Shown here: positions 1 to 64,000 of the stretch, in pieces
How positions within the stretch are numbered: position 1 is the first letter of the stretch
Layout of the letters: each line of letters begins with the position of its first letter
Source: Verrucomicrobiales bacterium
GTDB taxonomy: Bacteria > Verrucomicrobiota > Verrucomicrobiia > Verrucomicrobiales > DEV007
Direction of reading: 5' to 3'
NCBI GenBank assembly: GCA_029213195.1
Contig: JARGNI010000013.1
Location: 1 to 64,000, forward strand
Length of the DNA stretch: 64,000 bases
The notes under the pieces: model-generated
Databases searched by the model: none
What the model was told of the DNA's origin: nothing
What the model saw: the letters and a program-made list of their open reading frames with translations, nothing else
Position numbers and translations under genes: made by a program

Positions 1-50
1 CCACAATGGGGTTGTGGGGGTCGCTGGTTCGAATCCAGTCGTCCCGACCA
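1..50 (+). tRNA. tRNA-Pro (anticodon GGG), 5' end cut off by the window
   Basis: The window opens at the anticodon stem of a tRNA. Bases 1-5 (CCACA) pair with 13-17 (TGTGG) around a 7-base loop whose anticodon is GGG at 8-10, reading the proline codon CCC. A 5-base variable loop follows, then a T arm (23-27 pairing with 35-39 around TTCGAAT). The 3' acceptor strand is 40-46, the discriminator base is A47, and an encoded CCA occupies 48-50. The D arm and the 5' acceptor strand lie outside the window, so the acceptor pairing cannot be checked. Confidence 0.93.
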
Positions 51-60
51 TCTTTTACAA

Positions 61-181
61 CAAGAGCGAACCCTCGACTGGGTTCGAACCAGCGAAGCTG
101 GTTTGCCTGCCACAGCGCGGCAGCGCAAGTTCGATCCGAAGCTCAGCGGAGGCTTGTCGCAGGAAGGTCGCTCAAGCGACC
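61..181. repeat. Cluster of short GC-rich hairpins downstream of tRNA-Pro
   Basis: The 333 bases between the tRNA and the first gene hold no convincing gene but several small palindromes. GGTTCGAACC at 81-90 is a perfect palindrome. AACCAGC (87-93) pairs with GCTGGTT (97-103) over a GAA loop. GGTCGCT (166-172) pairs with AGCGACC (175-181) over a 2-base loop. The arrangement resembles REP-type repeats or the remnant of an element inserted next to a tRNA. An open reading frame running through the tRNA and this region is an artefact. I see nothing specific in 182-383. Confidence 0.45.
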
Positions 182-383
182 ATCAATCCAGTCGCCGGTG
201 ACGCCCAGTCCCGGGTTTCCATCGAAGCCTGGAAACCATTCCCTTTCCACGCCCCTCCGTCCCCCACTAACAGTCAACCGGAGAGGAAAAGCGACGAGCA
301 GCCTTGGCAGCATAGTCCAAAAACTCTACGCTTCTGAGTCTATTCTTCCCCCTGAAAAAAGTGGCGGAACGGAAATCCCAATC

Positions 384-1529
384 ATGAAATACCGCCTTCT
401 TCTCATTGGCCTCGGATTCGCGTTCTATTCTGCCACGAACGGCGTGGCCGAAGATCTCTCAAATGATCGGATCAACGAAAACTCGATCGCATTGATCCAG
501 GCCTTCTTGAATCTTCCCGAATCGTATATCGGAGGAGTCTCGTTGGACGATCGCGGAGATTTCCTGAGCCTTGTCTCCCACTACGGCGACATCGACTTCG
601 CGAATGGATACTTTCGATTGAGAGGAGATGGAGCAAGAGCCCACGACGAACCGGCTTCGGACTGGTTTCAGATGAAGATCATGCACCGAAAGAAAGGCCG
701 TCCGATCTGCGTGATCGTTCAATCCCCTGGCGCCGAGAAACCCATATCCATTATTTCCTTCGGGACCTACTGGCGCTGGAAGGACGTGACCGAGGACTAT
801 CTCCCGGAGGAATGGGTAGGGAAGCAAAGCAGAAACTTCCGGGTCGCGCCGGAGAACGAGGAGATCACCATTTACGGAAACAAAACCATCGTCTCCGGAG
901 ATCAAGAGTACCTTCGGGCCGGCCCTTTTCAGGCGAAACTCATTTGGCAGGATGACAAGTTTGCCCTGGAACATTTCGACGACGCGGAATTCTTTCGCGA
1001 TGCAGTCCGGCACCTGCCTCCTCAATACCTGGCCGATGTTCCACTCGAACAGAGAGACCCATTGTGGAAAGAGATCGAGTCCGATCCGGAACGACTCGAC
1101 CTGGAAAATGGATGGCTACACTTTTTCAGCGATGGCTCAAGTATCAAGGCCACCTCGATGTTCTGGGTCAAGACGCTGCCACGATCCCAGGGGCCTCCCC
1201 TCGTGTTCGTGCATATGGCAAAGCCCTTTGCCGGCATTCAACGCCCCGCAAACAATCAAACCTACATTCTCGAAAAGAAGGGAAATCTCCGGGTGGAAAG
1301 AAACGACCTACTCTCGCCGGAAACCTACTCCCTCGACGGTCATTTTCGCCCCCGTCGCGATGGGGTGATCGAGACCGGGGCATGGAAGAAAATCGAAAGA
1401 AACGATGGTCAAGGCACGGCCTGGGTCCCTGGGAGTCGGCAATTCGATCTTCATTGGAATACGAGATATTTCTACGGATCACGTTTTCGGAAGTCCGACG
1501 CGGAACACGAAAAGTTTACGAACAACTGA
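384..1529 (+). CDS. Secreted protein of unknown function with two related domains
   Basis: 381 residues; I do not recognise the family. The start at 384 gives a clear signal peptide (MKYRLLLIGLGF..., likely cleaved after VAE at about residue 23). The longer reading frame that begins inside the tRNA is rejected. The mature part appears to be an internal duplication. Unit 1 (about 40-130) carries a LPxxY...VxLxxR...NGxxxxxxDG...K...RxxGxP pattern that recurs in unit 2 (about 209-280). This suggests two copies of one fold, exported to the periplasm or cell surface. It stands alone between the tRNA and a MITE-like element, so context gives no function. Confidence 0.75.
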   Translation: MKYRLLLIGLGFAFYSATNGVAEDLSNDRINENSIALIQAFLNLPESYIGGVSLDDRGDFLSLVSHYGDIDFANGYFRLRGDGARAHDEPASDWFQMKIMHRKKGRPICVIVQSPGAEKPISIISFGTYWRWKDVTEDYLPEEWVGKQSRNFRVAPENEEITIYGNKTIVSGDQEYLRAGPFQAKLIWQDDKFALEHFDDAEFFRDAVRHLPPQYLADVPLEQRDPLWKEIESDPERLDLENGWLHFFSDGSSIKATSMFWVKTLPRSQGPPLVFVHMAKPFAGIQRPANNQTYILEKKGNLRVERNDLLSPETYSLDGHFRPRRDGVIETGAWKKIERNDGQGTAWVPGSRQFDLHWNTRYFYGSRFRKSDAEHEKFTNN

Positions 1530-1662
1530 GTCGGCAGCCTTTCATAGAGGATCTCTCGTCATGCTATGCCGGCCCCTGCCCGGACCGACCGCGTCTTACC
1601 CTACAGCTGGAGCGTCATCGCTCTGCTCCGCGATCAGCAGTATTTCGGCTTGGAATAGAGAC

Positions 1663-1876
1663 GGGGACAGTCCCGAATGGCACTGCTTTAAGGAAACTGA
1701 TCGATGCCCAGCCGACGGTCGGAAGATTTGCATCTTCCGCTACAAGTCCCTGATGTAGCGGGATTCGCAAGAGCCGGAGTCCCGCAGGCGCGTGACGGAG
1801 ACAGGCGGAGCCAATTCCGATCTATTCGCGTAGTTGCCTGATTCCGCATAAAGCAATGCCATTCGGGACAGCCCCC
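1663..1876. mobile_element. MITE/REP-like element with 28-bp terminal inverted repeats
   Basis: In the 506-base gap before the macroglobulin gene, bases 1663-1690 are repeated in inverted orientation at 1849-1876 with 25 of 28 positions matching; the ends carry a GGGACAGTCCC-like motif. The 158 bases between the arms contain nested hairpins: CCGAC/GTCGG (1712-1722), GGAAGAT/ATCTTCC (1721-1738) and a perfect 8-bp stem CCGCTACA/TGTAGCGG (1737-1761). No transposase is encoded inside, so it would be a non-autonomous element, perhaps mobilised by a RAYT/IS200-type transposase elsewhere (inference). The flanks 1530-1662 and 1877-2035 show no gene. Confidence 0.6.
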
Positions 1877-2035
1877 TACTTTCAGCGCGCGATTCTACGA
1901 GATCACTCCATTGGGAACTCCTACCATCCGGGTCAGGGCAGTCCTTACAAAATCCTGACAGATTTTTTCTAATCATTCGCAGCCGTCTGTGTCATCCTCG
2001 TGAACAGTCACCATCCCCCTTTGCCTCACTTGATC

Positions 2036-5000
2036 ATGATATCCAGGATTCTCCCCATTCTTCCCCTTTTTGCCCTCTTCTTTCTGGCACTCGGTGCGGC
2101 AGCTGAATCTCGCGAAGAACAATGGAAAGAAGTAGCGGAGGCCGTCGAAAAAGGACGCCCGAAAACCGCCGTCGAAATCCTCGAGCCCATCATCGAGTCG
2201 GCGCGAGCCGAAGGAGCCTACGCAGAAGCCATCAAGGCCCTCGCCAAGAAGATTGCCTACGAAGGACAGATCGAGGGAGGCAAGGCGGAAGAGAACATTC
2301 AGCGGCTCGAAGAGGAAATTCCGCAATGGCCCGAAGCCTCTCATCCCATTCTCGAAACCGTTCTCGCCCACTGGTATTGGAATTTCTTCCAACAGAATCG
2401 ATGGCGATTCCTTCAGCGAACCCAGACCTCGGAAGCTCCCGGTGACGACATCCTGACCTGGGCACTTCCAAGGATTCTTGCCGAGATCGACAGCCACTTT
2501 ACGAAAGCTCTTTCCGCACCCGAGGCACTCCAGGCAATCCCGATCTCGGAATACAGTGATCTACTCAATCCGGGAACCGCGCCGAAAAGCTTTCGTCCCA
2601 CCCTCTACGATTTCATCGCGCACGAAGCACTCCGCTTCTACACGACCGGCGAGCAAGCCGGGTCGGCCGGTCGAGACGACTTCCAGTTCACCGCTCGCGG
2701 ACCGGCACTCGGCAGTGTCGATGACTTTCTCGCCTGGGAAGTGAAAACCACCGACACCGATGCTCCGGAGTTCAAGGCCATCCAACTCTTTCAAAGCCTG
2801 CTCTCCTTCCACCAGGCCGATGAGAATCGCGATGCCTTTATCGATGCAGACCTCGCGCGAATCGTCTTTGCCTACAACAAGGCCTACGGAGAAGACAAAA
2901 AGGATCGCTACGAGGCCGCTCTCGAGAGTTTCATCGAGAACTGGTCCGACCACCGCATCTCCGCACGAGCACGTGCCCATCTCGCCACTCTCGTCAAGGA
3001 AGCGGGAGATCTCGTTCGTGCCCGAAAAATCGCGGCCCAGGGATTCGAACTCTTCCCGGACACCCCGGGAGGAAAGCTCTGTGGCAACATCGTTGAAGAG
3101 ATCGAACTGGAACACGTCCAGGTCCAGGTCGAGCGAGTTTGGAATGCCCCCTGGCCGGAGATCAAGCTCCACTACCGCAATATCGACCATGTCTATTTCC
3201 GGATGGTGCGCTATGACTGGGAAGAATTCATAAAAGGCAATCGTCGCTGGGGATTCGAGAACCTGGAAACCAAGCAGGTCGTCGCCCTCATGAAAAAGAA
3301 GCCCGCGGCCGAATGGGATTCTGGTCTGCCCGCCACTGCTGATTTCCAGATCCGGACGGAAAAAATCCCCGTCCCGCAAGACCTCAAGCCCGGTTTCTAC
3401 CTCGTCTTTGCCAGCCACGATAAGAATTTTTCCAAGCCGGTCGACAATGTCACCAGCTACGCCAGGTGCTGGGTGAGCAACCTCTCTCTCGTCACCCGTG
3501 TCAGCTCAGGCGATGGCAAGGTGGGAGGCTTTGTGCTTGATGCTCAATCCGGCGAACCCATCGAGGGAGCCCAGGTTCGTTCCTGGAGACTCGACCGAGA
3601 GGGAAAATTTTCCAAAGTCAAGCCAGTCAAAACCAACGCAGATGGGCTTTTCAGCATCGCGACCGGCAATCAGCACAACCGTGGTCTGGCACTGCTCGCG
3701 GAACATGACGGACAGCGTGTCTCCTCGGTCCAAAACGTCGCCAACTATCTCGACAAGGGAAAGGTGGATCCTTTCCAAAGAACATTTTTCTTCACCGACC
3801 GCGCTCTTTATCGCCCCGGTCAGACGATTTCCTACAAGGGCATCACGGTTCGCGTGGATCAGAAAAACGATGACTACTCTGTTCAGCCTCAGAAGAACGT
3901 AGTGATCGTTTTTCGGGATCCCAACGGCAAGGAGATCGCTCGCCAGACGCACCAATCCAACGACTACGGATCCTTTCATGGCAGCTTCACGGCTCCTCGA
4001 GACCGGGTCATGGGTCGGATGCAGATCTACAGTGAAGGAGACTCCAGCGGGAGCACCAACTTCAACGTCGAGGAATACAAGCGTCCGAAGTTCAAGGTCA
4101 CTCTGGAAGCTCCCGAGGAAGCCGCCCAACTGGATGGTGAGGTCGAACTGACCGGAAAAGCGACCAGCTACACCGGAGCTGCCATCGACGGAGCTTCCGT
4201 CACCTATCGAGTCGTTCGAGAAGTGCGGTATCCGTTCTGGTGGAGATGGTGCTACTGGTGGTTGCCACCCAATCCTGGTGGCAGCCAGGAAATCGCTTCG
4301 GGAAAAGTGGAAACGGCAGTCGATGGATCCTTCCGGATCACCTTTACGGCAACGCCTGATCGATCCGTTTTGAAAGAAGACGAGCCGACGTTTCGCTACA
4401 CCATCTACGCCGATGTCACCGACACGACCGGAGAAACACGATCCGATCAGAAGGTCATCAATATCGGATACACCGCCCTCAAGGCGGCTCTCTCCGCCTC
4501 GGACTGGCAGGAAAAGGGAACACCTGTCGAAGTGAGCGTTTCGACCACCACTCTCGACGGCGAAGCGCAGGCCGCCGAGGGAACGGTCAAGGTCTACCGA
4601 CTCAAGGAGCCCGAGGAAGTTCAGCGCGCAGCCCTCGGAGGGGGGCATCACCCCCAGCCCCGTTTTGCTTTCGTGAACGGGCAACGCCAAACCATCGAAC
4701 CCGAGCCGGACCTCTCGAATCCCGATTCCTGGGAACTGGGAGAACTCGCCTCCGAGAAAAAATTCGATACCGATGCGACGGGGTCGACCCAGTTGAAATT
4801 CGATCTCGATTCCGGACTCTACCGAGCCATGCTCACGACCAGGGACAAGTTCGGAAACGAGGTGACCGCGCGTCTTCCACTCCAAGTGTTGAACCCCGAG
4901 GGGAAAAATTTCCGGATCAAGCTCCCCAACGTCGTTGCGGCACCAAAATGGACGATGGAGCCGGGCGAAACTTTCCAAGCCTTGTGGGGCACCGGCTATG

Positions 5001-8000
5001 ATTCCGGGCGCGCCTACATCGAGATCGAACATCGCAAGAAATTGCTCGTTGCCCAATGGACGGATCCGGATCGGACCCAGTCCCTGCTCAAACAGACCGT
5101 CGATGAAGGGATGAGAGGAGGATTCACCCTGCGGGTCACCCAGGTGAAGGAAAACCGGGCCTACTTCACCCAGCGCAAAGTGAATGTCCCCTGGACCAAC
5201 AAGGAGTTGGAGGTCAAGTGGTCTCATCACACCTCGAAACTGGAACCCGGCCAGAAGGAGACCTGGACGGCGACCGTGTCCGGACCCGATGCGAAGAATG
5301 CCGTCGCCGAAGTCGCCGCCGCCCTTTACGACGAGTCACTCGATGCCTACCTCCCCCATCGCTGGATGTCGGCATTCTCAGTCTTCCGCCAGGATTCTTC
5401 CCGACTGAATTCGAATTTCCAGAACCAGGTCACGGGATTCCAACGATTCCTCGGAAACTGGCCCCGCAACTACTATGCGACGGGAGTCGAATACCCCTCT
5501 TTTCCCCAGGATATCCTCGCGATCCATTCTCATCTCGCGAGGCCGGGGATGCTCTCGATGCGAAGTATGCGCAGGGAAGGTGGCGTCGCCATGGATGCCC
5601 TCGATAGCAGCGGGCCAATGGCGGCCACGGCCGCGTTCGCCGACCCGATCATGCCGGAAGGGGCCGCCAAAGCCGCCGCCAACGGTGACAAGGCGGGCGC
5701 AGGCGGAGCGCCAACTGCCCCCAAGCCCGATCTCGACCAGGTCTCGGCTCGAACGAATCTGCAGGAGACGGCCTTCTTCTTCCCCACCCTGGTCTCGAAC
5801 AAGGATGGAAGCGTCGACCTCGAGTTTACAATGCCGGAGGCGCTCACGACCTGGAAGTTTTTCGCCTTTGCCCATGACAAGGATCTCCGTTCCGGATTTC
5901 TGACAGATTCCGTCCTCACCCAGAAGGACATCATGGTGCAGCCCAATCCACCACGTTTTCTCCGGGAAGGAGACGAGTTGGAATTCAGCGTCAAAGTGAC
6001 CAACCTTTCCCCGACCCGCCAGGAAGGAACAGTGCGACTGACTCTCTCGGATGCTCGAACCACCGACAATGTCGATGCCGCCCTCGGCAACGTCGAAACG
6101 GATTTGAACTTTGAAATCCCACCCAAGGAATCCCGTTCCTATTCCTGGAAGCTGAAAGTTCCCGACGGACAGGGTTTCCTCATCTACAAGGCGGTGGCTT
6201 CGACCGGAAAACTCTCGGATGGAGAAGAAGGCTACCTTCCTGTTCTTCCCCGCCGGATTCATGTCACCGAGTCCATGCCCCTTCCCATTCGAGGAGCCGG
6301 AGAAAAGCAGTTCGACTTCACCAAGCTGATCCAATCCGCGAAGTCGGATTCGCTCGACCACGAGAGTGTGACCGTCCAGATGGTTTCCAATCCTTCCTGG
6401 TATGCGGTGATGGCGCTCCCCTATCTCATGGAGTATCCACACCAGTGCTCGGAGCAGATCTTCAATCGACTCTACGCCAACGCCCTGGCCCGTCACATTG
6501 CCGAATCGGATCCTAAGATCCGCCGGGTCTTCGATCAATGGCGAGGAACCGATGCCCTCGACAGCCCGCTCGAGAAGAATGAAGATCTCAAGGCGGTCGC
6601 ACTTGAGGAAACGCCCTGGCTGCGTCAGGGGGAGAAGGAAAGCCAGGCTCGCAAAAACGTCGGCATCCTTTTCGAACAGAATCGAATCAACAGCGAGCTC
6701 GCGAAAGCCGCGCAGCAACTCGCCCAGCAGCAATTGGGCGACGGTGCCTGGCCCTGGTTTCCCGGAGGTCGTGGCAACGACTACATCACTCTCTACATCA
6801 CGACCGGATACGGACGGCTTCGCCATCTTGGTGTCGACGAAGTCGATGTCGCCCCCGCCGTGAAATCGCTCACCCGGCTCGATGGATGGATTCACAAGAT
6901 CTATCGCGAGATCGTGAAGCACGGACACAAGGACAAGAACAACCTCTCCCCGACGATTGCCCTCTATCTCTACGGTCGCAGCTTCTTCCTCGAGGATCGC
7001 GCGATCGACAAGAAGCATCGCGAAGCGGTCGACTACTTCCTCGCCCAGGCGGCCGAGCACTGGCTTTCGCTGGGGGCCCGCCAATCGCAGGCCCATCTCG
7101 CGATCGCGCTGCAGCGGTTCGGAGTGCATCCGGAAGCTCCCAAGGATATCCTGATCTCGCTCGAAGAGCGCTCCGTCAGCAATGAAGAAATGGGCAAATT
7201 CTGGCGAGACACCGAGCTCAGCTACTGGTGGTATCGAGCTCCGATCGAGACGCAGGCGATGATGATCGAGGCCTTCGACGAAGTCGCCAAGGATGCGGAA
7301 GCGGTAGAGGATCTGAAGGTCTGGTTGCTCAAGCAAAAACAGACTCGGGATTGGAAGACAACCAAGGCGACCGCCGACGCCGTCTATGCCTTACTGCTCC
7401 GTGGTTCCGATCTTCTTGCCAGCGATGCACTCGTCGAGGTCTCCCTGGCAGGCCAGGTGATCGAACCCAAGAACGTCGAAGCCGGAACAGGATTCTACGA
7501 ACAGAAATTCTTCCGCGGAGAGGTCACCCCGGAGATGGGCAAAGTATCCGTCACCAAGACGGATGAAGGAGTCTCCTGGGGCAGTGTCCACTGGCAGTAT
7601 TTCGAATCGATGGAGAAAATCACTCCTCATGAAGGGACTCCGCTGAAGTTGGAAAAAACGCTCTACACCAAGGTGAATTCGAACGACGGCCCCGTCCTCG
7701 AACCCGTCAAAGAGGGAGACAAGATCGAGGTGGGAGACGAGCTCGTCGTCCGCCTGGTTCTCCGCACCGATCGCGACATGGAGTATCTTCATCTCAAGGA
7801 TCAACGCGGCAGCGGAACCGAACCCGTCAACGTCCTCTCGCGCTATCGCTACCAGGACGGTTTGGGCTACTACGAGTCGACCCGAGACACCGCGAGTCAC
7901 TTCTTCATCGACTACCTTCCCAAGGGAACCTATGTCTTCGAATACTCGGTTCGGGTTCAGCATCGTGGCGAATACCAGTCCGGATTGGCGACAATTCAGT

Positions 8001-8059
8001 GTCTCTATGCTCCTGAATTCAACAGCCACTCTCAGAGTTTCATTCTCAAGGCAGAATAG
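2036..8059 (+). CDS. Bacterial alpha-2-macroglobulin with thioester (MG2/A2M family)
   Basis: 2007 residues, longer than the about 1650 of E. coli YfaS-type proteins. It is expected to trap or inhibit foreign proteases in the periplasm. The chosen ATG at 2036 begins a standard signal peptide (MISRILPILPLFALFF..., cleavage near GAAAE); a GTG 36 bases upstream would add an unlikely polar N-terminus. There is no lipobox. Domain order: a helical repeat-like N-terminus, a carboxypeptidase-regulatory-like fold at about 496-560, MG2 around 575-670 (motif FTDRALYRPGQ), the A2M region from about 1245, and the thioester motif CSEQ with Cys1471, then the alpha-helical thioester domain and the receptor-binding-like end. 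No penicillin-binding protein 1C gene, its partner in many bacteria, is adjacent. Confidence 0.93.
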   Translation: MISRILPILPLFALFFLALGAAAESREEQWKEVAEAVEKGRPKTAVEILEPIIESARAEGAYAEAIKALAKKIAYEGQIEGGKAEENIQRLEEEIPQWPEASHPILETVLAHWYWNFFQQNRWRFLQRTQTSEAPGDDILTWALPRILAEIDSHFTKALSAPEALQAIPISEYSDLLNPGTAPKSFRPTLYDFIAHEALRFYTTGEQAGSAGRDDFQFTARGPALGSVDDFLAWEVKTTDTDAPEFKAIQLFQSLLSFHQADENRDAFIDADLARIVFAYNKAYGEDKKDRYEAALESFIENWSDHRISARARAHLATLVKEAGDLVRARKIAAQGFELFPDTPGGKLCGNIVEEIELEHVQVQVERVWNAPWPEIKLHYRNIDHVYFRMVRYDWEEFIKGNRRWGFENLETKQVVALMKKKPAAEWDSGLPATADFQIRTEKIPVPQDLKPGFYLVFASHDKNFSKPVDNVTSYARCWVSNLSLVTRVSSGDGKVGGFVLDAQSGEPIEGAQVRSWRLDREGKFSKVKPVKTNADGLFSIATGNQHNRGLALLAEHDGQRVSSVQNVANYLDKGKVDPFQRTFFFTDRALYRPGQTISYKGITVRVDQKNDDYSVQPQKNVVIVFRDPNGKEIARQTHQSNDYGSFHGSFTAPRDRVMGRMQIYSEGDSSGSTNFNVEEYKRPKFKVTLEAPEEAAQLDGEVELTGKATSYTGAAIDGASVTYRVVREVRYPFWWRWCYWWLPPNPGGSQEIASGKVETAVDGSFRITFTATPDRSVLKEDEPTFRYTIYADVTDTTGETRSDQKVINIGYTALKAALSASDWQEKGTPVEVSVSTTTLDGEAQAAEGTVKVYRLKEPEEVQRAALGGGHHPQPRFAFVNGQRQTIEPEPDLSNPDSWELGELASEKKFDTDATGSTQLKFDLDSGLYRAMLTTRDKFGNEVTARLPLQVLNPEGKNFRIKLPNVVAAPKWTMEPGETFQALWGTGYDSGRAYIEIEHRKKLLVAQWTDPDRTQSLLKQTVDEGMRGGFTLRVTQVKENRAYFTQRKVNVPWTNKELEVKWSHHTSKLEPGQKETWTATVSGPDAKNAVAEVAAALYDESLDAYLPHRWMSAFSVFRQDSSRLNSNFQNQVTGFQRFLGNWPRNYYATGVEYPSFPQDILAIHSHLARPGMLSMRSMRREGGVAMDALDSSGPMAATAAFADPIMPEGAAKAAANGDKAGAGGAPTAPKPDLDQVSARTNLQETAFFFPTLVSNKDGSVDLEFTMPEALTTWKFFAFAHDKDLRSGFLTDSVLTQKDIMVQPNPPRFLREGDELEFSVKVTNLSPTRQEGTVRLTLSDARTTDNVDAALGNVETDLNFEIPPKESRSYSWKLKVPDGQGFLIYKAVASTGKLSDGEEGYLPVLPRRIHVTESMPLPIRGAGEKQFDFTKLIQSAKSDSLDHESVTVQMVSNPSWYAVMALPYLMEYPHQCSEQIFNRLYANALARHIAESDPKIRRVFDQWRGTDALDSPLEKNEDLKAVALEETPWLRQGEKESQARKNVGILFEQNRINSELAKAAQQLAQQQLGDGAWPWFPGGRGNDYITLYITTGYGRLRHLGVDEVDVAPAVKSLTRLDGWIHKIYREIVKHGHKDKNNLSPTIALYLYGRSFFLEDRAIDKKHREAVDYFLAQAAEHWLSLGARQSQAHLAIALQRFGVHPEAPKDILISLEERSVSNEEMGKFWRDTELSYWWYRAPIETQAMMIEAFDEVAKDAEAVEDLKVWLLKQKQTRDWKTTKATADAVYALLLRGSDLLASDALVEVSLAGQVIEPKNVEAGTGFYEQKFFRGEVTPEMGKVSVTKTDEGVSWGSVHWQYFESMEKITPHEGTPLKLEKTLYTKVNSNDGPVLEPVKEGDKIEVGDELVVRLVLRTDRDMEYLHLKDQRGSGTEPVNVLSRYRYQDGLGYYESTRDTASHFFIDYLPKGTYVFEYSVRVQHRGEYQSGLATIQCLYAPEFNSHSQSFILKAE

Positions 8060-8128
8060 AATTCTCCCCATCGGCAATTGCCTGGCAGAAGCCTTGAAGT
8101 GCCTTCTCGATCCCGATACCCTGTCGGT

Positions 8129-8767
8129 ATGAGAACTGCGCTGCCGATGGCCCTCTGTATCCTCGTCCTCCTGCAAGTCGCGACCGGGGAAGACCTCCCT
8201 GTCTTGAAGGGCGAACCCCAGGAGGACGCAAAATTCTTTTTTGACGAATTCAATCCCCACGAATTTCTACCTGGCTGCAGTTGGTATTGTGGAGGAGATG
8301 TCCACCTTGTCGATGCCTCCTCCGAACTCGCCGATTCGGGCTCCCTTACCTACAAGGCAGGCAACGCCCACGACTTCAATTCCCAAACGGCCTGGGTCGA
8401 AGGGAAGCCAGACGACGGCATCGGAGAGTGGATCGAGTACACCTTCAATTTCGATCGTATTCCCGACTACAAAGGAAATCTCGGCATCACCCGATTGCTC
8501 ATCGCCAATGGCTACAAGAAAAGCCCTCGACTCTGGAAAGCGAACAATCGCATTTGTACCCTCAAAATGTCAGTCGACGGCAAACCAGTGGCGATGATTC
8601 AGCTGGAAGACTGCTTTGAGATTCAAACCGTGGAGATTCCAAAGATCATGTTTCCTCCCCGCTCGACGCGGAAGGTCCGCTTCGAAATCAGGGAGGTATA
8701 CCGGGGAGAAAAGTATCGAGACACCGCACTCGGTCTTCTCATGTTCGACGGGGTCGGGGTGCATTAA
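8129..8767 (+). CDS. Secreted protein with NADase-type glycan-binding (discoidin-like) domain
   Basis: 212 residues. ATG 8129 is chosen because a signal peptide follows (MRTALPMALCILVLLQVATGED). The mature part has the hallmark pattern of NADase-type glycan-binding/F5/8-C-like modules: a short DFNSQTAWVEG segment, then GIGEWIEYTF, then a KSPRLWKANNRI stretch and a KMSVDGKP strand. By family knowledge this is a carbohydrate- or surface-binding beta-sandwich; no catalytic domain is attached. It lies 69 bases downstream of the macroglobulin gene in the same direction, so the two may be co-transcribed. The 290 bases after it (8768-9057) contain nothing I can identify. Confidence 0.8.
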   Translation: MRTALPMALCILVLLQVATGEDLPVLKGEPQEDAKFFFDEFNPHEFLPGCSWYCGGDVHLVDASSELADSGSLTYKAGNAHDFNSQTAWVEGKPDDGIGEWIEYTFNFDRIPDYKGNLGITRLLIANGYKKSPRLWKANNRICTLKMSVDGKPVAMIQLEDCFEIQTVEIPKIMFPPRSTRKVRFEIREVYRGEKYRDTALGLLMFDGVGVH

Positions 8768-9057
8768 CCGCCTTGCTCCAGCCATCTCGTCCGATTCGAA
8801 AAGAACTTGCTTCGCCTCGAGCAAGGCGACTTTCGCTGATTTCAAGAAGTACCCGATGGCATCGAGTGCATGAGGCAATGACCAAGAAGGGGCAGAACGT
8901 CGTGGTCCAATTGGTGCACCGCGATACTGAACGCGGGTTCGTGAGGATCTTGAGGAGCAAGACCAGTCAACATCACAGAGGCCTACCAGCTAGCTTTTCC
9001 TCCCACCTTTCTCTCGATGGAGAATTTCTCAATATCACCAGAAGCAACCTGGAAAAA

Positions 9058-10347
9058 TTACTGCTCGCGTATCGATACGATCTTCAGTCCCTCTGAGGTG
9101 TAGGCCATCCGCACGATGGAAGTCGCCACTCCGTTGAGATACTTGCTCTGATTCCGAACCTCGTATCCCACCTTGGAGACGGCTTCCCAGGTTCCATCCG
9201 AAAGACGTCGGACCTGCGGCCGCTCGGTGAGCCAGTATCGTCGCTCCGGCCATCGCTGGATGTAGCGACTGCGATCATTGAGCAAGTCGCGGCGACTGAG
9301 ATTGCGAAGGGAATAATAGACATCCATTTGCGGGTGCATGAAGGCGATCCCGGCGGTCGGGTCGTTGACCTCCCCACTCGCGGTGAACGCTTCGAGAAAA
9401 CGCTCCAGTTGCTCATGCTGAAACCGATCGTAAACCCCTTGTTCTTCCTGTGGAACCTGGAGCTGAGTCTGCCGGCGTTGGTCATCCTGCTGGACGACTT
9501 CCTGAGGAGGCCGCTTTGCCTTGGATTCCTGGATACCGATGATTCGGTATTGTCCGGCTTGCTCCTGGACCTGGATCGAATGCGTCACAGAGCCGCTGAG
9601 GTTTTTCCCACTCCCCGACACCGCGTAGTCGACCCGAAGCATGAGATCGTAGACATCCCCCGAGCGGGAGAGCAGAATGGGCTGGCTCGCGATCAGGTAA
9701 CTTCTCTGGGGGAATCTACGGATATAGGCAGCGCGATCCTTGTAGATTTCCGCATGCCCTACTCTCGCCTTTCCGAAATAGTTCCCAACCGGGTCCGCAT
9801 AGAAGGACAGCAACGCAGCAGGATCATTGTCGCTCGAGAGGTGATTGAAATCGAAGAGAAAGAGCAACAGATTTTCCGGCACCACCTGCCGTTCCGGAGT
9901 CCAGGATGGTTTCACCGATTCCGGCAACTGCGTTCCCAGGTCAGGATACTGATGAGGAGGAACCTCCCCCCCAAAATTGGAAGGTTGAATCGCCGGACGA
10001 TCCTGAGCGCTTGGCTCGGGACGAGACACCGCGGGAGTGTCCTGGACCGAGGCTCCTGACGACCCGGATTGAGGATTTCCGAGATAGTCCTCGTACGTCT
10101 GCTGAACCGGCGAGGAATAAGGAATCCGAAAGATCTTATCGGCAACGGGATCCATCGCCAGACTTCCCGGTTCCATCCCCGCTACGTCCAGTTCCCGGTC
10201 CGCCGCAAACGGACTCAACACCACCCCGGGCTGGTCCGTGGGCATCGCGACAGGATAGTCTTGAGCAGCTAGCCGAGTGGAAAGGCTACCGCCAAGAACG
10301 GCGCAAAGAACAAGTAACGAGATGCGGGTCAAACGGGGAGGCTCCAT
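9058..10347 (-). CDS. Secreted protein with two NTF2/SnoaL-like repeats
   Basis: 429 residues from ATG 10347, which gives a clean signal peptide (MEPPRLTRISLLVLCAVLGG..., ending LAAQ). An ATG 30 bases upstream is possible but less likely. After a Pro/Ser-rich linker (about 50-140) come two related units of about 110 residues. Each starts with an L..FL..F...... pattern, then a DP...F..P......, then DR..YI.R.P.R.Y.L, and ends in strands reading W.A..KV.Y.V or similar. This is the layout of NTF2/SnoaL-like domains that follow DUF-type scaffolds in Verrucomicrobiota; no enzymatic residues are evident. It is the last of three minus-strand genes with the cytochrome and DUF1501 genes upstream. Confidence 0.72.
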   Translation of the reverse strand: MEPPRLTRISLLVLCAVLGGSLSTRLAAQDYPVAMPTDQPGVVLSPFAADRELDVAGMEPGSLAMDPVADKIFRIPYSSPVQQTYEDYLGNPQSGSSGASVQDTPAVSRPEPSAQDRPAIQPSNFGGEVPPHQYPDLGTQLPESVKPSWTPERQVVPENLLLFLFDFNHLSSDNDPAALLSFYADPVGNYFGKARVGHAEIYKDRAAYIRRFPQRSYLIASQPILLSRSGDVYDLMLRVDYAVSGSGKNLSGSVTHSIQVQEQAGQYRIIGIQESKAKRPPQEVVQQDDQRRQTQLQVPQEEQGVYDRFQHEQLERFLEAFTASGEVNDPTAGIAFMHPQMDVYYSLRNLSRRDLLNDRSRYIQRWPERRYWLTERPQVRRLSDGTWEAVSKVGYEVRNQSKYLNGVATSIVRMAYTSEGLKIVSIREQ

Positions 10348-10428
10348 GATCTGAGAAAGACGAATCAATCTCGTCATTCAGTCAGGAAGCCGGGAAAAAG
10401 GCAACGCCATTCCGCCGCTCCAACGCAT

Positions 10429-11880
10429 TCAAGTCAGCAAGTCTTTCACGACATGACCGTGGATATCCGTGAGTCGGAATCGGCGTCCCTGGAACTTATA
10501 GGTCAATCGCTCGTGATCGATGCCCATGAGATGCATGATCGTCGCCTGCATGTCATGAACATGGACCGGATCACGGGCAACATTGTAGGAGAACTCGTCG
10601 GTTTCTCCGTGAGTCACTCCCCCTTTGACTCCGCCACCGGCCATCCACATCGTGAAGGAACGGGGATGGTGATCTCGACCGTAGTTGGTCTCTGTCAGTT
10701 TGCCCTGGCTGTAAATCGTCCGCCCGAATTCTCCGCCCCAGATCACGAGGGTATCTTCAAACATTCCCCTGTCCTTCAGATCCTGAATCAACGCGGCGCA
10801 CGGTTGATCTGTTTCTCCACAGAGTGTTCTCATGCCTGCCGGCAACCCTCCATGGTGATCCCACCCCGTGTGGTAGAGTTGGATGAATCGGACGTCGCGC
10901 TCGGCCAGTCGACGAGCGAGAAGACAGTTGGCCGCAAAAGAACCCGGCTTGCGAGAATCGGGCCCGTAGCGCTCGAAGGTCGACTCAGGCTCTTCGCTCA
11001 GATCAGTCAATTCCGGCACCGAAGTCTGCATCCGGTAGGCCATTTCATATTGAGAAATCCGGGTCTGGATCTCGCTGTCACCAGACTTCTCGTATTGAAG
11101 CGCATTCAACGAAGAGACAGTGTCGAGAAGCTTCCGCTTCCTCGCTGGGTCCCCAAAGGCCGGGTCCCGAAGATAGAGAACCGGGTCACCTGCGGCCCTC
11201 ATCTGCACGCCCTGGTGAGAAGTCGGCAGGAAGCCACTCCCCCACAATCGGGAATAGACAGGCTGCGCCGCGCCATAGTTTCCAGCAGACAGGAGGACCA
11301 CGAAAGCCGGAAGATCCTCATTCATGCTCCCCAGGCCATAGTGCATCCACGCACCCATGCTGGGCCGACCCGGCAGTTCGTGCCCGGTCTGGAGGAAGGT
11401 GATCCCGGGATCGTGGTTGATCGCATTCGTGGTCACGGTTTTCACCAGGCAGAGATCATCCACCATTTTGGCGGTGTGAGGCAGAAGCTCACTCACCCAG
11501 GTTCCCGATTCCCCATGCTGGGAAAAATTGAAGATGGAGGGAGCAATCGGAAGCGAATTCTGGCGAGCCGTCATCCCCGTCAATCGTTGCCCCATGCGAA
11601 TCGAATCCGGAAGATCGACTCCACGCCTCGCAACCAGGTCGGGCTTGTAGTCCCACAGATCCATCTGAGAAGGACCACCCGATTGAAAAAGGTAAATGAC
11701 ACGTTTTGCCTTGGCGATGTGGTGCAGGCCACTCTCTTCGTCTCCTGCCGTTGCCGTCGCGCCCCCTCCATGAAGAAGCGAACTCAACGCTGCCCCGCCG
11801 ATTCCCACTCCTGTTCGCTGGAGCAGTTGACGTCGTGATTGCAGAGACAGGTTCTCTTGAATAGGGTCAAAGAAATTCAT
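10429..11880 (-). CDS. DUF1501 family exported protein (Tat substrate)
   Basis: 483 residues. DUF1501 proteins resemble sulfatases/alkaline phosphatases in fold and in PVC bacteria are almost always paired with a PSCyt1/DUF1549/DUF1553 cytochrome protein, as here. The start at ATG 11880 is fixed by an AGGAG five bases upstream and by the stop of the upstream gene 7 bases away. A twin-arginine-like signal (SRRQLLQRTGVGIGG) begins the protein. Recognisable family segments include YLFQSGGPSQMDLWDYKP near the N-terminus, WDHHGG, WGGEFGRT and GRDHHPRSFTMW towards the C-terminus; the His/Asp-rich motifs suggest a metal site. The substrate is unknown. Confidence 0.92.
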   Translation of the reverse strand: MNFFDPIQENLSLQSRRQLLQRTGVGIGGAALSSLLHGGGATATAGDEESGLHHIAKAKRVIYLFQSGGPSQMDLWDYKPDLVARRGVDLPDSIRMGQRLTGMTARQNSLPIAPSIFNFSQHGESGTWVSELLPHTAKMVDDLCLVKTVTTNAINHDPGITFLQTGHELPGRPSMGAWMHYGLGSMNEDLPAFVVLLSAGNYGAAQPVYSRLWGSGFLPTSHQGVQMRAAGDPVLYLRDPAFGDPARKRKLLDTVSSLNALQYEKSGDSEIQTRISQYEMAYRMQTSVPELTDLSEEPESTFERYGPDSRKPGSFAANCLLARRLAERDVRFIQLYHTGWDHHGGLPAGMRTLCGETDQPCAALIQDLKDRGMFEDTLVIWGGEFGRTIYSQGKLTETNYGRDHHPRSFTMWMAGGGVKGGVTHGETDEFSYNVARDPVHVHDMQATIMHLMGIDHERLTYKFQGRRFRLTDIHGHVVKDLLT

Positions 11881-11887
11881 CGTGCTC

Positions 11888-14800
11888 CTAGTGCTTGGTA
11901 ATGGTTTCACTGAGATTCAGGATCGCCCGAACGACCATCGTCGTGGCTGCGACATCTGGTCGGTCCAGTCCGTCGGGCGGTGGATAGGCTCCCACGGAGA
12001 GGAGGGCATCTGCCTCCTCCGGGTTTTGTTGAAAACGACGCCTCTCCGTTGCATAAAGATCGTCGAGAACTTTCATCTCCCGGTCCGAAGGTTCACGGGC
12101 AAGGATGGAAACAGCGGCCCGTCGAATCCGAAGATCGGGTGCCTCGATCGATCCGACCAACTCGGAAGCCAGCACCCGCGCAGCCTCGACAAACTGTGGA
12201 TCGTGGAGCAACACGAGCGCCTGCAGCGGTGTGTTCGTAGTCGAACGTGAAAAACTGCAAACCTCCCGGTTCGGTGCATCAAAAGTCGACATCATCGGAT
12301 GATGGGCCGCACGCTTCCAGAAGGTGTAGAGACCTCGCCGATAGAGACCCGCTCCACGGTCCGCTTCGTAGACCTGCTGAAATCCTTTTCGATTGGTCAA
12401 CTCCTTCCACAATCCCGGCGGCTGATACGGTTTCGCACTGGGTCCACCGATCGTCGGATCGATGAGGCCGGAAACCTGCAAGGCGAGATCTCGAATCATC
12501 TCCGCCGACATTCGCTTGCGAGGCCCCCGCGCGAGGAGACGATTTTCGGGATCCTGGTTCAGCATCTCCTCCGTCGTATCCGAGGACTGCCGGTAGGTCG
12601 AAGACATCACCATGAGCTTGACCATGTGCTTCAGGTCCCATCCCGACTCCATGAATTCCGAAGCCAGCCAATCGAGAAGCATGCGGTGAGAAGGCCACTC
12701 CGCCTGCGATCCGAAATCGTTGACCGTCTTCACGATCCCTACCCCGAAGACCTGGTGCCAGAGGCGGTTCATCGTGACCCGAGCGGTGAGCGGATGATTC
12801 CGCTCCGTCATCCACTGGGCCAACCCCAAACGATTCGCGGGAGATCCTTCGGGAAGAGGAGGAAGTCGCTCGGGGACCGCTGCAGAGACCTGCTCCATCG
12901 GTTGATCGTAGGCTCCCCTCTCGAGGATGAATGTGTCCCGAGGAGCCGCGTCGCTCATGATCATCGTCATGGGAATCTCAGACTCGAGAGCTTTCTTTTC
13001 GGCCTCGAAACGATTCATCGCCTGGGCGAGATCCCGGAATTCTGGAAGATGGGATCGAAAGGCGAGAAGCGCCTGCTCCTTCTCGGCCTTGTTTCGAGCT
13101 TCGGGCGCCTTGCTCAGGATCTTCGTCAGCTCGCCTCCCTTGACGGACCCAGCGGGATCCGGTGTCGACGAACGGGACAGCCTGACACGACCAAACGAGT
13201 GCCCTCCAAACTGGCTCTCGAAACGAAGTTTCAATCGAACCTCGCGGCTCGCCGATCCCGTGACCGGTTCGGCAAGCGAGACCGCAATCCAGTGATCTGC
13301 ATGATTGGTGTTCCCGTCGAAGGCCCACCCCGTGGACAGTTTCCCGTCGATGGCAGAGGCAGCAGAATACCCCTTCTGCTCGTAGTCTGCGGAAACCTTG
13401 GAAAGGGAAACCGGAGTCGCCTTGCCGTCCGAGTCCACCACCTGCGCTTCGATCTCGGAGAGCACGGCATTCCCATTCGAGGAACGTCCCGGGCCACCCT
13501 GCACCATGGACTCGTGGGTGAGCGCCTCGATACGGAGACCGGTGATGAAATCACTCTTCTGCAAAGGGATCACAAATTCATAGACCTCTTTTGCCGGAAC
13601 GGCTCCCGACGCGAGGTAGCTCCCGTCCTCCAGTCTTTTCATTTCACTTCCCGACGTGGCGGAAACGGAAGCGGGTGTCACCGGCTCCCAGGGGTTGCCG
13701 CGCTGCTTCTCCCATTCATTTTGCTTCCGGGTCAGCTCCGGGTCCTCTCGCAACAACTTTTCCCGCGTCTTCTCCAGGTCGACCTCCAATGAAGCCAATC
13801 GAGCCGATTGCTCCCTGGTCGGGGCCGGAATCGCAGGTGGACCAAAAAGGGGTTTACCCCCGACCTGGCCTTTCTCTGGGAGATGATTGAAGAAGGCAAA
13901 GAGCTGGTAAAAGTCCTTCTGGGAAATTGGGTCGAACTTGTGATCATGACAGCGGGCGCAATCCAGGGTGAGCCCCATGAAGACCGTCCCCATCGTCGTG
14001 ACTCGATCCGCGACGTAACTCACTCGGTATTCCTCCTGGATCACTCCCCCCTCGATCGTGAACGGGTGGTTTCGGTTGAAGCCAGTCGCAATCTTCTGCT
14101 CCAGGGTGGCCTCAGGAAGAAGATCGCCCGCAAGCTGCCAGGTGATGAATTCGTCGTAGGGCTGGTTGGCATTGAAACTGTCGATGACCCAGTCTCTCCA
14201 TCGCCACATCGTGCGAAACCAGTCATACTGATATCCTGAGGTGTCGGCATACCTGGCCGCGTCCATCCATTCCACCGCCATTCGTTCCCCATAACGAGGC
14301 GATTCGAGCAAACGATCCACCACTTTTTCATAGGCTTCGGGCGACTCATCGCGGACAAAGGCGTCCACCTCTTCCGGTGTCGGAGGCAGGCCCGTGAGAT
14401 CGAAACTGACTCTGCGGATCAGGGTCCGGCGATTTGTCTCCGGTGATGCTGAGAGGTCCTTCTCATTATGCTTCCTGGCCACAAAGCGATCGATGGGATT
14501 GGTCGCCCAGTCACTTCCCTGCTCCGGAACCGCTGGGCGCTCGACTGGAACAAAAGTCCACAATTCGCTGTAATCGGCCCCCTGCTCGATCCAGCGACGG
14601 ATCAGATCGATTTCTTCATCAGTGAACGCGGGCAGCTTCGACTCCGACGGAGGCATCGCATCGATTTCATCATCGGTTGTGATTCGATAAAAAAGCTCAC
14701 TCTTCTCGGGATCTCCGGCGACGAGAGAGAACATTTTCCCTTCCTCATCGAGAGCCGCAAAAGCGCCCTCCGGAGTGTCGAGTCGCAGATCCGCCTCCCG

Positions 14801-14947
14801 AGTGTTGGCATCCGGCCCATGGCAGTGAAAGCAACGATCGGAGAGCAAGGGACGAATATCGCGACTGAAATCGATCAAATCTTCTGTATGGCCGAGGGAA
14901 ACCGCGAAAAAGCCAAATACGGTCGTTATCCAGAAGTCTTTCTTCAT
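11888..14947 (-). CDS. PSCyt1-DUF1549-DUF1553 planctomycete-type cytochrome protein
   Basis: 1019 residues. The second of two adjacent ATGs (14947) is preferred because GGGAG lies 3 bases upstream of it. Signal peptide MKKDFWITTVFGFFAVSLG. The PSCyt1 domain contains the single heme motif CFHCH (Cys39, Cys42, His43) in DIRPLLSDRCFHCHGPDA. DUF1549 follows (about 130-340, with AVEWMDAARYADTSGYQYD). A middle sandwich domain (about 420-600) and DUF1553 (about 690-950, with NRLWHQVFGVGIV and NTPLQALVLLHDP) complete it. The family is thought to be a periplasmic electron-transfer scaffold working with its DUF1501 partner; the overlap-like 7-base spacing supports co-translation. The 178 bases upstream form a divergent promoter region. 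Confidence 0.93.
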   Translation of the reverse strand: MKKDFWITTVFGFFAVSLGHTEDLIDFSRDIRPLLSDRCFHCHGPDANTREADLRLDTPEGAFAALDEEGKMFSLVAGDPEKSELFYRITTDDEIDAMPPSESKLPAFTDEEIDLIRRWIEQGADYSELWTFVPVERPAVPEQGSDWATNPIDRFVARKHNEKDLSASPETNRRTLIRRVSFDLTGLPPTPEEVDAFVRDESPEAYEKVVDRLLESPRYGERMAVEWMDAARYADTSGYQYDWFRTMWRWRDWVIDSFNANQPYDEFITWQLAGDLLPEATLEQKIATGFNRNHPFTIEGGVIQEEYRVSYVADRVTTMGTVFMGLTLDCARCHDHKFDPISQKDFYQLFAFFNHLPEKGQVGGKPLFGPPAIPAPTREQSARLASLEVDLEKTREKLLREDPELTRKQNEWEKQRGNPWEPVTPASVSATSGSEMKRLEDGSYLASGAVPAKEVYEFVIPLQKSDFITGLRIEALTHESMVQGGPGRSSNGNAVLSEIEAQVVDSDGKATPVSLSKVSADYEQKGYSAASAIDGKLSTGWAFDGNTNHADHWIAVSLAEPVTGSASREVRLKLRFESQFGGHSFGRVRLSRSSTPDPAGSVKGGELTKILSKAPEARNKAEKEQALLAFRSHLPEFRDLAQAMNRFEAEKKALESEIPMTMIMSDAAPRDTFILERGAYDQPMEQVSAAVPERLPPLPEGSPANRLGLAQWMTERNHPLTARVTMNRLWHQVFGVGIVKTVNDFGSQAEWPSHRMLLDWLASEFMESGWDLKHMVKLMVMSSTYRQSSDTTEEMLNQDPENRLLARGPRKRMSAEMIRDLALQVSGLIDPTIGGPSAKPYQPPGLWKELTNRKGFQQVYEADRGAGLYRRGLYTFWKRAAHHPMMSTFDAPNREVCSFSRSTTNTPLQALVLLHDPQFVEAARVLASELVGSIEAPDLRIRRAAVSILAREPSDREMKVLDDLYATERRRFQQNPEEADALLSVGAYPPPDGLDRPDVAATTMVVRAILNLSETITKH

Positions 14948-15073
14948 CATCTCCCGAAATCTACCGATGAAACACCGCATTCACCAACCCTCGATGAATG
15001 CGTGTTTACGGCAAAAAGAAGGAACTTTTGTGCGTAAGAGGCTTTTCCGAACGGGGATGTGACACTCCTTCAT

Positions 15074-15102
15074 TTGACCCATTGCAAATTGAATGTTATA
15101 TT
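15074..15102 (+). promoter_or_regulatory. Probable sigma70-type promoter
   Basis: TTGACC (15074-15079) and TATATT (15097-15102) are separated by exactly 17 bases in an AT-rich stretch. Transcription would begin near 15108-15110, just upstream of the ATG at 15126. This places the true start of the next gene downstream of 15105 and argues against the long open frame that begins at 14998. Confidence 0.55.
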
Positions 15103-15125
15103 TTCCGTAATTTCCATATTCCAAG

Positions 15126-15699
15126 ATGCTCTGTCCCGCTTTATCGCCCATCAGCAAGCTCTGCCTCGTGGCCCTTGCCATCGCAGGGGCAGTTGGTGGG
15201 CTACTCGTACACTATCGGGCAAAACAGCTTCGTGGGGACGATCACGATCTCCATGGTCGACAAGATCAAGTCCAAGGTCGGAGATAAAATTCCATCTCTT
15301 CCCAAGAGCAAGAAACGCGATGTCAGCTCCAAATCTGAGTCGGAGTTCGATTACGCCCGGGTTCGGGACCAATGCTTCAACTCCATGTTTCTGAAGAAAT
15401 CAGGCTATCATTTTTCCCAGTCACGATGGGGAGCAGAACCCGTTCCCTATCAATTTCGAGGGCTTGAGCTGGTGGGACCGAAGCCCGTCCCGGTGAACGA
15501 CGCGGACGCCAAGAACGGGATTGATCGCCGGATTCGCTTCGAATTTGTTCTCGATTCCTATCGACGCTTCAACAAGGGAAAAGGCTGGGAGGCCTGGCAA
15601 TTTCAGAATCCTCCGAGTCTTTCCGAGATCTCTCTCCTGCGGCAAAACGGAGAGTGGAAAGTCGCTTCCGCACCGACGAGCTCCTATTCGCTGCGCTAG
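15126..15699 (+). CDS. Small membrane-anchored protein with an apparent frameshift
   Basis: Family not recognised. Two reading frames carry it. From ATG 15126, one frame encodes a charged/TM start (MLCPALSPISKLCLVALAIA..., then GAVGGLLVHYRAKQL) and stops at 15287. The other, ending at 15699, encodes the body (from about VGTITISMVDKIKSKV, through SEFDYARVRDQCFN, to GEWKVASAPTSSYSLR). Dropping one base in the GGGG run at 15234-15237 joins them smoothly (AKQLRGTITISMVDK). The promoter just upstream favours the 15126 start. If there is no shift, the body would begin at ATG 15253 (148 aa, no export signal). The cause could be a sequencing/assembly error, a pseudogene or programmed shifting. Confidence 0.55.
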
Positions 15700-15873
15700 C
15701 GCAAAGCACCACAACAAAGCAGGAAACCTTCGTCGTCGACACACTCCTGCTCTGTTCCCGATCAATCAAATCCCTCAGCCTTGGCCGAAACGGCATAATT
15801 TTCGGCCATTGGATTCAAGAAGAGGATAGGATAGCAGTCTACGATCTGCTAACATCCACCATTCTTTGAGCCC

Positions 15874-17013
15874 ATGAGCAATACGATCGAAAAACCCCGC
15901 GTCGCCATCATCGGACTTGGCTTTGGAGCTGAGTTCATTCCTATCTACCAGCGCCACCCCAACGCCGAAATTACGGCCGTTTGTCAGCGAAATCCCGAGA
16001 TGCTGAAGGAGATTGCCGACAAGTTTGGAGTGGAGAAGCGTTTCACCGACTACGACGAGTTGCTGAAAGATCCCGAGATCGATGCTGTCCATATCAACAC
16101 ACCGATCCCTGATCACGCCGAGCACACCCTGAAAGCGCTCCGTGCCGGCAAGCATGTCGCCTGCACCGTCCCCATGGCGACTTCGGAAGAGGACTGCAAG
16201 GCCATCGTCGATCTTTGCGCGGAAACCGGACTTCGCTACATGATGATGGAGACCGTCGTCTACGCTCGAGAATTTCTCTACATGAAGGAACTCTACGACA
16301 CCGGCGAACTCGGAAAACTGCAGTTCCTGAAAGCAAGTCACCAGCAGGACATGGACGGATGGCCCGGATATTGGCCCGGTCTTCCTCCCATGCACTACGC
16401 GACTCACTGTGTCGGTCCCGTCCTCGGTCTCGCCCGAAACGAGGCCGAGTACGTCAGTTGCTTTCCCAGCGGCACAATCCGCGAGGAAATGCATGACTGC
16501 TACGGATCCCCCTTTGCTGTCGAAACCACCCACATCAAGTTCGCCAACAGCGATCTCAGTGCCCAGGTCTATCGCTCACTCTTCGATGTCGCCCGACAGT
16601 ATCGCGAGAGTTTTGAAGTCTATGGCTCCAAAAAGGGCGTCGAGTGGCCACTGATCGAAGGCGAGCCGCTTGTCGTTCACACTGCAAAGAAACCCGAACC
16701 GGAAATTCCCGAGAAGAAGGAGTGCCCCGACTACGCGATGCTGCTGCCCGATGAAATCGCCCCCTTTACAACCGGCGGAGTCTACGGCGGCGAAGAAGGC
16801 GAGGACCACCTCAGCTTCACTCAGGGTGCCGGTCATGGAGGATCGCATCCTCATCTCGTCCACCAGTTCGTCGAACTGCTCCGCGGGACAGGCGAAGGCT
16901 ACCCCAACGAAATCCAGTCCGCTAACATCACCCTGACAGGAATCCTTTCTCACGAAAGCGCTCTCGAAGGCGGCGCGATCAAGAGACTTCCCGAGTGGAG
17001 CCTGTCTTCTTAG
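15874..17013 (+). CDS. Gfo/Idh/MocA family protein, TVP variant
   Basis: 379 residues. N-terminal Rossmann fold with AIIGLGFGAEFIP at 11-23, then the NTPIPDHAEH and ALRAGKHV segments and a C-terminal alpha/beta domain. In classic members the EKP motif supplies a catalytic lysine; here the aligned residues are T98-V99-P100 (CTVPMATSEED), so the lysine is missing. That subtype occurs in PVC bacteria and may not perform ordinary hydride transfer (inference). It has no signal peptide, so it is cytoplasmic. It probably acts on a sugar or sugar derivative released by the neighbouring sulfatase/redox proteins; the exact substrate is unknown. A 33-base hairpin repeat follows its stop codon. Confidence 0.9.
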   Translation: MSNTIEKPRVAIIGLGFGAEFIPIYQRHPNAEITAVCQRNPEMLKEIADKFGVEKRFTDYDELLKDPEIDAVHINTPIPDHAEHTLKALRAGKHVACTVPMATSEEDCKAIVDLCAETGLRYMMMETVVYAREFLYMKELYDTGELGKLQFLKASHQQDMDGWPGYWPGLPPMHYATHCVGPVLGLARNEAEYVSCFPSGTIREEMHDCYGSPFAVETTHIKFANSDLSAQVYRSLFDVARQYRESFEVYGSKKGVEWPLIEGEPLVVHTAKKPEPEIPEKKECPDYAMLLPDEIAPFTTGGVYGGEEGEDHLSFTQGAGHGGSHPHLVHQFVELLRGTGEGYPNEIQSANITLTGILSHESALEGGAIKRLPEWSLSS

Positions 17014-17031
17014 CCCCTTCCACGACCGATC

Positions 17032-17064
17032 CAACAGGGTTGGCTCACCGACTCGACCCTGTTG
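17032..17064. repeat. 33-bp hairpin repeat, sibling of the hpf terminator stem
   Basis: CAACAGGGT (17032-17040) pairs with ACCCTGTTG (17056-17064). The same 33-base layout, 27 of 33 identical by eye, recurs at 58382-58414 inside the hpf terminator. Here no T-run follows and the inner stem is imperfect, so if it terminates transcription it would do so weakly. It lies between the Gfo/Idh/MocA gene and the giant sulfatase fusion. Confidence 0.55.
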
Positions 17065-17110
17065 CATTGCCATCTTCCACGAGAACGCACCCCGGAAACT
17101 CTCGAATCCG

Positions 17111-20100
17111 ATGAAGAAGATCCCCCAGAACCTTGCTTTCCTTTTCGTCGCGATTCAGTTGTGCTCCTGCGCTATCCTGTTCGGCGAAGACAAACCCAAC
17201 ATTCTATTCATCGCGATCGATGATCTGAACGACTACATCTCGCCGCTCGACAATCATCCGGGGATTCAGACCCCGAACTTCGAGCGTCTTGCGAAGCGGT
17301 CCGTGACCCTGGCAAACGCCCACTGTGCCGCTCCCGCCTGCCATCCCTCTCGGGTCGCGGTGATGACGGGAGTGCATCCCACAACGTCCGGCATCTACCG
17401 CAACGCCTTTCGTGCGCACGGCCCGCGGTGGCGGGATGAGTCCCCGGTTCTCAAGGACGCCGTTGTCCTGTCTCAACATTTTCGCGATCACGGCTACCGT
17501 GCCGTCGGAGGCGGAAAGATCTTCCACACGCTGCAGTGGACTCCAGAAGACTCGCAAAACGACCCGGACGCGTGGGACGACTATCGCGGCGACCCACTCG
17601 ATCCGATTTCAGCCGACTGGCCACGCCCAGAACTTCCGGCAACTCAGGAACCCGGGCGCCCCCTCAGCAAGCACCATTTCGGTGCCGCTCCGCTCGACCC
17701 CGGGCATCGATACGGCGACGAACTCGTGACCGACTGGGCCATCGAGCAGATGAAAGGTGCCGGAGACGAACCTCTCTTTCTCGCCGTCGGACTTTTCCGC
17801 CCCCACATTCCCTTCGAGGTGCCGCAAAAATGGTTCGATCTCTACCCCGAGGATTCAGTCCAACTGCCGCCCTATCGAGCCGACGACCTCGACGACGCTC
17901 ACGAACACGAGCGTGTCTCCTGGCACCAATGGGTCACCGAGAACGACGAATGGAAGTCTCTCATGCGCGGCTATCTCGCCAGCATCAGCTACGTCGACAA
18001 CGAACTGGGACGTCTCCTCGATGCACTTGATGCCTCGCCAATGGCAGGAAACACCATCGTCGTTCTCTGGACCGATCACGGCTTTCATATCGGGGAAAAA
18101 GACAACTGGGAGAAGTTTGCGCTGTGGGACCAGACCACTCGCGTCCCCTGTTTCATTCATGCACCCAGTGTGAGCGCAGACGGAAAGAAAACGCGCACCC
18201 CCGTCAGCCTGGTTGATCTCTACCCGACTCTCTGTGAACTCGCGGGATTGCCGGTGCCGGGACAGTGCGATGGATCTTCCCTCGTTCCCATCCTCAAGAA
18301 TCCCGAAGCCACTCCCGAACGCTACGCGATTTCCTCCTACCAGTTCCGAGGCGAGAATACCGCCTCCCATGCAGTCATCGATGAGCGATATCGTCTCATC
18401 CGAAACGGCGATGGCTTCGAAGAACTCTACGATCTCGTCGAAGACCCGAACGAATTCACCAACCGGATCGATGACCCCGAGCTCGATGAGGTAAGAAAAC
18501 GACTCACCTCGCATCTTCCTGATTCCCCTGCCGATCAGGTCGGTCCGGCCCGGGACTCTCCCTATAACCTAAAAGCCGCTTCAATCGGCAAAAGCCAGCC
18601 TATCGCAGACACCCCGTTTCGAGTGAGTTTTCAGGCCTCCGGATACCGGAACCATCCCGAGGGCGTCCTCGTCGCTAATGGAGGCGGCGTCAATGGATAC
18701 GCGGTTTACATCAAAGACCAGCGACTTCACTTCGCGGTGCGCAGGGGCGGGAAACTTCATCTCGCCAGCTCCGAATCCTCTCCTCCGAAACGTCCGTTCT
18801 CCGTGTCTGCCGAACTGGCAAAGGATGGAACCATGAGCCTTTCGATCGACAACGAGGAAGTCGCCAGTGCGAGCGCGAAAGGATTGATCAAGGCGAACCC
18901 CAACGAAGGATTTGTCATCGGTTCCGATCCGGAATCACAGGTCGGCGACTACGGGAATGCCTTTCCTTTTGGCGGGAAGGTCGAGAATTTCAACCTTGAT
19001 CGTGGCGAAAAGATCGGACAAGAACCAACGGCTGCCGCTGACAACGACATGGGACCAATCCGCGTCCTCTTTCTCGGCCACGAGGGCGGTGGCCCGGGAC
19101 AGGCCTCGCATCAGCCGGGCAAGATGTATCCCCACCTTGCCGAGGCGCTCGGAGGAGACGCGATCTACTTCGACTATGTCGAGACGCCGGAAGAGGCCTT
19201 CGGAGATCGCGAGAAATTGTTCCGATACGATGCCGTCCTCATCTACGCAAACCACCGGACGCTCGATCGCAAGCTCTGGAACAACCTGAAAGACTTCGTG
19301 GAGCAGGGTGGCGGCTTCGTCCCGATCCACTGCGCGAGCTGGTGCTTTCAAAACATTCTCGAATACGACCGACTCGTCGGAGGCCGATTCAAGAGTCATG
19401 GAACGGGTGTCTTCTCGCCGAAGACCATTGCTCCCGAGCATCCCGCCATTGCAGAGGTTCCTCAGCTCGAAGCCTGGGACGAAACCTACTATCACAACAA
19501 CCACAATGAAACCGATCGCGTCGTCCTCCAGGTACGTGAAGGACCGGACGGAGATCCGAATCCCGGCCCCGAGCCTTGGACCTGGGTGCGCTCGCAGGGT
19601 AAAGGTCGCGTTTTCTACACCGCGAGTGGCCATGACGAACGAGTCTGGTCGAAGCCTGAGTTTCATGCCCTGCTGAAATCCGGCATCCTCTGGAGCATCG
19701 GTAAGGAACGCCGCGCCGCACACGATCAATTTCTCAGCCAACGCACCCCGCTTCGCTACGAACCAAGGGACAACATTGCCAACTATGAAAAACGGCCGAA
19801 GCCGCTCGAGTATCAGTTCCCCCTCTCCCCCGAAGACAGCCTCGACTACCTCCGCGCTCCGGTGGGATGGTCGGTCGAGCTCTTCGCTGCCGAGCCCCTG
19901 ATCGTGAATCCGATTTTCCTCGCCTGGGACGAACGGGGCCGTCTCTGGGTCGCCGAGACCGTGGACTACCCGAACGAAGTGCGTCCCGAGGGCGGCAACG
20001 ACACCATCAAGATCCTCGAGGACACCGATAACGACGGGCGGGCCGACAAGGTCACGGTGTTCGCCGACGGCTTGAACATCCCCACTTCCCTCACCTTCTG

Positions 20101-22285
20101 GGACGGAGGCATCATCGTCGCGCAGGCGCCGGACTTCCTTTTCCTCAAGGACACCAACGGAGATGACCGGGCCGACGTTCGCGAGACGGTCATGACAGGC
20201 TGGGGCACGAAAGACACCCACGCAGGCCCTTCCAACCTGCGCTACGGCATCGACAACTGGGTCTACGGAACGGTTGGCTACTCGGGTTTCAATGGCGAGA
20301 TTGGAGGAAAGAAACTCCAGTTCGGCTCCGGGGTCTTCCGCTTTCGCCCCGGCGGATCGGAAATGGAGTTTCTCCACCAGTTCAACAACAACACCTGGGG
20401 ACTCGGGCTCAACGCAGCCGGAGACGTCTTCGGATCGACCGCGAATCGAAATCCTGCCTTCTTCGGTGGCTTTCCCCAAACTGGATATCCCGAAGGGGAA
20501 AGCGGAACCAGTGCGCGGATGATCGCGGACGAGATCGCCTTTCATCCCATCACCCCGAACATCCGGCAAGTCGACGCCTTCGGGCAGTATACCGCCGGGG
20601 CAGGTTACGCCCTCGCCACCTCGAAACAGTTTCCGCCAGCTTGGCGAGATCGGATCGCCTTCATCGGGGGACCGACAGGGCATCTCCTCGGGATGTTCGA
20701 GAACGTCCGCGACGGAGCCGGCTACCGCGCCATCAACCGATTCCACTTCCTCGCCAGCGCCGACGAGTGGTTCTCTCCGGTCGCAGCCGAGGTGGGACCT
20801 GACGGCCATCTTTGGATCGCGGACTGGTACAATTTCATCATCCAGCACAACCCCACTCCCACTCCGGAACGCGGTGGCTATGCAGCTGTGCGGGGGCCTG
20901 GCAATGCCCACGAGAACCCTCTCCGCGATACCCAGCATGGACGAATCTATCGGGCGATGTGGGAGGAAGCCGAAGTGACCTCGATTTCTTCTCTCGAGAA
21001 TGCTCCGGACCAGAAACTGCTCGCGGCACTCTCTCATGACAACCAATTCTGGCGGCTCACCGCCCAGCGCATTCTCGTGGCTGGAAAACGTACCGGTGTC
21101 GTGCCCGAGCTGAAAACCCGCATTGCCGAAACAAACGGCGCCGTTGCCGCTCACGCCTTCTGGACCCTCCACGGGCTCGGTGCTCTCGATCGCGACACTC
21201 ACCAACTTGCGCTGCTCAAACCAGGCGACCCGATCCTGAAACGAAACGCGATCCGTGCGATCCCCGCCACCGATGAAGGGATGCAGCTGTTTTTCGACAC
21301 CGCCGTGATCCAGGATGAGGACTCCCTCGTTCGCCTCACCGCTTTCTCGAAACTGGCCCACTTCCCCGATCGTAGCCGGGTCGAGCAGGTCGCGAAGCAG
21401 CTGATCCGTGAAGAGGAGAACCACTCCGACGAGTGGCTATCCATCGCGCTTCGCGCGAGCGGTGCCGGAAAAGTGACGCGGGGTCCCGCGAAGATCACTG
21501 GGCCCAATCTGCTTCCCAATCCCTCCTTCGAAGAAGTGATCGACGGGCTTCCCGCACACTGGACCGTCCGCACCTACAGCGGCGAGGCCGAGCATACCTC
21601 TGCCACCGCCCAGCCCCGCACCGGGGAACGCAGCCTGCGAATTTCCTCAACCAAAGGCGCCGATAGCTCGCTCTTCGCGAAGGTCCCGGTAAAGCCAAAC
21701 ACCGACTACCGCATCACAGGTTGGGTCAAGACGGCCGGTCTGCTCGGCGCTCGGGGCGCGCAGATGAATGCGCACGAGGTGCAGCAACAGCCGCGAGGCT
21801 CACGCACCAATGCCTTTCAGCGAGCCACCCGGGATTGGAGCAAGGTGGAGGTCATTTTCAATTCCCTCGATCGCACCGAGCTCACCATCAACTGCCTCTT
21901 TGGAGGCTGGGGAAAGTCGACCGGCACCGCCTGGTGGGACGATGTCGCCCTCCACGAGGTCGAGTATGAAACCGTGGTCGAGGACGAACCGGAACTGACC
22001 AAGGGAGACGCGGGACGCGGGAAAAAACTTTTCGAGACACACCCCATCGCCGCGTGCAACCGCTGTCATGTCGTCGGTGGCGAAGGTGGGCCGATCGGCC
22101 CCGCCCTCGATGGCATCGCGAGTCGCAAGAGCGAAGAGTATCTTCTCGAGAGCCTGACCGATCCCCAGGCATCCATGGCCGAAGGCTTTCCCGCCGAAGT
22201 CTCTCCGATGCCACCTATGGGCGTGCTCCTGACCGAGCAGGAGATGCGCGATGTCATGGCCTACTTACTGACGCTGCGTGAATGA
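17111..22285 (+). CDS. Sulfatase-ThuA-PVC dehydrogenase-CBM-cytochrome c fusion protein
   Basis: 1724 residues in one uninterrupted frame, exported (signal MKKIPQNLAFLFVAIQLCSCA; the LCSC could be a weak lipobox). Approximate order: an iduronate-2-sulfatase-like domain (28-467) with the formylglycine motif CHPSR (Cys77) and metal-binding DD; a LamG/sandwich-like region (485-640); a ThuA-like domain (648-861); a PVC-type membrane-bound dehydrogenase propeller (902-1290); HEAT-like helices (1310-1460); a CBM4/9-like sandwich starting NLLPNPSFEE (about 1466-1620); and a cytochrome c domain with CNRCH (Cys1649, Cys1652, His1653). Each part is common in PVC genomes, but I know of no protein joining all of them. 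It implies desulfation coupled in cis to substrate oxidation and heme electron transfer (inference). The sulfatase maturation enzyme is not nearby. Confidence 0.9.
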   Translation: MKKIPQNLAFLFVAIQLCSCAILFGEDKPNILFIAIDDLNDYISPLDNHPGIQTPNFERLAKRSVTLANAHCAAPACHPSRVAVMTGVHPTTSGIYRNAFRAHGPRWRDESPVLKDAVVLSQHFRDHGYRAVGGGKIFHTLQWTPEDSQNDPDAWDDYRGDPLDPISADWPRPELPATQEPGRPLSKHHFGAAPLDPGHRYGDELVTDWAIEQMKGAGDEPLFLAVGLFRPHIPFEVPQKWFDLYPEDSVQLPPYRADDLDDAHEHERVSWHQWVTENDEWKSLMRGYLASISYVDNELGRLLDALDASPMAGNTIVVLWTDHGFHIGEKDNWEKFALWDQTTRVPCFIHAPSVSADGKKTRTPVSLVDLYPTLCELAGLPVPGQCDGSSLVPILKNPEATPERYAISSYQFRGENTASHAVIDERYRLIRNGDGFEELYDLVEDPNEFTNRIDDPELDEVRKRLTSHLPDSPADQVGPARDSPYNLKAASIGKSQPIADTPFRVSFQASGYRNHPEGVLVANGGGVNGYAVYIKDQRLHFAVRRGGKLHLASSESSPPKRPFSVSAELAKDGTMSLSIDNEEVASASAKGLIKANPNEGFVIGSDPESQVGDYGNAFPFGGKVENFNLDRGEKIGQEPTAAADNDMGPIRVLFLGHEGGGPGQASHQPGKMYPHLAEALGGDAIYFDYVETPEEAFGDREKLFRYDAVLIYANHRTLDRKLWNNLKDFVEQGGGFVPIHCASWCFQNILEYDRLVGGRFKSHGTGVFSPKTIAPEHPAIAEVPQLEAWDETYYHNNHNETDRVVLQVREGPDGDPNPGPEPWTWVRSQGKGRVFYTASGHDERVWSKPEFHALLKSGILWSIGKERRAAHDQFLSQRTPLRYEPRDNIANYEKRPKPLEYQFPLSPEDSLDYLRAPVGWSVELFAAEPLIVNPIFLAWDERGRLWVAETVDYPNEVRPEGGNDTIKILEDTDNDGRADKVTVFADGLNIPTSLTFWDGGIIVAQAPDFLFLKDTNGDDRADVRETVMTGWGTKDTHAGPSNLRYGIDNWVYGTVGYSGFNGEIGGKKLQFGSGVFRFRPGGSEMEFLHQFNNNTWGLGLNAAGDVFGSTANRNPAFFGGFPQTGYPEGESGTSARMIADEIAFHPITPNIRQVDAFGQYTAGAGYALATSKQFPPAWRDRIAFIGGPTGHLLGMFENVRDGAGYRAINRFHFLASADEWFSPVAAEVGPDGHLWIADWYNFIIQHNPTPTPERGGYAAVRGPGNAHENPLRDTQHGRIYRAMWEEAEVTSISSLENAPDQKLLAALSHDNQFWRLTAQRILVAGKRTGVVPELKTRIAETNGAVAAHAFWTLHGLGALDRDTHQLALLKPGDPILKRNAIRAIPATDEGMQLFFDTAVIQDEDSLVRLTAFSKLAHFPDRSRVEQVAKQLIREEENHSDEWLSIALRASGAGKVTRGPAKITGPNLLPNPSFEEVIDGLPAHWTVRTYSGEAEHTSATAQPRTGERSLRISSTKGADSSLFAKVPVKPNTDYRITGWVKTAGLLGARGAQMNAHEVQQQPRGSRTNAFQRATRDWSKVEVIFNSLDRTELTINCLFGGWGKSTGTAWWDDVALHEVEYETVVEDEPELTKGDAGRGKKLFETHPIAACNRCHVVGGEGGPIGPALDGIASRKSEEYLLESLTDPQASMAEGFPAEVSPMPPMGVLLTEQEMRDVMAYLLTLRE

Positions 22286-22428
22286 CGAAATACCCAGGGA
22301 CCCAGATACCCAACTTTTAAATCTTCAACCTCCCGAACCATCATGAAACCAAGAAACAGCCCCCGCCTTTTCGGATTCCGTATTTCGATCTTCCTTGGGT
22401 ATTTGAGTATTTCGTCCTTCGTCATTCC
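22280..22428. repeat. GACGAA-type intergenic repeat in two inverted copies, overlapping the next gene's signal peptide
   Basis: GAATGACGAA (22280-22289) has its reverse complement at 22418-22427, and AAATACCCA (22288-22296) has its reverse complement within 22395-22404. Read on the minus strand, 22381-22428 is a run of short degenerate GACGAA/GAAATAC units of the kind often seen between genes of Verrucomicrobiota and Planctomycetes. The left copy contains the stop codon of the fusion gene; the right copy lies inside the coding sequence of the next gene and encodes its hydrophobic signal segment. Confidence 0.55.
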
Positions 22429-25400
22429 CGCCTTGGCGGAAACCGCCTGGAACACCCAACTCATTCTTCCTGACTTCTACGCTGAGGGCGCCGGAGTCGG
22501 AGACATCAATGGAGACGGCAACCCCGACATCGCCTACGGCCCCTTCTGGTTTGCCGGTCCCGATTTCCAAACGAAAACCCGCTTCGCCGACGGAGAAGCC
22601 TTCGACGGCGGCACCGGATACTCGGACAGTTTTTTCAGCTTTGTCAGGGACTTCAATGGGGATGGAAAGAGTGATATTCTCGTCTTTGGTTTTCCCGGCA
22701 AATCGGCCCGCCTCTACCTGAACTCCAATGCGGAGCGCTGGGAAATGATCGAAGTCGCCGAACAGGTCGCCAACGAATCGCCTCACCTCATCGATCTCAT
22801 CCCCGGAGGACATCCCGAGATCGTCTGCGCTCGAGAGAAAGCCTACGGCTACTACGAAGCGAGTGAGGACGCGACGAAGCCATGGACATGGCACTCGATC
22901 TCCCCCACCGGGGAAGCCGCCACTCCGTTCGGACACAGTCTTGGTGTCGGTGACATCAATGGGGACGGGCGGGCCGATGTCATCGAGAAGATGCATTGGT
23001 ATGAGCAGCCTGAAAAAGCAGGCACTGGAGAATGGAAGAAGCACAAGTGGGCAATGATTCCCTACGGCGGAGGCGGTGCCCAGATCCTCATCGACGATGT
23101 CGATGGAGATGGCGACAACGACATCATCACTTCGCTCAATGCACATGCCTACGGCATCGCCTGGTTCGAGCAACACGCCCCCGGAAAGTTCGGGCGCCAA
23201 GACATCGTCGGTCAGAGCTCAACTGAGAATCCCTACGGAGTCGCGTTCTCTCAACCCCATGCCCTCGCTCTCGCTGACATGGACGGAGACGGCCGCAAGG
23301 ACTTCGTCACTGGGAAACGTTACTTTGCCCACAAAGGCCGCGATCCCGGCGGCTTACAGGAGCCAGTGCTCTACTGGTTTCGCAACACCGAGACGGAAAA
23401 CGGAATCGACTGGGTCCCCCATCTCGTCGACGACGATTCCGGGGTCGGCGTAGAAGTAAAGGTGACGGATCTCAATGGAGACGAGAAACCTGATGTAATT
23501 ACCAGCAGCAAGAAAGGGCTTATCATCCACACCCAGGTCGCGAGTGGTTCTCACTCGGCCGTCCCAAAGTGGAAACACGGTGAACATCTTCCGCAGGATC
23601 AGTATGGGGTCGACCTTACCGCCGAGGAGGCGAGGGATGAGACCATGGTACCGGAAGGCTTCTCGGTAGACCTTATCACGGCGGAGCCCGACCTGGTCCA
23701 GCCCATCGCGATGACCTTCGACGCTCGCGGTCGCATCTGGGTGATCGAGGGCAACACTTATCCAGTCCGCAAGGAAGGCGGCTTCCACGACGGCAAGGAT
23801 CGCATTCTCATCTTCGAAGACAGTGATGCGGACGGATCCTTCGAAACTCGAAAAGTCTTCGCTGAGAATATCAATCTCGCCAGCGGCATCGAAATTGGAT
23901 TCGGAGGCGTCTATGTCGGCGCCGCCCCTTACCTTCTCTTCTATCCTGACAAAGACCAAAATGACCAACCCGACGGTGAGCCTGAGATCCTACTCGACGG
24001 GTGGGGCTACCAGGACACTCACGAGACTCTGAACGCCTTCACCTGGGGACCGGACGGGTGGCTCTATGGTTGCCACGGCGTTTTCACCCACTCAAAAGTG
24101 GGCAAGCCGGGCACACCTGACGAGGTGCGTCAGCCGATCAATGCGGGTCTGTGGCGTTTTCACCCGGTCTCAAAGGAGTTCCAAGTCTACGCCCATGGTT
24201 CGAGCAATCCATGGGGTGTCGACTTCAATGAACACGGGGACTTTTTCGTCAGTGCGTGCGTCATCCCGCACTTCTATCACCTCAGTCACGGAGGCCGTTA
24301 TCAACGACAGGCTGGCCAGCACTTCGACCCGTTCACGTTCGACGACATCAAGACGATCGCCGACCACGCCCACTACACCGGAGCCTGGCAGGAAGTTCGA
24401 AAAAACGGTTATCGGGCTCCCGAGGACACTTCCGCTCTTGGCGGCGGACACGCCCACTGCGGCCTGGTCTACTACGACGCCCCGGAGTTTCCGAAAGAGT
24501 TTCGTCGGCAGATGTATTTTCACAACCTGCACGGACATCGCATCGTCCGGGAGGATCTCGGTCATGATGGCTCTGGCTACCTCGCGCGACATCGGCCCGA
24601 CTTCCTCCTCAGCAATCACCACGATACCGTGGGTGTGGGAGTGATGCAGGGGCCGGACGGAGCCCTCTATTATTCCGACTGGGTCGACAGCCAGACCTGC
24701 CACCATCGCGATGTTGAGATCTGGGATCGCAGCAATGGCCGAATTTTTCGGGTCCGCTACGGCGATGCCAAGAGCACGGCTCTCGATCTACCCGACCTTG
24801 GCGACACCAAACTTGTCGCATTGCTTGGTCACGAAAACACTTTCCAGGCACGCCAGGCTCAACGGCTTCTCCAGGAGCGTGCTGCGACGGGATCCCTCGA
24901 CAGAGATGCCGTCAGCGCGGCCCTGACTCAATTTGAATCGGATCACTCTGAAGTCGCCCCTCTCCGTCTCCGGGCCCTCTGGACCCGCCATGTCACCGGG
25001 ATATTGAATGGCAAGCAGGTCATGGCCGCTCTCTCCGACCCGAATGAACACATCCGTGGCTGGGCTATTCAGATTGCAATCGCGAACGAAGGCACGATGC
25101 CAAGATTCATCGAGATGGCGAGGTCCGAAGAGTCGCTCGTGGTCCGACGCTACCTCGCATCAAAGCTTCAGACCCTGCCACTCCCACAACGATTGGAGAT
25201 TGCCCGTGGCCTCATCGGGCACAATCGCAGTCAGTGGGATCGCAATATCCCTTACCTCGTTTGGTATGGAATAGCCCCTCTCGTGGAATCGAACCCGAAA
25301 GAGGCTCTGACCCTCATCAACCAGACGGCATGGCCGATGCTCAAGGATTTCATCAATCGGCGGGCCGCGGTTTTCCCAGAAGGCCGAACTGCCGTCACCT

Positions 25401-27013
25401 TCTCACTATCCAATGCTGGCAATCCGAAACAGTTTGTCGACCAAGCGAACCAACTACTGACCGCACTGGCCAGCCTGCCTCCGGTAGAGACACCCGAAAC
25501 CTGGGAAAATGCGAAAGCCAAAGGAATCTCGTTTGGTAAAAACCCGCAAGTGGCGGATGTCCTCAGCCGTCTCGGAACTCGCTTCCGCGATGCGGAATAC
25601 TTTCCGAAATGGCGCAAGATCGCTCGGAATGGAAACGCAAAGGCGTCCGACCGGGTCAATGCAATGGAGTTGCTTACGATCGGACGCGATCCTGAACTTG
25701 GAGTGATCGCCCGCGAGCTGCTCTCCGTTCCTTCCCTCCAAACCGCCGCAATCACCGCGCTACGCCGGGATCCGGGAACAGAAACGGCGAAAGCACTGGT
25801 AGCGGTCCTCCCGGAGCTTTCCCTCAAACAGCGAAATGAAGCGATCAACCTCCTCGGGACGAGGCCGGAAATGGCTCTGGTTCTGCTGGAAGCAGTAGAT
25901 ACCAAGAACGTGGCTTCGTCTCTCGTCTCCCCCGTCATGCTCGATCAGTTCGAGCGATTCGAAGACGAAAAAATCTCTGCGCTGATCGAGAAAAACTGGA
26001 TGCGCGGCGGTGCAGGCATCGACCTCGAACAGCTTCATGCCGCCATCCAAGGCTGGAAGAAGAAGCTCACTCCGAAGGTGCTTTCGCAGGCTGATGTGTC
26101 GAGAGGACGGCAGGCCTACATGATGACCTGCGGCACCTGCCACCAGCTCTTCGGCGAAGGCATCGCCATGGGCCCCGACCTCACAGGATCGAACCGTGCC
26201 GACCTCGGCTACCTTCTCGAGAATGTCCTCGCCCCCAACGCCGTCGTTTCGAAGGAATACCTGCTCAACATCTTCACGATGAAAGACGGATCGACCTTGA
26301 GTGGCATGATCAGCAACGAGACGCCCGAATTCGTTTCTCTTTCCATGCCCGGAGGCACCACCACGGATGTAAAGAAAACCGAGATAAAAAGCCGGCAGGA
26401 ATTGACCCAGAGCCTTATGCCCGCCGGTCTCTTTGACGCGCTTCCGATCGAGCAGGTTGCTGATCTCGTGAAATACCTCGCCAGCCCGAGGCAGGTCCCG
26501 ATGCCCGGTGAAAAAAAACCGGTTCAGAAGGTGAGGGCAGTAGCTCCTTCCGAGAGCGTCATCCGCATCGAGGCCGAGTCGCTCGTAGAAAAATTTTCAC
26601 CGCCCAGGGGAGAACTCCGACCGCAGAAGATGTCCGGCTTCGGCAGCGGCTGGTCCGGTGACTCCCATCTCTGGTGGACCGGAGGAAAACCCGGAGACAT
26701 TCTCACGCTGAAACTGGAAGGGATTGATCCAGGAAACTATGATCTCACTCTGTTCCCGACGACGGCAAAGGACTACGCCACGGTGAAATTCGCGATCAAT
26801 GGCCAACTGCGGGAGGCGGATTTCTACACGGCCGATGTTCTGCCTGGTGATCCAATTCCATTCGAAAGCGTCAATGTCAGTCCCAGCGAACCGCTCCAAA
26901 TCGATATCCATATCACCGGAGCAAATCCGAAAGCGCAGAAACGCTACATGATCGGGATCGATCGGATCGAGCTAAAGAAAATTGAAAAAGCACCCAAGTC
27001 CGCTGGAAAGTAA
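22343..27013 (+). CDS. FG-GAP/VCBS-PVC dehydrogenase-HEAT-cytochrome c-CBM fusion protein
   Basis: 1556 residues, exported (signal FGFRISIFLGYLSISSFVIPALAE, itself derived from a repeat). Order: FG-GAP/VCBS repeats with calcium-binding DxDxDG loops such as GDINGDGNPD and DVDGDGDND (about 45-410); a PVC-type dehydrogenase propeller starting VPEGFSVDLITAEPDL (about 433-800); HEAT-like helices (815-1230); a cytochrome c domain with CGTCH (Cys1263, Cys1266, His1267) in the Haem_bd-PVC arrangement ending MPAGLFDALPIEQVADLVKY; and a C-terminal carbohydrate-binding-like sandwich (about 1395-1545). Probably a periplasmic or surface sugar-oxidising enzyme passing electrons to its own heme. It is 57 bases after the sulfatase fusion and 28 bases before another sulfatase, so likely one transcript. 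Confidence 0.9.
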   Translation: MKPRNSPRLFGFRISIFLGYLSISSFVIPALAETAWNTQLILPDFYAEGAGVGDINGDGNPDIAYGPFWFAGPDFQTKTRFADGEAFDGGTGYSDSFFSFVRDFNGDGKSDILVFGFPGKSARLYLNSNAERWEMIEVAEQVANESPHLIDLIPGGHPEIVCAREKAYGYYEASEDATKPWTWHSISPTGEAATPFGHSLGVGDINGDGRADVIEKMHWYEQPEKAGTGEWKKHKWAMIPYGGGGAQILIDDVDGDGDNDIITSLNAHAYGIAWFEQHAPGKFGRQDIVGQSSTENPYGVAFSQPHALALADMDGDGRKDFVTGKRYFAHKGRDPGGLQEPVLYWFRNTETENGIDWVPHLVDDDSGVGVEVKVTDLNGDEKPDVITSSKKGLIIHTQVASGSHSAVPKWKHGEHLPQDQYGVDLTAEEARDETMVPEGFSVDLITAEPDLVQPIAMTFDARGRIWVIEGNTYPVRKEGGFHDGKDRILIFEDSDADGSFETRKVFAENINLASGIEIGFGGVYVGAAPYLLFYPDKDQNDQPDGEPEILLDGWGYQDTHETLNAFTWGPDGWLYGCHGVFTHSKVGKPGTPDEVRQPINAGLWRFHPVSKEFQVYAHGSSNPWGVDFNEHGDFFVSACVIPHFYHLSHGGRYQRQAGQHFDPFTFDDIKTIADHAHYTGAWQEVRKNGYRAPEDTSALGGGHAHCGLVYYDAPEFPKEFRRQMYFHNLHGHRIVREDLGHDGSGYLARHRPDFLLSNHHDTVGVGVMQGPDGALYYSDWVDSQTCHHRDVEIWDRSNGRIFRVRYGDAKSTALDLPDLGDTKLVALLGHENTFQARQAQRLLQERAATGSLDRDAVSAALTQFESDHSEVAPLRLRALWTRHVTGILNGKQVMAALSDPNEHIRGWAIQIAIANEGTMPRFIEMARSEESLVVRRYLASKLQTLPLPQRLEIARGLIGHNRSQWDRNIPYLVWYGIAPLVESNPKEALTLINQTAWPMLKDFINRRAAVFPEGRTAVTFSLSNAGNPKQFVDQANQLLTALASLPPVETPETWENAKAKGISFGKNPQVADVLSRLGTRFRDAEYFPKWRKIARNGNAKASDRVNAMELLTIGRDPELGVIARELLSVPSLQTAAITALRRDPGTETAKALVAVLPELSLKQRNEAINLLGTRPEMALVLLEAVDTKNVASSLVSPVMLDQFERFEDEKISALIEKNWMRGGAGIDLEQLHAAIQGWKKKLTPKVLSQADVSRGRQAYMMTCGTCHQLFGEGIAMGPDLTGSNRADLGYLLENVLAPNAVVSKEYLLNIFTMKDGSTLSGMISNETPEFVSLSMPGGTTTDVKKTEIKSRQELTQSLMPAGLFDALPIEQVADLVKYLASPRQVPMPGEKKPVQKVRAVAPSESVIRIEAESLVEKFSPPRGELRPQKMSGFGSGWSGDSHLWWTGGKPGDILTLKLEGIDPGNYDLTLFPTTAKDYATVKFAINGQLREADFYTADVLPGDPIPFESVNVSPSEPLQIDIHITGANPKAQKRYMIGIDRIELKKIEKAPKSAGK

Positions 27014-27041
27014 ATTTCACCTCCCCCGGCTCACCAAGCCC

Positions 27042-28631
27042 ATGCCGAACCGACTCCGCAATTTCCTCCTCCTTCTTTGCCTCGTCGTTTTCCCGGTCGA
27101 GTCCAACTCTGCTGAGCAGGCGCGACCCAACATCATCTTCTTCCTCGTCGATGACCTCGGGCAGCGTGACATCGGATGCTACGGCAGCACGTTTCACGAA
27201 ACCCCGTCCATCGATCAGCTGGCAAAGGAGGGCATGCGTTTCACCAATGCCTATTCGACCTGCCATGTCTGCTCGCCGAGCCGCGCCAGTATTCTCACGG
27301 GCAAATACCCGGCTCGGACCAACTTGACGGAGTGGCTTGCTGGACGTCCGGAGCGGGATTACGAGCCGCTGCATCACGCGGAAAAACTGACCGCCTTGCC
27401 GGACGAAGAGATCACCCTGGCCGAAATCCTGAAGAGCCATGGCTACGCAACCGCAAACTACGGCAAGGCTCATGTCAGGAGGGACCCGACGACCTATGGC
27501 TTCGATGAGGAGATCACGGGTTGGGTACGGTCCTATCACTATCCTTTCGGTGGTGATTACAACAAGAAGCTTCCGGCCAAAAAGGGCGACTACTACACCG
27601 ACAAGCTGACCGACGCGGCCCTGGATTTCATCGAGCGGAACCAGGACCAGCCCTTCTTTGTCCATCTCGAACACTTCGCGGTGCACGACCCGATCCAGGG
27701 ACGTCCAGACCTCGTGGAGAAATATCGCAAGAAGCTCGCGGCGATGCCGGAGCAGAAGGGGCCGGACTTCATTCTCGAACCCAACCCGGATGGACCGCCA
27801 CTCACGGAGGAGGAACTCAAGGCGCTGGCGGAGAACGACGATCCGCAGGCGCATCAGGACGCCAGGGTCTGGTGGGTGAAGCAGAAACAGGACAATGCGG
27901 AGTTTGCCGGCATGCTGGAGGCGACCGATGAAAGCCTGGCGCGCATCCGCGCGAAGCTGAAGGAACTTGGACTGGAAGAGAACACGCTCATCATCTTCAC
28001 GGCGGACAACGGCGGCATGTCGGCGTCGAACCAGTATCGCGGAATCCATCACTCACGCGAGATGCTCGATGCCCGTTTTGCTTCCTCCAATCTTCCGCTG
28101 CGTGGAGCGAAAGGCTGGAACTACGAAGGCGGCATTCGTGTTCCGCTAATTGTCCACTGGCCTGGCCAAACTGAACCGAACTCGATCTCCGAGGCAATCG
28201 TCACAGGAACCGATTTTTACCCGACGCTTCTCGAGATGGCGAATCTACCGGCGGTGCCGGAACAACACGTCGACGGCAAGAGCTTTGTCCCCGCGCTGAA
28301 GGGCGAAGACTACGAACGCGGGCCGGTCTACTGGCACTTTCCTCACTACAGCAATCACGGCTACCAGAGCCCCGGCGGAGCGATTCGCTCGGGCGACTTC
28401 AAGCTGTTGGAATACTACGAGAATGGCACGGTGCAACTCTTCGACCTGGCCAACGATATTGGGGAGCACAATAACCTCGCCGAAGAGCGCCCCGAGATCG
28501 TTGCCAGGCTGAAGAAGCAATTCGAGGACTGGCGCGACGAAGTCGATGCCAAGATGCCGTATCCCAAGACAGCGACCTCGAAGCCAGCTCCCGGCGCGCG
28601 CGTTGTCACGCCACGTGTTAAAAGCAGATAA
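27042..28631 (+). CDS. Secreted sulfatase (type I, formylglycine)
   Basis: 529 residues from ATG 27042. An upstream ATG at 26982 would overlap the previous gene and spoil the signal peptide (MPNRLRNFLLLLCLVVFPVESNSAE). The sulfatase signature is present: metal ligands VDDLG (Asp37, Asp38), formylglycine motif CSPSR (Cys77), GKAHV, a TADNGG ligand loop near residue 320, and RVPLIVHWPG. It removes sulfate esters from a carbohydrate in the periplasm or outside the cell; the exact S1 subfamily and substrate cannot be read by eye. It probably closes the operon with the two giant redox fusions. The short gap after it (28632-28763) contains a GGGCT/AGCCC mini-hairpin but no clear terminator. Confidence 0.93.
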   Translation: MPNRLRNFLLLLCLVVFPVESNSAEQARPNIIFFLVDDLGQRDIGCYGSTFHETPSIDQLAKEGMRFTNAYSTCHVCSPSRASILTGKYPARTNLTEWLAGRPERDYEPLHHAEKLTALPDEEITLAEILKSHGYATANYGKAHVRRDPTTYGFDEEITGWVRSYHYPFGGDYNKKLPAKKGDYYTDKLTDAALDFIERNQDQPFFVHLEHFAVHDPIQGRPDLVEKYRKKLAAMPEQKGPDFILEPNPDGPPLTEEELKALAENDDPQAHQDARVWWVKQKQDNAEFAGMLEATDESLARIRAKLKELGLEENTLIIFTADNGGMSASNQYRGIHHSREMLDARFASSNLPLRGAKGWNYEGGIRVPLIVHWPGQTEPNSISEAIVTGTDFYPTLLEMANLPAVPEQHVDGKSFVPALKGEDYERGPVYWHFPHYSNHGYQSPGGAIRSGDFKLLEYYENGTVQLFDLANDIGEHNNLAEERPEIVARLKKQFEDWRDEVDAKMPYPKTATSKPAPGARVVTPRVKSR

Positions 28632-28763
28632 AGGCTGCGAGAGAATCGGAATCGATTCATCTACATGCGGGAGGACGAGTGAGCATAAGCCCGTCCATGC
28701 CCATTAGGAAGAGTCGAGACTCGAGTCGCGGGCTGAGCCCCCCTTGAACGCCTGCCAAGCAGT

Positions 28764-30356
28764 CTACTTCTCCGACTTGGGCCAGCCGTGATACAAGTAG
28801 AGTGCTCCATAGGTCCAGTTGGGCTTCGGCATCCCAGGGAAGTTAACGCGATCCATCATCAGCGCGAGATACGGAGCAGGATAGCCCTCTGGAAGCGAAA
28901 TTACATTCGGCCAGATGCGAGTTCCATTCCCCTCGTTCCATGGCGGCAGGTAGATCTCGAGTTCTCCTGCAGGTTCGAGATCCGGATAAGTCGCGATGTA
29001 GACCGTTCGGTCAGCACTGCCAAAGAGTGCGTAACGAGTATCTCCAAACTTTTGGATCATGGTGCCCGTGCTATCCATTGCTACCGGGCCCGCAATTCGT
29101 TGAAAGCCTTTGTCCCAGTGTTCGCTTTCCCACATTGCTGCACGGAACTTTTCTTGTTTCTCGCACAAGAGCATCCGCCATTTCTTCGCCTCGCGGTCGT
29201 AGATGCAGTGTGCATCTTCGTGGGCACCGTCGATACCAACGGGCTTCGCTTTCATGATGGAAAACCCTCGACGAGGATCTCGTTTTGATGAGACCGCAAG
29301 AATCGTTTTCGCGCTCTCCCCTCCATCGCCGCCATAGGCACTGAATCCCGTCGTCCATCCTCGCCACTCATCACTTTTTGAATCGTAGAAAATATGAGAA
29401 GCATGCTCATTCCGAAGCAGCCCGTCTCCGAGATCAAACGCGATAATTCCCTCAAACCGAATATCAAAGACGGAGGGATTCAGTGAGAAAACGGCCTGCA
29501 TGGGATTTGGCAAAGCGCGCCCCCTCACCGTCATCGTAAACCAGAGACGCTCTTCGTCGAACAATGGGCTTCCTTCCGGATCCGTTATCGCACGAATGTC
29601 AGCCTGCCCTGTTCCGGGAGTCAGCCCTGCGCTCGCTCCATGCAGCACAATGCTGGAGTTTGGCTCGAGCTCCGACGCTACTCCGAAATCGAAATAGCGC
29701 ATATGCCGCTTCTCTCGAAGATCGATTTCTTTGGAAAAATCAGCAAAACCAACCAGGCGAGACTCTCCATTAGATTCAACAAGCACATTCACGCCGACCA
29801 CCGCCATCTGGACTCGAAGAATCAGGTCCTCAACACCCAAGTCGCCTCGAAGATCCCATTTCTTCTCCACGACTCTTTCGCCATCCAGATTCACCTCCCA
29901 GGTAATCTGATAGGGCCTCCCCTCACGAAAATGAAGTCGGGTGGCCATCAGGTCTCCATTCGACGAATCTCGGAACGCAATTCCGGTGTTACCCTTACCT
30001 TCCAAGCGGTGCACAGAAAGATCGTAAGTCGCATAGGCATTGAATCCACCTACCCACCGCATCGAATGGGCGGCTACGTTGGAGGATTCCCTTGTCAACT
30101 TTCCCTTCTTGATTGACCACTTCGCCCCCACTCCTTCGTCCACCTCGAAGAGTTCTGGATGCATCAAATCAAAATCCCGAACCTCAGGCGGTCGGAGGGC
30201 CGAGAGAGGAATCGTCTGATCAGGATCGAAAATCATTCGCTTCACCGCCTGCCTCTTGAATGCAAGATCCCAGGGATGAGCAGAAGCTTCCGCACCGTTG
30301 GATCCAGAAACCAATGCGAGAGTGATCAATCCGATGAGGGGTGAATAGAGTTCCAT
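28764..30356 (-). CDS. Putative secreted beta-propeller glycosidase-like protein
   Basis: 530 residues. Signal peptide MELYSPLIGLITLALVSGSNGAEA. An N-terminal sandwich-like region (about 70-260; ATYDLSVHRLEGKGNTGIAF, LHFREGRPYQITWEV) is followed by a repetitive part with the spacing of a five-bladed propeller (about 290-525; SHIFYDSKSDEWRGW, HEDAHCIYDREAKKWRM, IQKFGDTRYALFGSAD). Such propellers occur in GH32/43/117-type enzymes. I cannot name the catalytic acids, so this is a fold-level guess. Its place among four sulfatases fits a role in sulfated polysaccharide breakdown. It converges on the preceding sulfatase and diverges from the next one. Confidence 0.6.
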   Translation of the reverse strand: MELYSPLIGLITLALVSGSNGAEASAHPWDLAFKRQAVKRMIFDPDQTIPLSALRPPEVRDFDLMHPELFEVDEGVGAKWSIKKGKLTRESSNVAAHSMRWVGGFNAYATYDLSVHRLEGKGNTGIAFRDSSNGDLMATRLHFREGRPYQITWEVNLDGERVVEKKWDLRGDLGVEDLILRVQMAVVGVNVLVESNGESRLVGFADFSKEIDLREKRHMRYFDFGVASELEPNSSIVLHGASAGLTPGTGQADIRAITDPEGSPLFDEERLWFTMTVRGRALPNPMQAVFSLNPSVFDIRFEGIIAFDLGDGLLRNEHASHIFYDSKSDEWRGWTTGFSAYGGDGGESAKTILAVSSKRDPRRGFSIMKAKPVGIDGAHEDAHCIYDREAKKWRMLLCEKQEKFRAAMWESEHWDKGFQRIAGPVAMDSTGTMIQKFGDTRYALFGSADRTVYIATYPDLEPAGELEIYLPPWNEGNGTRIWPNVISLPEGYPAPYLALMMDRVNFPGMPKPNWTYGALYLYHGWPKSEK

Positions 30357-30504
30357 GATAACGATGCGTTAGGTTTTCTTCAGGATACGCGCAAAAGGCA
30401 TTTGTCTTCAAGAATAGGGGCTGGAGATACCGGTGAACATTTTGTAGAAAAGAAGTTATCTCTCTGTTCCCTCAACCCTTGTTCTCACCACTGGCTATTC
30501 ATTC

Positions 30505-31866
30505 ATGAAATCAATTCCCGTTTTGTTCCTGAGCACTTTCCTTGCTCTCGTCTCAGCCGCCTTTCCGCTTCTCTCATCGTCCGCCGAGAAGCCCAACATC
30601 ATCCTCATCTTCGTCGACGACCTCGGCTACGGTGACCTCGGTTGTTACGGTAATGAAGTGATCAGTACTCCTAACATCGACCGACTCGCCGCCGAGGGGC
30701 AACGCTGGACAAGTTTCTACGCTTCCGGTTCGACCTGCGTCCCAAGTCGGACCGGCCTGATGAGTGGTCGACATCCGGGACTACTGAACAAGCAGCCACT
30801 CAAAAACGATCGCGAAGCCTTGATGCCTGCGATGCTGAAGCGGCAGGGATACCAGACTGCGATGCTCGGAAAGTGGCACTTGGCCGGCTATCCGAAAGAC
30901 TTCACTACTTCACCGATGCATCCGCTCAATTGTGGGTTTGATTCTCACTTCGGGACTCCGGGCAGCAACGATGCCCCCGGCCCGCCGAAACAGACCCTCG
31001 AGGCGTTCGACAACGCGACGTCGGAGACCTGGAAAATTCCGTTGATCCGCGGACGCGAAGTCATCGAGCATCCGGCCGATCAATCGCTCTTCACCAAGCG
31101 CTATACCGAGGAGGCCGTCGAGATCATCGAAGCCGCCGCAAAGAAGGAAGAGCCCTTCTTTCTCTATCTCGCCCACAACATGCCCCACATCCCGATCTTC
31201 CCCTCAGAGGCCTTTGCTGGCGTCAGCAAGGGAGGAGTTTACGGCGATGTCGTTGAGGAAATCGACTGGTCCGTTGGTGAGGTGATGAAGGCGGTCAAGG
31301 ATGCTGACATCGACGAGGATACCCTCATCATTTTCACGAGCGACAATGGACCGTGGACCGTCTTTGGACCGCGCCACGCCGGAACGGCCAAGCCCCTGCG
31401 TGGTGAAAAGTCGACCTCGTGGGAAGGTGGCTTCCGAGTTCCTGGAATTTTTCGATGGCCGGGAACGATCAAACCCGGAGTCGTCGACGACATCGCGGCG
31501 AATCTCGACCTCTATGCCACCTTTGCCTCACTCACCGGTGGGACGGAACTTCCCTCGAGCAAGCCGGGATGGCTCTCCCAAGATCTGACTCCCACCCTGC
31601 TGGAGGGCAAGCCGAGCCCTCGGAGCCAATGGCTCTATGGTGGCAGCGCTTTTCGATCCGGGAAATACAAGATCCACCTTTCGACCGAACATCCCACGGA
31701 TCCCGAAACGAGAAAAGGACGGCCGCGGATCAAACATGAGACTCCCCTGCTCTTCGACCTGGAATCCGACATCGGAGAATCCAACAACATTGCCAGCGAT
31801 AATCCGGAAGTCATTGAAAGGCTTCTCAAGGAAATGAACCAACTGAAGAATAACTCTCGAAGCTGA
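30505..31866 (+). CDS. Secreted arylsulfatase-type sulfatase
   Basis: 453 residues with signal peptide MKSIPVLFLSTFLALVSAAF. Family motifs: VDDLGYGDLGCYG (metal-binding Asp pair at 38-39), formylglycine motif CVPSR (Cys78), GKWHLAGYP, YLAHNMPHIP, and FTSDNGPW, which supplies the second metal site. It resembles the sulfatase at 33447-34880 closely (both share PADQ..(L/F)TKRYTEE and WEGG.RVP), so the two look like paralogues of the arylsulfatase A branch. It ends 26 bases before the convergent gene, leaving no room for a separate terminator. Confidence 0.93.
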   Translation: MKSIPVLFLSTFLALVSAAFPLLSSSAEKPNIILIFVDDLGYGDLGCYGNEVISTPNIDRLAAEGQRWTSFYASGSTCVPSRTGLMSGRHPGLLNKQPLKNDREALMPAMLKRQGYQTAMLGKWHLAGYPKDFTTSPMHPLNCGFDSHFGTPGSNDAPGPPKQTLEAFDNATSETWKIPLIRGREVIEHPADQSLFTKRYTEEAVEIIEAAAKKEEPFFLYLAHNMPHIPIFPSEAFAGVSKGGVYGDVVEEIDWSVGEVMKAVKDADIDEDTLIIFTSDNGPWTVFGPRHAGTAKPLRGEKSTSWEGGFRVPGIFRWPGTIKPGVVDDIAANLDLYATFASLTGGTELPSSKPGWLSQDLTPTLLEGKPSPRSQWLYGGSAFRSGKYKIHLSTEHPTDPETRKGRPRIKHETPLLFDLESDIGESNNIASDNPEVIERLLKEMNQLKNNSRS

Positions 31867-31892
31867 CGATGCTTCCCTGCTCCAGCGGAAGA

Positions 31893-33167
31893 CTACGGGT
31901 TTGAATCGCTGTCGAAACCCCAGGCCCGGAGCTCCTCGATGGCATAGCGTGCGCGATAGTTCTTCGGTTTTCGATCCAGCTCAGCTTTGAGTTCAGGTAA
32001 CGCGTTCTGAAGGTGGCAACAAGCCAGAAACTCCGTAGCGCGCCCCCCATCGAAGTATGGCCGAGATTGCAGGGCGACCAAGTCCTCCTTCCATTCTCGG
32101 GAATTGGCAGCCAGGATAATTTCGCACGCGAAGACTGCGTGTTGCTCCCATTTCCCTGGCTCTTCCGAATCAAGCAATCGCCGAACAAGCTCACGATCCA
32201 CCTCTCCTGAAATCGCAGCAATAATGACGGCGTAGTTTGCGATCAAGACCAGGTCCTTTTCTCTCTCCATCCACTTCCTGTAGACCGAGAGAGCAGCCTC
32301 CCCCTGCCGGATGAGTGGTTCCAGTTTTTTCCATGTCGGGATCGTCCCATAATAGGATCTTCCTGCGAAAACATAGTCCTCAAAAAGAGGAACCCAATAT
32401 TCCTTTTTGGCCGCCTCCAAACGCACTTCGAAGTCCGAATCACGATATTTTCGATGCCAGGCCAAGACTTTCGCACGCCCTTCTTTTGCTCGTTTCATTT
32501 CAGACAGTTCGAATCTCTCAACCTCCTCCGCGGAGGAATTGCCGCAGATCCCTCCAACTGGATAGAGATCGGGTAGAGCATAGGTCGTTTCGAAAACCGA
32601 AGCTATGGAGTCGATCAGGTAACGGTCTTCTGTCGACTCGAGAAGAGAGGAAAGCCGATCAAGATCTTCGGAACTAGCAAGCTCACCAAGGAGCGCTACG
32701 ATTTTTGGGACCACTTCCCAGCGAAAGATGTGGGCAGCTTTAGAAGAATCAGCTCGGTAGGATGCCGCAGACGGAGACCTCTCCAGCGACTCAATGAGAA
32801 GCGAAACCAATTCATTACGTTGAGGAATTGAAAACTCACGACCCGTTGGTCGAGCGATATTCCCAAGTCTTATACTCCCCTTATGATTACGAACCCGGGC
32901 GAGCCCCCTTTGCCACGGAGAGGCCAAGACCAACAAAGCGTCAATATTCGCTTCCGAAATTTCACCCCTGCGCAATTTTTCAACGGCCTCCTTCAGGATG
33001 AGTTCCCGATTGGATTCCAGGGTTTCCAGGCCCTTTCTCTGCTCACTCGGCAAAATACTCCTGAGCTGATCAACGAGAACTTCGATCTCTGAGGCCATGC
33101 AAGCTGACCCCGATAACGGGATGGCCAGAGCGGCAAACAGGTAATAGATCAAAAGGCGCCTCTTCAT
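31893..33167 (-). CDS. Secreted HEAT-like alpha-helical protein of unknown function
   Basis: 424 residues. The N-terminus MKRRLLIYYLFAALAIPLSGSACMASE is a signal peptide; SGSAC is only a weak lipobox. The rest is rich in amphipathic helices with repeating LL..L......DL..L..LL patterns (for example VVPKIVALLGELASSEDLDRL) that suggest HEAT or similar solenoid repeats, i.e. a protein-interaction scaffold. No catalytic motif is visible. The gene sits between two paralogous sulfatases but on the opposite strand. The 279 bases upstream (33168-33446) show no other gene. Confidence 0.65.
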   Translation of the reverse strand: MKRRLLIYYLFAALAIPLSGSACMASEIEVLVDQLRSILPSEQRKGLETLESNRELILKEAVEKLRRGEISEANIDALLVLASPWQRGLARVRNHKGSIRLGNIARPTGREFSIPQRNELVSLLIESLERSPSAASYRADSSKAAHIFRWEVVPKIVALLGELASSEDLDRLSSLLESTEDRYLIDSIASVFETTYALPDLYPVGGICGNSSAEEVERFELSEMKRAKEGRAKVLAWHRKYRDSDFEVRLEAAKKEYWVPLFEDYVFAGRSYYGTIPTWKKLEPLIRQGEAALSVYRKWMEREKDLVLIANYAVIIAAISGEVDRELVRRLLDSEEPGKWEQHAVFACEIILAANSREWKEDLVALQSRPYFDGGRATEFLACCHLQNALPELKAELDRKPKNYRARYAIEELRAWGFDSDSNP

Positions 33168-33446
33168 CGAAAAACTTTCCTAAGTGTATCGGAGAGTGTT
33201 CATGGCGATCAAGCCCAGACAAGACAGGATCAAGACAAGAGCCCCCGCGAACAGACTTCTCAAAAACCACCTGCAGGCTCAGGCCAGCCTCATGAATCTT
33301 GTCTGAAACGTCATAAAATCCGTCCATCGGAATCTAGACCAAAGAAGGATGCCGAACCTACCCTTTCCTGCTCTTTGAATCCCCCTAAAGCCAACTCCCT
33401 CCAAACGCGGAGGCCCCCTTGTAATACAATTCGGATATTCAGAAAA

Positions 33447-34880
33447 ATGTGCACCTTGATTCGCCACCAGCAACCTTCGAGAGTCTCTCCGTATCGCCTT
33501 CTACGAAGTAGCATGACCATCGCCTTCTTGACGGTCTTTGCTACTGCACTAGCAAACGCAAATCCGAATATCGTCATCATTTTCTGCGACGATCTCGGAT
33601 ATGGGGATCTCGGGTGCTACGGCTCGCCGACAATCCGAACTCCTCATCTCGATCAAATGGCTGACGAAGGCCTGCGCTTCACCGATTTTTACGTCGGGGC
33701 TTCCGTCTGCACGCCAAGTCGTGCGGCACTCTTGACCGGACGCTACCCGATTCGAAACGGAATGTGCAGCAATGGACGCCGCGTCCTCTTCCCCGAGTCG
33801 AAGGGTGGGTTGCCCGACGCGGAGATCACCATCGCCGAAGGGCTGCGGGACGTCGGCTATGCGACGATGCATGTCGGCAAGTGGCATCTCGGCATACACG
33901 AAGGATCCCGCCCCACCGACCAGGGATTCGATCATAGCTTCGGGATCCCCTACTCCAATGACATGGATCCGCGGGAAGGCATCAAGCATCGCGAGCATGC
34001 CGGAAGTCAGGCCCCTCCGGGCGACGGTTGGAACATCCCCTTGATTCGCGATAACAGAATCGTAGAACGCCCCGCCGATCAGGCAACCCTGACAAAGCGC
34101 TACACTGAGGAATCGGTAAAGTTCATCCGCTCACAAGCGAAGGCGGAGAACCCCTTCTTTCTCTACCTCGCTCACACCATGCCTCACGTGCCGCTCTTCG
34201 CTTCGCCGGAGTTTCACGGAAAGAGTCGGGCAGGTCGCTACGGAGACACAGTAGAGGAAATCGACTGGAGCACGGGACAGATTCTCAACACGCTGAGCGA
34301 ACTTGGTATCGCCGAGAAAACACTCGTCTTCTTTACCAGTGACAACGGCCCATGGCTGGTCATGAATGATGAAGGTGGAAGCGCGGGTCCACTGCGGGAG
34401 GGCAAAGCCTCCACTTGGGAGGGAGGGATGCGCGTCCCAGCCATCGCCTGGTGGCCCGGCACGATCCAGCCAGCCCGCACCCCCATCGTCGCCAATGCGA
34501 TGGACTTGTTCACTACTTCCTTGAAACTGGGAGGAGCGGAACCGCCAAGCGACCGCGTCATCGATGGGCGGGACCTCACCGGACTGCTAGAAGGCGAGTC
34601 GCTTCCTCCACGAACTCCCTTTTTCTATTATCACGGACGCGAACTCTTTGCCTGCCGTCTCGGTCCATGGAAAGTGCATTTTCAGACCCGCCCTTCTTTC
34701 GGAGGCAAACCAGGAACAACAAAGCATGATCCTCCGCTTCTCTTTCATCTCCCCCGCGATCCCTCGGAGAAGCGGCTTCGCCCCCTCGAAGGCGTCGGTG
34801 AAAAAGCGCTCGCTGAAATCGAGGAAGCCGTCGCGAAACATCGGCAAACTCTCAGGCCAGGCGAACCACAGCTCGAGTAA
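33447..34880 (+). CDS. Secreted arylsulfatase-type sulfatase
   Basis: 477 residues if started at ATG 33447, which gives a basic N-region before the hydrophobic segment (MTIAFLTVFATALANA). Starting at that inner ATG (33513) is the alternative; neither has a ribosome binding site. Motifs: FCDDLGYGDLGCYG (Asp pair at 48-49), formylglycine motif CTPSR (Cys88), GKWHLG, YLAHTMPHVPLF and FTSDNGPW. It is close to the sulfatase at 30505-31866, suggesting duplication with the unknown HEAT-like gene between the copies. Expected to hydrolyse sulfate esters outside the cytoplasm. Confidence 0.92.
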   Translation: MCTLIRHQQPSRVSPYRLLRSSMTIAFLTVFATALANANPNIVIIFCDDLGYGDLGCYGSPTIRTPHLDQMADEGLRFTDFYVGASVCTPSRAALLTGRYPIRNGMCSNGRRVLFPESKGGLPDAEITIAEGLRDVGYATMHVGKWHLGIHEGSRPTDQGFDHSFGIPYSNDMDPREGIKHREHAGSQAPPGDGWNIPLIRDNRIVERPADQATLTKRYTEESVKFIRSQAKAENPFFLYLAHTMPHVPLFASPEFHGKSRAGRYGDTVEEIDWSTGQILNTLSELGIAEKTLVFFTSDNGPWLVMNDEGGSAGPLREGKASTWEGGMRVPAIAWWPGTIQPARTPIVANAMDLFTTSLKLGGAEPPSDRVIDGRDLTGLLEGESLPPRTPFFYYHGRELFACRLGPWKVHFQTRPSFGGKPGTTKHDPPLLFHLPRDPSEKRLRPLEGVGEKALAEIEEAVAKHRQTLRPGEPQLE

Positions 34881-35022
34881 GGAAATCCCAATCCACCCTC
34901 GCTATTTTTTCTCTGCCGCTTCCTGCAGGTTCTCGCAATGGGCAAGAGGGAGAGAGCCGATCGGCTTTCTCACCGCTCCGAATCAAATTGAGCCCTGTTC
35001 CTCAACGTGATACAACCGGGTT

Positions 35023-37842
35023 GTGAAGCTTGCCTACAAACTGCCGCTCACGATCGCACTGCCTTCCCTGGTCATCCTCTCAGTGGGGTGGTATGCGACC
35101 CGAGTCGCAGACGAAACCCTGAGATCCTCGATGGAGTCCGGAGCGGCTGACGAGGTCGTTTCGATCCTGAGGGAAATCGATCGCCTGCTCACCAGTCGTC
35201 ATACGTCCTGGCAGGCTTACACTCGCAGTGAGCTTGTGCAGAGCACCCTCGAGGCTTCGAATGAAGAGTTTTCCCTCCAGCCGGATGTGGAAGGGTTCAT
35301 AGACGAACGAAATAACGAATGGCTTGCCGCTGGAGTCGAGGGAAAGAACGACCTTCTGTCCGAACTGGCATCAACCAAGCTCTCCCGGGACCTTCGCGTC
35401 CGACTTCGAAAATTGCGTGAGGTCTACGGCTACCCCGTATTTGGTGAGATCTTCATCACAAACGCCTACGGTGCGAACGTAGCCCAGACGGGAAGGACCT
35501 CGGACTACCGCCAGAACGATGAAGTATGGTGGACGCGCGCCCAGGAAGAGGGCGTCTACCTTGGAGATATTCTCTTCGACGAAAGTGCCGGGATCGAAGC
35601 AATGGAGATCGGCTTGCGAGTCGACGGCGCAGAGGGGGAGTTTCTCGGAGTCCTCAAGGTGGTGCTGAATACTCGGGAAGTGTTTTCCATTATTGATGCA
35701 CACGCAAAGGAGATGGAGAAGGGCACCTCCCTGAGCCTTCTCACGACAAATGGAGAAGTCCTGCGATCCGTCCAAACCCTCGACCAAAGAACTATCCGAG
35801 AAGAGAGTCCCGATTTCTTTTTCTCTTCCTCCGAGGTGGAATCCGAATTCAAATCCACCCTTGAAGGAAACATCACGACGTTTGTTCAGCAGGACGCCGA
35901 AACCGGGCTGGAAATGATTTTCACCTTCGCGGCCAGTGAAGGGGGAACCCCCAGCGGAAAGCTGGGATGGAGGCTCGTAAAGCAACAGGATGCGGAGAGC
36001 TTCCTTTCTCCGATCACACAGCTGAAACGCGACATCCTCTTGATCACTGTTGGAGCCGGCATGCTTTGTGCCTTTCTCATTGCCGTCGTCGTGACTCCCC
36101 TCTCACGAAGGATCTCTCACCTCATCTATGCAACTCGTGCGGTGGCGGTGGGCCATCTTCAAACAAGAGTAGAAGATTCCCACCGCGATGAGATCGGAAT
36201 CCTCTCCCGAAATTTCAACGAGATGACCCATCATCTCGATCGGGCTTCCGAAGAACTCATCGATGCTCGCGACGCCGCAGAAGATGCGAATCGAGCGAAG
36301 AGTGAATTTCTCGCCAATATGAGCCACGAGATCCGGACTCCGATGAACGGAATCATCGGAATGACTGAGCACCTCCTCAACACGGATCTCACGGAGAAAC
36401 AGCGCGAATACCAGGAGATCGTGCAAAGCTCCGCTCGAGCCTTGCTCTCTTTGCTCAATGAGATTCTCGATTTCTCGAAGATTGAAGCTGGTCGAATGGA
36501 ACTCGAGTCCGTTCCTTTTTCCTTGAGAGACTGTCTCGAGGACTCTCTTCGCTTCTTTCGTATCGAGGCCCGGGAGAAGGGCGTCCAGCTAGGTCAAACC
36601 GTCGATCCTGATGCTCCCGACTGCCTCATTGGAGACCCGGGAAGACTGCGGCAGGTCATCCTCAATCTTGTAGGAAATGCCGTCAAATTTACCGATGAGG
36701 GCAGAATCGACCTTGTCGTGCAGAGCGTGGAGAAAGGAGATTCCGAAGTCACACTGGAGTTCAGCGTCACGGACACGGGAATCGGAATTCCCGAGGAGAA
36801 AGTGGAGGATATTTTCAACTCTTTCACTCAAGCCGAAAGCTCGACCACAAGACGCTTTGGGGGAACCGGCCTGGGCCTCGCGATCTGCCGGAAAATCGTG
36901 GGATTGATGGGCGGTAGTATCGAGGTGAAAAGTGAACTGGGGGAAGGAAGCGTCTTCCGGTTTTCTGCCACATTCGACCTCCAATCCGAGGACGAGGAAC
37001 GCCTCCATTCTAACCATCCCCTCCCCAAGGATCAGGATGAGGATCCCCCCGAGTCTCGCCTTCCCTCCCCTTCGGAACGTCCCTCTCCGCTTCGAGTCCT
37101 CTTTGCGGAAGATGGTAAGGTCAATCAGATGGTGATTTCGGAGACGCTACGGAAGCGAGGCCACGATTTCATCGTCGTCACCGACGGAGAAGAAGCCCTT
37201 GCGTATTTCCAGCGAGAGAAATTCGACGTGGTTTTGATGGATATCCAGATGCCCCGGATGAACGGCATCGAAGCCACGAAGCGGATTCGTGAGTACGAAA
37301 GGCAGGAAGGAAGAAATCCTGTTCCCATCATTGCCATGACCGCCAACGCTTTGCCCGAAGACCGGCAACGCTGCCTCGAAGCCGGGATGACGGACTTTCT
37401 CGCCAAACCCATTCAAACGAGTGAACTCCTCATTTCGCTGGAAGGTGATTCAACTTCTCCGCTCAGCTTGGTGGATTCAAACTCCTCCGCACCCACCTGG
37501 GACCGCGATGCCTTCGAGATGGTTGCGAGCAATCCATCCCTCGCTGAATCGATGATTTTGCTTTTTTCCTCCGAGGCAGAAGGAATGCTGACCAAAGCAA
37601 AGACGGCCTTCGAAGAGAATGACGCAGACCAGTTGGCCCATTCTGCCCATGCCCTCAAAGGTCATGTATCCGCCTTCGGGGCTCCCCACGCCACCGAGCT
37701 CGCGGGAAAGCTGGATGAGGCCGCGGAAGAGAACAATTTTACCAAACCCGTTTCGGCTCTCATCGAAGAGCTCTCCCAGGAGATCGAGCGGGTCTCTGAG
37801 CGGTTGGAAGAATATCGCAGCAATCTTCCTCAGACCTCCTAG
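35023..37842 (+). CDS. Hybrid sensor histidine kinase (HAMP-HisKA-HATPase-REC-Hpt)
   Basis: 939 residues; GTG start. A first membrane segment (about 5-24), a periplasmic sensor domain of about 300 residues (Cache-like, with [19 protein letters not shown]), a second membrane segment (about 336-357), HAMP, HisKA with [10 protein letters not shown] (phosphorylated His435), HATPase_c ([21 protein letters not shown]), a receiver domain with [11 protein letters not shown] (Asp740) and a C-terminal Hpt domain with HALKGH (His876). This is a complete internal phosphorelay of the BarA/ArcB type. No output response regulator is adjacent, so the target and signal are unknown. Confidence 0.95.
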
Positions 37843-37921
37843 CCACAGGGCTTTGCACCTTGGAATCCAAGGAATCAAAATGGTATGGACACCCAAAATC
37901 TCAGGGAAAAAGCAATTTACC

Positions 37922-37950
37922 CTTTCATTATAGAAATTATGGATTATAAT
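37922..37950 (+). promoter_or_regulatory. Possible promoter for the S1C protease gene
   Basis: A perfect TATAAT (37945-37950) lies in a very AT-rich patch that stands out from the surrounding GC-rich DNA. The hexamer 17 bases upstream (CTTTCA) is a weak -35 box. The next gene starts at 38068, leaving about 110 bases of 5' leader. A small hairpin CCTTGG/CCAAGG (37858-37872) after the kinase gene lacks a T-run. Confidence 0.38.
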
Positions 37951-38067
37951 TACCATAACAGACAGTGGGAGACTTGAAACACCTCCCTGTTCGACTCAGA
38001 CCGAAGGGTCGAACGACATTTCGAACGAAAGCCCCGGTTTTCGCTCGGAACCCCGAGAAAGAAGAAC

Positions 38068-38907
38068 ATGAAGCGATCTGCTGCCATTTTTGCGGCGGGG
38101 GTGCTGTTGACCAGCGCCCTCTCCGTGTGCCGACTCCCTGCGAGTCAGTTTGGGACAGGATTCGCCATCAGCCCGAAAGGCTACATGGTGACGTGCCATC
38201 ATGTCATCCGCGATGCAGATCGCATTCTCGTCCACTCGCCGCACGGAACCCTGCTCGCAAAGACCATCGCGATCGATCCTCGGAACGATCTCGCGATTCT
38301 CAAAGTGGAGGAATGGAAAGGAGCTCATCTCAGTCTCGCCGCCTCCTCCAAGATTCGACACGCCACTACCGTGACGGCCCTGGGTTTTCCCGACCCCACG
38401 ATTCTTGGCCGTAACCCCAAGATCTCCAAAGGCATCATCAGTGCGCTCTCCGGAATTCGCGATGACCCGCGCTTTCTACAAACTTCGACACCGGTTCAGC
38501 CCGGCAACTCGGGGGGGCCCCTGCTCTCTCCCTCCGGACAGGTGATCGGTGTCATCGCCGCCGGACTCAATGGGATCGACCGCATGTCCCACGGAGGCTA
38601 TCTCCCCCAGGCCGTGAACTACGCAGTGAAGGCCGAGTTCATTTATCCTCTTCTCGAAAATGCGTCCGTGAAGCTCCCCTGGTTCAACACAAAGACGACT
38701 CATCCCGTGAAACAAATCGACCGAGGACTTTCGTCGATCGTTCTGATCGAAGCTTCGGGCCGATCGGCTCCCCGCCGCCAAGCCTTGCGAGCACCAGCTC
38801 CTCGCACACCGTTTCCGCAGCGACCCGCCACCCAGCCCAATCAGTTTGCGACCCTCCCCCCGCCTCGACCCGTCGCATTCGATCCCGTTGCGATTCGACG
38901 TCCCTAG
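38068..38907 (+). CDS. Exported S1C (HtrA/DegP-like) serine protease without PDZ domain
   Basis: 279 residues. N-terminal signal or anchor (MKRSAAIFAAGVLLTSALS). The trypsin-like fold carries a complete triad: His45 (TCHHV), Asp74 (RNDLAIL) and Ser148 (QPGNSGGP). The family usually has one or two PDZ domains after the protease; here the last 70 residues are Pro/Arg-rich and contain no PDZ, so substrate choice must differ from DegP. It is likely periplasmic. The carbonic anhydrase gene follows after 49 bases. Confidence 0.9.
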   Translation: MKRSAAIFAAGVLLTSALSVCRLPASQFGTGFAISPKGYMVTCHHVIRDADRILVHSPHGTLLAKTIAIDPRNDLAILKVEEWKGAHLSLAASSKIRHATTVTALGFPDPTILGRNPKISKGIISALSGIRDDPRFLQTSTPVQPGNSGGPLLSPSGQVIGVIAAGLNGIDRMSHGGYLPQAVNYAVKAEFIYPLLENASVKLPWFNTKTTHPVKQIDRGLSSIVLIEASGRSAPRRQALRAPAPRTPFPQRPATQPNQFATLPPPRPVAFDPVAIRRP

Positions 38908-38956
38908 AGCCCGGTAACGCTTGACGTTCCTGGCGCATCGGCGACATGATTCGGTC

Positions 38957-39583
38957 ATGCACCGCGCCATTTCAGCTTTCAACGCTCTCCAAGAAGGGAA
39001 TCTCCGCTTCGCCAACGGCACTCCCCTCGCGACCAATCTCTCCGCAGAAGAACGAAGAGCTCAATCGGTCGAAGAACAGACTCCCTCAGCCGTCATCCTG
39101 GGATGTTCCGATTCGCGGGTGCCTGCCGAAATTATCTTCGACCAGGGGCTCGGCGACCTTTTCGTGATTCGGGTGGCCGGCAATGTCGTTGCGCCCTCCG
39201 GTGTCGGAAGCATCGAGTATGCGGTCGAACAGTGTGGCACCCGGCTCATCGTCGTCCTGGGGCATTCCGGCTGCGGGGCGGTAAAAGCCACGATCGACGA
39301 ACTGCAGCGCCCCCACGAGAGTCGCTCCCCCAACCTCGAGTCCATCGTCAACCGGATCAGCCCCTCGGTGCAGCCCTTGATCGATGCCGACCTCACCGAG
39401 GATCAGAGTGAACTGGTCAACCATGCCGTGAGAGCGAACATCCGCTCCTCGGTTCGCGATTTGAAGAAAGGATCTCCCATCGTCGAGAAATGGATCGAAG
39501 AAGACTTTCTCTTCGTGATCGGGGCAGAGTATTCCCTCGAAACCGGCCTGGTCACCTTTCTCGATCGAGTTCCGGGGACCTGA
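38957..39583 (+). CDS. Beta-class carbonic anhydrase
   Basis: 208 residues from ATG 38957 (a TTG further upstream is unlikely). Interconverts CO2 and bicarbonate. Zinc ligands are visible: Cys50 in CSDSR (with Asp52-Arg54 dyad), His103 and Cys106 in GHSGCGA. The segment GDLFVIRVAGN is typical. The length matches bacterial members. No signal peptide, so cytoplasmic. Confidence 0.95.
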   Translation: MHRAISAFNALQEGNLRFANGTPLATNLSAEERRAQSVEEQTPSAVILGCSDSRVPAEIIFDQGLGDLFVIRVAGNVVAPSGVGSIEYAVEQCGTRLIVVLGHSGCGAVKATIDELQRPHESRSPNLESIVNRISPSVQPLIDADLTEDQSELVNHAVRANIRSSVRDLKKGSPIVEKWIEEDFLFVIGAEYSLETGLVTFLDRVPGT

Positions 39584-39646
39584 TTGGTCCGGAGTTTACT
39601 GCCGGGCACTCCGGGCAAAAATAGAGAGCACCCCGTCGTTCCGTGC

Positions 39647-40444
39647 CTACTGGGAGGAAAATTTCGTCAGCAGTCCCTTCTCTCGTGCCACGTTCATGAC
39701 GCGGACGAAAAGCACCCCGGCGGCAGCAAGGTAGATCAGGTTCATTCCGGTCGCGATACCCAGCGATTGCCAGTCGACCACTCCCGACTTCAGCGTCTCT
39801 CTCATGCCTTCGAAGACATAGGAACACGGTAGGGATTTCGCGACCCATTGCAGGGCGATGGGGAGAGCCGAGACCGGGTAGTAGACTGCCGCGAAGGGCT
39901 GAATGAAAAACGGAACGGCCCACGCCAGGGTTTCCGCGGCAGGCCCCCAGCGCACGATCAAGGCCGTCGAGATCATCCCCAAGGCCCATCCGAAGATGAG
40001 GAGATTGAACACATACGGGAGCAACGCCCAGCTCAACGCAAAAATGTTGAACGAGTAGAGCAGCAGGGAAAGCACCGCAAGCATGGTCGAAGTCAACGCG
40101 GCCCGAAGAAATCCCACCACGTAGGTAGAACCGAGATAATCGGCATTCGAAACCGGGGCGGCGAAAATGTTGAGGAGGTTCCGGGACCAGACATCTTCGA
40201 GGAAGAAAATGGCGACCCCCTGCTGCGCACGAAAAAGGATATCCCAGAGAATGACAGCTCCGATGAGGAAAGTAATCTCGTAGGGGAACCCGTCACCCGT
40301 GTGCTTCTGCAGGAAGACCGTGAGATATCCCCACACGAGAAGATGCACGAGCGGCCAGAAGACCAACTCGATCGCCCGAATCGGAGTCCGGGTATAGAGG
40401 TAGAGATAGCGTAGAACAAGCGCCTGGATCGTTCCCAAACTCAT
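39647..40444 (-). CDS. ABC-2 type transporter permease
   Basis: 265 residues with six predicted membrane segments (for example VFWPLVHLLVWGYLTVFL, LTSTMLAVLSLLLYSF, LPYVFNLLIFGWALGMI). ABC2_membrane family. Its ATG overlaps the stop of the ATP-binding gene as ATGA (40441-40444), so the two are translationally coupled and form one exporter. The substrate could be a polysaccharide, lipid or drug; sequence alone does not tell. Confidence 0.9.
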   Translation of the reverse strand: MSLGTIQALVLRYLYLYTRTPIRAIELVFWPLVHLLVWGYLTVFLQKHTGDGFPYEITFLIGAVILWDILFRAQQGVAIFFLEDVWSRNLLNIFAAPVSNADYLGSTYVVGFLRAALTSTMLAVLSLLLYSFNIFALSWALLPYVFNLLIFGWALGMISTALIVRWGPAAETLAWAVPFFIQPFAAVYYPVSALPIALQWVAKSLPCSYVFEGMRETLKSGVVDWQSLGIATGMNLIYLAAAGVLFVRVMNVAREKGLLTKFSSQ

Positions 40445-41223
40445 GACCGTGGCTCCTTTCCATCGTCCTCAACTCCACTGGATGCGGACTCGAGATCTCC
40501 ACTCCGAGCGACCCGGATGAAGACATCCTCCAGGGACTCCTCCTTGAAATGTTGAAGAGTCTCGTCGGAGGTGCCCGTGAAAAGAACCTTCCCCTTGTGC
40601 ATGAAGACGACTCGGTCACAGACCTCCTCCACATCCCTCATATTGTGAGAGGTATAGAGGATCGTAGTGCCCTCTTCATCACGAATCCGGCTGACCACTT
40701 TCCTCACCTTGTCCGCAATATCGGGATCGAGACTCGCCGTAGGTTCGTCGAGAAGGAGCAATTCGGGGCGGTTGAGAAGTGCCTTGCAAAGATTCAACCG
40801 AGTTCCCTCACCCGCAGAAAGCTCTCCACTGACTCTCGTCTTGAGATGATCGATCTCGAGCAGGGCCAGCACCTCGTCGATGCGAGTTTCCAGGTTGGGC
40901 ACGCGGTAGAGCTTCCCGAAAACTTTCAGGTTCTGATAAACCCTGAGATTGCCAGGCAACTGCGTGTAAGTGCTGCAGAAATTCATGCGACGCAGCAACT
41001 CGATCCGGGATTGGTGCAGATCCTCTCCAAAAACCTTCACCGAACCTCCCGTCGGCGTGATGATCCCAAGGATCATGTTGATCGCGGTCGTTTTCCCCGC
41101 ACCATTGGCCCCGAGCAAACCCAGGATTTCCCCTTTCGATATATCGAACGAAACCCGGTCGACGGAAACGACGTCGCCAAACGATTTGGTCAAATCGGAG
41201 ACCTGCAGGACCGGGGTTTGCAT
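40441..41223 (-). CDS. ABC transporter ATP-binding protein
   Basis: 260 residues from ATG 41223 (an earlier ATG at 41262 lacks support). Walker A GANGAGKT (38-45), Q-loop TQLPGN, Walker B LLLLDEPTASLD and switch His in YTSHN are intact. The signature is LSAGEGTR instead of the common LSGGQ(Q/K)R, a departure at two positions that does not remove the key Ser and Gly. Partner of the overlapping permease. The gene diverges from the sulfatase at 41315 across 91 bases. Confidence 0.94.
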   Translation of the reverse strand: MQTPVLQVSDLTKSFGDVVSVDRVSFDISKGEILGLLGANGAGKTTAINMILGIITPTGGSVKVFGEDLHQSRIELLRRMNFCSTYTQLPGNLRVYQNLKVFGKLYRVPNLETRIDEVLALLEIDHLKTRVSGELSAGEGTRLNLCKALLNRPELLLLDEPTASLDPDIADKVRKVVSRIRDEEGTTILYTSHNMRDVEEVCDRVVFMHKGKVLFTGTSDETLQHFKEESLEDVFIRVARSGDLESASSGVEDDGKEPRS

Positions 41224-41314
41224 GCGGAGAGATCCTGTAACGCCAGAGACGACTCTGCGCAACCGCGTATGGCAGGCCGCTTGGACCTATGGCGTCGATC
41301 CGATACAAGAATGC

Positions 41315-42757
41315 ATGCCCCGGATCCCCCTACTACTCGGCCTGGTTTCCCATCTGGCCCTCCTCTCCCTTGCTTCTGGCGAAGGGAAATACAATGTCCT
41401 CTTCATCATCTCGGACGACCTGACCTACACGGCGCTCTCGTGTTACGGAAACGAGGTCTGCCAGACCCCCAATATCGATCGCCTCGCCGAGCGCGGGACA
41501 CGATTCACCCGGGCCTATTGCCAGGGAACCTATTGTGGTCCTTCTCGAGCCTCTTTCATGTCCGGCTACTACCCTCACGCTACCGGATCCCTGGGCTACG
41601 CGAACCCACGCCCCAAGATCGGTGATCGCGAGATGTGGTCCGAATATTTCAAGAACCGCGGCTACTATGCCGCCAGGGTCAGCAAGATCTTCCACATGGG
41701 AGTTCCCGGAGGAGTCGAATATGGACACAATGAGGCTCACTACCACCAGGCGGACGACGAAAGGTCCTGGACGGAGCGCTTCAACAGTCCCGGGCCGGAA
41801 TGGAAGGCCAAGGGCACCGGGGAGACCCTCGAAGGGAACCCGGATGGAAAACGCCCCGTCGTCGGAGGGAACACTTTCGTCGTCGTCGAGGCGGACGGAG
41901 ATGACCTCGTCCATTCCGATGGAAAGACGGCAAAGAAGGCCGCCGAACTGATTCACGAGCACAAGGACGAGCGATTCTGGCTCGGCGTCGGTTTTGTTCG
42001 CCCCCATGTCCCCTTTGTCGCTCCCCGCAAATACTACGAACCCTTTCTGCCCTACGACAAAATGGTTCTTCCACCGAAGATCGAGGGCGACTGGGATGAC
42101 ATCCCCAAGCCGGGAATCAACTACAAGACGAGCGTGAACATGAAGATGGATATCCGTCGTCAGAAGAAAGCGGTCGGTGGATACTATGCCTCCGTTGCCT
42201 ACATGGACGCCCAGGTCGGAGTGGTCATGGATGCCCTGGAAGAAGCCGGGATCGCCGATGAGACCATCGTCATCTTCACGAGCGATCACGGCTACCACCT
42301 CGGGGAACACGACTTCTGGGCCAAGGTCAGCCTGCGCGATGAATCCTCCGGCGTCCCCCTCATCATCTGCGTTCCCGGGAAAAAGCCTGCGGTTTGCGAC
42401 TCGCTCGTGGAGCTTCTCGATCTCTACCCCACAACGGCCGCGCTATGTGGCCTCCCCATTCCCGAGCGCCTCCAGGGTCAGGACCTCTCGCCTCTTCTCG
42501 ATGACCCTTCCCTCAAGGTCCGTGACGCTGCCTTCAGTGTCGCTCCGATGCGAAAAGGATTTCTCCTTCGCACCGAAACCGAGACCTTTATTCAGTATGG
42601 AGAGAAAGCGGAGAACGGGATGGAACTCTTCGACCTCGTAGAGGATCCCAACGGATACACCAACCTCGTCGACGATCCGCAACACTCGGATCTCGTGGCA
42701 CACTTCCAGGAAGAAATGCGAAAGAAGCTGGAGGCGGTAAGGGACAACGATCTCTAA
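41315..42757 (+). CDS. Secreted iduronate-2-sulfatase-like sulfatase
   Basis: 480 residues. ATG 41315 starts a signal peptide (MPRIPLLLGLVSHLALLSLASGEG); the open frame upstream overlaps the ABC gene on the other strand and is rejected. Metal ligands SDDL (Asp34, Asp35), formylglycine motif CGPSR (Cys74), KIFHMG, VGFVRPHVPFVAP, FTSDHGYHLGEHDFWAK and the C-terminal FDLVEDPNGYTNL mark the iduronate-2-sulfatase branch, the same branch as the N-terminal domain of the giant fusion at 17111. The sugar target in this organism need not be iduronate. Confidence 0.93.
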   Translation: MPRIPLLLGLVSHLALLSLASGEGKYNVLFIISDDLTYTALSCYGNEVCQTPNIDRLAERGTRFTRAYCQGTYCGPSRASFMSGYYPHATGSLGYANPRPKIGDREMWSEYFKNRGYYAARVSKIFHMGVPGGVEYGHNEAHYHQADDERSWTERFNSPGPEWKAKGTGETLEGNPDGKRPVVGGNTFVVVEADGDDLVHSDGKTAKKAAELIHEHKDERFWLGVGFVRPHVPFVAPRKYYEPFLPYDKMVLPPKIEGDWDDIPKPGINYKTSVNMKMDIRRQKKAVGGYYASVAYMDAQVGVVMDALEEAGIADETIVIFTSDHGYHLGEHDFWAKVSLRDESSGVPLIICVPGKKPAVCDSLVELLDLYPTTAALCGLPIPERLQGQDLSPLLDDPSLKVRDAAFSVAPMRKGFLLRTETETFIQYGEKAENGMELFDLVEDPNGYTNLVDDPQHSDLVAHFQEEMRKKLEAVRDNDL

Positions 42758-42858
42758 CCCCCGAAGGCACCCGCTTAGCTCATCCACGGCGCTTTTGGTC
42801 TTGTCAGGAAAAAAGGTTTCGCGCTCTAATGGCGTAGCTCTTGCTTTCGATCCTGCCT

Positions 42859-43527
42859 ATGAATGGTTTTTGTTCTCTCTGTCTCAGCCGATTCACTTCC
42901 TTCGACTTTCACTTTATCGAAACCACCCTGAGAACCGCTTTGAGCGAAGAAGAGAGATCCTGGGATCATGCTTCTCTTGTCGAGAAACTTCGTGAACCAG
43001 GGCTCAGGATTGCAGCCACGGGGCACGCCTATCCCCTCTCGATCTCGCCGGAATTCTATTTCTTTCTTCTTGTCGATCACTCGTTCCAGGAGGCCGGGAT
43101 CACCGATCTCGCCATCATCGACTACGTCGCTGCGACCCTCGCTCGTCACGGCGCCCCCTCGGAAGTCACGCGAGCTCAGATCGATCGACCGGACCGGGAT
43201 TTCACCTATCATCTCGACTTTGTCGAAGCGATGGAGGGACTCCACGGATACGATCGTTACTTCCTCCAGGTGCGATGCGGGAATCAGTTTCTGGTCATGA
43301 CAGGATTGTTCCCGGGCTTTCTCGAAGAACGCGCGAGAAGACGGGGAGCCCCTGGATTGAGCTACTACGAAAGCGTGGCCCGCCAGGCCTTTCTCGCGGC
43401 GGGGGAACACCCTCTCGCCGAAGAGTTTCGACTTCAACGAATGTATCCGCGGCTCGCGGACTGCTTCCCCGACGCCCGTCTCGCGCTCAACCGGATGTCG
43501 GAGAAGTATCTCTTTCTCGACTCGTAG
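42859..43527 (+). CDS. Conserved-looking cytoplasmic protein of unknown function
   Basis: 222 residues from ATG 42859 (a TTG 18 bases upstream is also in frame). I do not recognise the family. It has no signal peptide or membrane segment, and a mixed alpha/beta composition with short motifs such as GHAYPLSISPEFYFFLLVDH, DYHL-like DFTYHLDFVEAMEGLHGYDRY-type patches and a helical C-terminus. Codon use and third-position GC resemble the neighbours, supporting a real gene. It ends 13 bases before the convergent SNF2 helicase gene. Confidence 0.65.
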   Translation: MNGFCSLCLSRFTSFDFHFIETTLRTALSEEERSWDHASLVEKLREPGLRIAATGHAYPLSISPEFYFFLLVDHSFQEAGITDLAIIDYVAATLARHGAPSEVTRAQIDRPDRDFTYHLDFVEAMEGLHGYDRYFLQVRCGNQFLVMTGLFPGFLEERARRRGAPGLSYYESVARQAFLAAGEHPLAEEFRLQRMYPRLADCFPDARLALNRMSEKYLFLDS

Positions 43528-43540
43528 TGCGACTCCCGCC

Positions 43541-46267
43541 TCACTCTCCGAGCAACTTCGACAATGACTCGGCCGTCAGGTTGAGTCGACTCGTTGCCCC
43601 GGCGAGAAGGTCCCCTGCCAGGCCGTCCTTCTTTTCCTGCATCTCCTGGATGCGCTCTTCGACCGTGCTCTGGCAAATCAACTTGTGCACGAATACCGGC
43701 TTGTCCTGCCCGATGCGATAGGCACGATCCGTGGCCTGATTCTCGGCTGCGGGATTCCACCAGGGATCGTAGTGGATCACCGTATCGGCACCGGTCAGGG
43801 TCAACCCGGTTCCGCCGGCCTTGAGCGAAATGAGAAAGACCTCACCTTCCCCTCCTTGAAACCGCTCGACCAATTCCTGCCGATTCTTGGTTTCCCCGGT
43901 CAGCTTGAGGTAGGAAATCCCGGCTCCCGAAAGATGCGCCTCGATCAGGGAAAGCATGGAGGTGAACTGGGAGAAAACGAGAACCCGGTGCCCTTCCTCG
44001 TGAAAGGTGGTAAGGAGATCGATCAGGAACTCGAACTTGGCCGAAGCCGCCACAGAGCGATTCTCCTTGAGGAGAGCAGGATGACAGCAGATCTGCCGCA
44101 GCTTGAGCAGCGCATCGAGAAAGACGACCTGGGCCTCCTGTCCACGAATCGCCAGCGCCTGGCGGACCTGCTTGTCCATGGTTGCGCGCACCGTCTCGTA
44201 GAGATCTTTCTGCTCCTCGTTCATTTCAATGGGATGAACGATTTCCGTCTTGGGGGGAAGCTCCTTGGCGACGTCGTGCTTGGTCCGGCGAAGGATGAGC
44301 GGTCCGATCCGATCGGCGAGGGATTTCCGACGGGCCTCGCTGCCATCTTTCTCGATGGGGGTTTGATAGGTTGCCCGGAACATCTCCTTGCTCCCGAGAA
44401 GCCCTGGCATCAGGAAATGCATCAAGCTCCAGAGTTCTCCGAGGTGATTCTCGATCGGCGTTCCCGACAAGCAGATCCGATGGTCGGAGCGGAGTCTTGC
44501 CGCCGCCCGGCTGACCTGGGCCTCCGGATTCTTGATGTGCTGGGCTTCATCGACAAAGATGAGATGAAAGGAATGCCGCTCCAACTCCTCGATATCTCGA
44601 TGGAGAAGCGCAAAGGAGGTCAGGACCAGATCGGAATTTCGGATCTCGCGAAAACGCGATTTGCGACTCGCTCCCTGGAGGATCAGGACCGAAAGGTCGG
44701 GAGCAAACTTCCGCGCCTCGCGCTCCCAATTGACGACGACGCTGGTCGGGGCAATGACGAGGCATGGTTTCCCCTCGTTTCGTCCCGACTCGACTTCGGC
44801 GAGGATGTGAGTCAGAGACTGCAGAGTTTTCCCTAGACCCATGTCATCCGCGAGGATTCCATTGAGTCCGCTTTCGAGAAGGAACTGAAGCCAGTAGTAG
44901 CCGTCGAGTTGATACTCCCTCAAGTCGGCTTTCAGGCCGGGAGGAACATCGACGCGTTCGATTTTCTCGAAGTGAAGCAACCGTTCTCCCGTCTCTACCA
45001 AGTCGAGTGGTGCCGCGATAGGAGGAAGCGTCTCGGAGCCCTCCTCGTCCGAAACAAGAAGCGCGGCATCGAGCCGTCCCAACCGGATAGGCCCCTCGCT
45101 GAATGAGAATTCGAGAAGCTCCCCCAAGGTCTCGAGAAGCTTGCGAAAGCGCCCCACGGGAAGAACCAGGCCACGTCCATCAGGCAGAAAGACAAGGAAC
45201 TCCTGTCCCGACGGCATCCCTTCAGTGGCCTCGAGAAACCCGTTGCGGACGAGGGTCGCAAGAATGGGCTGCAGCTCAAACTCCTCCCCCTCGATCTCGA
45301 ATCCCGCCGAGAGATGAAACCAGCCACGGCCTTCCTCGACAATCTCTGCATTCCAAGTCTCCGAGCGAAACACGAGAGGCTTGTGCCCCACTCCCGGAGC
45401 GAATCGAACCTCCCAGCCACGCCTCTCCAAGGCAGGAACGGCATCGTGCCGGAACCGCTGCCAGTAGAACTCGGGATGAGGCCACTTCTTCTGCTCCGGA
45501 GCCCAGAGCGTGCCCTCCGCATCCGGCGCATCCAGCTTTCGCAAGGTCGGCGGAGCCTCCTCCGCCCCGGGCACGAGGTCGAGGGCATAGAGACATTGGA
45601 GCGCTTCCATCTCCCCAACCCGATCCCGATGGATCTTCTTTTCCGGAGTCACGATAGGACGAAGCTGTCCAGACGGATCGAGGGGCACTCGCTGATCTTC
45701 ATACACGGCAAAAGCCTCGCCAAAACATTCGGGAAGCCAGGCGGCCCGCTCACCCTCGGGACGTTTCTCGATCCGAAAAAGAAAGGTCGGGCGAGTCGTA
45801 TCCTCGGACACCGGAGGCTGGGAAGCAGCCTCTGTCGCAGGAAAATCGGACTCCGCGGCCTCCTCTTCGGCCCCAACGGCCAGGGATCCCGAAGTCATTT
45901 TCTCGGCATGAGGAACTCCTCCGAAAGCTCTCTCGAGGCGCTCGCCTTTTCCCTTGGCAAGGTATTGGAAAACCGCAGCAGCATGGGCACAGCAGTCGCC
46001 TTGAGAACAAGAGCACTCGGTTTCGAAAACGAGCCCTCCATTTTCCTTCCAGAAAATGAGAGTGGTCTGGAAGGTGTCGCCCTGTTTGCTGAAGAGCGAA
46101 GCAGAAACCTCTGCATCTCCCGTGTCGAGAATCTCGCCGACCACCTCCCTGACGAGACGGGCACCGACGAGGGCTTTTCCCTCGGACAACATGGCCGCCG
46201 CGAAGGACGTTTCCCAGGGGCCTGACTCGACGAACCGGGAAAGATCTTCAGAGGTGAGTGCCGACAT
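43541..46267 (-). CDS. SWIM-domain SNF2/DEAD-box helicase
   Basis: 908 residues from ATG 46267; an ATG at 46309 would add 14 residues. The N-terminal SWIM zinc finger is CSCSQGDCCAH (Cys85, Cys87, Cys93, His95). The central region has the SNF2_N helicase with ADDMGLGKT (Walker A, about 476), FVDEAQH, CLSGTPIENHLGELWSLMHF, and the C-terminal helicase with VFSQFTSML, SLKAGGTGL and QATDRAYRIGQ. It moves along double-stranded DNA and remodels protein-DNA complexes in bacteria of this family; the biological role is unknown. It diverges from the fucose genes across 117 bases. Confidence 0.95.
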   Translation of the reverse strand: MSALTSEDLSRFVESGPWETSFAAAMLSEGKALVGARLVREVVGEILDTGDAEVSASLFSKQGDTFQTTLIFWKENGGLVFETECSCSQGDCCAHAAAVFQYLAKGKGERLERAFGGVPHAEKMTSGSLAVGAEEEAAESDFPATEAASQPPVSEDTTRPTFLFRIEKRPEGERAAWLPECFGEAFAVYEDQRVPLDPSGQLRPIVTPEKKIHRDRVGEMEALQCLYALDLVPGAEEAPPTLRKLDAPDAEGTLWAPEQKKWPHPEFYWQRFRHDAVPALERRGWEVRFAPGVGHKPLVFRSETWNAEIVEEGRGWFHLSAGFEIEGEEFELQPILATLVRNGFLEATEGMPSGQEFLVFLPDGRGLVLPVGRFRKLLETLGELLEFSFSEGPIRLGRLDAALLVSDEEGSETLPPIAAPLDLVETGERLLHFEKIERVDVPPGLKADLREYQLDGYYWLQFLLESGLNGILADDMGLGKTLQSLTHILAEVESGRNEGKPCLVIAPTSVVVNWEREARKFAPDLSVLILQGASRKSRFREIRNSDLVLTSFALLHRDIEELERHSFHLIFVDEAQHIKNPEAQVSRAAARLRSDHRICLSGTPIENHLGELWSLMHFLMPGLLGSKEMFRATYQTPIEKDGSEARRKSLADRIGPLILRRTKHDVAKELPPKTEIVHPIEMNEEQKDLYETVRATMDKQVRQALAIRGQEAQVVFLDALLKLRQICCHPALLKENRSVAASAKFEFLIDLLTTFHEEGHRVLVFSQFTSMLSLIEAHLSGAGISYLKLTGETKNRQELVERFQGGEGEVFLISLKAGGTGLTLTGADTVIHYDPWWNPAAENQATDRAYRIGQDKPVFVHKLICQSTVEERIQEMQEKKDGLAGDLLAGATSRLNLTAESLSKLLGE

Positions 46268-46384
46268 TCTCTCGACTCTGCCATCATCAGGGAGCGGATC
46301 AATCCCCATTCTCCCGTTGCATTCTATTCTGGCCTTGGTTTCTTGGTTTTCTCTAGAATCGTTCTCTCTGACTTGCTTGTCCTC

Positions 46385-47443
46385 ATGGAAACCCCGTCCC
46401 CTCCATCACCTGCTGCGCTCCCGGCGCGCCCCCTCGGGAAATCCGGAATCGACGTTCCCATCCTCGGGTTTGGCGGAGCCCCGCTCGGTGACCTCTACGC
46501 AAAACTCGACGAGTCAGTAGCCATCGAAACAATCCTGACCGCAATCCGGCACGGAGTCTCCTTTCTCGACACCTCTCCCCTCTATGGCTTTGGACTCTCC
46601 GAGCACCGCATCGGTGCCGCTCTCCGCCACCTCCCGGAGCAAGAAGTCATTCTCTCGACCAAGGTCGGACGAGTGGCCGATCCGTTACACGCACCCGAAT
46701 CGCGTGGGATTTTTGCCGGGGGACTTCCCCACTCGATGTCTGTCGACTACAGCTACGACGGCGCGATGAGATCCATCGAGCAGTCCCTGTTGCGACTGGG
46801 GAGAGACCACATCGATATCGTCCTGGTCCATGATCTCGACCGCTGGACGCACGGGGACGAGCTCGAACAGCACTACCAGGCTGCCGGGTCGGGCTGTGTC
46901 CCGGCTCTCCGCGATCTCAAGGAGCAGAAGGTGATTCGAGCCTTCGGAGTTGGCGTCAATGAATCCGACTCCGCTCTGCGGTTCTGTAAGGATTTCGAAC
47001 CTGACGTAGTACTCCTCGCAGGACGCTACTCGCTTCTCGAGCAACCCGCGCTCCTCGATCTCCTCCCCCATGCGGCTCGACACGAGATTGGTGTCATTCT
47101 CGGTGGCGTCTTCAACTCGGGCATTCTCGCCACGGGGAATATTCCGGAGGCTCGCTACAACTATGGCGAACCCAGTGAGGAGATTCGCAACCGGGTCTCA
47201 TCCATCGAAGCAGTCTGCCGGGAATTCTCCATTCCGCTGAGGCGAGCAGCCCTCCAGTTCGTATTTGGTCACCCCTCCGTCTCCTCGGTCGTCCTCGGCG
47301 CAGTCCACGCCAGGGAAATCGTCGAGAATTGCGCCGAGTTCCGAACCGCCATCCCGACAGCGTTCTGGACTCGGTTGTGCGATGAGAACTTGATTTCGGA
47401 GGACGCTCCCATCCCACAAGATTCTTCCCATGATTCGCATTGA
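46385..47443 (+). CDS. Aldo/keto reductase, L-fucose (D-threo-aldose) dehydrogenase-like
   Basis: 352 residues from ATG 46385. The AKR catalytic tetrad is complete: Asp62, Tyr67 (DTSPLYGFGLSE), Lys93 (STKVGR) and His149 (VLVHDLDRW). The PLG...GFGGAPLG N-terminus and the DLDRWTHG segment match the D-threo-aldose 1-dehydrogenase/L-fucose dehydrogenase branch, which oxidises L-fucose to L-fucono-1,5-lactone with NAD(P). The overlap of 14 bases with the downstream lactonase, followed by a FucU homologue, supports that assignment. It begins a three-gene plus-strand operon. Confidence 0.85.
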   Translation: METPSPPSPAALPARPLGKSGIDVPILGFGGAPLGDLYAKLDESVAIETILTAIRHGVSFLDTSPLYGFGLSEHRIGAALRHLPEQEVILSTKVGRVADPLHAPESRGIFAGGLPHSMSVDYSYDGAMRSIEQSLLRLGRDHIDIVLVHDLDRWTHGDELEQHYQAAGSGCVPALRDLKEQKVIRAFGVGVNESDSALRFCKDFEPDVVLLAGRYSLLEQPALLDLLPHAARHEIGVILGGVFNSGILATGNIPEARYNYGEPSEEIRNRVSSIEAVCREFSIPLRRAALQFVFGHPSVSSVVLGAVHAREIVENCAEFRTAIPTAFWTRLCDENLISEDAPIPQDSSHDSH

Positions 47444-48257
47444 TTCGCACCAGCATTTCTGGAAACCGGAGCGCGGCGACTACGGTTGGCTCACGCCCGA
47501 ACTCCCCACACTCTACCGTGACTTTCTTCCTGGTGACCTTCGCCCTTCTCTCGATAAACTCGGAGTCGAGAAAACGATCCTTGTCCAAGCCGCCCCTACC
47601 GTCGAAGAGACCCGATTCCTGCTTGAGCTGGCAAAAGAAAACGAATGGATTGCAGGGGTCGTGGGGTGGGTCGATTTCGAAGATCCGGACACCACCACCT
47701 TGCTATCGGAACTCGCGAAGGATCCCCACCTTGTGGGTATCCGTCCCATGGTCCAGGACCTGCCGGACGACGAATGGATTTCTCGCCCCGAGCACGCTCC
47801 GGTTTTCGAGGCCCTGATCGAGCAGCAGCTCGTGTTCGATGCCTTGATCAAACCGCATCAACTCGAGCCAGCCCTGACCATGATTCGGAGACACCCGGAT
47901 CTACGCGTCGTGATCGATCATGCCGCCAAGCCCACACTGCGTGATGGAGTCGATTCGAGCTACTTCAATGGGATTGCGGCTCTCGCGCAGGAGCCTCAGG
48001 TCACCTGCAAACTTTCGGGACTGGTCACGGAGGCGCGGGAGGACTGGACTCTTGAAGATCTCCAACCCATCTTCGATCATCTCCTCCGCGAATTCGGACC
48101 AGATCGGCTTCTCTGGGGATCCGACTGGCCTGTCCTGACCCTCGCCGGTGACTACCATGGCTGGTGGCAGGCAACACAGGAACTGATCGCCGCCCTCAAC
48201 GAGGAACAGCAGAATGCCATTCTCGGAGGCACCGCGGAAAAGGTGTATCTATCCTAA
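47430..48257 (+). CDS. Amidohydrolase, probable L-fucono-1,5-lactonase
   Basis: 275 residues, amidohydrolase_2 (TIM-barrel) family. Metal-binding start DSHQHFW (His7, His9), VIDHAAKP, and the C-terminal LLWGSDWPV with its catalytic Asp. This is the family of L-fuconolactonases and L-rhamnonolactonases that open sugar lactones in non-phosphorylative pathways. The position directly after the fucose dehydrogenase-like gene and before FucU points to L-fuconolactone as substrate (inference). Cytoplasmic. Confidence 0.87.
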   Translation: MIRIDSHQHFWKPERGDYGWLTPELPTLYRDFLPGDLRPSLDKLGVEKTILVQAAPTVEETRFLLELAKENEWIAGVVGWVDFEDPDTTTLLSELAKDPHLVGIRPMVQDLPDDEWISRPEHAPVFEALIEQQLVFDALIKPHQLEPALTMIRRHPDLRVVIDHAAKPTLRDGVDSSYFNGIAALAQEPQVTCKLSGLVTEAREDWTLEDLQPIFDHLLREFGPDRLLWGSDWPVLTLAGDYHGWWQATQELIAALNEEQQNAILGGTAEKVYLS

Positions 48258-48285
48258 CCAACTCACCCCAATTCAATCCAATCCC

Positions 48286-48732
48286 ATGCTCAAGGGAATC
48301 AACCCTCTCCTCTCCGCAGACGTGCTTCATCTTCTCGCCTCGATGGGGCATGGAGATGATGTCGCTGTCGTCGATGCCAATCACCCTGCCGAAGCGATCG
48401 CCCGCTCCACCACGAGTGGAAAACTGATCCGACTCCCGGGAGTGGGCATGGGAGAGTTCATCACAGCCCTGCTCACGGTTTTCCCGCTCGATGGCTACGT
48501 TCCGGATCCTGTCCGCTGCATGGAGCCTGTCCCGGGCGACGATCCCCATCCCGATGTGCAGACCGAGATCGCAAGCGTGCTCGAGCAGAGCAGCGAAACG
48601 GCTCCCCTCACCCCAGTGGAGCGATTTGCGTTTTACGAAGCCGGAAAGAATGCCTTTGGCGTCATCCAATTGGGTGACGCCAGGCCCTACGGCTGCTTTC
48701 TCTTTCGAAAGGGTGTCCTCTCTCCCGATTGA
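48286..48732 (+). CDS. fucU: L-fucose mutarotase (RbsD/FucU family)
   Basis: 148 residues from ATG 48286; a longer start at 48214 would overlap the lactonase by 44 bases and adds a non-family N-terminus. The start MLKGINPLLSADVLHLLASM, the active-site patch GHGDDVAVVDANHPA (His22, Asp30) and the end RPYGCFLFRKGV are those of FucU, which converts alpha- and beta-L-fucose. Together with the dehydrogenase and lactonase it gives the first steps of oxidative L-fucose catabolism. No fuconate dehydratase, 2-keto-3-deoxy-fuconate dehydrogenase or transporter is nearby. Confidence 0.9.
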   Translation: MLKGINPLLSADVLHLLASMGHGDDVAVVDANHPAEAIARSTTSGKLIRLPGVGMGEFITALLTVFPLDGYVPDPVRCMEPVPGDDPHPDVQTEIASVLEQSSETAPLTPVERFAFYEAGKNAFGVIQLGDARPYGCFLFRKGVLSPD

Positions 48733-48745
48733 AGGAGCCTCGGGC

Positions 48746-50440
48746 TCAGTCTTTCGAATCCACTTCGGAAGATCCGAAGTCGAGTTCATCCGAAGACTCT
48801 CCCGGATCACTTTCGCCTTCCGCAACGGTCTCCGTCGAGTCGTCCCGATAACTCGCCACGACAAGATTACTGAGATACTGGTCCGGTTTATCGATCGCCT
48901 CGCCGTTCAAGAGAAAGGAATCACGCCCGGTGTTCTTCTGGATCAGCTTCAGACCGAACTGAAAATCCCGAAATTTCTCCTCGCAAACTGAGAGAACGCT
49001 CTGGTTGCGCTCTTCCGCGAGGGCACCCAGCCGCTGGATCGCTTCCGTTTCGAAATTCAACCGAACTCCGTGCTCCTGCTCAAATTTTCGACGAAACGTA
49101 GCCAACTCGCCGACGAGTCGGAAATCTCCGACCGGAGCCGCTTCGAGCAGCAGGTTGCCGAGACGCCCGGCCGGATTGGTCACCAGTTCCCCATCGATCT
49201 CCAATTCTGAGATCGTCGTCCCCGGAAGCTCGAACTTGAAGTGCCGCAGCAGCTTCTCACAAACGGTCATCAATCCTCGTGCTCCAGTTTTCTCCTCGGC
49301 CGCTTTCTCAGAGATCTCGCGGAGCGCTTCGTCGGAAAATTCGGCGTGAATGCCAAAGGCTTCGAACTCCCGCTCGTACTGTCGGATCAGGCTGCCCTCC
49401 GAATTTTTCATGATGTCGAAGAGGTCGTTCGCTTCGAGATGGTCGCAAACCACACGGACAGGGAGACGCCCGATGAACTCGGCTTCGAAACCGAACTCGA
49501 TGAAGTCCTGCGTCCCCAGCGACTCCTGGAGATCCGATTCATCCATCGCGGTCACGCTGTCCGCTCCGAATCCGATCGCCCCCTGCCGCAGCCTCTTCTC
49601 GACGATTTTCTCCAAACCCGAAAAGGCTCCCGAAACGATAAAGAGGATATGGCGGGTATTGATTGTATCCTTGGACGGCTTTCCACCCCGGCTCATCTCG
49701 AACATGGCCTGCATCTGAGACTGGATGTCCTGGGGATTTCGGACCGCGACCTCGGTTTCTTCCATGAGTTTCAGGAGGGTCGTCTGGACACCGCGACCAC
49801 TGACATCCCGTCCGGAAACGTTGGTAGCCCCGGCGATCTTGTCGATTTCATCGATGTAGACGATTCCATACTCGGCCAGTTCGACATCGCCATCGGCCTT
49901 TCTGACCAGTTCTCGGACGAGATCATCGACGTCGGCTCCGACATACCCGGTCTCCGAGAACTTCGTAGCGTCGGCTTTGACAAAAGGAACCCCAATGAGA
50001 TCGGCGATGTGCTTGACGAGGTAGGTCTTTCCTACACCCGTAGGTCCGACCACGATGACATTCTGCTTCGCAAACTCGATCTCCTCGGCCTTGGCCGGAT
50101 CGTCCTTTTCGAGACGACGGAGATACTTGGCGTGATTGTAGTGATCGCAGACGGCAATGGAGAGGGCCTTTTTCGCCTCGTCCTGGCGGATCACGAAGCG
50201 GTCAAGGTGGTCCTTGATCTGTCGGGGAAGGAGGTCGAATTCAAAAATGTCTCCATCGCGATCCCGCAGATCGTGGTCTTCTCCGGAAGTCTTTTCTTCC
50301 GTCGCAAAAGGGTTCGCCCCCTCACCCATGGTCGAGAAGGAAACCTGGTCTCCGAAATTGGATTTCAGGAAATCGGAGAGCTTCCGTGAAATTTCCTGGG
50401 GATCCGGAATGGAAGGATGATCGTCGTCTTTGTCGGGCAT
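48746..50440 (-). CDS. ClpX-like AAA+ unfoldase lacking the zinc domain, with duplicated small domain
   Basis: 564 residues against about 424 for ClpX. The zinc-binding N-domain is absent; residues 1-65 are acidic and probably disordered. The AAA+ core has Walker A GPTGVGKT (132-139), pore loop GYVG (165-168), Walker B VYIDEID (194-200), an RDVSGRGVQ loop and an IGF tripeptide (289-291), which in ClpX docks on ClpP. The first small domain (about 355-432) keeps sensor 2 (TGARGL, Arg388). A second, similar unit follows (about 448-528; FE...G....F...A...VCE...R.F.F.L) in which the GARG motif has become NQSV. An acidic tail ends the protein. It probably unfolds proteins for ClpP or a paralogue; adaptors must differ from those of ClpX. 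Confidence 0.88.
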   Translation of the reverse strand: MPDKDDDHPSIPDPQEISRKLSDFLKSNFGDQVSFSTMGEGANPFATEEKTSGEDHDLRDRDGDIFEFDLLPRQIKDHLDRFVIRQDEAKKALSIAVCDHYNHAKYLRRLEKDDPAKAEEIEFAKQNVIVVGPTGVGKTYLVKHIADLIGVPFVKADATKFSETGYVGADVDDLVRELVRKADGDVELAEYGIVYIDEIDKIAGATNVSGRDVSGRGVQTTLLKLMEETEVAVRNPQDIQSQMQAMFEMSRGGKPSKDTINTRHILFIVSGAFSGLEKIVEKRLRQGAIGFGADSVTAMDESDLQESLGTQDFIEFGFEAEFIGRLPVRVVCDHLEANDLFDIMKNSEGSLIRQYEREFEAFGIHAEFSDEALREISEKAAEEKTGARGLMTVCEKLLRHFKFELPGTTISELEIDGELVTNPAGRLGNLLLEAAPVGDFRLVGELATFRRKFEQEHGVRLNFETEAIQRLGALAEERNQSVLSVCEEKFRDFQFGLKLIQKNTGRDSFLLNGEAIDKPDQYLSNLVVASYRDDSTETVAEGESDPGESSDELDFGSSEVDSKD

Positions 50441-50611
50441 GATACTATTTGGGTCTCCTTATTCTACTACGTCGTTGAAAGCGACACTCGATTACAAGCT
50501 CGTCCCTATTTTGTAGAGCGCAGCGAGGCTTCCTGCTTCCGTCAAAGCGTGATTGGTGCCCGAATCGGGAGCTTAGCCGGCCAACTTGGGAAGACGATTT
50601 CTCCGAAAGCC

Positions 50612-53047
50612 CTAGAGGTTTTCCGGTTTCAGCTCCATCAGGCCCTCCCAGACGAGAGCAAACTCGTCATCGACTGCGGAGATTTCATCGGCCAGGCGTT
50701 CCGCCTTTTTCAGCAAGCCGTTGACGAGAGAAAAATAAACGAGTCGCTTCCGCTCTTCGGCCGTTTCTTCGCTCACGGGAGGCATCAGTCCCTCGGCTGC
50801 TTCCGTCATCCAATCCGGGTCGAACAGTTCAATCTCCACTTCGTTGGGTCCAAAACCCAGATCAAGAGTAAGTGTGGAAAGAGTCGCCGCGGTGATACGG
50901 GCCTCCAGCGGGACGCCTTCCCGGCGGCGGATTACTCCTTCATATTCACCTTCCGAAAGGAGTTTGGAAAAGAAGGGAAGAAACTGATCGGCATAGGTAT
51001 ATCCCTCGAGAAGTCCTGCTTTCCATTTCTCCCCCGCCTTGGTCTCGGGCTCGTAGGCATTCACCTTGGCAATCGCCGCTGAAAAAAGAAACGTCGCCTG
51101 ATATTGGTTTAAATCCGAAATGAGCCCCTGCATCACCACTTTCTCCTTTTCCTCCTCCGGGCTTAGTGTTGTGGGAGCGGGGACCGGATCCTTGACTGGA
51201 TCGGTGGGAGGATTCGTCGTCATGCTCCTTTCCTCCTGCTCCGCTCGCATTCGCTCCTCCGCCTCTTTCTTTTCCAACTCACGAATCGTATCGATGCGCT
51301 CGATCCGCTCCTGGATTGTCTTCCGAAGCGCCCCTCGCGTCTTCACCTCGGAAAGCGCCGCCTGCAGGGTTGCTTTCTGGGTGCCAAGGGCACGGCTCGA
51401 CTCCCGGTTCGGATTGGGCAAGGAAGAGAAAATCTGCCAGTCTCTCTGATACTCGGAGACCTGCGCCTGCAACGGCTCCATCCACTCGTAGCCACTGGGG
51501 ATGGAGCTCTCTTCAAATCGCTTCAACAACTCCAATCCGTTTTCAAACTGTCCCAGTTGCCAGTTCTTCAAACCGGCAACGAGAAACCCGACCACTTCGA
51601 GGGATTCACTCTCGAAGGCTTCCTCCGGCTCCAAGACCGGGAGGGGATCCGAGAGGACTCGGGAAGTCTCCTTCATGAAACTGACGACCTCTCCGATACC
51701 AGATTCACCTTCGGGATTGATCGCTTCGATCAGGGCGAAACTCTGTCGAGCATCCTCTTCATTGCCGAGGAACAATCTCGTCGTTCCCTGGAAGAAGAGA
51801 CTCCACATTCGGATCGAAGGAGAGAGTGTCGTTTCCACGACAAGGGAATCGAAAATCGGCTCAGCATTCCTGAAGTTGCCCTCCGAAATCAGCTGACGTC
51901 CCTCGAGGAACTGCGCCACTTTCTTGTTGTCTCCGGCACTGATGACACGGTCATCGATGACGATTCCCACCCCACCTGGATCTTCCTCCTGCTGCCGATC
52001 ACGGAAAACATTCAAGGCGACAACGACAGCAAGAAGCGCGGAACATACACCGAGGGCGATAACAGCCTTGCGATTGACCGGCTTCTTTCGACGAGAACTC
52101 TTCGTCACCCCGAACTGGCGCTTCTGAATCGTCTCGATGTGGTCCAGGATATCGGCGTAAGACTGCGGACGACTGACCGCATCATACGACATCATTTTCT
52201 CTACCAATCGCAGGGTAGACTTGGAAAGACCCGGAACGAGACTTTTCAGATCCAGATCCTGCTTCTTGATGACCTTCAGCTCTTCCAGGGAAGAAGTATT
52301 CGCATCAAAAGGAGGCGAGCCTGCAAGGGCATGGAACAACGTCGCGCCGAGACTGTAGATATCGCCGAGATAGGTATCCTTTTCTCCCTCGAGTTTCTCG
52401 GGTGGAACATAGAAAGGCGTTGCCCAGAGATCTTCCGACTCGTCTTCGCCGCCCTGCTGAACTGCAAGACCGAAGTCCACAAGCTTCGCCGTACCATCTT
52501 CCGTCACGAGCATGTTCCCCGGCTTGATATCACGGTGGATCAAGCCTTCTTCCTGGGCCGCGGCGAGACCACTCGTCACATCGTGGGCAATATTGAGGAC
52601 ATCCGACTCGGAAAGGCTTCCCTTGTTGGCGATCATCTCCTCCAGGCTGGTCGCTCGGACCAATTCCATCGCGATGAAGAAGTACCCCTGCTCCTGTCCC
52701 ACCGTGTAGACCTTGACCACATTGGGGTGCAGGATGGAAGCGGTGAGCTTGGCCTCCCTTTCGAACATGGAAGTCAGCGCACTGTCCCGGCTCAATTCCG
52801 GATGTAGAACCTTGAGAGCCACCTCTCGACCCAAGTGGGTGTCCACCGCGCGGAATACCTGGCTCATTCCGCCCTCTCCGAGAATTCCCGTGAGGTGATA
52901 CTGCCCCATCAGGGTCTTCATTCGGACCGAAGTGCCACAACCAGGACACTCGATCTTGGCGAACGGAGGCAGCGCAGTGACATCGACCGACTGCGAACAC
53001 TCGGGACACTGGTTGATGACAGAAGTCTGTTCGGAGGATCCTTCCAT
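50612..53047 (-). CDS. Membrane Ser/Thr protein kinase with N-terminal zinc ribbon
   Basis: 811 residues from ATG 53047; the longer open frame upstream to 53881 lies antisense to kdsA and is rejected. A CPEC...CPGCG zinc ribbon (Cys14, 17, 34, 37) precedes a Hanks-type kinase (about 50-310) with GEGGMSQVF, Lys79, HRDIKPGN (Asp173) and DFG (Asp191); all key residues are present. A membrane segment (about 328-348) leads to a large external part with helical/TPR-like character and a Pro/Thr-rich stretch near 620-660. Likely a signalling kinase with an extracytoplasmic sensor. The zinc ribbon before the kinase is uncommon. The ClpX-like gene lies 171 bases downstream on the same strand. Confidence 0.93.
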   Translation of the reverse strand: MEGSSEQTSVINQCPECSQSVDVTALPPFAKIECPGCGTSVRMKTLMGQYHLTGILGEGGMSQVFRAVDTHLGREVALKVLHPELSRDSALTSMFEREAKLTASILHPNVVKVYTVGQEQGYFFIAMELVRATSLEEMIANKGSLSESDVLNIAHDVTSGLAAAQEEGLIHRDIKPGNMLVTEDGTAKLVDFGLAVQQGGEDESEDLWATPFYVPPEKLEGEKDTYLGDIYSLGATLFHALAGSPPFDANTSSLEELKVIKKQDLDLKSLVPGLSKSTLRLVEKMMSYDAVSRPQSYADILDHIETIQKRQFGVTKSSRRKKPVNRKAVIALGVCSALLAVVVALNVFRDRQQEEDPGGVGIVIDDRVISAGDNKKVAQFLEGRQLISEGNFRNAEPIFDSLVVETTLSPSIRMWSLFFQGTTRLFLGNEEDARQSFALIEAINPEGESGIGEVVSFMKETSRVLSDPLPVLEPEEAFESESLEVVGFLVAGLKNWQLGQFENGLELLKRFEESSIPSGYEWMEPLQAQVSEYQRDWQIFSSLPNPNRESSRALGTQKATLQAALSEVKTRGALRKTIQERIERIDTIRELEKKEAEERMRAEQEERSMTTNPPTDPVKDPVPAPTTLSPEEEKEKVVMQGLISDLNQYQATFLFSAAIAKVNAYEPETKAGEKWKAGLLEGYTYADQFLPFFSKLLSEGEYEGVIRRREGVPLEARITAATLSTLTLDLGFGPNEVEIELFDPDWMTEAAEGLMPPVSEETAEERKRLVYFSLVNGLLKKAERLADEISAVDDEFALVWEGLMELKPENL

Positions 53048-53278
53048 AGAAGAGAGTTGCGCTTCCCAACGGAAACGGCCCGCCAGTGTATCGCCACGAA
53101 ATCTCAGGTCCAGACAAATTGCCCCATCGCGAGAGAAAAACAGCATCCGGAAGCCGCCAGTATAGTCTGGCCCGATCGGATCAGTTTTCCGTATTTCTTC
53201 AGAATCCCTGATATTCACGAATCGAGGGCAACGAAGTTGCCACGGAGGCTTGGTGGCGCTAGGCTGCGGGTAGAATCT

Positions 53279-54118
53279 ATGGCGACATCTTTTGATCCAG
53301 TAGCTCTTGGCCCCTACTCCCTCGGTGGAGAACGTCCCGTCTTCATTCTCGGCCCGTGTGTCATCGAATCCGAAGAGTTCCTTCTCGATATCGCTCCGCG
53401 AATCCAGGAGATCGCGCAGTCGGTGGATATCGATTTCGTCTTCAAGGCGAGCTACGACAAGGCCAATCGGAGTTCCATCGACTCCTTTCGAGGAATGGAT
53501 TGCCTCGAGGGTTGCCAATTGTTGCACCGAGTCGGACAGGAACTGGGAGTCCCGGTGACGACCGACATCCACAATGAAGAGCAGGCCGCGATCGCTGGTG
53601 AGTGGATCGACATCCTCCAGATCCCCGCATTTCTCTGCCGCCAAACCGATCTGCTGGAAGCGGCCGCGAAGACCGGCCGGGTCGTGAATGTGAAAAAAGG
53701 CCAATTTCTTGCGCCATGGGACGTTAAGAATATTGCGGAGAAGCTCGAGGCGTTCGGATGTGAGCAGTATTTCATCACGGAACGCGGGAACAGTTTTGGC
53801 TACAACGCCTTGGTCGCGGATATGAGATCGATACCCTGGATTCAAGAAGACGGCCTTCGGATCGTCTTCGACGCGACCCACTCGGTGCAGCGCCCCGGCG
53901 GCTTGGGGAGCTCCAGTGGAGGAGATGGGCGTCTTGCCCCCATTCTCGCGCGGTCAGCCATGGCAGCCGGATGCGACGGAATTTTCATGGAAACCCATCC
54001 CGATCCCTCCAAGGCACTCAGCGATGGGCCGAATCAGGTTCCGCTTGATCAACTCGCCGAGACCCTATCGATGCTGAAAAAAATCTATCACCTCGTGCGA
54101 GAATCTTCGGCCTCATGA
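53279..54118 (+). CDS. kdsA: 3-deoxy-8-phosphooctulonate synthase (KDO-8-P synthase)
   Basis: 279 residues, the usual length. Condenses phosphoenolpyruvate with arabinose 5-phosphate to make KDO-8-phosphate for lipid A-core LPS. Family segments visible: FILGPCVIES, FKASYDKANRSS, TDIHNEEQA, LQIPAFLCRQTDLL, VNVKKGQFLAPWD, ERGNSFGYN, DATHSVQRPGG and the C-terminal METHPDPSKALSDGPN. ATG 53279 is chosen over longer starts that overlap the divergent kinase gene. It overlaps the next gene by ATGA and heads the LPS transport cluster. Confidence 0.97.
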   Translation: MATSFDPVALGPYSLGGERPVFILGPCVIESEEFLLDIAPRIQEIAQSVDIDFVFKASYDKANRSSIDSFRGMDCLEGCQLLHRVGQELGVPVTTDIHNEEQAAIAGEWIDILQIPAFLCRQTDLLEAAAKTGRVVNVKKGQFLAPWDVKNIAEKLEAFGCEQYFITERGNSFGYNALVADMRSIPWIQEDGLRIVFDATHSVQRPGGLGSSSGGDGRLAPILARSAMAAGCDGIFMETHPDPSKALSDGPNQVPLDQLAETLSMLKKIYHLVRESSAS

Positions 54119-54663
54119 CGCGACTCCGATCCATCGCTCTTGCCGTCCTCCTGTCCGGCGCAGTTTTCTCTCTCTATTCCGATGAGAGCGAGGAAGAATC
54201 GGCTACGGAGGAACAGAAAGAAGCGATGGCAAACTCCATCCTCCAGAACGCGTTGCCCGATGAACTGACAACCATCTTCCCCGTCGGCCGAACCTTTTCC
54301 GGAGTGGCAATTCCTTCGTACGAAGAAGAAAAACTCCAATCCGTAATGCGGGCCGCGACGATCACCCGGATCGACGAACGCTATCTCGATCTCACCGAGC
54401 TCGTCATCACCATCTATTCGGGGGGAGAAGAGAGCCAAACCACGATCTTCATGGAGGAGGCCGCCTACGACCTTGCACTCGGCACCCTTCGCAGCAAGAC
54501 CCCTGCCCGTATCGAACAGGAACAATTCACCATGACAGGCGAGACGATGACTTTTGACACCCGTGCTCAAGTCAGCCGGCTCGTCGGGAACGTCAAAGTC
54601 ATCATCCCCGACGCCAGTGCCCTAGCGCCGACGATGGGATTTCCCATTCCCACCACCCAGTAA
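54115..54663 (+). CDS. lptC: Exported LptC/OstA-like protein, probable LPS transport component
   Basis: 182 residues with an N-terminal signal or anchor (MTRLRSIALAVLLSGAVFSLYS). The C-terminal two thirds show alternating strands (ITRIDERYLDLTELVITIY, FTMTGETMTFDTRAQVSRLVG) like the beta-jellyroll of LptC/LptA. Similarity to E. coli LptC is not strong enough to see directly; the call leans on position between kdsA and lptA, the LptC slot in many Gram-negatives, and on the ATGA overlap with kdsA. It would bridge the inner-membrane LptB complex and LptA. Confidence 0.65.
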   Translation: MTRLRSIALAVLLSGAVFSLYSDESEEESATEEQKEAMANSILQNALPDELTTIFPVGRTFSGVAIPSYEEEKLQSVMRAATITRIDERYLDLTELVITIYSGGEESQTTIFMEEAAYDLALGTLRSKTPARIEQEQFTMTGETMTFDTRAQVSRLVGNVKVIIPDASALAPTMGFPIPTTQ

Positions 54664-54675
54664 CCCCGAATTCCT

Positions 54676-55866
54676 ATGAGAAAATTCCTTAGCCTTTCTC
54701 TTATCACCATCACCCTTGTCACTGTCCCCGTTTCCCGGGCACAGGATGCCGTCGAGGAAGTTGAGTCCGGAGCCCGCAAGATCCTCTCGGATCCTCGTCT
54801 CGATGGATTGATCCGCTCCGCACAAGACGACCCGGAAGCGATGGTCGAAGATCTCCGGAACGATCCCGAAGCTGCCGTGCGCAAGGCAACCCAGATTTTC
54901 CAGGAGAACAAGAAGAACATCGATCCCAGTGTGATCGACACTCCGGAAAACCGTGAAAAGGCCAAGGCGCTCTCCGCAACAGCCCTGACGCGAGCCAGTG
55001 AACTCGCCAAGGAGAAGGCAGCAGAGGCAGTCCCCCCACCCTCGGAGAAGGAGAAGGAAAAGGTCCCCGCCACTCGCTCCATCGCAACGACCTCCGAAGT
55101 GGCCACTCCGGTTGCCATGCCTGTCGAAGGCGGTGACGCTCCGATTGCGACGAATACGGATACTGCCCCCGTGATCCAGAGCACCGAAGTGACGCCACTC
55201 ACCAATTCAGCCCCCACCGAGACTCAGATTCCGGACTCGCCCCACCTCACCAATGCCGAGGTTCCAGCCCCGCGTCCTCTGGCCCCGAAATACGATCTCA
55301 CCAAAGAGAACTCGATCAAACCGTCCAGTTCGGGAAGTCCCGGAGACGACTACATGGAGATCAACGCTCGCGAGTCGATCATGGACAGCAAACGAGGCGT
55401 CCTCACCTTCCTGGGAAATGTGGTGGTCGATCATCCCGACTACGACCTGAAATGCGAAAAGCTCGAGATCCAGCTCACGGGGTCGGTCGGAGCCCCTTCG
55501 GGTGGCGGCAGTGAAGATGCGGCGATCAAGCGCGCCATTGCGACCGGGGGAATGGTTGAGATCAAGCGAGTCGGCGAGGGTGGCAAGGTCCAGGTCGCCC
55601 TGGCGAGAAAGGCAGACTACGACGCTCTCAAACAGGAATTCATCCTTTCTGGCGGCCCCCCCTACATCCAGGACGGAAACAACTATGTGAAAACCAATTC
55701 CCAGGATTCCCGAATCGTCATGCGCGGAAACGGGACCTACGAAATCCTCGGATCCGATGCCGGTTCCACGGGTAGAAGTACGATCCGTGTCCGCGTTCCC
55801 AAGAGCAATACGGGAGATGTCGGAATCGGTGGCGGGCTGGGAAGCGGCGTCGACCAGCTTCGCTAG
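54676..55866 (+). CDS. lptA: LptA/OstA-family periplasmic LPS transport protein
   Basis: 396 residues, about twice the E. coli protein. Signal peptide MRKFLSLSLITITLVTVPVSRA. Residues about 25-215 form a charged then Pro/Ala/Thr-rich linker; the OstA domain (about 222-385) has the typical INARESIMDSKRGVLTFLG and VVDHPDYDLKCEKLEI pattern followed by a KRAIATGGMVEIKR strand. It would form the periplasmic filament that carries LPS to the outer membrane. The long linker is unusual for LptA. Twelve bases separate it from the LptC-like gene. Confidence 0.85.
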   Translation: MRKFLSLSLITITLVTVPVSRAQDAVEEVESGARKILSDPRLDGLIRSAQDDPEAMVEDLRNDPEAAVRKATQIFQENKKNIDPSVIDTPENREKAKALSATALTRASELAKEKAAEAVPPPSEKEKEKVPATRSIATTSEVATPVAMPVEGGDAPIATNTDTAPVIQSTEVTPLTNSAPTETQIPDSPHLTNAEVPAPRPLAPKYDLTKENSIKPSSSGSPGDDYMEINARESIMDSKRGVLTFLGNVVVDHPDYDLKCEKLEIQLTGSVGAPSGGGSEDAAIKRAIATGGMVEIKRVGEGGKVQVALARKADYDALKQEFILSGGPPYIQDGNNYVKTNSQDSRIVMRGNGTYEILGSDAGSTGRSTIRVRVPKSNTGDVGIGGGLGSGVDQLR

Positions 55867-55898
55867 AAAGTCTTTCCAGACCTCTTGTTTCTCGCACT

Positions 55899-57668
55899 AT
55901 GAGCTATTCTGATGACGCAGACGATCTGCGTGAGATCTTCGACAAGGACCTCGAAACCACTGTGTCCGGATACTCCGAAGAGATTCTCGAGTCCCCTCGC
56001 AAGCCAGCCACACCTTCGGCTCTTCCCGCCAAGGGCGAAGCACGTCGAATTCCAGAGAAGAAACCACAACCGGCATCGCCAGCGAAGCAGCAAGCGGCTC
56101 CTCCCACCTCTCGAAAGCCAGCGGCACCACAAGCTCCCCCTTCCAAGCAGGCTTCTCCTGCGAGGCCCCAAGAACCTTCCAAAAAGGCCGCGCCTCCAGC
56201 CGAACCAACGAAGAAGAAAGCTGCTTCGCCGCGGCAGTCCTCTACCAAATCGGCACCTAACGCAAAACCTGCTCCTGCCCAGGAGCTTCCCAAGCCACAG
56301 GAATCCCAGCCATCCGCGGCGTCGAAGCCACCATCCGACCCGCTTCCGGTGATCAAGAAGCCAGTCAAACTGCGCCCCCCCAGCCACGTCGAACCGCATC
56401 CTCATTCGACTCCTGATCCGAAACCTGAGCCAGCCCCCACTTCGAAACCAGTGCAGACGGCTCCAACGACCGATCTTCCCGAGCCGACCCCCGCTGAAGA
56501 TCTTCTTTCACTCGACGAAGACGAACTCTTCCCTTTCGACGAGGCGACGACTCCCGATTTTTCCGAGGACGCAGTGCTTTCCTTCGACAGCGAACTGGAC
56601 CCGCCGGAGTCTTTCTCGCTTCCTCCTATCGGAGATCCTTCTCCCCAGTCACAGGAAGCGAAAGAGTCCCTTCCCTCACCAAAGAGAAATCCCGTCACGC
56701 CCCAACCGGAACCGACTGCGAAGCCGAGCCCGGAACCGAAGCAGAAGGAAGAGAGCCAGAAAGATCATCTACCCGCACCGGTAGAAGAGCCACAAAAGCG
56801 TCCCGCTTCTCCCGCAGTCTACGAATCGAGCTCGGATCGCGAAGAAATCGCTCCCCCCGCCTCGCTCGAGAAACGCGCCGCCATCGCCGCGGCAGCGGTC
56901 ACCACGAGTGAATCCGGCGCGGAAAAACCGGAGCCCAGTTCTGGGGAAATGCTTCTCCGGACGGAGGGTCTCGTGAAAGTCTATGATGGTCGGACCGTCG
57001 TCAACGGAGTCGAAATCACGGTTCGCAAAGGCGAAATCGTCGGATTATTGGGGCCGAACGGAGCAGGAAAGACGACCAGTTTCTACATGATCGTAGGACT
57101 CGTCCCTCCCAATGGTGGTCATGTCAGCTTCAATGATTCGGACGTCACGACCATGCCGATGTATCAGCGCGCCCGCCTCGGCATGGGGTATCTCCCCCAG
57201 GAGGAATCGATCTTTCGCAAACTCACGGTCGAAGAGAACATCATGGCCGTCATGGAAACGCTTTCGATTCCTCGACGTGAAAAGGTCGAGCGATGCAACG
57301 AGTTGCTCGAACGTTTCAGCATCACCCACATCCGAAAAAACGTCGCCCTGACTTGTTCGGGGGGAGAAAAACGCCGTCTCACCATCGCTCGATCGCTGGT
57401 CACCGAACCGAGCCTGCTGATGTTGGACGAACCCTTTTCCGGTGTCGACCCGATCGCGGTCAATGAGATCCAGACCATCGTCGAAGATCTTCGGAAGTCC
57501 GGTCTCGCCATTCTCATCACCGACCACAACGCCCGTCAGACCCTCGAACTGGTGGATCGCGCCTACCTCATCTACGAAGGACGCGTCCTCCGCGAAGGCT
57601 CACGAGATTTTCTCATCAACGATCCCGTCAGCCGAGAACTCTACCTCGGGGACCGATTTACGATGTGA
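55899..57668 (+). CDS. lptB: LptB ATPase with a 350-residue Pro-rich N-terminal extension
   Basis: 589 residues; LptB is normally about 240. Residues 351-589 are a complete LptB: Walker A GPNGAGKT, Q-loop LPQEESIFRKLTV, signature CSGGEKRR, Walker B LLMLDEPFSGVDPIA and the switch DHNARQTLELVD. The extension is acidic at first (SYSDDADDLREIFDKD), then Lys/Pro/Ala/Ser-rich and low-complexity, probably disordered, with an acidic LLSLDEDELFPFDEA patch near 205. Codon use is the same as in the ATPase part and there is no stop, so it seems translated. An internal ATG at 56949 with GGGGAA just upstream could also produce a normal-length LptB. Confidence 0.9.
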   Translation: MSYSDDADDLREIFDKDLETTVSGYSEEILESPRKPATPSALPAKGEARRIPEKKPQPASPAKQQAAPPTSRKPAAPQAPPSKQASPARPQEPSKKAAPPAEPTKKKAASPRQSSTKSAPNAKPAPAQELPKPQESQPSAASKPPSDPLPVIKKPVKLRPPSHVEPHPHSTPDPKPEPAPTSKPVQTAPTTDLPEPTPAEDLLSLDEDELFPFDEATTPDFSEDAVLSFDSELDPPESFSLPPIGDPSPQSQEAKESLPSPKRNPVTPQPEPTAKPSPEPKQKEESQKDHLPAPVEEPQKRPASPAVYESSSDREEIAPPASLEKRAAIAAAAVTTSESGAEKPEPSSGEMLLRTEGLVKVYDGRTVVNGVEITVRKGEIVGLLGPNGAGKTTSFYMIVGLVPPNGGHVSFNDSDVTTMPMYQRARLGMGYLPQEESIFRKLTVEENIMAVMETLSIPRREKVERCNELLERFSITHIRKNVALTCSGGEKRRLTIARSLVTEPSLLMLDEPFSGVDPIAVNEIQTIVEDLRKSGLAILITDHNARQTLELVDRAYLIYEGRVLREGSRDFLINDPVSRELYLGDRFTM

Positions 57669-57709
57669 TTCGTGGTCATCAAACGCCATGTGGACGACAA
57701 TTGATGACT

Positions 57710-57739
57710 TGTCAAAACCCTGCCTTCAAGATTATCCTT
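57710..57739 (+). promoter_or_regulatory. Possible promoter of hpf
   Basis: TTGTCA (57710-57715) and TATCCT (57734-57739) are 18 bases apart in the 116-base gap between lptB and hpf, leaving a leader of about 40 bases. It would let the hibernation factor be expressed separately from the LPS genes. Both boxes are imperfect. Confidence 0.35.
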
Positions 57740-57784
57740 TTCATATTCAGTAGAACCCTAACCCGAATCTAAATTCGATCACTT

Positions 57785-58366
57785 ATGCAAGTCCGAAACG
57801 TCAACCTGCCCATCACCATCACCGGTCGTCACGTCTCCGTAACCGAAGCCATGCGAGAGCATGCCTACAAGAAAGTCGACGGCTTGCATCTGGATTACCC
57901 CAAGATTATCGAAGCGAAGGTGTTGTTGAACGTCGAGGGAGACCGTCACATCGCGGAAATCATTCTCTTCTGCGCCAACCATATCGTGATCGAGGCCGAT
58001 TCCACGACCTCCGATATGTATGCCTCGATCGACGAGACGATCTCGAAAATCGCGCGTCGCATGCGGAAGCACAAGACCCGCATGCTCAAATCGCACCGCC
58101 CCAAACGGAACAAGGACATTCGGCACCTGCCCGAGGCCGTCTTTCCCGACATCCCGGAAGAGCCGGAAGACGAGCACGAACCCGTGATCGTTCACCAGGA
58201 AAAATACAAGGTGAAGCACCTTTATTCGGACGAGGCAATCATGGACATGGAGATGAATGAGAAGCCATTCATTCTCTACCACGATGCCAAGAACGATGTT
58301 CTCTCCATCATCTATCGCCGCAAAGACGGCGAGTATGGAATGGTCGCTCCGGTCCAGGACGCCTGA
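57785..58366 (+). CDS. hpf: Long-form ribosome hibernation promoting factor (HPF/RaiA)
   Basis: 193 residues. The N-terminal domain (1-105) has the S30AE fold pattern (ITITGRHVSVTEAMREHAYKKV, VEGDRHIAEIIL) that binds the small subunit. The C-terminal domain (about 135-193; VKHLYSDEAIMDMEMNEKPF, IIYRRKDGEYGMV) is the dimerisation domain of long HPF that makes 100S ribosomes. It follows lptB, as in proteobacteria, but without rpoN between them. A strong terminator lies 11 bases after its stop codon. Confidence 0.95.
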   Translation: MQVRNVNLPITITGRHVSVTEAMREHAYKKVDGLHLDYPKIIEAKVLLNVEGDRHIAEIILFCANHIVIEADSTTSDMYASIDETISKIARRMRKHKTRMLKSHRPKRNKDIRHLPEAVFPDIPEEPEDEHEPVIVHQEKYKVKHLYSDEAIMDMEMNEKPFILYHDAKNDVLSIIYRRKDGEYGMVAPVQDA

Positions 58367-58377
58367 TAAGTCTTTCC

Positions 58378-58423
58378 AACCCAACAGGGTCAGGTCATCG
58401 ACCTGACCCTGTTGGGTTTTTTT
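58378..58423 (+). terminator. Rho-independent terminator after hpf
   Basis: Bases 58378-58396 form a perfect 19-bp stem with 58400-58418 over a 3-base ATC loop, followed by a T-run to 58423. Its core 33 bases are shared with the hairpin at 17032-17064. The reverse strand also begins with A-rich sequence, but only the plus-strand T-run is convincing. The next gene's ATG lies only 9 bases beyond the T-run. Confidence 0.95.
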
Positions 58424-58431
58424 GTTTTCTC

Positions 58432-59340
58432 ATGGCTTCCTCCTCTCTCCGCTCGATTCGCGAAGGCTCCTGCCTCGGGATCGTCGCACCAGCGGGTCCG
58501 TTCGACCACGAGGCCTTCGATCGCGGGATCGCCTGGCTCCGAGAGCGCTACGAAGTCGTCTATCGAGCCGACATCTATGAGCGCGATGGCTACTTCGCCG
58601 GCTCCGATCAGCGGAGACTGGAAGAACTGAAGCACAGCCTTTCCGATCCTGACATCGATGCCATTCTCTGCGCACGCGGAGGATACGGATCGACACGCCT
58701 GCTCCCCTTTCTCGACCCGGGAGAAGTCTCGGCAGCAGGAAAGCTTCTCATCGGCTTCAGCGATGTCTCCGCACTCCACGCCCTTTGGCGACGGGCCGGG
58801 GTTCCATGCCTTCACGCCCCGATGGTCGCCGCGCTTGGGAACGCCTCCGAACAGATACAGGAAGAATGGATCTCGGCCGTGGAAAACCCGCTACAGTCTC
58901 GCGAATGGAAACTGAAAAGACTCTGCAATCGCTCCGAACGCGAAGTCTCCGGCATCCTTCTCGGAGGCAATCTCGCCGTTCTCGGAGCCCTCAATGGAAC
59001 CGAGTACCTGCCCTCTCTTGAAGGAGCGATTCTCTTTCTTGAAGATGTCGGGGAACGCCCCTACCGAATCGATCGCATGCTGACCACGCTGCAGCAATCT
59101 GGTTGGTTCGACGAGATCGCCGGCGTGATTCTCGGCGCCTTCACCGAAGGAGCCCCGGGTCCAGACGGGGTGACCCTGGAAAAGGTTTTTCAGCAGCACT
59201 TCGGTTCACTCGATCTCCCGGTGCTGACCGGCCTGCCTGTCGGGCATATCGACGAAAACCATCCGCTCCCGCTCGGAGTTCCGGCACGCATCGAGGGATC
59301 GCGACTGCTTCTCTCCCCCGCAGAAGAGACCGGGGACTAG
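58432..59340 (+). CDS. ldcA: LD-carboxypeptidase (muramoyltetrapeptide carboxypeptidase family, S66)
   Basis: 302 residues. Cleaves the terminal D-alanine from L,D-bonds of peptidoglycan tetrapeptides during recycling. The Ser-Glu-His triad is visible: Ser110 (LIGFSDVSALH), Glu204 (LFLEDVGERPYRIDR) and His272 (LPVGHIDENHPLPLG); CARGGYGSTRLLPFLD is the other family hallmark. No signal peptide, consistent with a cytoplasmic recycling enzyme. Its ATG sits 9 bases after the hpf terminator, so its promoter must overlap hpf or the terminator itself. Its stop overlaps the convergent oxidoreductase stop within CTAG. Confidence 0.93.
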   Translation: MASSSLRSIREGSCLGIVAPAGPFDHEAFDRGIAWLRERYEVVYRADIYERDGYFAGSDQRRLEELKHSLSDPDIDAILCARGGYGSTRLLPFLDPGEVSAAGKLLIGFSDVSALHALWRRAGVPCLHAPMVAALGNASEQIQEEWISAVENPLQSREWKLKRLCNRSEREVSGILLGGNLAVLGALNGTEYLPSLEGAILFLEDVGERPYRIDRMLTTLQQSGWFDEIAGVILGAFTEGAPGPDGVTLEKVFQQHFGSLDLPVLTGLPVGHIDENHPLPLGVPARIEGSRLLLSPAEETGD

Positions 59341-60365
59341 CGGATCCGCAGGACCACTTTTCCAAAGTGTTTTCCACTCTCGAGGTAGTCGTAAGCCTTA
59401 TCCGCTTCGGTCCAATCAAAGACGGTATCGATGACTGGCCGGATCGCATGCTCCTCGAAGAAGCTCAACATGCGCTCGAACATCTCGCGGCTCCCCACGT
59501 AGATTCCTGACAAGTCCACATTGCGGGCCACGAGGGGAAACAGACTGGCGTCGGGAGCCTCGAATCCTGTGAGCACTCCAATCAGGGCAATATCGCCACC
59601 AGCCCGCACCGCATTCATCGATCGGTTCAACGTGCCAGGTCCTCCGACCTCGATGACCTGGTCGACTCCGACTTTCTCGGTCAGGGAAAACACTTCCTTG
59701 TCCCACTCCGGATTCTCTCGGTAGTTCACCCCTTCATCCGCACCGAGTTCAGTCCTCGCTCGCTCCAGTTTGTCTTCGGAGCTGCTCGTGATGATGACTC
59801 GGGCGCCGGCTGCCTTCGCGATCTGGAGAGAGAAAACGGAGACACCTCCCGTGCCGAGACAGAGCACAGTGCTTTCTCCTGAAATCGGCGTACCCCGCTC
59901 CATCATCGCATGCCAAGAAGTCAGGGCCGCGCAGGGAAGCGTCGCGGCCTCCTCGAAACTGAGAGAATCTGGAAGTCGCACGAGACCGTGCACGGGAGTG
60001 ACCACCTTCTCCGCTAGGACGCCATCACAGGAGCCGCCCCTCGCTGCTTTGTGGTAGCGCATATCGAAAGGGCCTTCTTCCCAGTCGCGAAAAAAGGTCA
60101 GTGCGACACGATCACCGATTCCCCAGCCTTCGACTCCCTCTCCGATCGCTTCGATTTCTCCGGCTCCGTCGGAAAGCGGGACCACCGGATCGCTGCCACC
60201 CGAAGCGGACTGACCTGATTTCATGAGGAGGTCCCGATAATTCAACGAGGCCGCCTTCATCGCGACCACGACTTCGCCCGCACCAAGTTCGGGAGCAGGG
60301 GCGTCGGATTCGAATCGGAGTTGTGAGTGGTCGTCGGTAGAGGGGAACAGTCGGTATTGCTTCAT
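59337..60365 (-). CDS. MDR-family NAD(P)-dependent oxidoreductase, zinc-less
   Basis: 342 residues. GroES-like N-domain (GEVVVAMKAASLNYRDLLM, VPLSDGAGEIEAIG) and Rossmann domain with CLGTGGVSVFSLQIAKAAG. The zinc ligands of classical alcohol dehydrogenases (GHE and the four-Cys lobe) are missing, placing it with quinone oxidoreductase/enoyl reductase-like MDRs. The substrate is unknown. Its ATG overlaps the PolX stop (60362-60365), so translation is coupled. Confidence 0.9.
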   Translation of the reverse strand: MKQYRLFPSTDDHSQLRFESDAPAPELGAGEVVVAMKAASLNYRDLLMKSGQSASGGSDPVVPLSDGAGEIEAIGEGVEGWGIGDRVALTFFRDWEEGPFDMRYHKAARGGSCDGVLAEKVVTPVHGLVRLPDSLSFEEAATLPCAALTSWHAMMERGTPISGESTVLCLGTGGVSVFSLQIAKAAGARVIITSSSEDKLERARTELGADEGVNYRENPEWDKEVFSLTEKVGVDQVIEVGGPGTLNRSMNAVRAGGDIALIGVLTGFEAPDASLFPLVARNVDLSGIYVGSREMFERMLSFFEEHAIRPVIDTVFDWTEADKAYDYLESGKHFGKVVLRIR

Positions 60366-62110
60366 GCGATGGGGTCAAGTTCGAGGAATTCTTCGATTTC
60401 AGCAAGGGACTTGGTATTCACGACATCGGCGCGGGTGAGCCACCCTTTGCGTGCCAGCCGGACCCCAAACCAGAGAAACTCGAGATGATCGATCCGGTGC
60501 GCATCGGGATTGATCGCACATTTCACTCCGCTCTCAGTCGCCATCTTCCACCACCGCCAATCGAGATCGAGGCGCCAGGGGTTGCAGTTCAACTCGATGA
60601 TCGTCCCCGTCTCCGCGCAGGCTTCGATCACGGCGGGAACATTCACCGCATACGGATCCCGCTCGAGAAGAAGCCGTCCCGTGAGATGCCCCAACATGGT
60701 CACCTCAGGATGCTCGACGGCACGGATGATGCGTTCGGTCATCTTCTCCTCGGAAAGCGTCATCGCATTGTGCACCGACGCGACCGTGTAATCCAGCTCC
60801 CCCAGAAGCTCGTCATCGAAATCGAGTGAACCATCCTTGAGAATATCCACTTCGTTCCCTGCGAGGATACGAAAGGTCGTCCCAGCTTCGGCATACCCTC
60901 GATTGAGTTCCCGAATCTCGGCAATCTGCTCTCTCAATCGAGATTCATCGAGACCATTGGCCTGGAAGGAACTCTTGGAGTGATCCGCAATACCAAGATA
61001 CTGCAATCCCAGCTCGATCGCGGCATCCCCCATTTCCTGGAGCGTATTCTTTCCATCGCTCGCCACGGTGTGATTGTGAAAGGTGCCTCGCAGATTCTCC
61101 ACCTCGATCAATCGAGGCAGGTCGCCTTCGGCGGCAGCCTCCACCTCTCCCGTGTTCTCCCGGAGTTCGGGTGGGACAAACTCCATCCCGAGAAAGTCGT
61201 AGAGCTGTGACTCGTCCTCGAAGACCGGAGGCAACTCTTTCTCACTGCCCTCCTTGAGGCCGAGGCGATACTCATTGAGGGTGTAGCCCCGCTCGAGAGC
61301 TCGCGCCCTCATCGCGACATTGTGCTCCTTGCTCCCGGTGAAATAGGCGAGAGCGCAGGCGTATTCCTCATTCTTCACCACCCGGAGATCGCATTGGAGT
61401 CCATTCTCGAGGTAAACGCTTGCCTTGGTGCCGCCCTTTGCAATGATCTGCGCGACGCCTTCGCCCGAAACGAAATCCTCGATCAACTCCTCGGGCTCGT
61501 TGGAAGCGGCGAGAAAATCGACATCGTGCACGGTTTCCTTGGCACGGCGATAGCTCCCGGCAGCTTCGGCTCGGAGACAGGCCGGATTCGACTTGAGCCG
61601 ATCGAGAATCTCCCGAACGGGCGCCTCGACATCTCCCAATCGAAAACGATCCGCATTTTTCTCGCGAAACTCGATCGCCTCGAGAATCTTCTCGGCGGTC
61701 TTTTTGCCAAAACCGGAAAGCTCCGCGATCTTCCCCGACTCGCAAGCCTCTCGCAGGGATGAAATGGAATCCACCCCCAGGCTTTCGTAGACGGCTTTGA
61801 TCTTCTTCGGACCAAGCCCCTGGATGCGGAACAGCTCGAAAAGCGTGTCCGGAAACTCGGCGCGCAGGTTCTCGTAGTATCCAAGAGTCCCCGTCGATGC
61901 AAGCTCGTGCAGCTTCTGCTGAAGAGCATCACCAATCCCCTTGATTCCCTTGAGATCTCCCTCCTTGGCTTTTTGGACAATATCACCGGGGAACTGACGC
62001 ACCGTTTCCGCGCCCCCCCGATAGGCACGAATCTTAAACGGATTTTCTCCCTTCAATTCCAGGAGAAGTGCGATTTCTTCCAGAGTTTCTACCAGCGTTT
62101 CCCTCGTCAT
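60362..62110 (-). CDS. polX: DNA polymerase/3'-5' exonuclease PolX
   Basis: 582 residues. N-terminal HhH/8-kDa-like region (KGIKGIGDALQQKL, IQGLGPKKIKAVYESLG, LSGFGKKTAEKIL), polymerase beta-like nucleotidyltransferase (AAGSYRRAKETVHDVDFL with the catalytic DxD, and CDLRVV), and a C-terminal PHP phosphoesterase domain (GTFHNHTVASDG, IADHS, GNEVDIL, GHLTGRLLLERD, ELNCNPWRLDLDW, INPDAH) that gives exonuclease and AP-site activity. Functions in base excision and gap repair. The metal-binding His/Asp of PHP are all present. It is transcribed divergently from the kinase at 62359. Confidence 0.96.
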   Translation of the reverse strand: MTRETLVETLEEIALLLELKGENPFKIRAYRGGAETVRQFPGDIVQKAKEGDLKGIKGIGDALQQKLHELASTGTLGYYENLRAEFPDTLFELFRIQGLGPKKIKAVYESLGVDSISSLREACESGKIAELSGFGKKTAEKILEAIEFREKNADRFRLGDVEAPVREILDRLKSNPACLRAEAAGSYRRAKETVHDVDFLAASNEPEELIEDFVSGEGVAQIIAKGGTKASVYLENGLQCDLRVVKNEEYACALAYFTGSKEHNVAMRARALERGYTLNEYRLGLKEGSEKELPPVFEDESQLYDFLGMEFVPPELRENTGEVEAAAEGDLPRLIEVENLRGTFHNHTVASDGKNTLQEMGDAAIELGLQYLGIADHSKSSFQANGLDESRLREQIAEIRELNRGYAEAGTTFRILAGNEVDILKDGSLDFDDELLGELDYTVASVHNAMTLSEEKMTERIIRAVEHPEVTMLGHLTGRLLLERDPYAVNVPAVIEACAETGTIIELNCNPWRLDLDWRWWKMATESGVKCAINPDAHRIDHLEFLWFGVRLARKGWLTRADVVNTKSLAEIEEFLELDPIA

Positions 62111-62358
62111 AGGCTCGGATACTTCGGATTTGATACGCCCTTGGCAGAAGGGACGCGAGAGGGAAATCGAAAAAACGGCGAGCTGTCACCAATTCAGGAG
62201 TCGCCCACTCCCCAAATCCTTCACCATGCTCAATATCCTCCTCTGCATACCCGATGCAAAAAGCCCCCTTTTATCCGTGAAATCTTTCTGAATGCCCCCT
62301 ATATTCTGCCAGCGACGCCTCCCACAGGTTCTTCAGCCGAGGCGATTTGATACCCCTG

Positions 62359-64000
62359 ATGAGCAAACGCTACGAAATCCGCGAGCAGATCGGCAAAGGT
62401 GGACTGGGCGCTGTCTACAAAGCTTTTGATACACAGCTTCAACGAGAGGTCGCGATCAAGCGGGTTCTTTCCCCGGACCAGGCATCGGATGAGGAAGTCA
62501 AGGAGGCTGCCGACAAACTCATTGCCGAGGCCCAGACACTCTCGACGCTGAATCACCCCAACATCATTACCGTATTCGATGTCGGGCAGGATGAAAAGGG
62601 TGGGTTTGTCGTGATGGAGTTGCTCAAGGGAGAAACCCTTGACGAGACCATCGCGCGGGGCGTTCTGACCCAGGAAGATTTTACCGAAATTGTCTACCAG
62701 ACCATCGAGGCTCTGATCGCGGCACAGGCCAGCGACGTGATTCACCGGGATATCAAGCCGACCAATATCATGGTGATCTGGCAGGCTTCTGGAAAATTCC
62801 AGACCAAGATTCTCGACTTCGGTCTCGCCAAGTTCAGCAAGAGCCCCTCTGTGCAGACCATGGACCAGGAGGACTCGGTGCTCGGCTCCATTTTCTTCAT
62901 GGCTCCGGAACAGTTCGAGCGAGGCGAACTCGACGCTCGGACCGACCTCTACCAGATGGGGTGCGTCTATTACAATGCCCTGACCGGACAATATCCTTTC
63001 AACGGAGATACGGCCCCTCAGGTGATGAATGCCCATCTCCAGCACAAGGTCATCCCTCTCGAGCAGATCCGCCCCGATCTCCCCCCTGCCATCTGTCAGT
63101 GGGTGATGTGGCTAATCAACCGGGACATGGAACATCGCCCGGCAGATGCGCGGGAGGCTCTCAAGAAATGGCCTCGCGATCCGCAGCCAGCCGGTATCCC
63201 CGTGGCAACCGCTTTGCCTGTAGAAGACACCCCGAAAGTGGCGAGCGATGCGATCAAGATCGTCACGGCAGAGGGCCAGGCATCCGCTCCCCCTGCTCTC
63301 ATCGTAACGGGAGAAACAGGAAATGCGCCCATGGCTACGCCAGCCACGCAAGTGGGCGCCACAACCGGGAAATTGATCACTGGAGCCACGACGGGACGTT
63401 TGCAGACAGGAGCGACTACGGGAAGACTCCAGACGGGTCCCGCCAGAGCCCGGGGAACGGCCCCAGCCAAGAAGGGGGCCGTGGGAGGATCCCGCCCCAA
63501 TGTCCGAAAAACTCCCGCGAAAAAATCAAGCCACAAGGGGAAATGGATTGTCCTCGCCGGAATTGCGGCACTGATCGTAGTGCTCGTCGTCGTCAAATCG
63601 ATGCGCAGTGCTGCTGCAGAGAAGCGAAACGCGCGCATCGTCGAGCTTGCTTCCGACGACGGCCCGGAAATCACTCTGGCCGATGTCGCTTTGGCCGTCG
63701 ATTTCCTCGCCAACCCGGAGACAACACCGTCCCTGCGCAGTGACGCCATGGAGGTGCTCGATCGGGCCGAAGGTGCCAATGTGAACGACCTTCTTCACAC
63801 CCGACTCAAGGAAACCGAGAATACCGTGCTGCAGATGCGGCTTGCCAATATTCTCTCCGAAAAAGGTCATTCCCCTGCCGTTCCCACCATCCTTGCCGCT
63901 TTCCAAGGCGCTCCCGGGGACAAGGAGAAGGTTCAACTCCTCTCTTCGGTCCGCGCCATTGCAGACATGGATCAGATCGGCCAGATCGTGGACGCGCTGC
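62359..64000 (+). CDS. Ser/Thr protein kinase, 3' end beyond the window
   Basis: Open to the window edge (at least 547 residues). Starts at ATG 62359 (MSKRYEIREQIGKGG). Hanks-type kinase (5-270) with GKGGLGAVY, Lys34, HRDIKPTN (Asp131), DFG (Asp153) and MAPEQFERGELDARTDLYQMG. A Thr/Gly-rich linker contains three 9-residue repeats (333-359), followed by a Lys-rich patch and a membrane segment (about 395-415; WIVLAGIAALIVVLVVV). The external part has HEAT-like helices (LRSDAMEVLDRA, LQMRLANILSEKG). Unlike the kinase at 50612 it has no zinc ribbon. The 248 bases between it and polX hold nothing recognisable. Confidence 0.93.
   Translation, partial: MSKRYEIREQIGKGGLGAVYKAFDTQLQREVAIKRVLSPDQASDEEVKEAADKLIAEAQTLSTLNHPNIITVFDVGQDEKGGFVVMELLKGETLDETIARGVLTQEDFTEIVYQTIEALIAAQASDVIHRDIKPTNIMVIWQASGKFQTKILDFGLAKFSKSPSVQTMDQEDSVLGSIFFMAPEQFERGELDARTDLYQMGCVYYNALTGQYPFNGDTAPQVMNAHLQHKVIPLEQIRPDLPPAICQWVMWLINRDMEHRPADAREALKKWPRDPQPAGIPVATALPVEDTPKVASDAIKIVTAEGQASAPPALIVTGETGNAPMATPATQVGATTGKLITGATTGRLQTGATTGRLQTGPARARGTAPAKKGAVGGSRPNVRKTPAKKSSHKGKWIVLAGIAALIVVLVVVKSMRSAAAEKRNARIVELASDDGPEITLADVALAVDFLANPETTPSLRSDAMEVLDRAEGANVNDLLHTRLKETENTVLQMRLANILSEKGHSPAVPTILAAFQGAPGDKEKVQLLSSVRAIADMDQIGQIVDAL
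63355..63435 (+). repeat. Three tandem 27-bp repeats coding GATTG(K/R)L(I/Q)T
   Basis: Residues 333-359 of the kinase are three in-register copies of a 9-residue unit. The DNA copies differ mainly at synonymous positions (for example CGT versus AGA for Arg, TTG versus CTC for Leu), so the peptide is better conserved than the DNA. That suggests selection on the protein sequence, perhaps as a phosphorylated Thr-rich linker (inference). Confidence 0.75.

Follow-up and report, generated by a model that had tools for sequence, protein, structure and literature searches.

Sulfatase fusions are already documented: in Kiritimatiellales, S1_7 sulfatases are joined to glycoside hydrolases of GH10 or GH32, and such fusions had previously been described from Polaribacter and Planctomycetes (PMC6388578). 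In freshwater Verrucomicrobia, sulfatases lie beside Planctomycete-type cytochromes with CBMs (PMC5615132), and a DUF1080 protein is the proposed periplasmic 3'-ketolactose hydrolase in Caulobacter (PMC9007349). In Verrucomicrobiota, sulfatases number in the hundreds and heme-linked 'PVC dehydrogenases' in the dozens, and fusions offer natural clues to their substrates. The window analysed here, a stretch of 64,000 nucleotides of contig JARGNI010000013.1 from a Verrucomicrobiales bacterium whose genome is called G000 below, contains at 17111..22285 (forward strand, as for all window features unless stated otherwise) a gene that starts with ATG and is stop-free over 1724 codons. The encoded protein of 1724 aa has the order sulfatase, LamG, ThuA, DUF7133, HEAT, CBM and cytochrome c, and the gene is a true fusion between two modules that are each known already, a rare combination seen in one genus. 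Our best explanation, to which we give a probability of about one half, is that a genuine fusion of S1 sulfatase-LamG to ThuA-DUF7133-HEAT-CBM-cytochrome c would desulfate and then oxidise one glycan. Residues 1 to ~25 (17111..17185), with their lysines and hydrophobic core, resemble an N-terminal signal peptide and coincide with a helix at residues 4-23 of the predicted structure; the protein is probably exported. The earlier note had described a single exported protein with sulfatase, ThuA, propeller, sandwich and heme motif, a description with which the frame and the Pfam and TIGR02604 matches agree; the Pfam search recovered the parts that it named, but the LamG-like sandwich and the HEAT repeats had been overlooked.

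The N-terminal half is an S1 sulfatase with an SGSH_C C-terminal part (residues 29-470, 17195..18520), as indicated by Pfam matches to Sulfatase at residues 29-379 (133 bits) and to SGSH_C at 328-470. Its nearest solved structure by sequence is 6hhm, the best PDB sequence match at 158 bits, which Foldseek also retrieves at 26% identity. The formylglycine motif, previously placed at Cys77, is indeed found there within C77-H-P-S-R81 (17339..17353), with C77, S80 and R81 invariant across 18 aligned sequences, and the S1 sulfatase set of catalytic and Ca/sulfate-binding residues is present (D37, D38, C77, R81, K136, H139, H232, D322, H323, K335). The genome encodes an FGE homolog, the FGE-sulfatase family giving 14 matches in G000, with 298 bits at C102. 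Between the sulfatase and ThuA lies a LamG/concanavalin-like sandwich (residues ~500-632, 18608..19006), which gives a weak Laminin_G_3 Pfam match, is modelled as beta strands and is 40-43% identical to the G012, G009 and G018 sulfatases. The linker that joins the sulfatase-LamG part to the mature ThuA part (residues 633-648, 19007..19054) retains no internal signal peptide when compared with the N-termini of the stand-alone proteins.

Residues ~641-1724 correspond to a conserved stand-alone protein of ~1100 aa that has its own signal peptide and occurs across the family, the order and the phylum. Proteins of ~1100 aa that are 46-81% identical to the window module are found in 80 named loci, including Chthoniobacter flavus Ellin428; nearly all of these loci are titled Verrucomicrobiota, one Deltaproteobacteria and one just 'bacterium', and a sulfatase is fused in a single one, from UBA1506. 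The idea that the parts are usually separate genes has to be given up, since the phylum-wide conservation of the stand-alone form makes four of the five parts first noted (ThuA, dehydrogenase, CBM and cytochrome c) one standard protein of Verrucomicrobiota. The rare element of the window protein is the N-terminal sulfatase only, the remaining module being ordinary. The module scores 238.1 bits against TIGR02604 'PVC-type heme-binding CxxCH protein' (curated cut-off 122.2), and the structure model of residues 641-1724 has a pLDDT of 82. It begins with a ThuA-like domain (residues 649-880, 19055..19750), matched by PF06283 at 676-861 with 112.6 bits (gathering cut-off 33.4) and in fold by 4jqs (Z 22.2). 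After the propeller come HEAT repeats (residues ~1300-1450, 21008..21460), seen as a weak Pfam HEAT_2 match and as helical repeats in the model, and a CBM4_9/16/22-like CBM (residues 1464-1618, 21500..21964), for which the CBM_4_9 match at 1466-1544 reaches 25.3 bits, slightly below the Pfam cut-off of 25.9, and Foldseek finds 4d0q, CBM16 and CBM22. The C-terminus is a class I cytochrome c (residues 1632-1723, 22004..22279; Cytochrom_C at 1636-1722, 49.4 bits). Its heme c motif C1649-N-R-C-H1653 (22055..22069) is the CNRCH announced near the C-terminus; both of its Cys, its His and the candidate axial ligands Met1700 and Met1703 are invariant across 23 aligned sequences.

The DUF7133/Piru_Ver_Nterm propeller (residues 906-1282, 19826..20956; Pfam 377 bits) adopts a six-bladed fold whose top match is the PQQ-dependent sugar dehydrogenase 3a9g (Z 26.1, 288 residues, rmsd 3.2), followed by AA12 enzymes. 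Its D1035-T-H1037 motif (20213..20221) is invariant in 9 aligned DUF7133 domains, distant paralogs included, and H1037 aligns by motif with the catalytic His of sugar dehydrogenases. The motif comparison makes His1037 and Asn1094 candidate counterparts of the His and Asn in the active site of these enzymes, in which the neighbouring Arg and Asn contact PQQ. A protein of G000, C62, scores over the cut-off for both DUF7133 and GSDH and forms a sequence bridge between the two families, through which their motifs can be matched. It could be argued that DUF7133 is instead a lactonase-like or binding propeller and that the cytochrome c takes its electrons from another partner: DFPase and lactonase propellers also reach Z 22, the Arg beside the active-site Asn (R-N-P in the GSDH proteins of G000) is Asn1093 in the window propeller, a search of the PDB by sequence alone matched the propeller to no solved sugar dehydrogenase, and PQQ synthesis genes were not recognised in G000, where no PqqE scored above the cut-off and PqqC gave no match, in searches without a positive control. 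We nevertheless consider such a propeller unlikely, given that sugar dehydrogenases head the fold matches, that the active-site His and Asn appear, by motif, to be retained, that the bridge protein matches GSDH and that the multi-domain DUF7133 proteins read all include a redox domain (cytochrome c, or cupredoxin in C108). To our knowledge, no experimental activity is known for any DUF7133 protein.

The partners of DUF7133 elsewhere in the genome are informative as to its chemistry. Of 34 DUF7133 ORFs in G000, six are in frame with ThuA (chance 2e-9), four with a 3-keto-disaccharide hydrolase (chance 1.5e-4) and three with a sulfatase, the last being not above chance (P 0.19), under the assumption of 5000 genes and about 220 sulfatases. 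Glycoside oxidation, probably at C3, is our best guess for DUF7133 because it is fused with 3-keto-disaccharide hydrolase and ThuA, and DUF1080 is linked to 3-ketoglycoside hydrolysis; the fact that a single genome joins DUF7133 to 3-keto-disaccharide hydrolase, to ThuA and to sulfatases suggests that its task is to oxidise sulfated or desulfated glycosides. Two further DUF7133-sulfatase fusions have domain orders unlike that of the window gene. C86 (G000:C86:42904-50682; L036:4905-12683) encodes 2593 aa with 3-keto-disaccharide hydrolase, DUF7133, HEAT, cytochrome c and two successive sulfatases, and C108 (G000:C108:25629-31124; L037:5630-11125, minus strand) encodes 1832 aa with sulfatase, FG-GAP, DUF7133, HEAT and cytochrome c. 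A separate frame at L037:801-5585 (minus strand) combines ThuA, GDSL lipase, DUF7133 and cupredoxin, a copper domain replacing the cytochrome.

The N-terminal sulfatase is fused in three of the examined genomes, representing three species of one genus: G000, G002 (Akkermansiaceae UBA1506) and G008. In the latter two, sulfatase and ThuA-to-cytochrome module share one frame of ~1580 residues, with a short in-frame linker and without the LamG part present in G000. The sulfatase fusion is unusual, as first suspected, and the search for proteins of the same full order gave a divided answer: the join recurs in G002 and G008, but without LamG, and the four-part module alone is common. The other relatives read encode the two halves separately, in some cases side by side; a wider search of 388 genomes of the phylum yielded no additional fusion at the stringency used, and a published sulfatase-dehydrogenase-cytochrome fusion was not found in open-access literature text. 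A sulfatase gene lies directly upstream of the module in G058 (12 nt apart), G290, G254, L119, L144 and L149. The apparent fusions of G290 and G254 (frames of 1642 and 1657) were rejected, since in the DNA a stop codon separates two neighbouring genes, as was a 3238-aa frame in G052, the length of which is inflated by a run of N. In the window, a Gfo/Idh/MocA oxidoreductase gene (15874..17013) directly precedes the fused gene, as it does in G002, G008 and the unfused G021, and this family is a recurrent neighbour of the module. Downstream lies a gene for a 1556-aa protein with FG-GAP, DUF7133 and cytochrome c (22343..27013), a relative of which is also downstream in G021, and a sulfatase gene (26982..28631) overlaps the end of that frame. 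Elsewhere in the window are a bacterial alpha-2-macroglobulin of 2019 aa (2000-8059) and a PSCyt1-PSCyt2-PSD1 protein adjoining the sulfatase cluster (11888-14980, minus strand).

An assembly or sequencing error, in the form of a missed stop or a chimera, might have merged two genes, since the window contig comes from a MAG and G021, the closest relative of the ThuA-dehydrogenase part, has no sulfatase. We consider this highly improbable: two more MAGs carry the same join with in-frame linkers, GC3 is even along the gene and unchanged across the junction, and the fused gene has the same neighbours as the unfused gene of G021, Gfo/Idh upstream and DUF7133 downstream. Between G002 and G008, dN/dS is low on both sides of the join (sulfatase half ~0.12, remainder ~0.10) and there is no frameshift, so that purifying selection acts on both halves and disfavours a missed stop; the break that the earlier note had suggested looking for around residues 470-650 finds no support, and a missed stop or chimera was set aside on the recurrent in-frame joins and the low dN/dS. 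In the same pair (L030, L031), the two parts differ in dS (sulfatase half 0.14, remainder 0.36), which may mean that one half has recombined. Where G002 uses an ATG start, G008 has ATA (L031), so the G008 copy may begin at another codon or not be expressed.

A real fusion may still be near-neutral. Co-transcribed neighbours would have merged by losing a stop codon and an internal signal peptide, and the halves would act independently, with only co-export and stoichiometry changed. The separate adjacent genes described above (with 12 nt between them in G058) are consistent with such an origin, as is the linker, with LamG in G000 and without it in G002 and G008. In-frame merging of glycan enzymes is frequent in G000: one frame of 2991 aa (L041:1065-10037) combines GH2, TraB, a GH5-like part, two sulfatases and GH43, another of 2064 aa (L040:1243-7434) holds a sulfatase amid glycosidase-like parts, and sulfatases are often fused with glycosidases, with other DUF7133 proteins and with each other as double sulfatases. 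Since the sulfatase-DUF7133 pairing is not enriched in G000, the join may be without functional meaning. The history also allows for it: in the sulfatase tree, G000 and G002/G008 are grouped (88/80) beside G012 and G009, in which sulfatase-LamG is a gene of its own, whereas in the ThuA-dehydrogenase tree the unfused G021 pairs with G000 inside a group that also holds G002/G008, and one fusion followed by sulfatase loss in G021 or two fusions would fit these trees equally. However, purifying selection maintains the fused gene in G002 and G008, and sulfatases are recurrent neighbours of the module; we therefore hold a near-neutral fusion to be a serious contender, with a probability somewhat short of even.

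Under the preferred reading, desulfation followed by oxidation of one glycan, Cys77 of the exported protein would be converted to formylglycine, and the sulfatase would take a sulfate ester off a CBM-bound oligosaccharide. The propeller would then oxidise a ring hydroxyl of the same glycan, most likely at C3, to a keto group, its electrons passing to the C-terminal heme and on to the respiratory chain, and the keto-sugar would be processed by ThuA and neighbouring enzymes. The intact frame, the domains, the conserved catalytic residues and heme motif, the recurrence of the join and the sugar-dehydrogenase fold are observed; export, the oxidation chemistry and its C3 position, the cofactor, the order of the steps and any benefit of the join are inferred from them. 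A coupling of desulfation and subsequent oxidation in cis, as the earlier note had proposed, would be plausible. The more specific proposal, in which one exported protein strips sulfate from a glycan and, in cis, oxidises the hydroxyl thereby uncovered, its own heme serving as electron exit, on a route to keto-sugars that C86 and C108 would have reached separately, seems unlikely to us. The fused gene is in any case a single-gene construct for testing glycoside oxidation by DUF7133.

In comparison with known systems, residues 641-1724 are an ordinary member of the PVC-type heme-binding CxxCH proteins (TIGR02604/DUF7133, with ThuA, CBM and cytochrome c), but the sulfatase-LamG part sits where the stand-alone proteins have their signal peptide. 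The sulfatase has its catalytic residues and fold in common with the S1_7 ulvan sulfatase 6hhm of Formosa agariphila, and differs from such S1_7 sulfatases in being fused to an oxidoreductase-type module. With the soluble PQQ sugar dehydrogenases and AA12 enzymes, the propeller shares the fold and, judging by motif, probably the active-site His and Asn, whereas the Arg and a sequence-level match are absent. The Caulobacter LacABC and DUF1080 route (PMC9007349) likewise ties periplasmic glycoside oxidation to 3-keto hydrolysis, as is proposed here, although through another dehydrogenase family, and the window protein has ThuA in place of DUF1080. Finally, the sulfatase-glycoside hydrolase fusions (PMC6388578; 6hr5 'alpha-L-rhamnosidase/sulfatase') similarly combine a sulfatase with a second glycan-acting enzyme, but in the window protein this partner is a putative dehydrogenase with a heme and not a glycosidase.

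Follow-up and report, generated by a model that had tools for sequence, protein, structure and literature searches.

The junction between two large genes of a Verrucomicrobiales bacterium (lineage DEV007) raises the question of whether a palindromic repeat might come to encode the export signal of a protein, and whether it would then create a new signal or take the place of an old one. The window analysed in the present study is the 64,000-nucleotide stretch at the start of contig JARGNI010000013.1 (assembly GCA_029213195.1), and the features at the junction are as follows.

17111..22285, plus strand: upstream gene with Sulfatase, ThuA, DUF7133 and cytochrome c domains, its stop lying in the left arm of the repeat.
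22280..22427, no strand assigned: 148-bp palindromic element spanning the two-gene junction, an S23-less, MITE-like form.
22280..22309, plus strand: left arm, GAATGACGAAATACCCAGGGACCCAGATAC, whose GAATGA supplies the upstream gene with its final codon and its stop (22280-22285).
22370..22427, minus strand: right arm, an inverted copy reading GAATGACGAAGGACGAAATACTCAAATACCCAAGGAAGATCG on the minus strand; its plus strand encodes residues 10-28, FGFRISIFLGYLSISSFVI, of the next gene.
22343..27013, plus strand: gene with the putative repeat-derived signal peptide, encoding FG-GAP repeats, DUF7133 and cytochrome c (1556 aa).
22343..22438, plus strand: predicted signal peptide of 32 aa, from hydrophobicity, charge and an AXA motif.

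The first-pass annotation had described a GACGAA-type inverted repeat with its left copy over the upstream stop and its inverted copy within the first 30 codons of the next gene, and each of these statements is borne out. The main inverted arms (22280-22304 and 22396-22420) extend over 25 nt with 80% complementarity, and a nested pair (22276-22289 and 22418-22431) over 14 nt with 93% complementarity; GAA TGA of the left arm forms the final codon and stop of ORF 17111-22285, and the right arm forms codons 10-28 of ORF 22343-27013. The RNA fold of the element region is better than that of shuffled sequences (z = -2.5) and the family recurs in the same genome and in related genomes, showing that the inverted pair is not a chance arrangement. 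At the sensitivity used, the element is a low-copy repeat in its own genome, with one further copy, an intergenic palindrome (C47:2700-2836), in 5.9 Mb, and no second copy was found in the 64-kb window. Matches to a looser pattern in this genome were mostly chance sites within genes and were discarded, a class-wide DNA scan added almost no further copies, and a search of Rfam gave no significant match.

Sulfatase, ThuA, DUF7133 and cytochrome c domains are all joined in the upstream gene, which makes it a large fusion. Its C-terminus, MAYLLTLRE*, can be aligned codon for codon with MAYLMSLKD* of the orthologue in G028, indicating that the left end of the element coincides precisely with a stop that was probably there before. 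Across the family, the stops of incoming genes were concentrated near the element end, between -17 and +2 in 16 of 50 cases, a count that includes some uncertain ORFs. Element ends coincide with such stops or lie no more than about 12 bp away at L131, L173, L115, L168, L215 and in the window itself (22280-22285), and the TGA of GAATGA is often itself the stop of the incoming gene.

The downstream gene, judged from its domains, appears to encode a PVC-type secreted dehydrogenase-like protein, and its N-terminus reads MKPRNSPRLFGFRISIFLGYLSISSFVIPALAE, with residues 10-28 (22370-22426) encoded by the right arm. The predicted signal peptide comprises an n-region, MKPRNSPRLFGFR, with a charge of +4, an h-region, ISIFLGYLSISSFVI, with a KD value of 1.93, and a c-region, PALA, before E33. 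These are the parts expected of a Sec type I signal peptide, namely a positive n-region, a hydrophobic h-region and an AXA-like site (ALA at residues 30-32), after which cleavage would occur (A32), and the h-region values of the orthologues span 1.60-2.99, an interval that includes the value found here. Thus, the antisense reading of the repeat does yield a hydrophobic stretch, as had been claimed, and the right arm supplies the hydrophobic core of a predicted signal peptide that is likely to function in export. No in-frame ATG, GTG or TTG was present between the preceding stop and 22343, and no clear Shine-Dalgarno sequence was found at 22343. The next in-frame start is TTG 22433, the use of which would delete the signal; no other start is plausible.

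Orthologues of this gene were found across the family, and those of G024 (78% identity), G006 (72%), G028 (79-80%), G032 (68%) and others carry short, ordinary signal peptides unrelated to the repeat; the G024, G006 and G032 genes come from the same genus as the host. In the orthologue comparison called for by the first-pass annotation, the orthologues lack the repeat. As in a fusion of the RU-2 type (see below), the repeat lies in frame in a predicted signal peptide while relatives carry unrelated signals. In other words, the repeat replaced an existing export signal and made no new secreted protein. The earlier proposal of a route for making new secreted proteins is thus not supported, as the recruited genes are all of the exported type and another signal peptide is already present in those orthologues of the window gene that were examined. 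The ancestral junction differs among relatives. A motif like CCGAATCCGCATAAGATCCG, perhaps a promoter or operator, lies about 100 bp upstream of several orthologues (L048, L049, L052, L054) and is absent from the window.

Sequence comparison shows that at least three more genes in related bacteria have recruited the same repeat family. The orthologue on G054 C84, from another genus, has a repeat-derived signal, FLGYLGISSFVI, and its start, MNRNFRHRKTGRPRLLIRALAFLGYLGISSFVISSLRAD, uses the same arm in the same frame, with an S23 gene divergently adjoining. A DUF7133/cytochrome gene on G054 C697 starts MTKHPDTQTPKASGSLSGPASLRGLTLGLLSILGYFGTSTFSTAQ, taking its start codon from the left arm and its h-region from the right arm, and the ATGA of this left arm overlaps the stop codon with which the preceding gene, on an abutting contig, ends (L131). 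The only standard starts of a sulfatase on G039 C266 lie within the element and are followed by FGIGYFVIRHFLPALAGLLILF. Another sulfatase, on G039 C192, was ambiguous and was not counted, as no standard start codon is left beside its hydrophobic stretch. The gene tree joins the window copy to G028 and G024, whereas the nearest partner of the G054 copy is G064, whose N-terminus is missing at a contig end; these branches are well supported, and the repeat-derived signal therefore has at least two separate origins in this orthologue.

The census comprised 120 distinct arm ends, some of which are chance sites. Four clear fusions were identified (three from the census and one from inspection of L212), all with exported-type proteins, and about 15 genes merely face an arm, about four of them with a signal peptide by our reading; the excess of exported-type proteins among the fusions is weak (hypergeometric p about 0.02, by our own count). 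Long open frames running through arms were in many cases set aside, as they were antisense to real genes or had the real start downstream. Matches to the query peptide came from 8 of the 387 phylum genomes, a figure that counts the own genome; beyond the family of the host, the repeat copies lay in short open frames. Thus, the enrichment of such repeats at gene starts that the first-pass annotation had anticipated is not seen phylum-wide. Strongly hydrophobic frames were present on 23% of outward strands compared with 20% of shuffled arms and 1.4% of random window DNA, indicating that the hydrophobic tendency of the outward strand is compositional, and a special design of the arm for encoding hydrophobic peptides was rejected on this ground. 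Several contigs end in or beside elements (L133 on G054 C84, G064 C127, G651 C196, G750 C517), and the assemblies therefore probably under-count them.

The repeat copies are mostly 82-207 bp long, with variable middles and inverted arms, and, like MITEs, they are short, numerous and devoid of an ORF of their own. In other PVC-group genomes (G027, G039, G701 and G751), the same arms stand on either side of an S23-family ORF (PF05635), and this holds for all 4 complete loci; at S23 loci cut by contig ends, the arm is present on the remaining side. The arms lie within 80 bp on each side of the ORF, the chance rate of arm matches being 0.02 hits per kb, and the whole elements measure about 490-590 bp. 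At L175 (G027 C262:8163-8846), L174 (G039 C192:18560-19062), L267 and L268, the S23/four-helix-bundle ORF stands between GAATGACGAA...CCCAA inverted arms, and the full-length form in G027 matches PF05635 with 37.6 bits against a cut-off of 33.8. This S23-bearing unit is apparently the full-length mobile unit of the repeat family, of which the repeat in the window is probably a short, non-autonomous form; the S23 protein may act as the mobility factor of the element, which might have moved by transposition. Searches gave essentially one copy of the arm-flanked subfamily per genome and none in the own genome (G000), so that the source either does not exist there or lies outside the assembly, which is 95% complete. 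Two distant S23 genes lack these arms. Other S23 loci of relatives and of the own genome (L180, L182, L186, L190, L201, L204, L205; own genome, C11:107512) are flanked by other inverted repeats that score above shuffled controls, and these are built of short motifs, e.g. TTAGCGGTTAGC and TTTTCAGTTTTCAG.

Herein, we propose that the 148-bp element is an ORF-less short form of a PVC-group family whose full-length form has one S23/four-helix-bundle ORF between its arms, that it inserted at the stop of the upstream gene, and that its right arm replaced the signal core of the next gene, an explanation that we consider probable. In this proposal, the element would have landed at the upstream stop within a tight two-gene junction, and its far arm would have fallen into the start of the next gene, overwriting the native h-region and probably the n-region, with the PALA c-region and the mature protein retained. 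The replacement would work because a T-rich sequence with hardly any stops, such as the outward strand of the arm, reads as a hydrophobic stretch.

Several other readings of the junction have to be weighed against this proposal. If translation began at TTG 22433 or later, the repeat would be an untranslated leader and its signal-like frame a coincidence; TTG 22433 is in frame and 22343 has no clear Shine-Dalgarno sequence, but several orthologues likewise begin at an ATG without a strong one, and a downstream start would leave an exported-type protein without a signal peptide, whereas the examined orthologues with complete N-termini have one, which makes this reading very improbable. The element might instead be an ordinary hairpin at the 3' end of the upstream gene, a terminator or a REP-like stabiliser of mRNA, its overlap with the next gene being incidental. 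The position of the elements at stop codons and the RNA fold agree with such a role, which may hold in addition to the recruitment; however, the flanking of S23 genes and the recurrent in-frame fusions with exported-type proteins would be left unexplained, and we regard it as rather unlikely. The repeat-derived signals of the window gene and of G054 might also go back to a single event, ancestral or horizontally shared, a reading that we consider unlikely. Despite the same frame and the nearly identical distance to the mature protein in both genes, the gene tree parts the two copies by well-supported branches, a single gain would require about six losses (G006, G024, G028, G025, G026/G015 and G023/G016), and a full S23 copy lies beside the G054 gene, compared with the short form in the window.

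The recruitment proposed here is also compatible with a tolerated insertion of no adaptive meaning, in which loosely constrained signal peptides let hydrophobic, open-frame elements survive, much as palindromic elements of Rickettsia persist inside proteins, and the host gains nothing. The hydrophobic bias equal to that of shuffled arms, the export of these proteins before the arrival of the repeat and the lack of phylum-wide enrichment favour this view, which does not contradict the recruitment itself and which we hold to be somewhat more likely than not. However, two independent recruitments in one orthologue, in the same frame and at nearly the same position, hint at more, although the number of cases is small.

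Several known systems resemble the present repeat in part. REP elements are palindromes near stop codons, with many short copies and one putative mobility gene per genome, and the present family shares these three traits. In the REP/RAYT system, the palindrome measures 20-40 bp and carries a GTAG/CGTC foot, and the RAYT gene is a Y1 transposase; the copies studied here differ in size (82-207 bp), in their arms and in their putative partner, which is S23 and not a Y1 transposase. Rickettsia palindromic elements, which Ogata and colleagues are said to have described in 2000 as kept in frame inside protein genes, are alike in this placement of a palindromic repeat but differ in sequence and are not known to be tied to signal peptides or to have an S23 partner. 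In Yersinia, the palindromic sequence RU-2 contributes to the signal peptide predicted for YPO1552 (Delihas 2007, PMC2759123; review PMC2229807), and relatives have a signal sequence unrelated to RU-2 (PMC2759123). The present repeat differs from RU-2 in sequence and host group, in the number of exported-protein cases (four, including two orthologues, against one main case), and in that its arm gives mainly the h-region and in one case the start codon too. The IVS of Coxiella burnetii, a selfish element that carries S23, lies in 23S rRNA and has inverted repeats at its ends; a role in mobility has been proposed for its ORF (PMC4990558). Like this IVS, the full-length form has an S23-family ORF within inverted repeats able to pair into a long stem, whereas the short element of the window has no such ORF. 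The S23 IVS lies in helix 45 of 23S rRNA; the present units and copies lie beside or between protein genes, the full units alongside many ORF-less short copies. Searches of the open-access literature for S23 outside rRNA, as a repeat-bounded mobile element lying between protein genes, gave no such paper.

Thus, the fusion of a repeat with a signal peptide already has a precedent in RU-2 and YPO1552, and its recurrence and the link to S23 look new. A wider hypothesis can be put forward tentatively, as one that we lean slightly against: S23/four-helix-bundle genes might be the mobility partners of a class of small elements with heptad-type inverted repeats at their ends, the ribosomal IVSs being only one kind, and their short derivatives, scattered at PVC gene ends, might time and again have been turned into start codons and signal peptides for exported proteins. 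The comparison of orthologues shows that a dispersed repeat can take the place of a signal peptide, and that this has occurred more than once, even in one gene. Moreover, an S23-encoding unit with the same ends provides a testable origin for the repeats, and such an origin would make the function of the S23 protein directly approachable.

Follow-up and report, generated by a model that had tools for sequence, protein, structure and literature searches.

A ClpX-like AAA+ unfoldase with a second small domain in Verrucomicrobiota

Introduction

The specificity of AAA+ unfoldases usually comes from added domains, either N-terminal or inserted. HslU (ClpY) has one small domain, the C-terminus of which points to the peptidase side, and ClpX works without ClpP in some of its tasks. 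The available part of PMC12383707 describes a GF-type loop by which canonical ClpX docks on ClpP and a small domain that packs against the neighbouring large domain, and presents the RKH loop as unique to the ClpX family. Among the titles and abstract openings listed for open-licence papers in PubMed Central, none describes a ClpX with two small domains; the accessible text of PMC12283558 makes no mention of clpX or clpP, nor do the accessible parts of PMC3444138 and PMC2474590 mention Clp.

Here, we describe ClpX2, a protein encoded in a 64,000-nucleotide stretch of DNA from a Verrucomicrobiales bacterium (hereafter the window). ClpX2 is a real and conserved variant of the ClpX kind, undescribed as far as the literature was searched, and seems to be a second motor of long standing that destroys or remodels proteins and has yet to be characterised. 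The motor's own mobile lid has been duplicated, the copy stripped of its nucleotide sensor and the arrangement kept phylum-wide, with two classical client-receiving parts absent.

Overall architecture

The open reading frame runs on the minus strand from an ATG at 50440 to a stop at 48746 and encodes 564 amino acids, as an earlier note on this DNA had placed it. Behind a ClpX-type AAA+ module (residues 67-433), which ends in a first small domain (D1), lies a further AAA+ small domain (D2; residues 440-537). The features are as follows, with the evidence in parentheses.

48746 to 50440, minus strand: ClpX-like AAA+ unfoldase 'ClpX2' with two small domains, 564 amino acids (open reading frame; Pfam, NCBIfam and PDB matches; relatives).
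50243 to 50440, minus strand: N-terminal 66 residues, a predicted helix at 14-29 and a disordered stretch, with no zinc-binding domain (AlphaFold; zinc pattern in 0 of 156 relatives).
49391 to 50242, minus strand: AAA+ large domain, residues 67-350 (Pfam AAA_2 at 126-328; VIA-align to ClpX chains over 60-435).
50024 to 50047, minus strand: Walker A GPTGVGKT, residues 132-139 (GPTG[VC]GKT or GPSGVGKT in 156 of 156 relatives).
49937 to 49948, minus strand: pore-1 loop GYVG, residues 165-168 (GY[VIM]G in 156 of 156 relatives).
49847 to 49864, minus strand: Walker B IVYIDE, residues 193-198 (a hydrophobic stretch ending in DE among the variants listed).
49661 to 49747, minus strand: replacement of the RKH loop, residues 232-260 (helix 239-250 in the AlphaFold model; D238 and Q242 invariant).
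49568 to 49576, minus strand: IGF tripeptide, presumed ClpP-docking loop, residues 289-291 ([ILMV]GF in 154 of 156 relatives).
49466 to 49468, minus strand: arginine finger R325 (F[IV]GR motif in 156 of 156 relatives).
49142 to 49390, minus strand: first small domain D1, residues 351-433 (Pfam ClpB_D2-small at 351-398; AlphaFold elements).
49277 to 49279, minus strand: sensor-2 arginine R388 in TGARG of D1 (TGAR[GAS] in 156 of 156 relatives).
48830 to 49123, minus strand: second small domain D2, residues 440-537, without sensor 2 (hhalign; D2-only search; AlphaFold; VIA-align; GAR in 0 of 156 relatives).
48746 to 48829, minus strand: acidic disordered C-terminal tail, residues 538-564, and the stop codon (pLDDT below 50; varies among relatives).

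A search of PDB sequences matched the protein to solved ClpX chains (E of about 1e-72). The NCBIfam ClpX models cover residues 71-422 only and fall just short of their cut-offs (345.1 bits against 359 and 317.7 against 370.75); all of the ClpX2 sequences met in a search of 75 ClpX2 genomes are likewise below the cut-off. Residues 423-564 gave no match in Pfam, NCBIfam or the PDB sequences.

All structure predictions of ClpX2 are of monomers. The AlphaFold model of the full-length protein (mean pLDDT 82.9) has a normal ClpX module followed by a second compact unit. D1 consists of helix 351-361, strand 365-368, helices 370-383 and 388-404, strand 412-415 and helices 417-421 and 423-433. The elements of D2 follow in the same order: helix 440-457, strand 460-463, helices 465-478, 482-489 and 493-504, strand 508-511 and helices 513-517 and 519-537. 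The last helix of D1 and the first helix of D2 are separated by only about six residues. Comparison of the model using VIA-align gave Z scores as high as 37 for ClpX and of about 28 for HslU and, among the matches listed, the ClpX and HslU entries align only to residues 60-435.

Comparison with canonical ClpX and HslU

Motifs were compared across 156 relatives, comprising 114 sequences (140 translated loci less L002 and identical copies) and 42 further non-copies, and across 17 canonical ClpX proteins of these bacteria (18 loci were tried and L230 was dropped). The Walker motifs, the pore-1 loop, the arginine finger and the sensor 2 of D1 are kept across the 156 relatives, and D197 and E198 of Walker B are invariant in an alignment of 79 of the sequences. 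The docking tripeptide [ILMV]GF was read in 154 relatives and takes the form IGF in 133. One of the two others has an X residue at this place; the other, a second copy in its genome (G173), truly lacks the tripeptide and also lacks D2. The corresponding loop in the canonical proteins is LGF in eight, MGF in seven and VGF in one, with none found in the remaining one.

The client-receiving parts differ. A zinc pattern of the form C..C(15-25)C..C occurs in none of the 156 relatives as against 17 of the 17 canonical proteins, and the counts for the RKH loop are the same. The segment that replaces the RKH loop carries D238 and Q242 in every relative and is predicted to form a helix at 239-250. With the motor and docking motifs kept and the RKH loop and zinc domain absent, the pattern suggests that the ClpP side has been retained and the client side rebuilt. 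The earlier note had correctly reported the GYVG loop, the IGF tripeptide at 289-291 and the missing zinc domain, and had thought ClpP docking possible, which the conservation of the tripeptide makes plausible; the loss of the RKH loop had escaped it.

ClpX2 thus shares with ClpX the AAA+ module at 67-433, both Walker motifs, GYVG, the arginine finger, sensor 2 and the GF docking loop. It differs in lacking the zinc domain, in having a helix-bearing segment in place of the RKH loop, in the added small domain and in missing the NCBIfam cut-offs. Because two defining parts of ClpX, the zinc domain and the RKH loop, are absent, the protein should not be filed as ClpX; nevertheless, it very probably works like ClpX.

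HslU has the same AAA+ module fold and also has no zinc domain, but its NCBIfam model matches the window protein in three pieces with 196.8 bits against a cut-off of 362.45, and ClpX2 possesses the GF loop. The peptidase partner HslV was sought through the Proteasome family at an E value of 0.001: four of the nine genomes searched have a match and the window's own genome has none, an absence that is provisional at 95% genome completeness. The score and the failure to find HslV rule out membership of HslU. The ClpB_D2-small family (PF10431) recognizes D1 (28 bits against a cut-off of 21.9), and D2 has a related fold, but D2 of the window protein has no Pfam match and no sensor-2 motif.

A further set of ClpX-like proteins was seen in some genomes of the same genus (G004:C165, G008:C394, G023:C129 and G029:C15). 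These have open frames of 432-453 amino acids with 34-38% identity to the window protein and are perhaps a third ClpX type.

The second small domain

The earlier note had aligned residues 448-528 by eye with the small domain at 355-432. Profiles of D1 (335-436) and D2 (440-533) built from the 114 non-identical relatives align in hhalign with a probability of 98.9%, an E value of 2.9e-17 and a score of 90.5 over 79 columns. Control scores were 19.5 or less for 100 column-shuffled D2 profiles, 14.8 for the reversed D2 profile and 9.5-11.0 for two further stretches of ClpX2. With only the D2 profile as the query, a six-frame search of 288 genomes found D2 in 75 of them, and in 60 of these D1 of the same protein was also matched (in the window protein at an E value of 4.7e-6). 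Beyond these proteins, matches were confined to a ClpX2 copy without D2 (G173:C42) and one canonical ClpX (G059:C135, recognized by its location).

D2 folded alone by AlphaFold gave a pLDDT of 84.5. All 50 of the VIA-align matches listed for this model are ClpX or HslU (Z of 6.8-9.0), and most fall on the small domain (ClpX residues 316-411 or thereabouts). The best, to residues 320-408 of ClpX (PDB code 8yd0; Z of 9.0, r.m.s.d. of 2.2 over 82 residues), gives the predicted unit the small-domain fold. Z scores of 7-9 are modest by themselves; it is the specificity of the matches together with the sequence result that makes the assignment firm. A Foldseek search with D2 alone returned nothing at an E value of 0.001, the best match being to ClpX (E of 0.017, probability 1.00).

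A chance resemblance, or a different fold for residues 448-528, has some points in its favour. Pfam assigns no family to the window protein's D2 and detects the small-domain family in only five of 70 members (best E of 0.053), and a search of PDB sequences with the D2 profile ranks DnaK (E of 0.0067), which we take to be noise, ahead of ClpX (E of 0.19). The gap between the hhalign score and those of the shuffled profiles, the return of D1 by the genome-wide D2-only search, and the D2-only model with its fold match to ClpX and HslU small domains rule this explanation out, and we give it practically no weight. D2 is a real second copy of the AAA+ small domain.

The sensor-2 GAR motif is found in D2 of none of the 156 relatives, in agreement with the loss reported in the earlier note. 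Its description of D2 as degenerate holds for this nucleotide-sensing motif and fails otherwise, as D2 carries strongly conserved positions peculiar to it and, like D1, experiences purifying selection. The statement that doubled small domains are foreign to known ClpX and HslU is consistent with the 17 canonical ClpX proteins, all of which end without D2, and with the alignment limits of the listed PDB entries given above.

Origin and maintenance of D2

The D2 profile scores highest against D1 of its own protein (87.7-90.5), then against the small domain of canonical ClpX (34.9) and that of ClpB/ClpC (21.1). This closeness to its own D1 points to an origin of D2 by tandem duplication of D1 within the ClpX2 lineage. 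In a tree built from the cores of 66 ClpX2 and 17 canonical ClpX proteins, the two groups separate with full support. Two sequences without D2 fall inside the D2-bearing group: L206, which has a long branch and an unsure placement, and L260. Their nested position indicates that D2 is old in the family and has been lost at least in L260.

L260 (G215:C110:5800-8600) is a ClpX2 of 457 amino acids that ends after D1 and keeps IGF, such that the docking tripeptide and D2 are not strictly tied. L206 (G173:C42:145000-159000) is a second, diverged ClpX2 copy in its genome, with 425 amino acids and neither D2 nor the GF tripeptide; it is possibly a ClpP-free form.

D2 was present in 154 of the 156 relatives recovered by the homologue search that the earlier note had proposed. 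Nonsynonymous change in D2 is far below synonymous change in 14 of 14 close pairs, as it is in D1, which marks purifying selection on D2. This selection, the near-universal presence of D2 and the nesting of the sequences without it rule out a duplication that is recent or in decay. Conserved residues of D2 that are absent from D1 are C486, F490, D492, G496, G505, S530 and Y531.

D2 may be mainly a structural or regulatory lid, packed against D1 or against the next subunit's large domain. It would then alter the stability of the ring or its turnover of ATP and would bind no clients. Such a role accords with the small-domain fold of D2 and the short link to D1, and the small domain of ClpX packs on its neighbour's large domain in the account available from PMC12383707. 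The lack of sensor 2 and the conserved residues peculiar to D2 suggest instead a partner of its own, but do not disprove the idea, which is compatible with other readings of ClpP dependence. We regard it as a reasonable possibility that falls short of an even chance.

Distribution and co-occurrence with ClpX

Of the 288 genomes sampled from the phylum, 76 contain ClpX2 relatives (E of 1e-75 or better), and these cover 57 of 152 genera; the gene is cut by a contig end in G233 and split over two contigs in G050. Among the 20 genomes listed without a match, 18 belong to one genus (f2 g4), and a further 192 without a match lie beyond those listed. A scan of genome contigs with short peptides of the window protein gave 125 relatives, of which 80 were kept; all 80 have titles of Verrucomicrobia type and, by these titles, the family is spread across Verrucomicrobiota. 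Viral contigs yielded 56 pattern matches, none encoding a ClpX2 relative, and D2 had no match in plasmids or phages.

The question raised earlier of whether canonical clpX and clpP exist elsewhere in the genome can be answered in the affirmative. The window's own genome (G000) encodes one canonical ClpX with a zinc domain (on G000:C42), about 40% identical to ClpX2, and one ClpP. The two genes lie on different contigs, and clpP adjoins an open reading frame that reads as trigger-factor-like from its translation. The other 75 ClpX2 genomes were searched together, and canonical ClpX exceeds the cut-off in 72 of them. The exceptions are G085, G106 and G103, the last being in 90 contigs, so that the absence of ClpX there is unsure.

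G085 and G106, each a 0.92-Mb genome in one contig, keep ClpX2 and have no ClpX in the genome. Each has one ClpP with intact Ser-His-Asp motifs. The clpX gene is on the same piece as clpP in seven of the seven other clpP loci compared and is gone from around clpP in these two genomes; the linkage is not universal, being split over contigs in the window's own genome. G106, at least, also encodes a ClpC-type ATPase that carries an LGF loop, in addition to one of ClpB type. This ClpC could alone explain why ClpP has been retained, and the retention is therefore no proof that ClpX2 is a partner of ClpP.

The frequent co-occurrence would suit mixed rings of ClpX2 and canonical ClpX, in which ClpX2 modulates ClpX. 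The identity of only about 40% between the two proteins in the window's own genome and the existence of two single-contig genomes with ClpX2 and no ClpX speak against such rings, which we consider very improbable.

Functional implications

We propose that ClpX2 is a second ClpP-dependent unfoldase in which the client-receiving side has been rebuilt and the extra lid, inert towards nucleotide, probably binds adaptors or clients, a reading that we hold with evenly divided confidence. The protein, a descendant of the ClpX line, would form hexamers that unfold proteins at the expense of ATP. Its ring may dock on ClpP, which in the window's own genome would be the same single ClpP that serves ClpX, with clients threaded through the GYVG pore loops. 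As both client-receiving parts of ClpX have been replaced, ClpX2 would take a different set of clients. D2 would sit beside D1 on the rim of the ring, bind no nucleotide and offer a platform for adaptors or clients. Among the roles suggested earlier for the extra domain (capping the ring, binding adaptors or controlling ATP turnover), capping of the substrate entrance is in our view the least likely, since the C-terminus of the HslU small domain faces the peptidase side.

The ring might also work alone as a ClpP-independent protein remodeller, its GF loop kept for another partner. This would fit the absence of the RKH and zinc parts, the presence in most ClpX2 genomes of a canonical ClpX that can serve ClpP, and the conserved gene neighbours, among which no clp gene occurs in the 40 neighbourhoods compared. 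It fits poorly with a docking tripeptide maintained in nearly all relatives across a wide range of identity, the same loop being the one that docks ClpP in canonical ClpX according to the part of PMC12383707 available. On balance, we find this reading doubtful.

Should the proposed ClpP-dependent unfoldase indeed bind ClpP, then these bacteria would run two parallel ClpX-type machines, the reduced genomes would represent a natural swap of ClpX for ClpX2, and both the role of the lid domain and the choice of clients by ClpX would become directly testable. A bolder form of the proposal, and in our estimation an unlikely one, is a distinct AAA+ machine found throughout the phylum and built as a 'double-lid' ring of six motor and six inert lids, in which a second belt at the ClpP junction would select clients or gate docking and which could replace ClpX, as in the reduced genomes.

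Gene neighbourhood

The upstream neighbour of clpX2 encodes a protein kinase.

50612 to 53047, minus strand: protein kinase gene, 811 amino acids from the chosen ATG (Pfam Pkinase, E of 1.1e-48).

The kinase gene lies on the same strand, 171 bases upstream of clpX2, and its translation reads as having two CPxC pairs ahead of the kinase domain. Many close relatives share this arrangement: in 40 of the 65 loci with more than 3 kb of upstream sequence, the end of a kinase gene lies no more than 1.5 kb upstream of clpX2. Among 40 more distant neighbourhoods, a kinase match over nearly the whole length is found in L204 only. We read the kinase as a clade-level neighbour and not as part of the ClpX2 machine, though ClpX2 may be phosphorylated. 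The distant neighbourhoods contain an HU-like gene in 11 of 40, a HisS-like gene in eight and a UbiE-like gene in seven, the names resting on a reading of the sequences. A functional link via conserved neighbours is not borne out by the neighbourhoods compared: the neighbours differ between families and none points to clpP or a client.

Elsewhere in the window, aldo/keto reductase, amidohydrolase and RbsD/FucU genes stand in a row at 46343-48732 (plus strand), convergent with clpX2, and resemble a fucose-type sugar cluster. DAHP-synthase-family, LptC-like, LptA/LptD_N-like and ABC ATPase genes at 52835-57668 (plus strand) resemble a lipopolysaccharide export cluster. Two very long adjacent open reading frames, of 1724 and 1556 amino acids, occupy 17111-27013 (plus strand).
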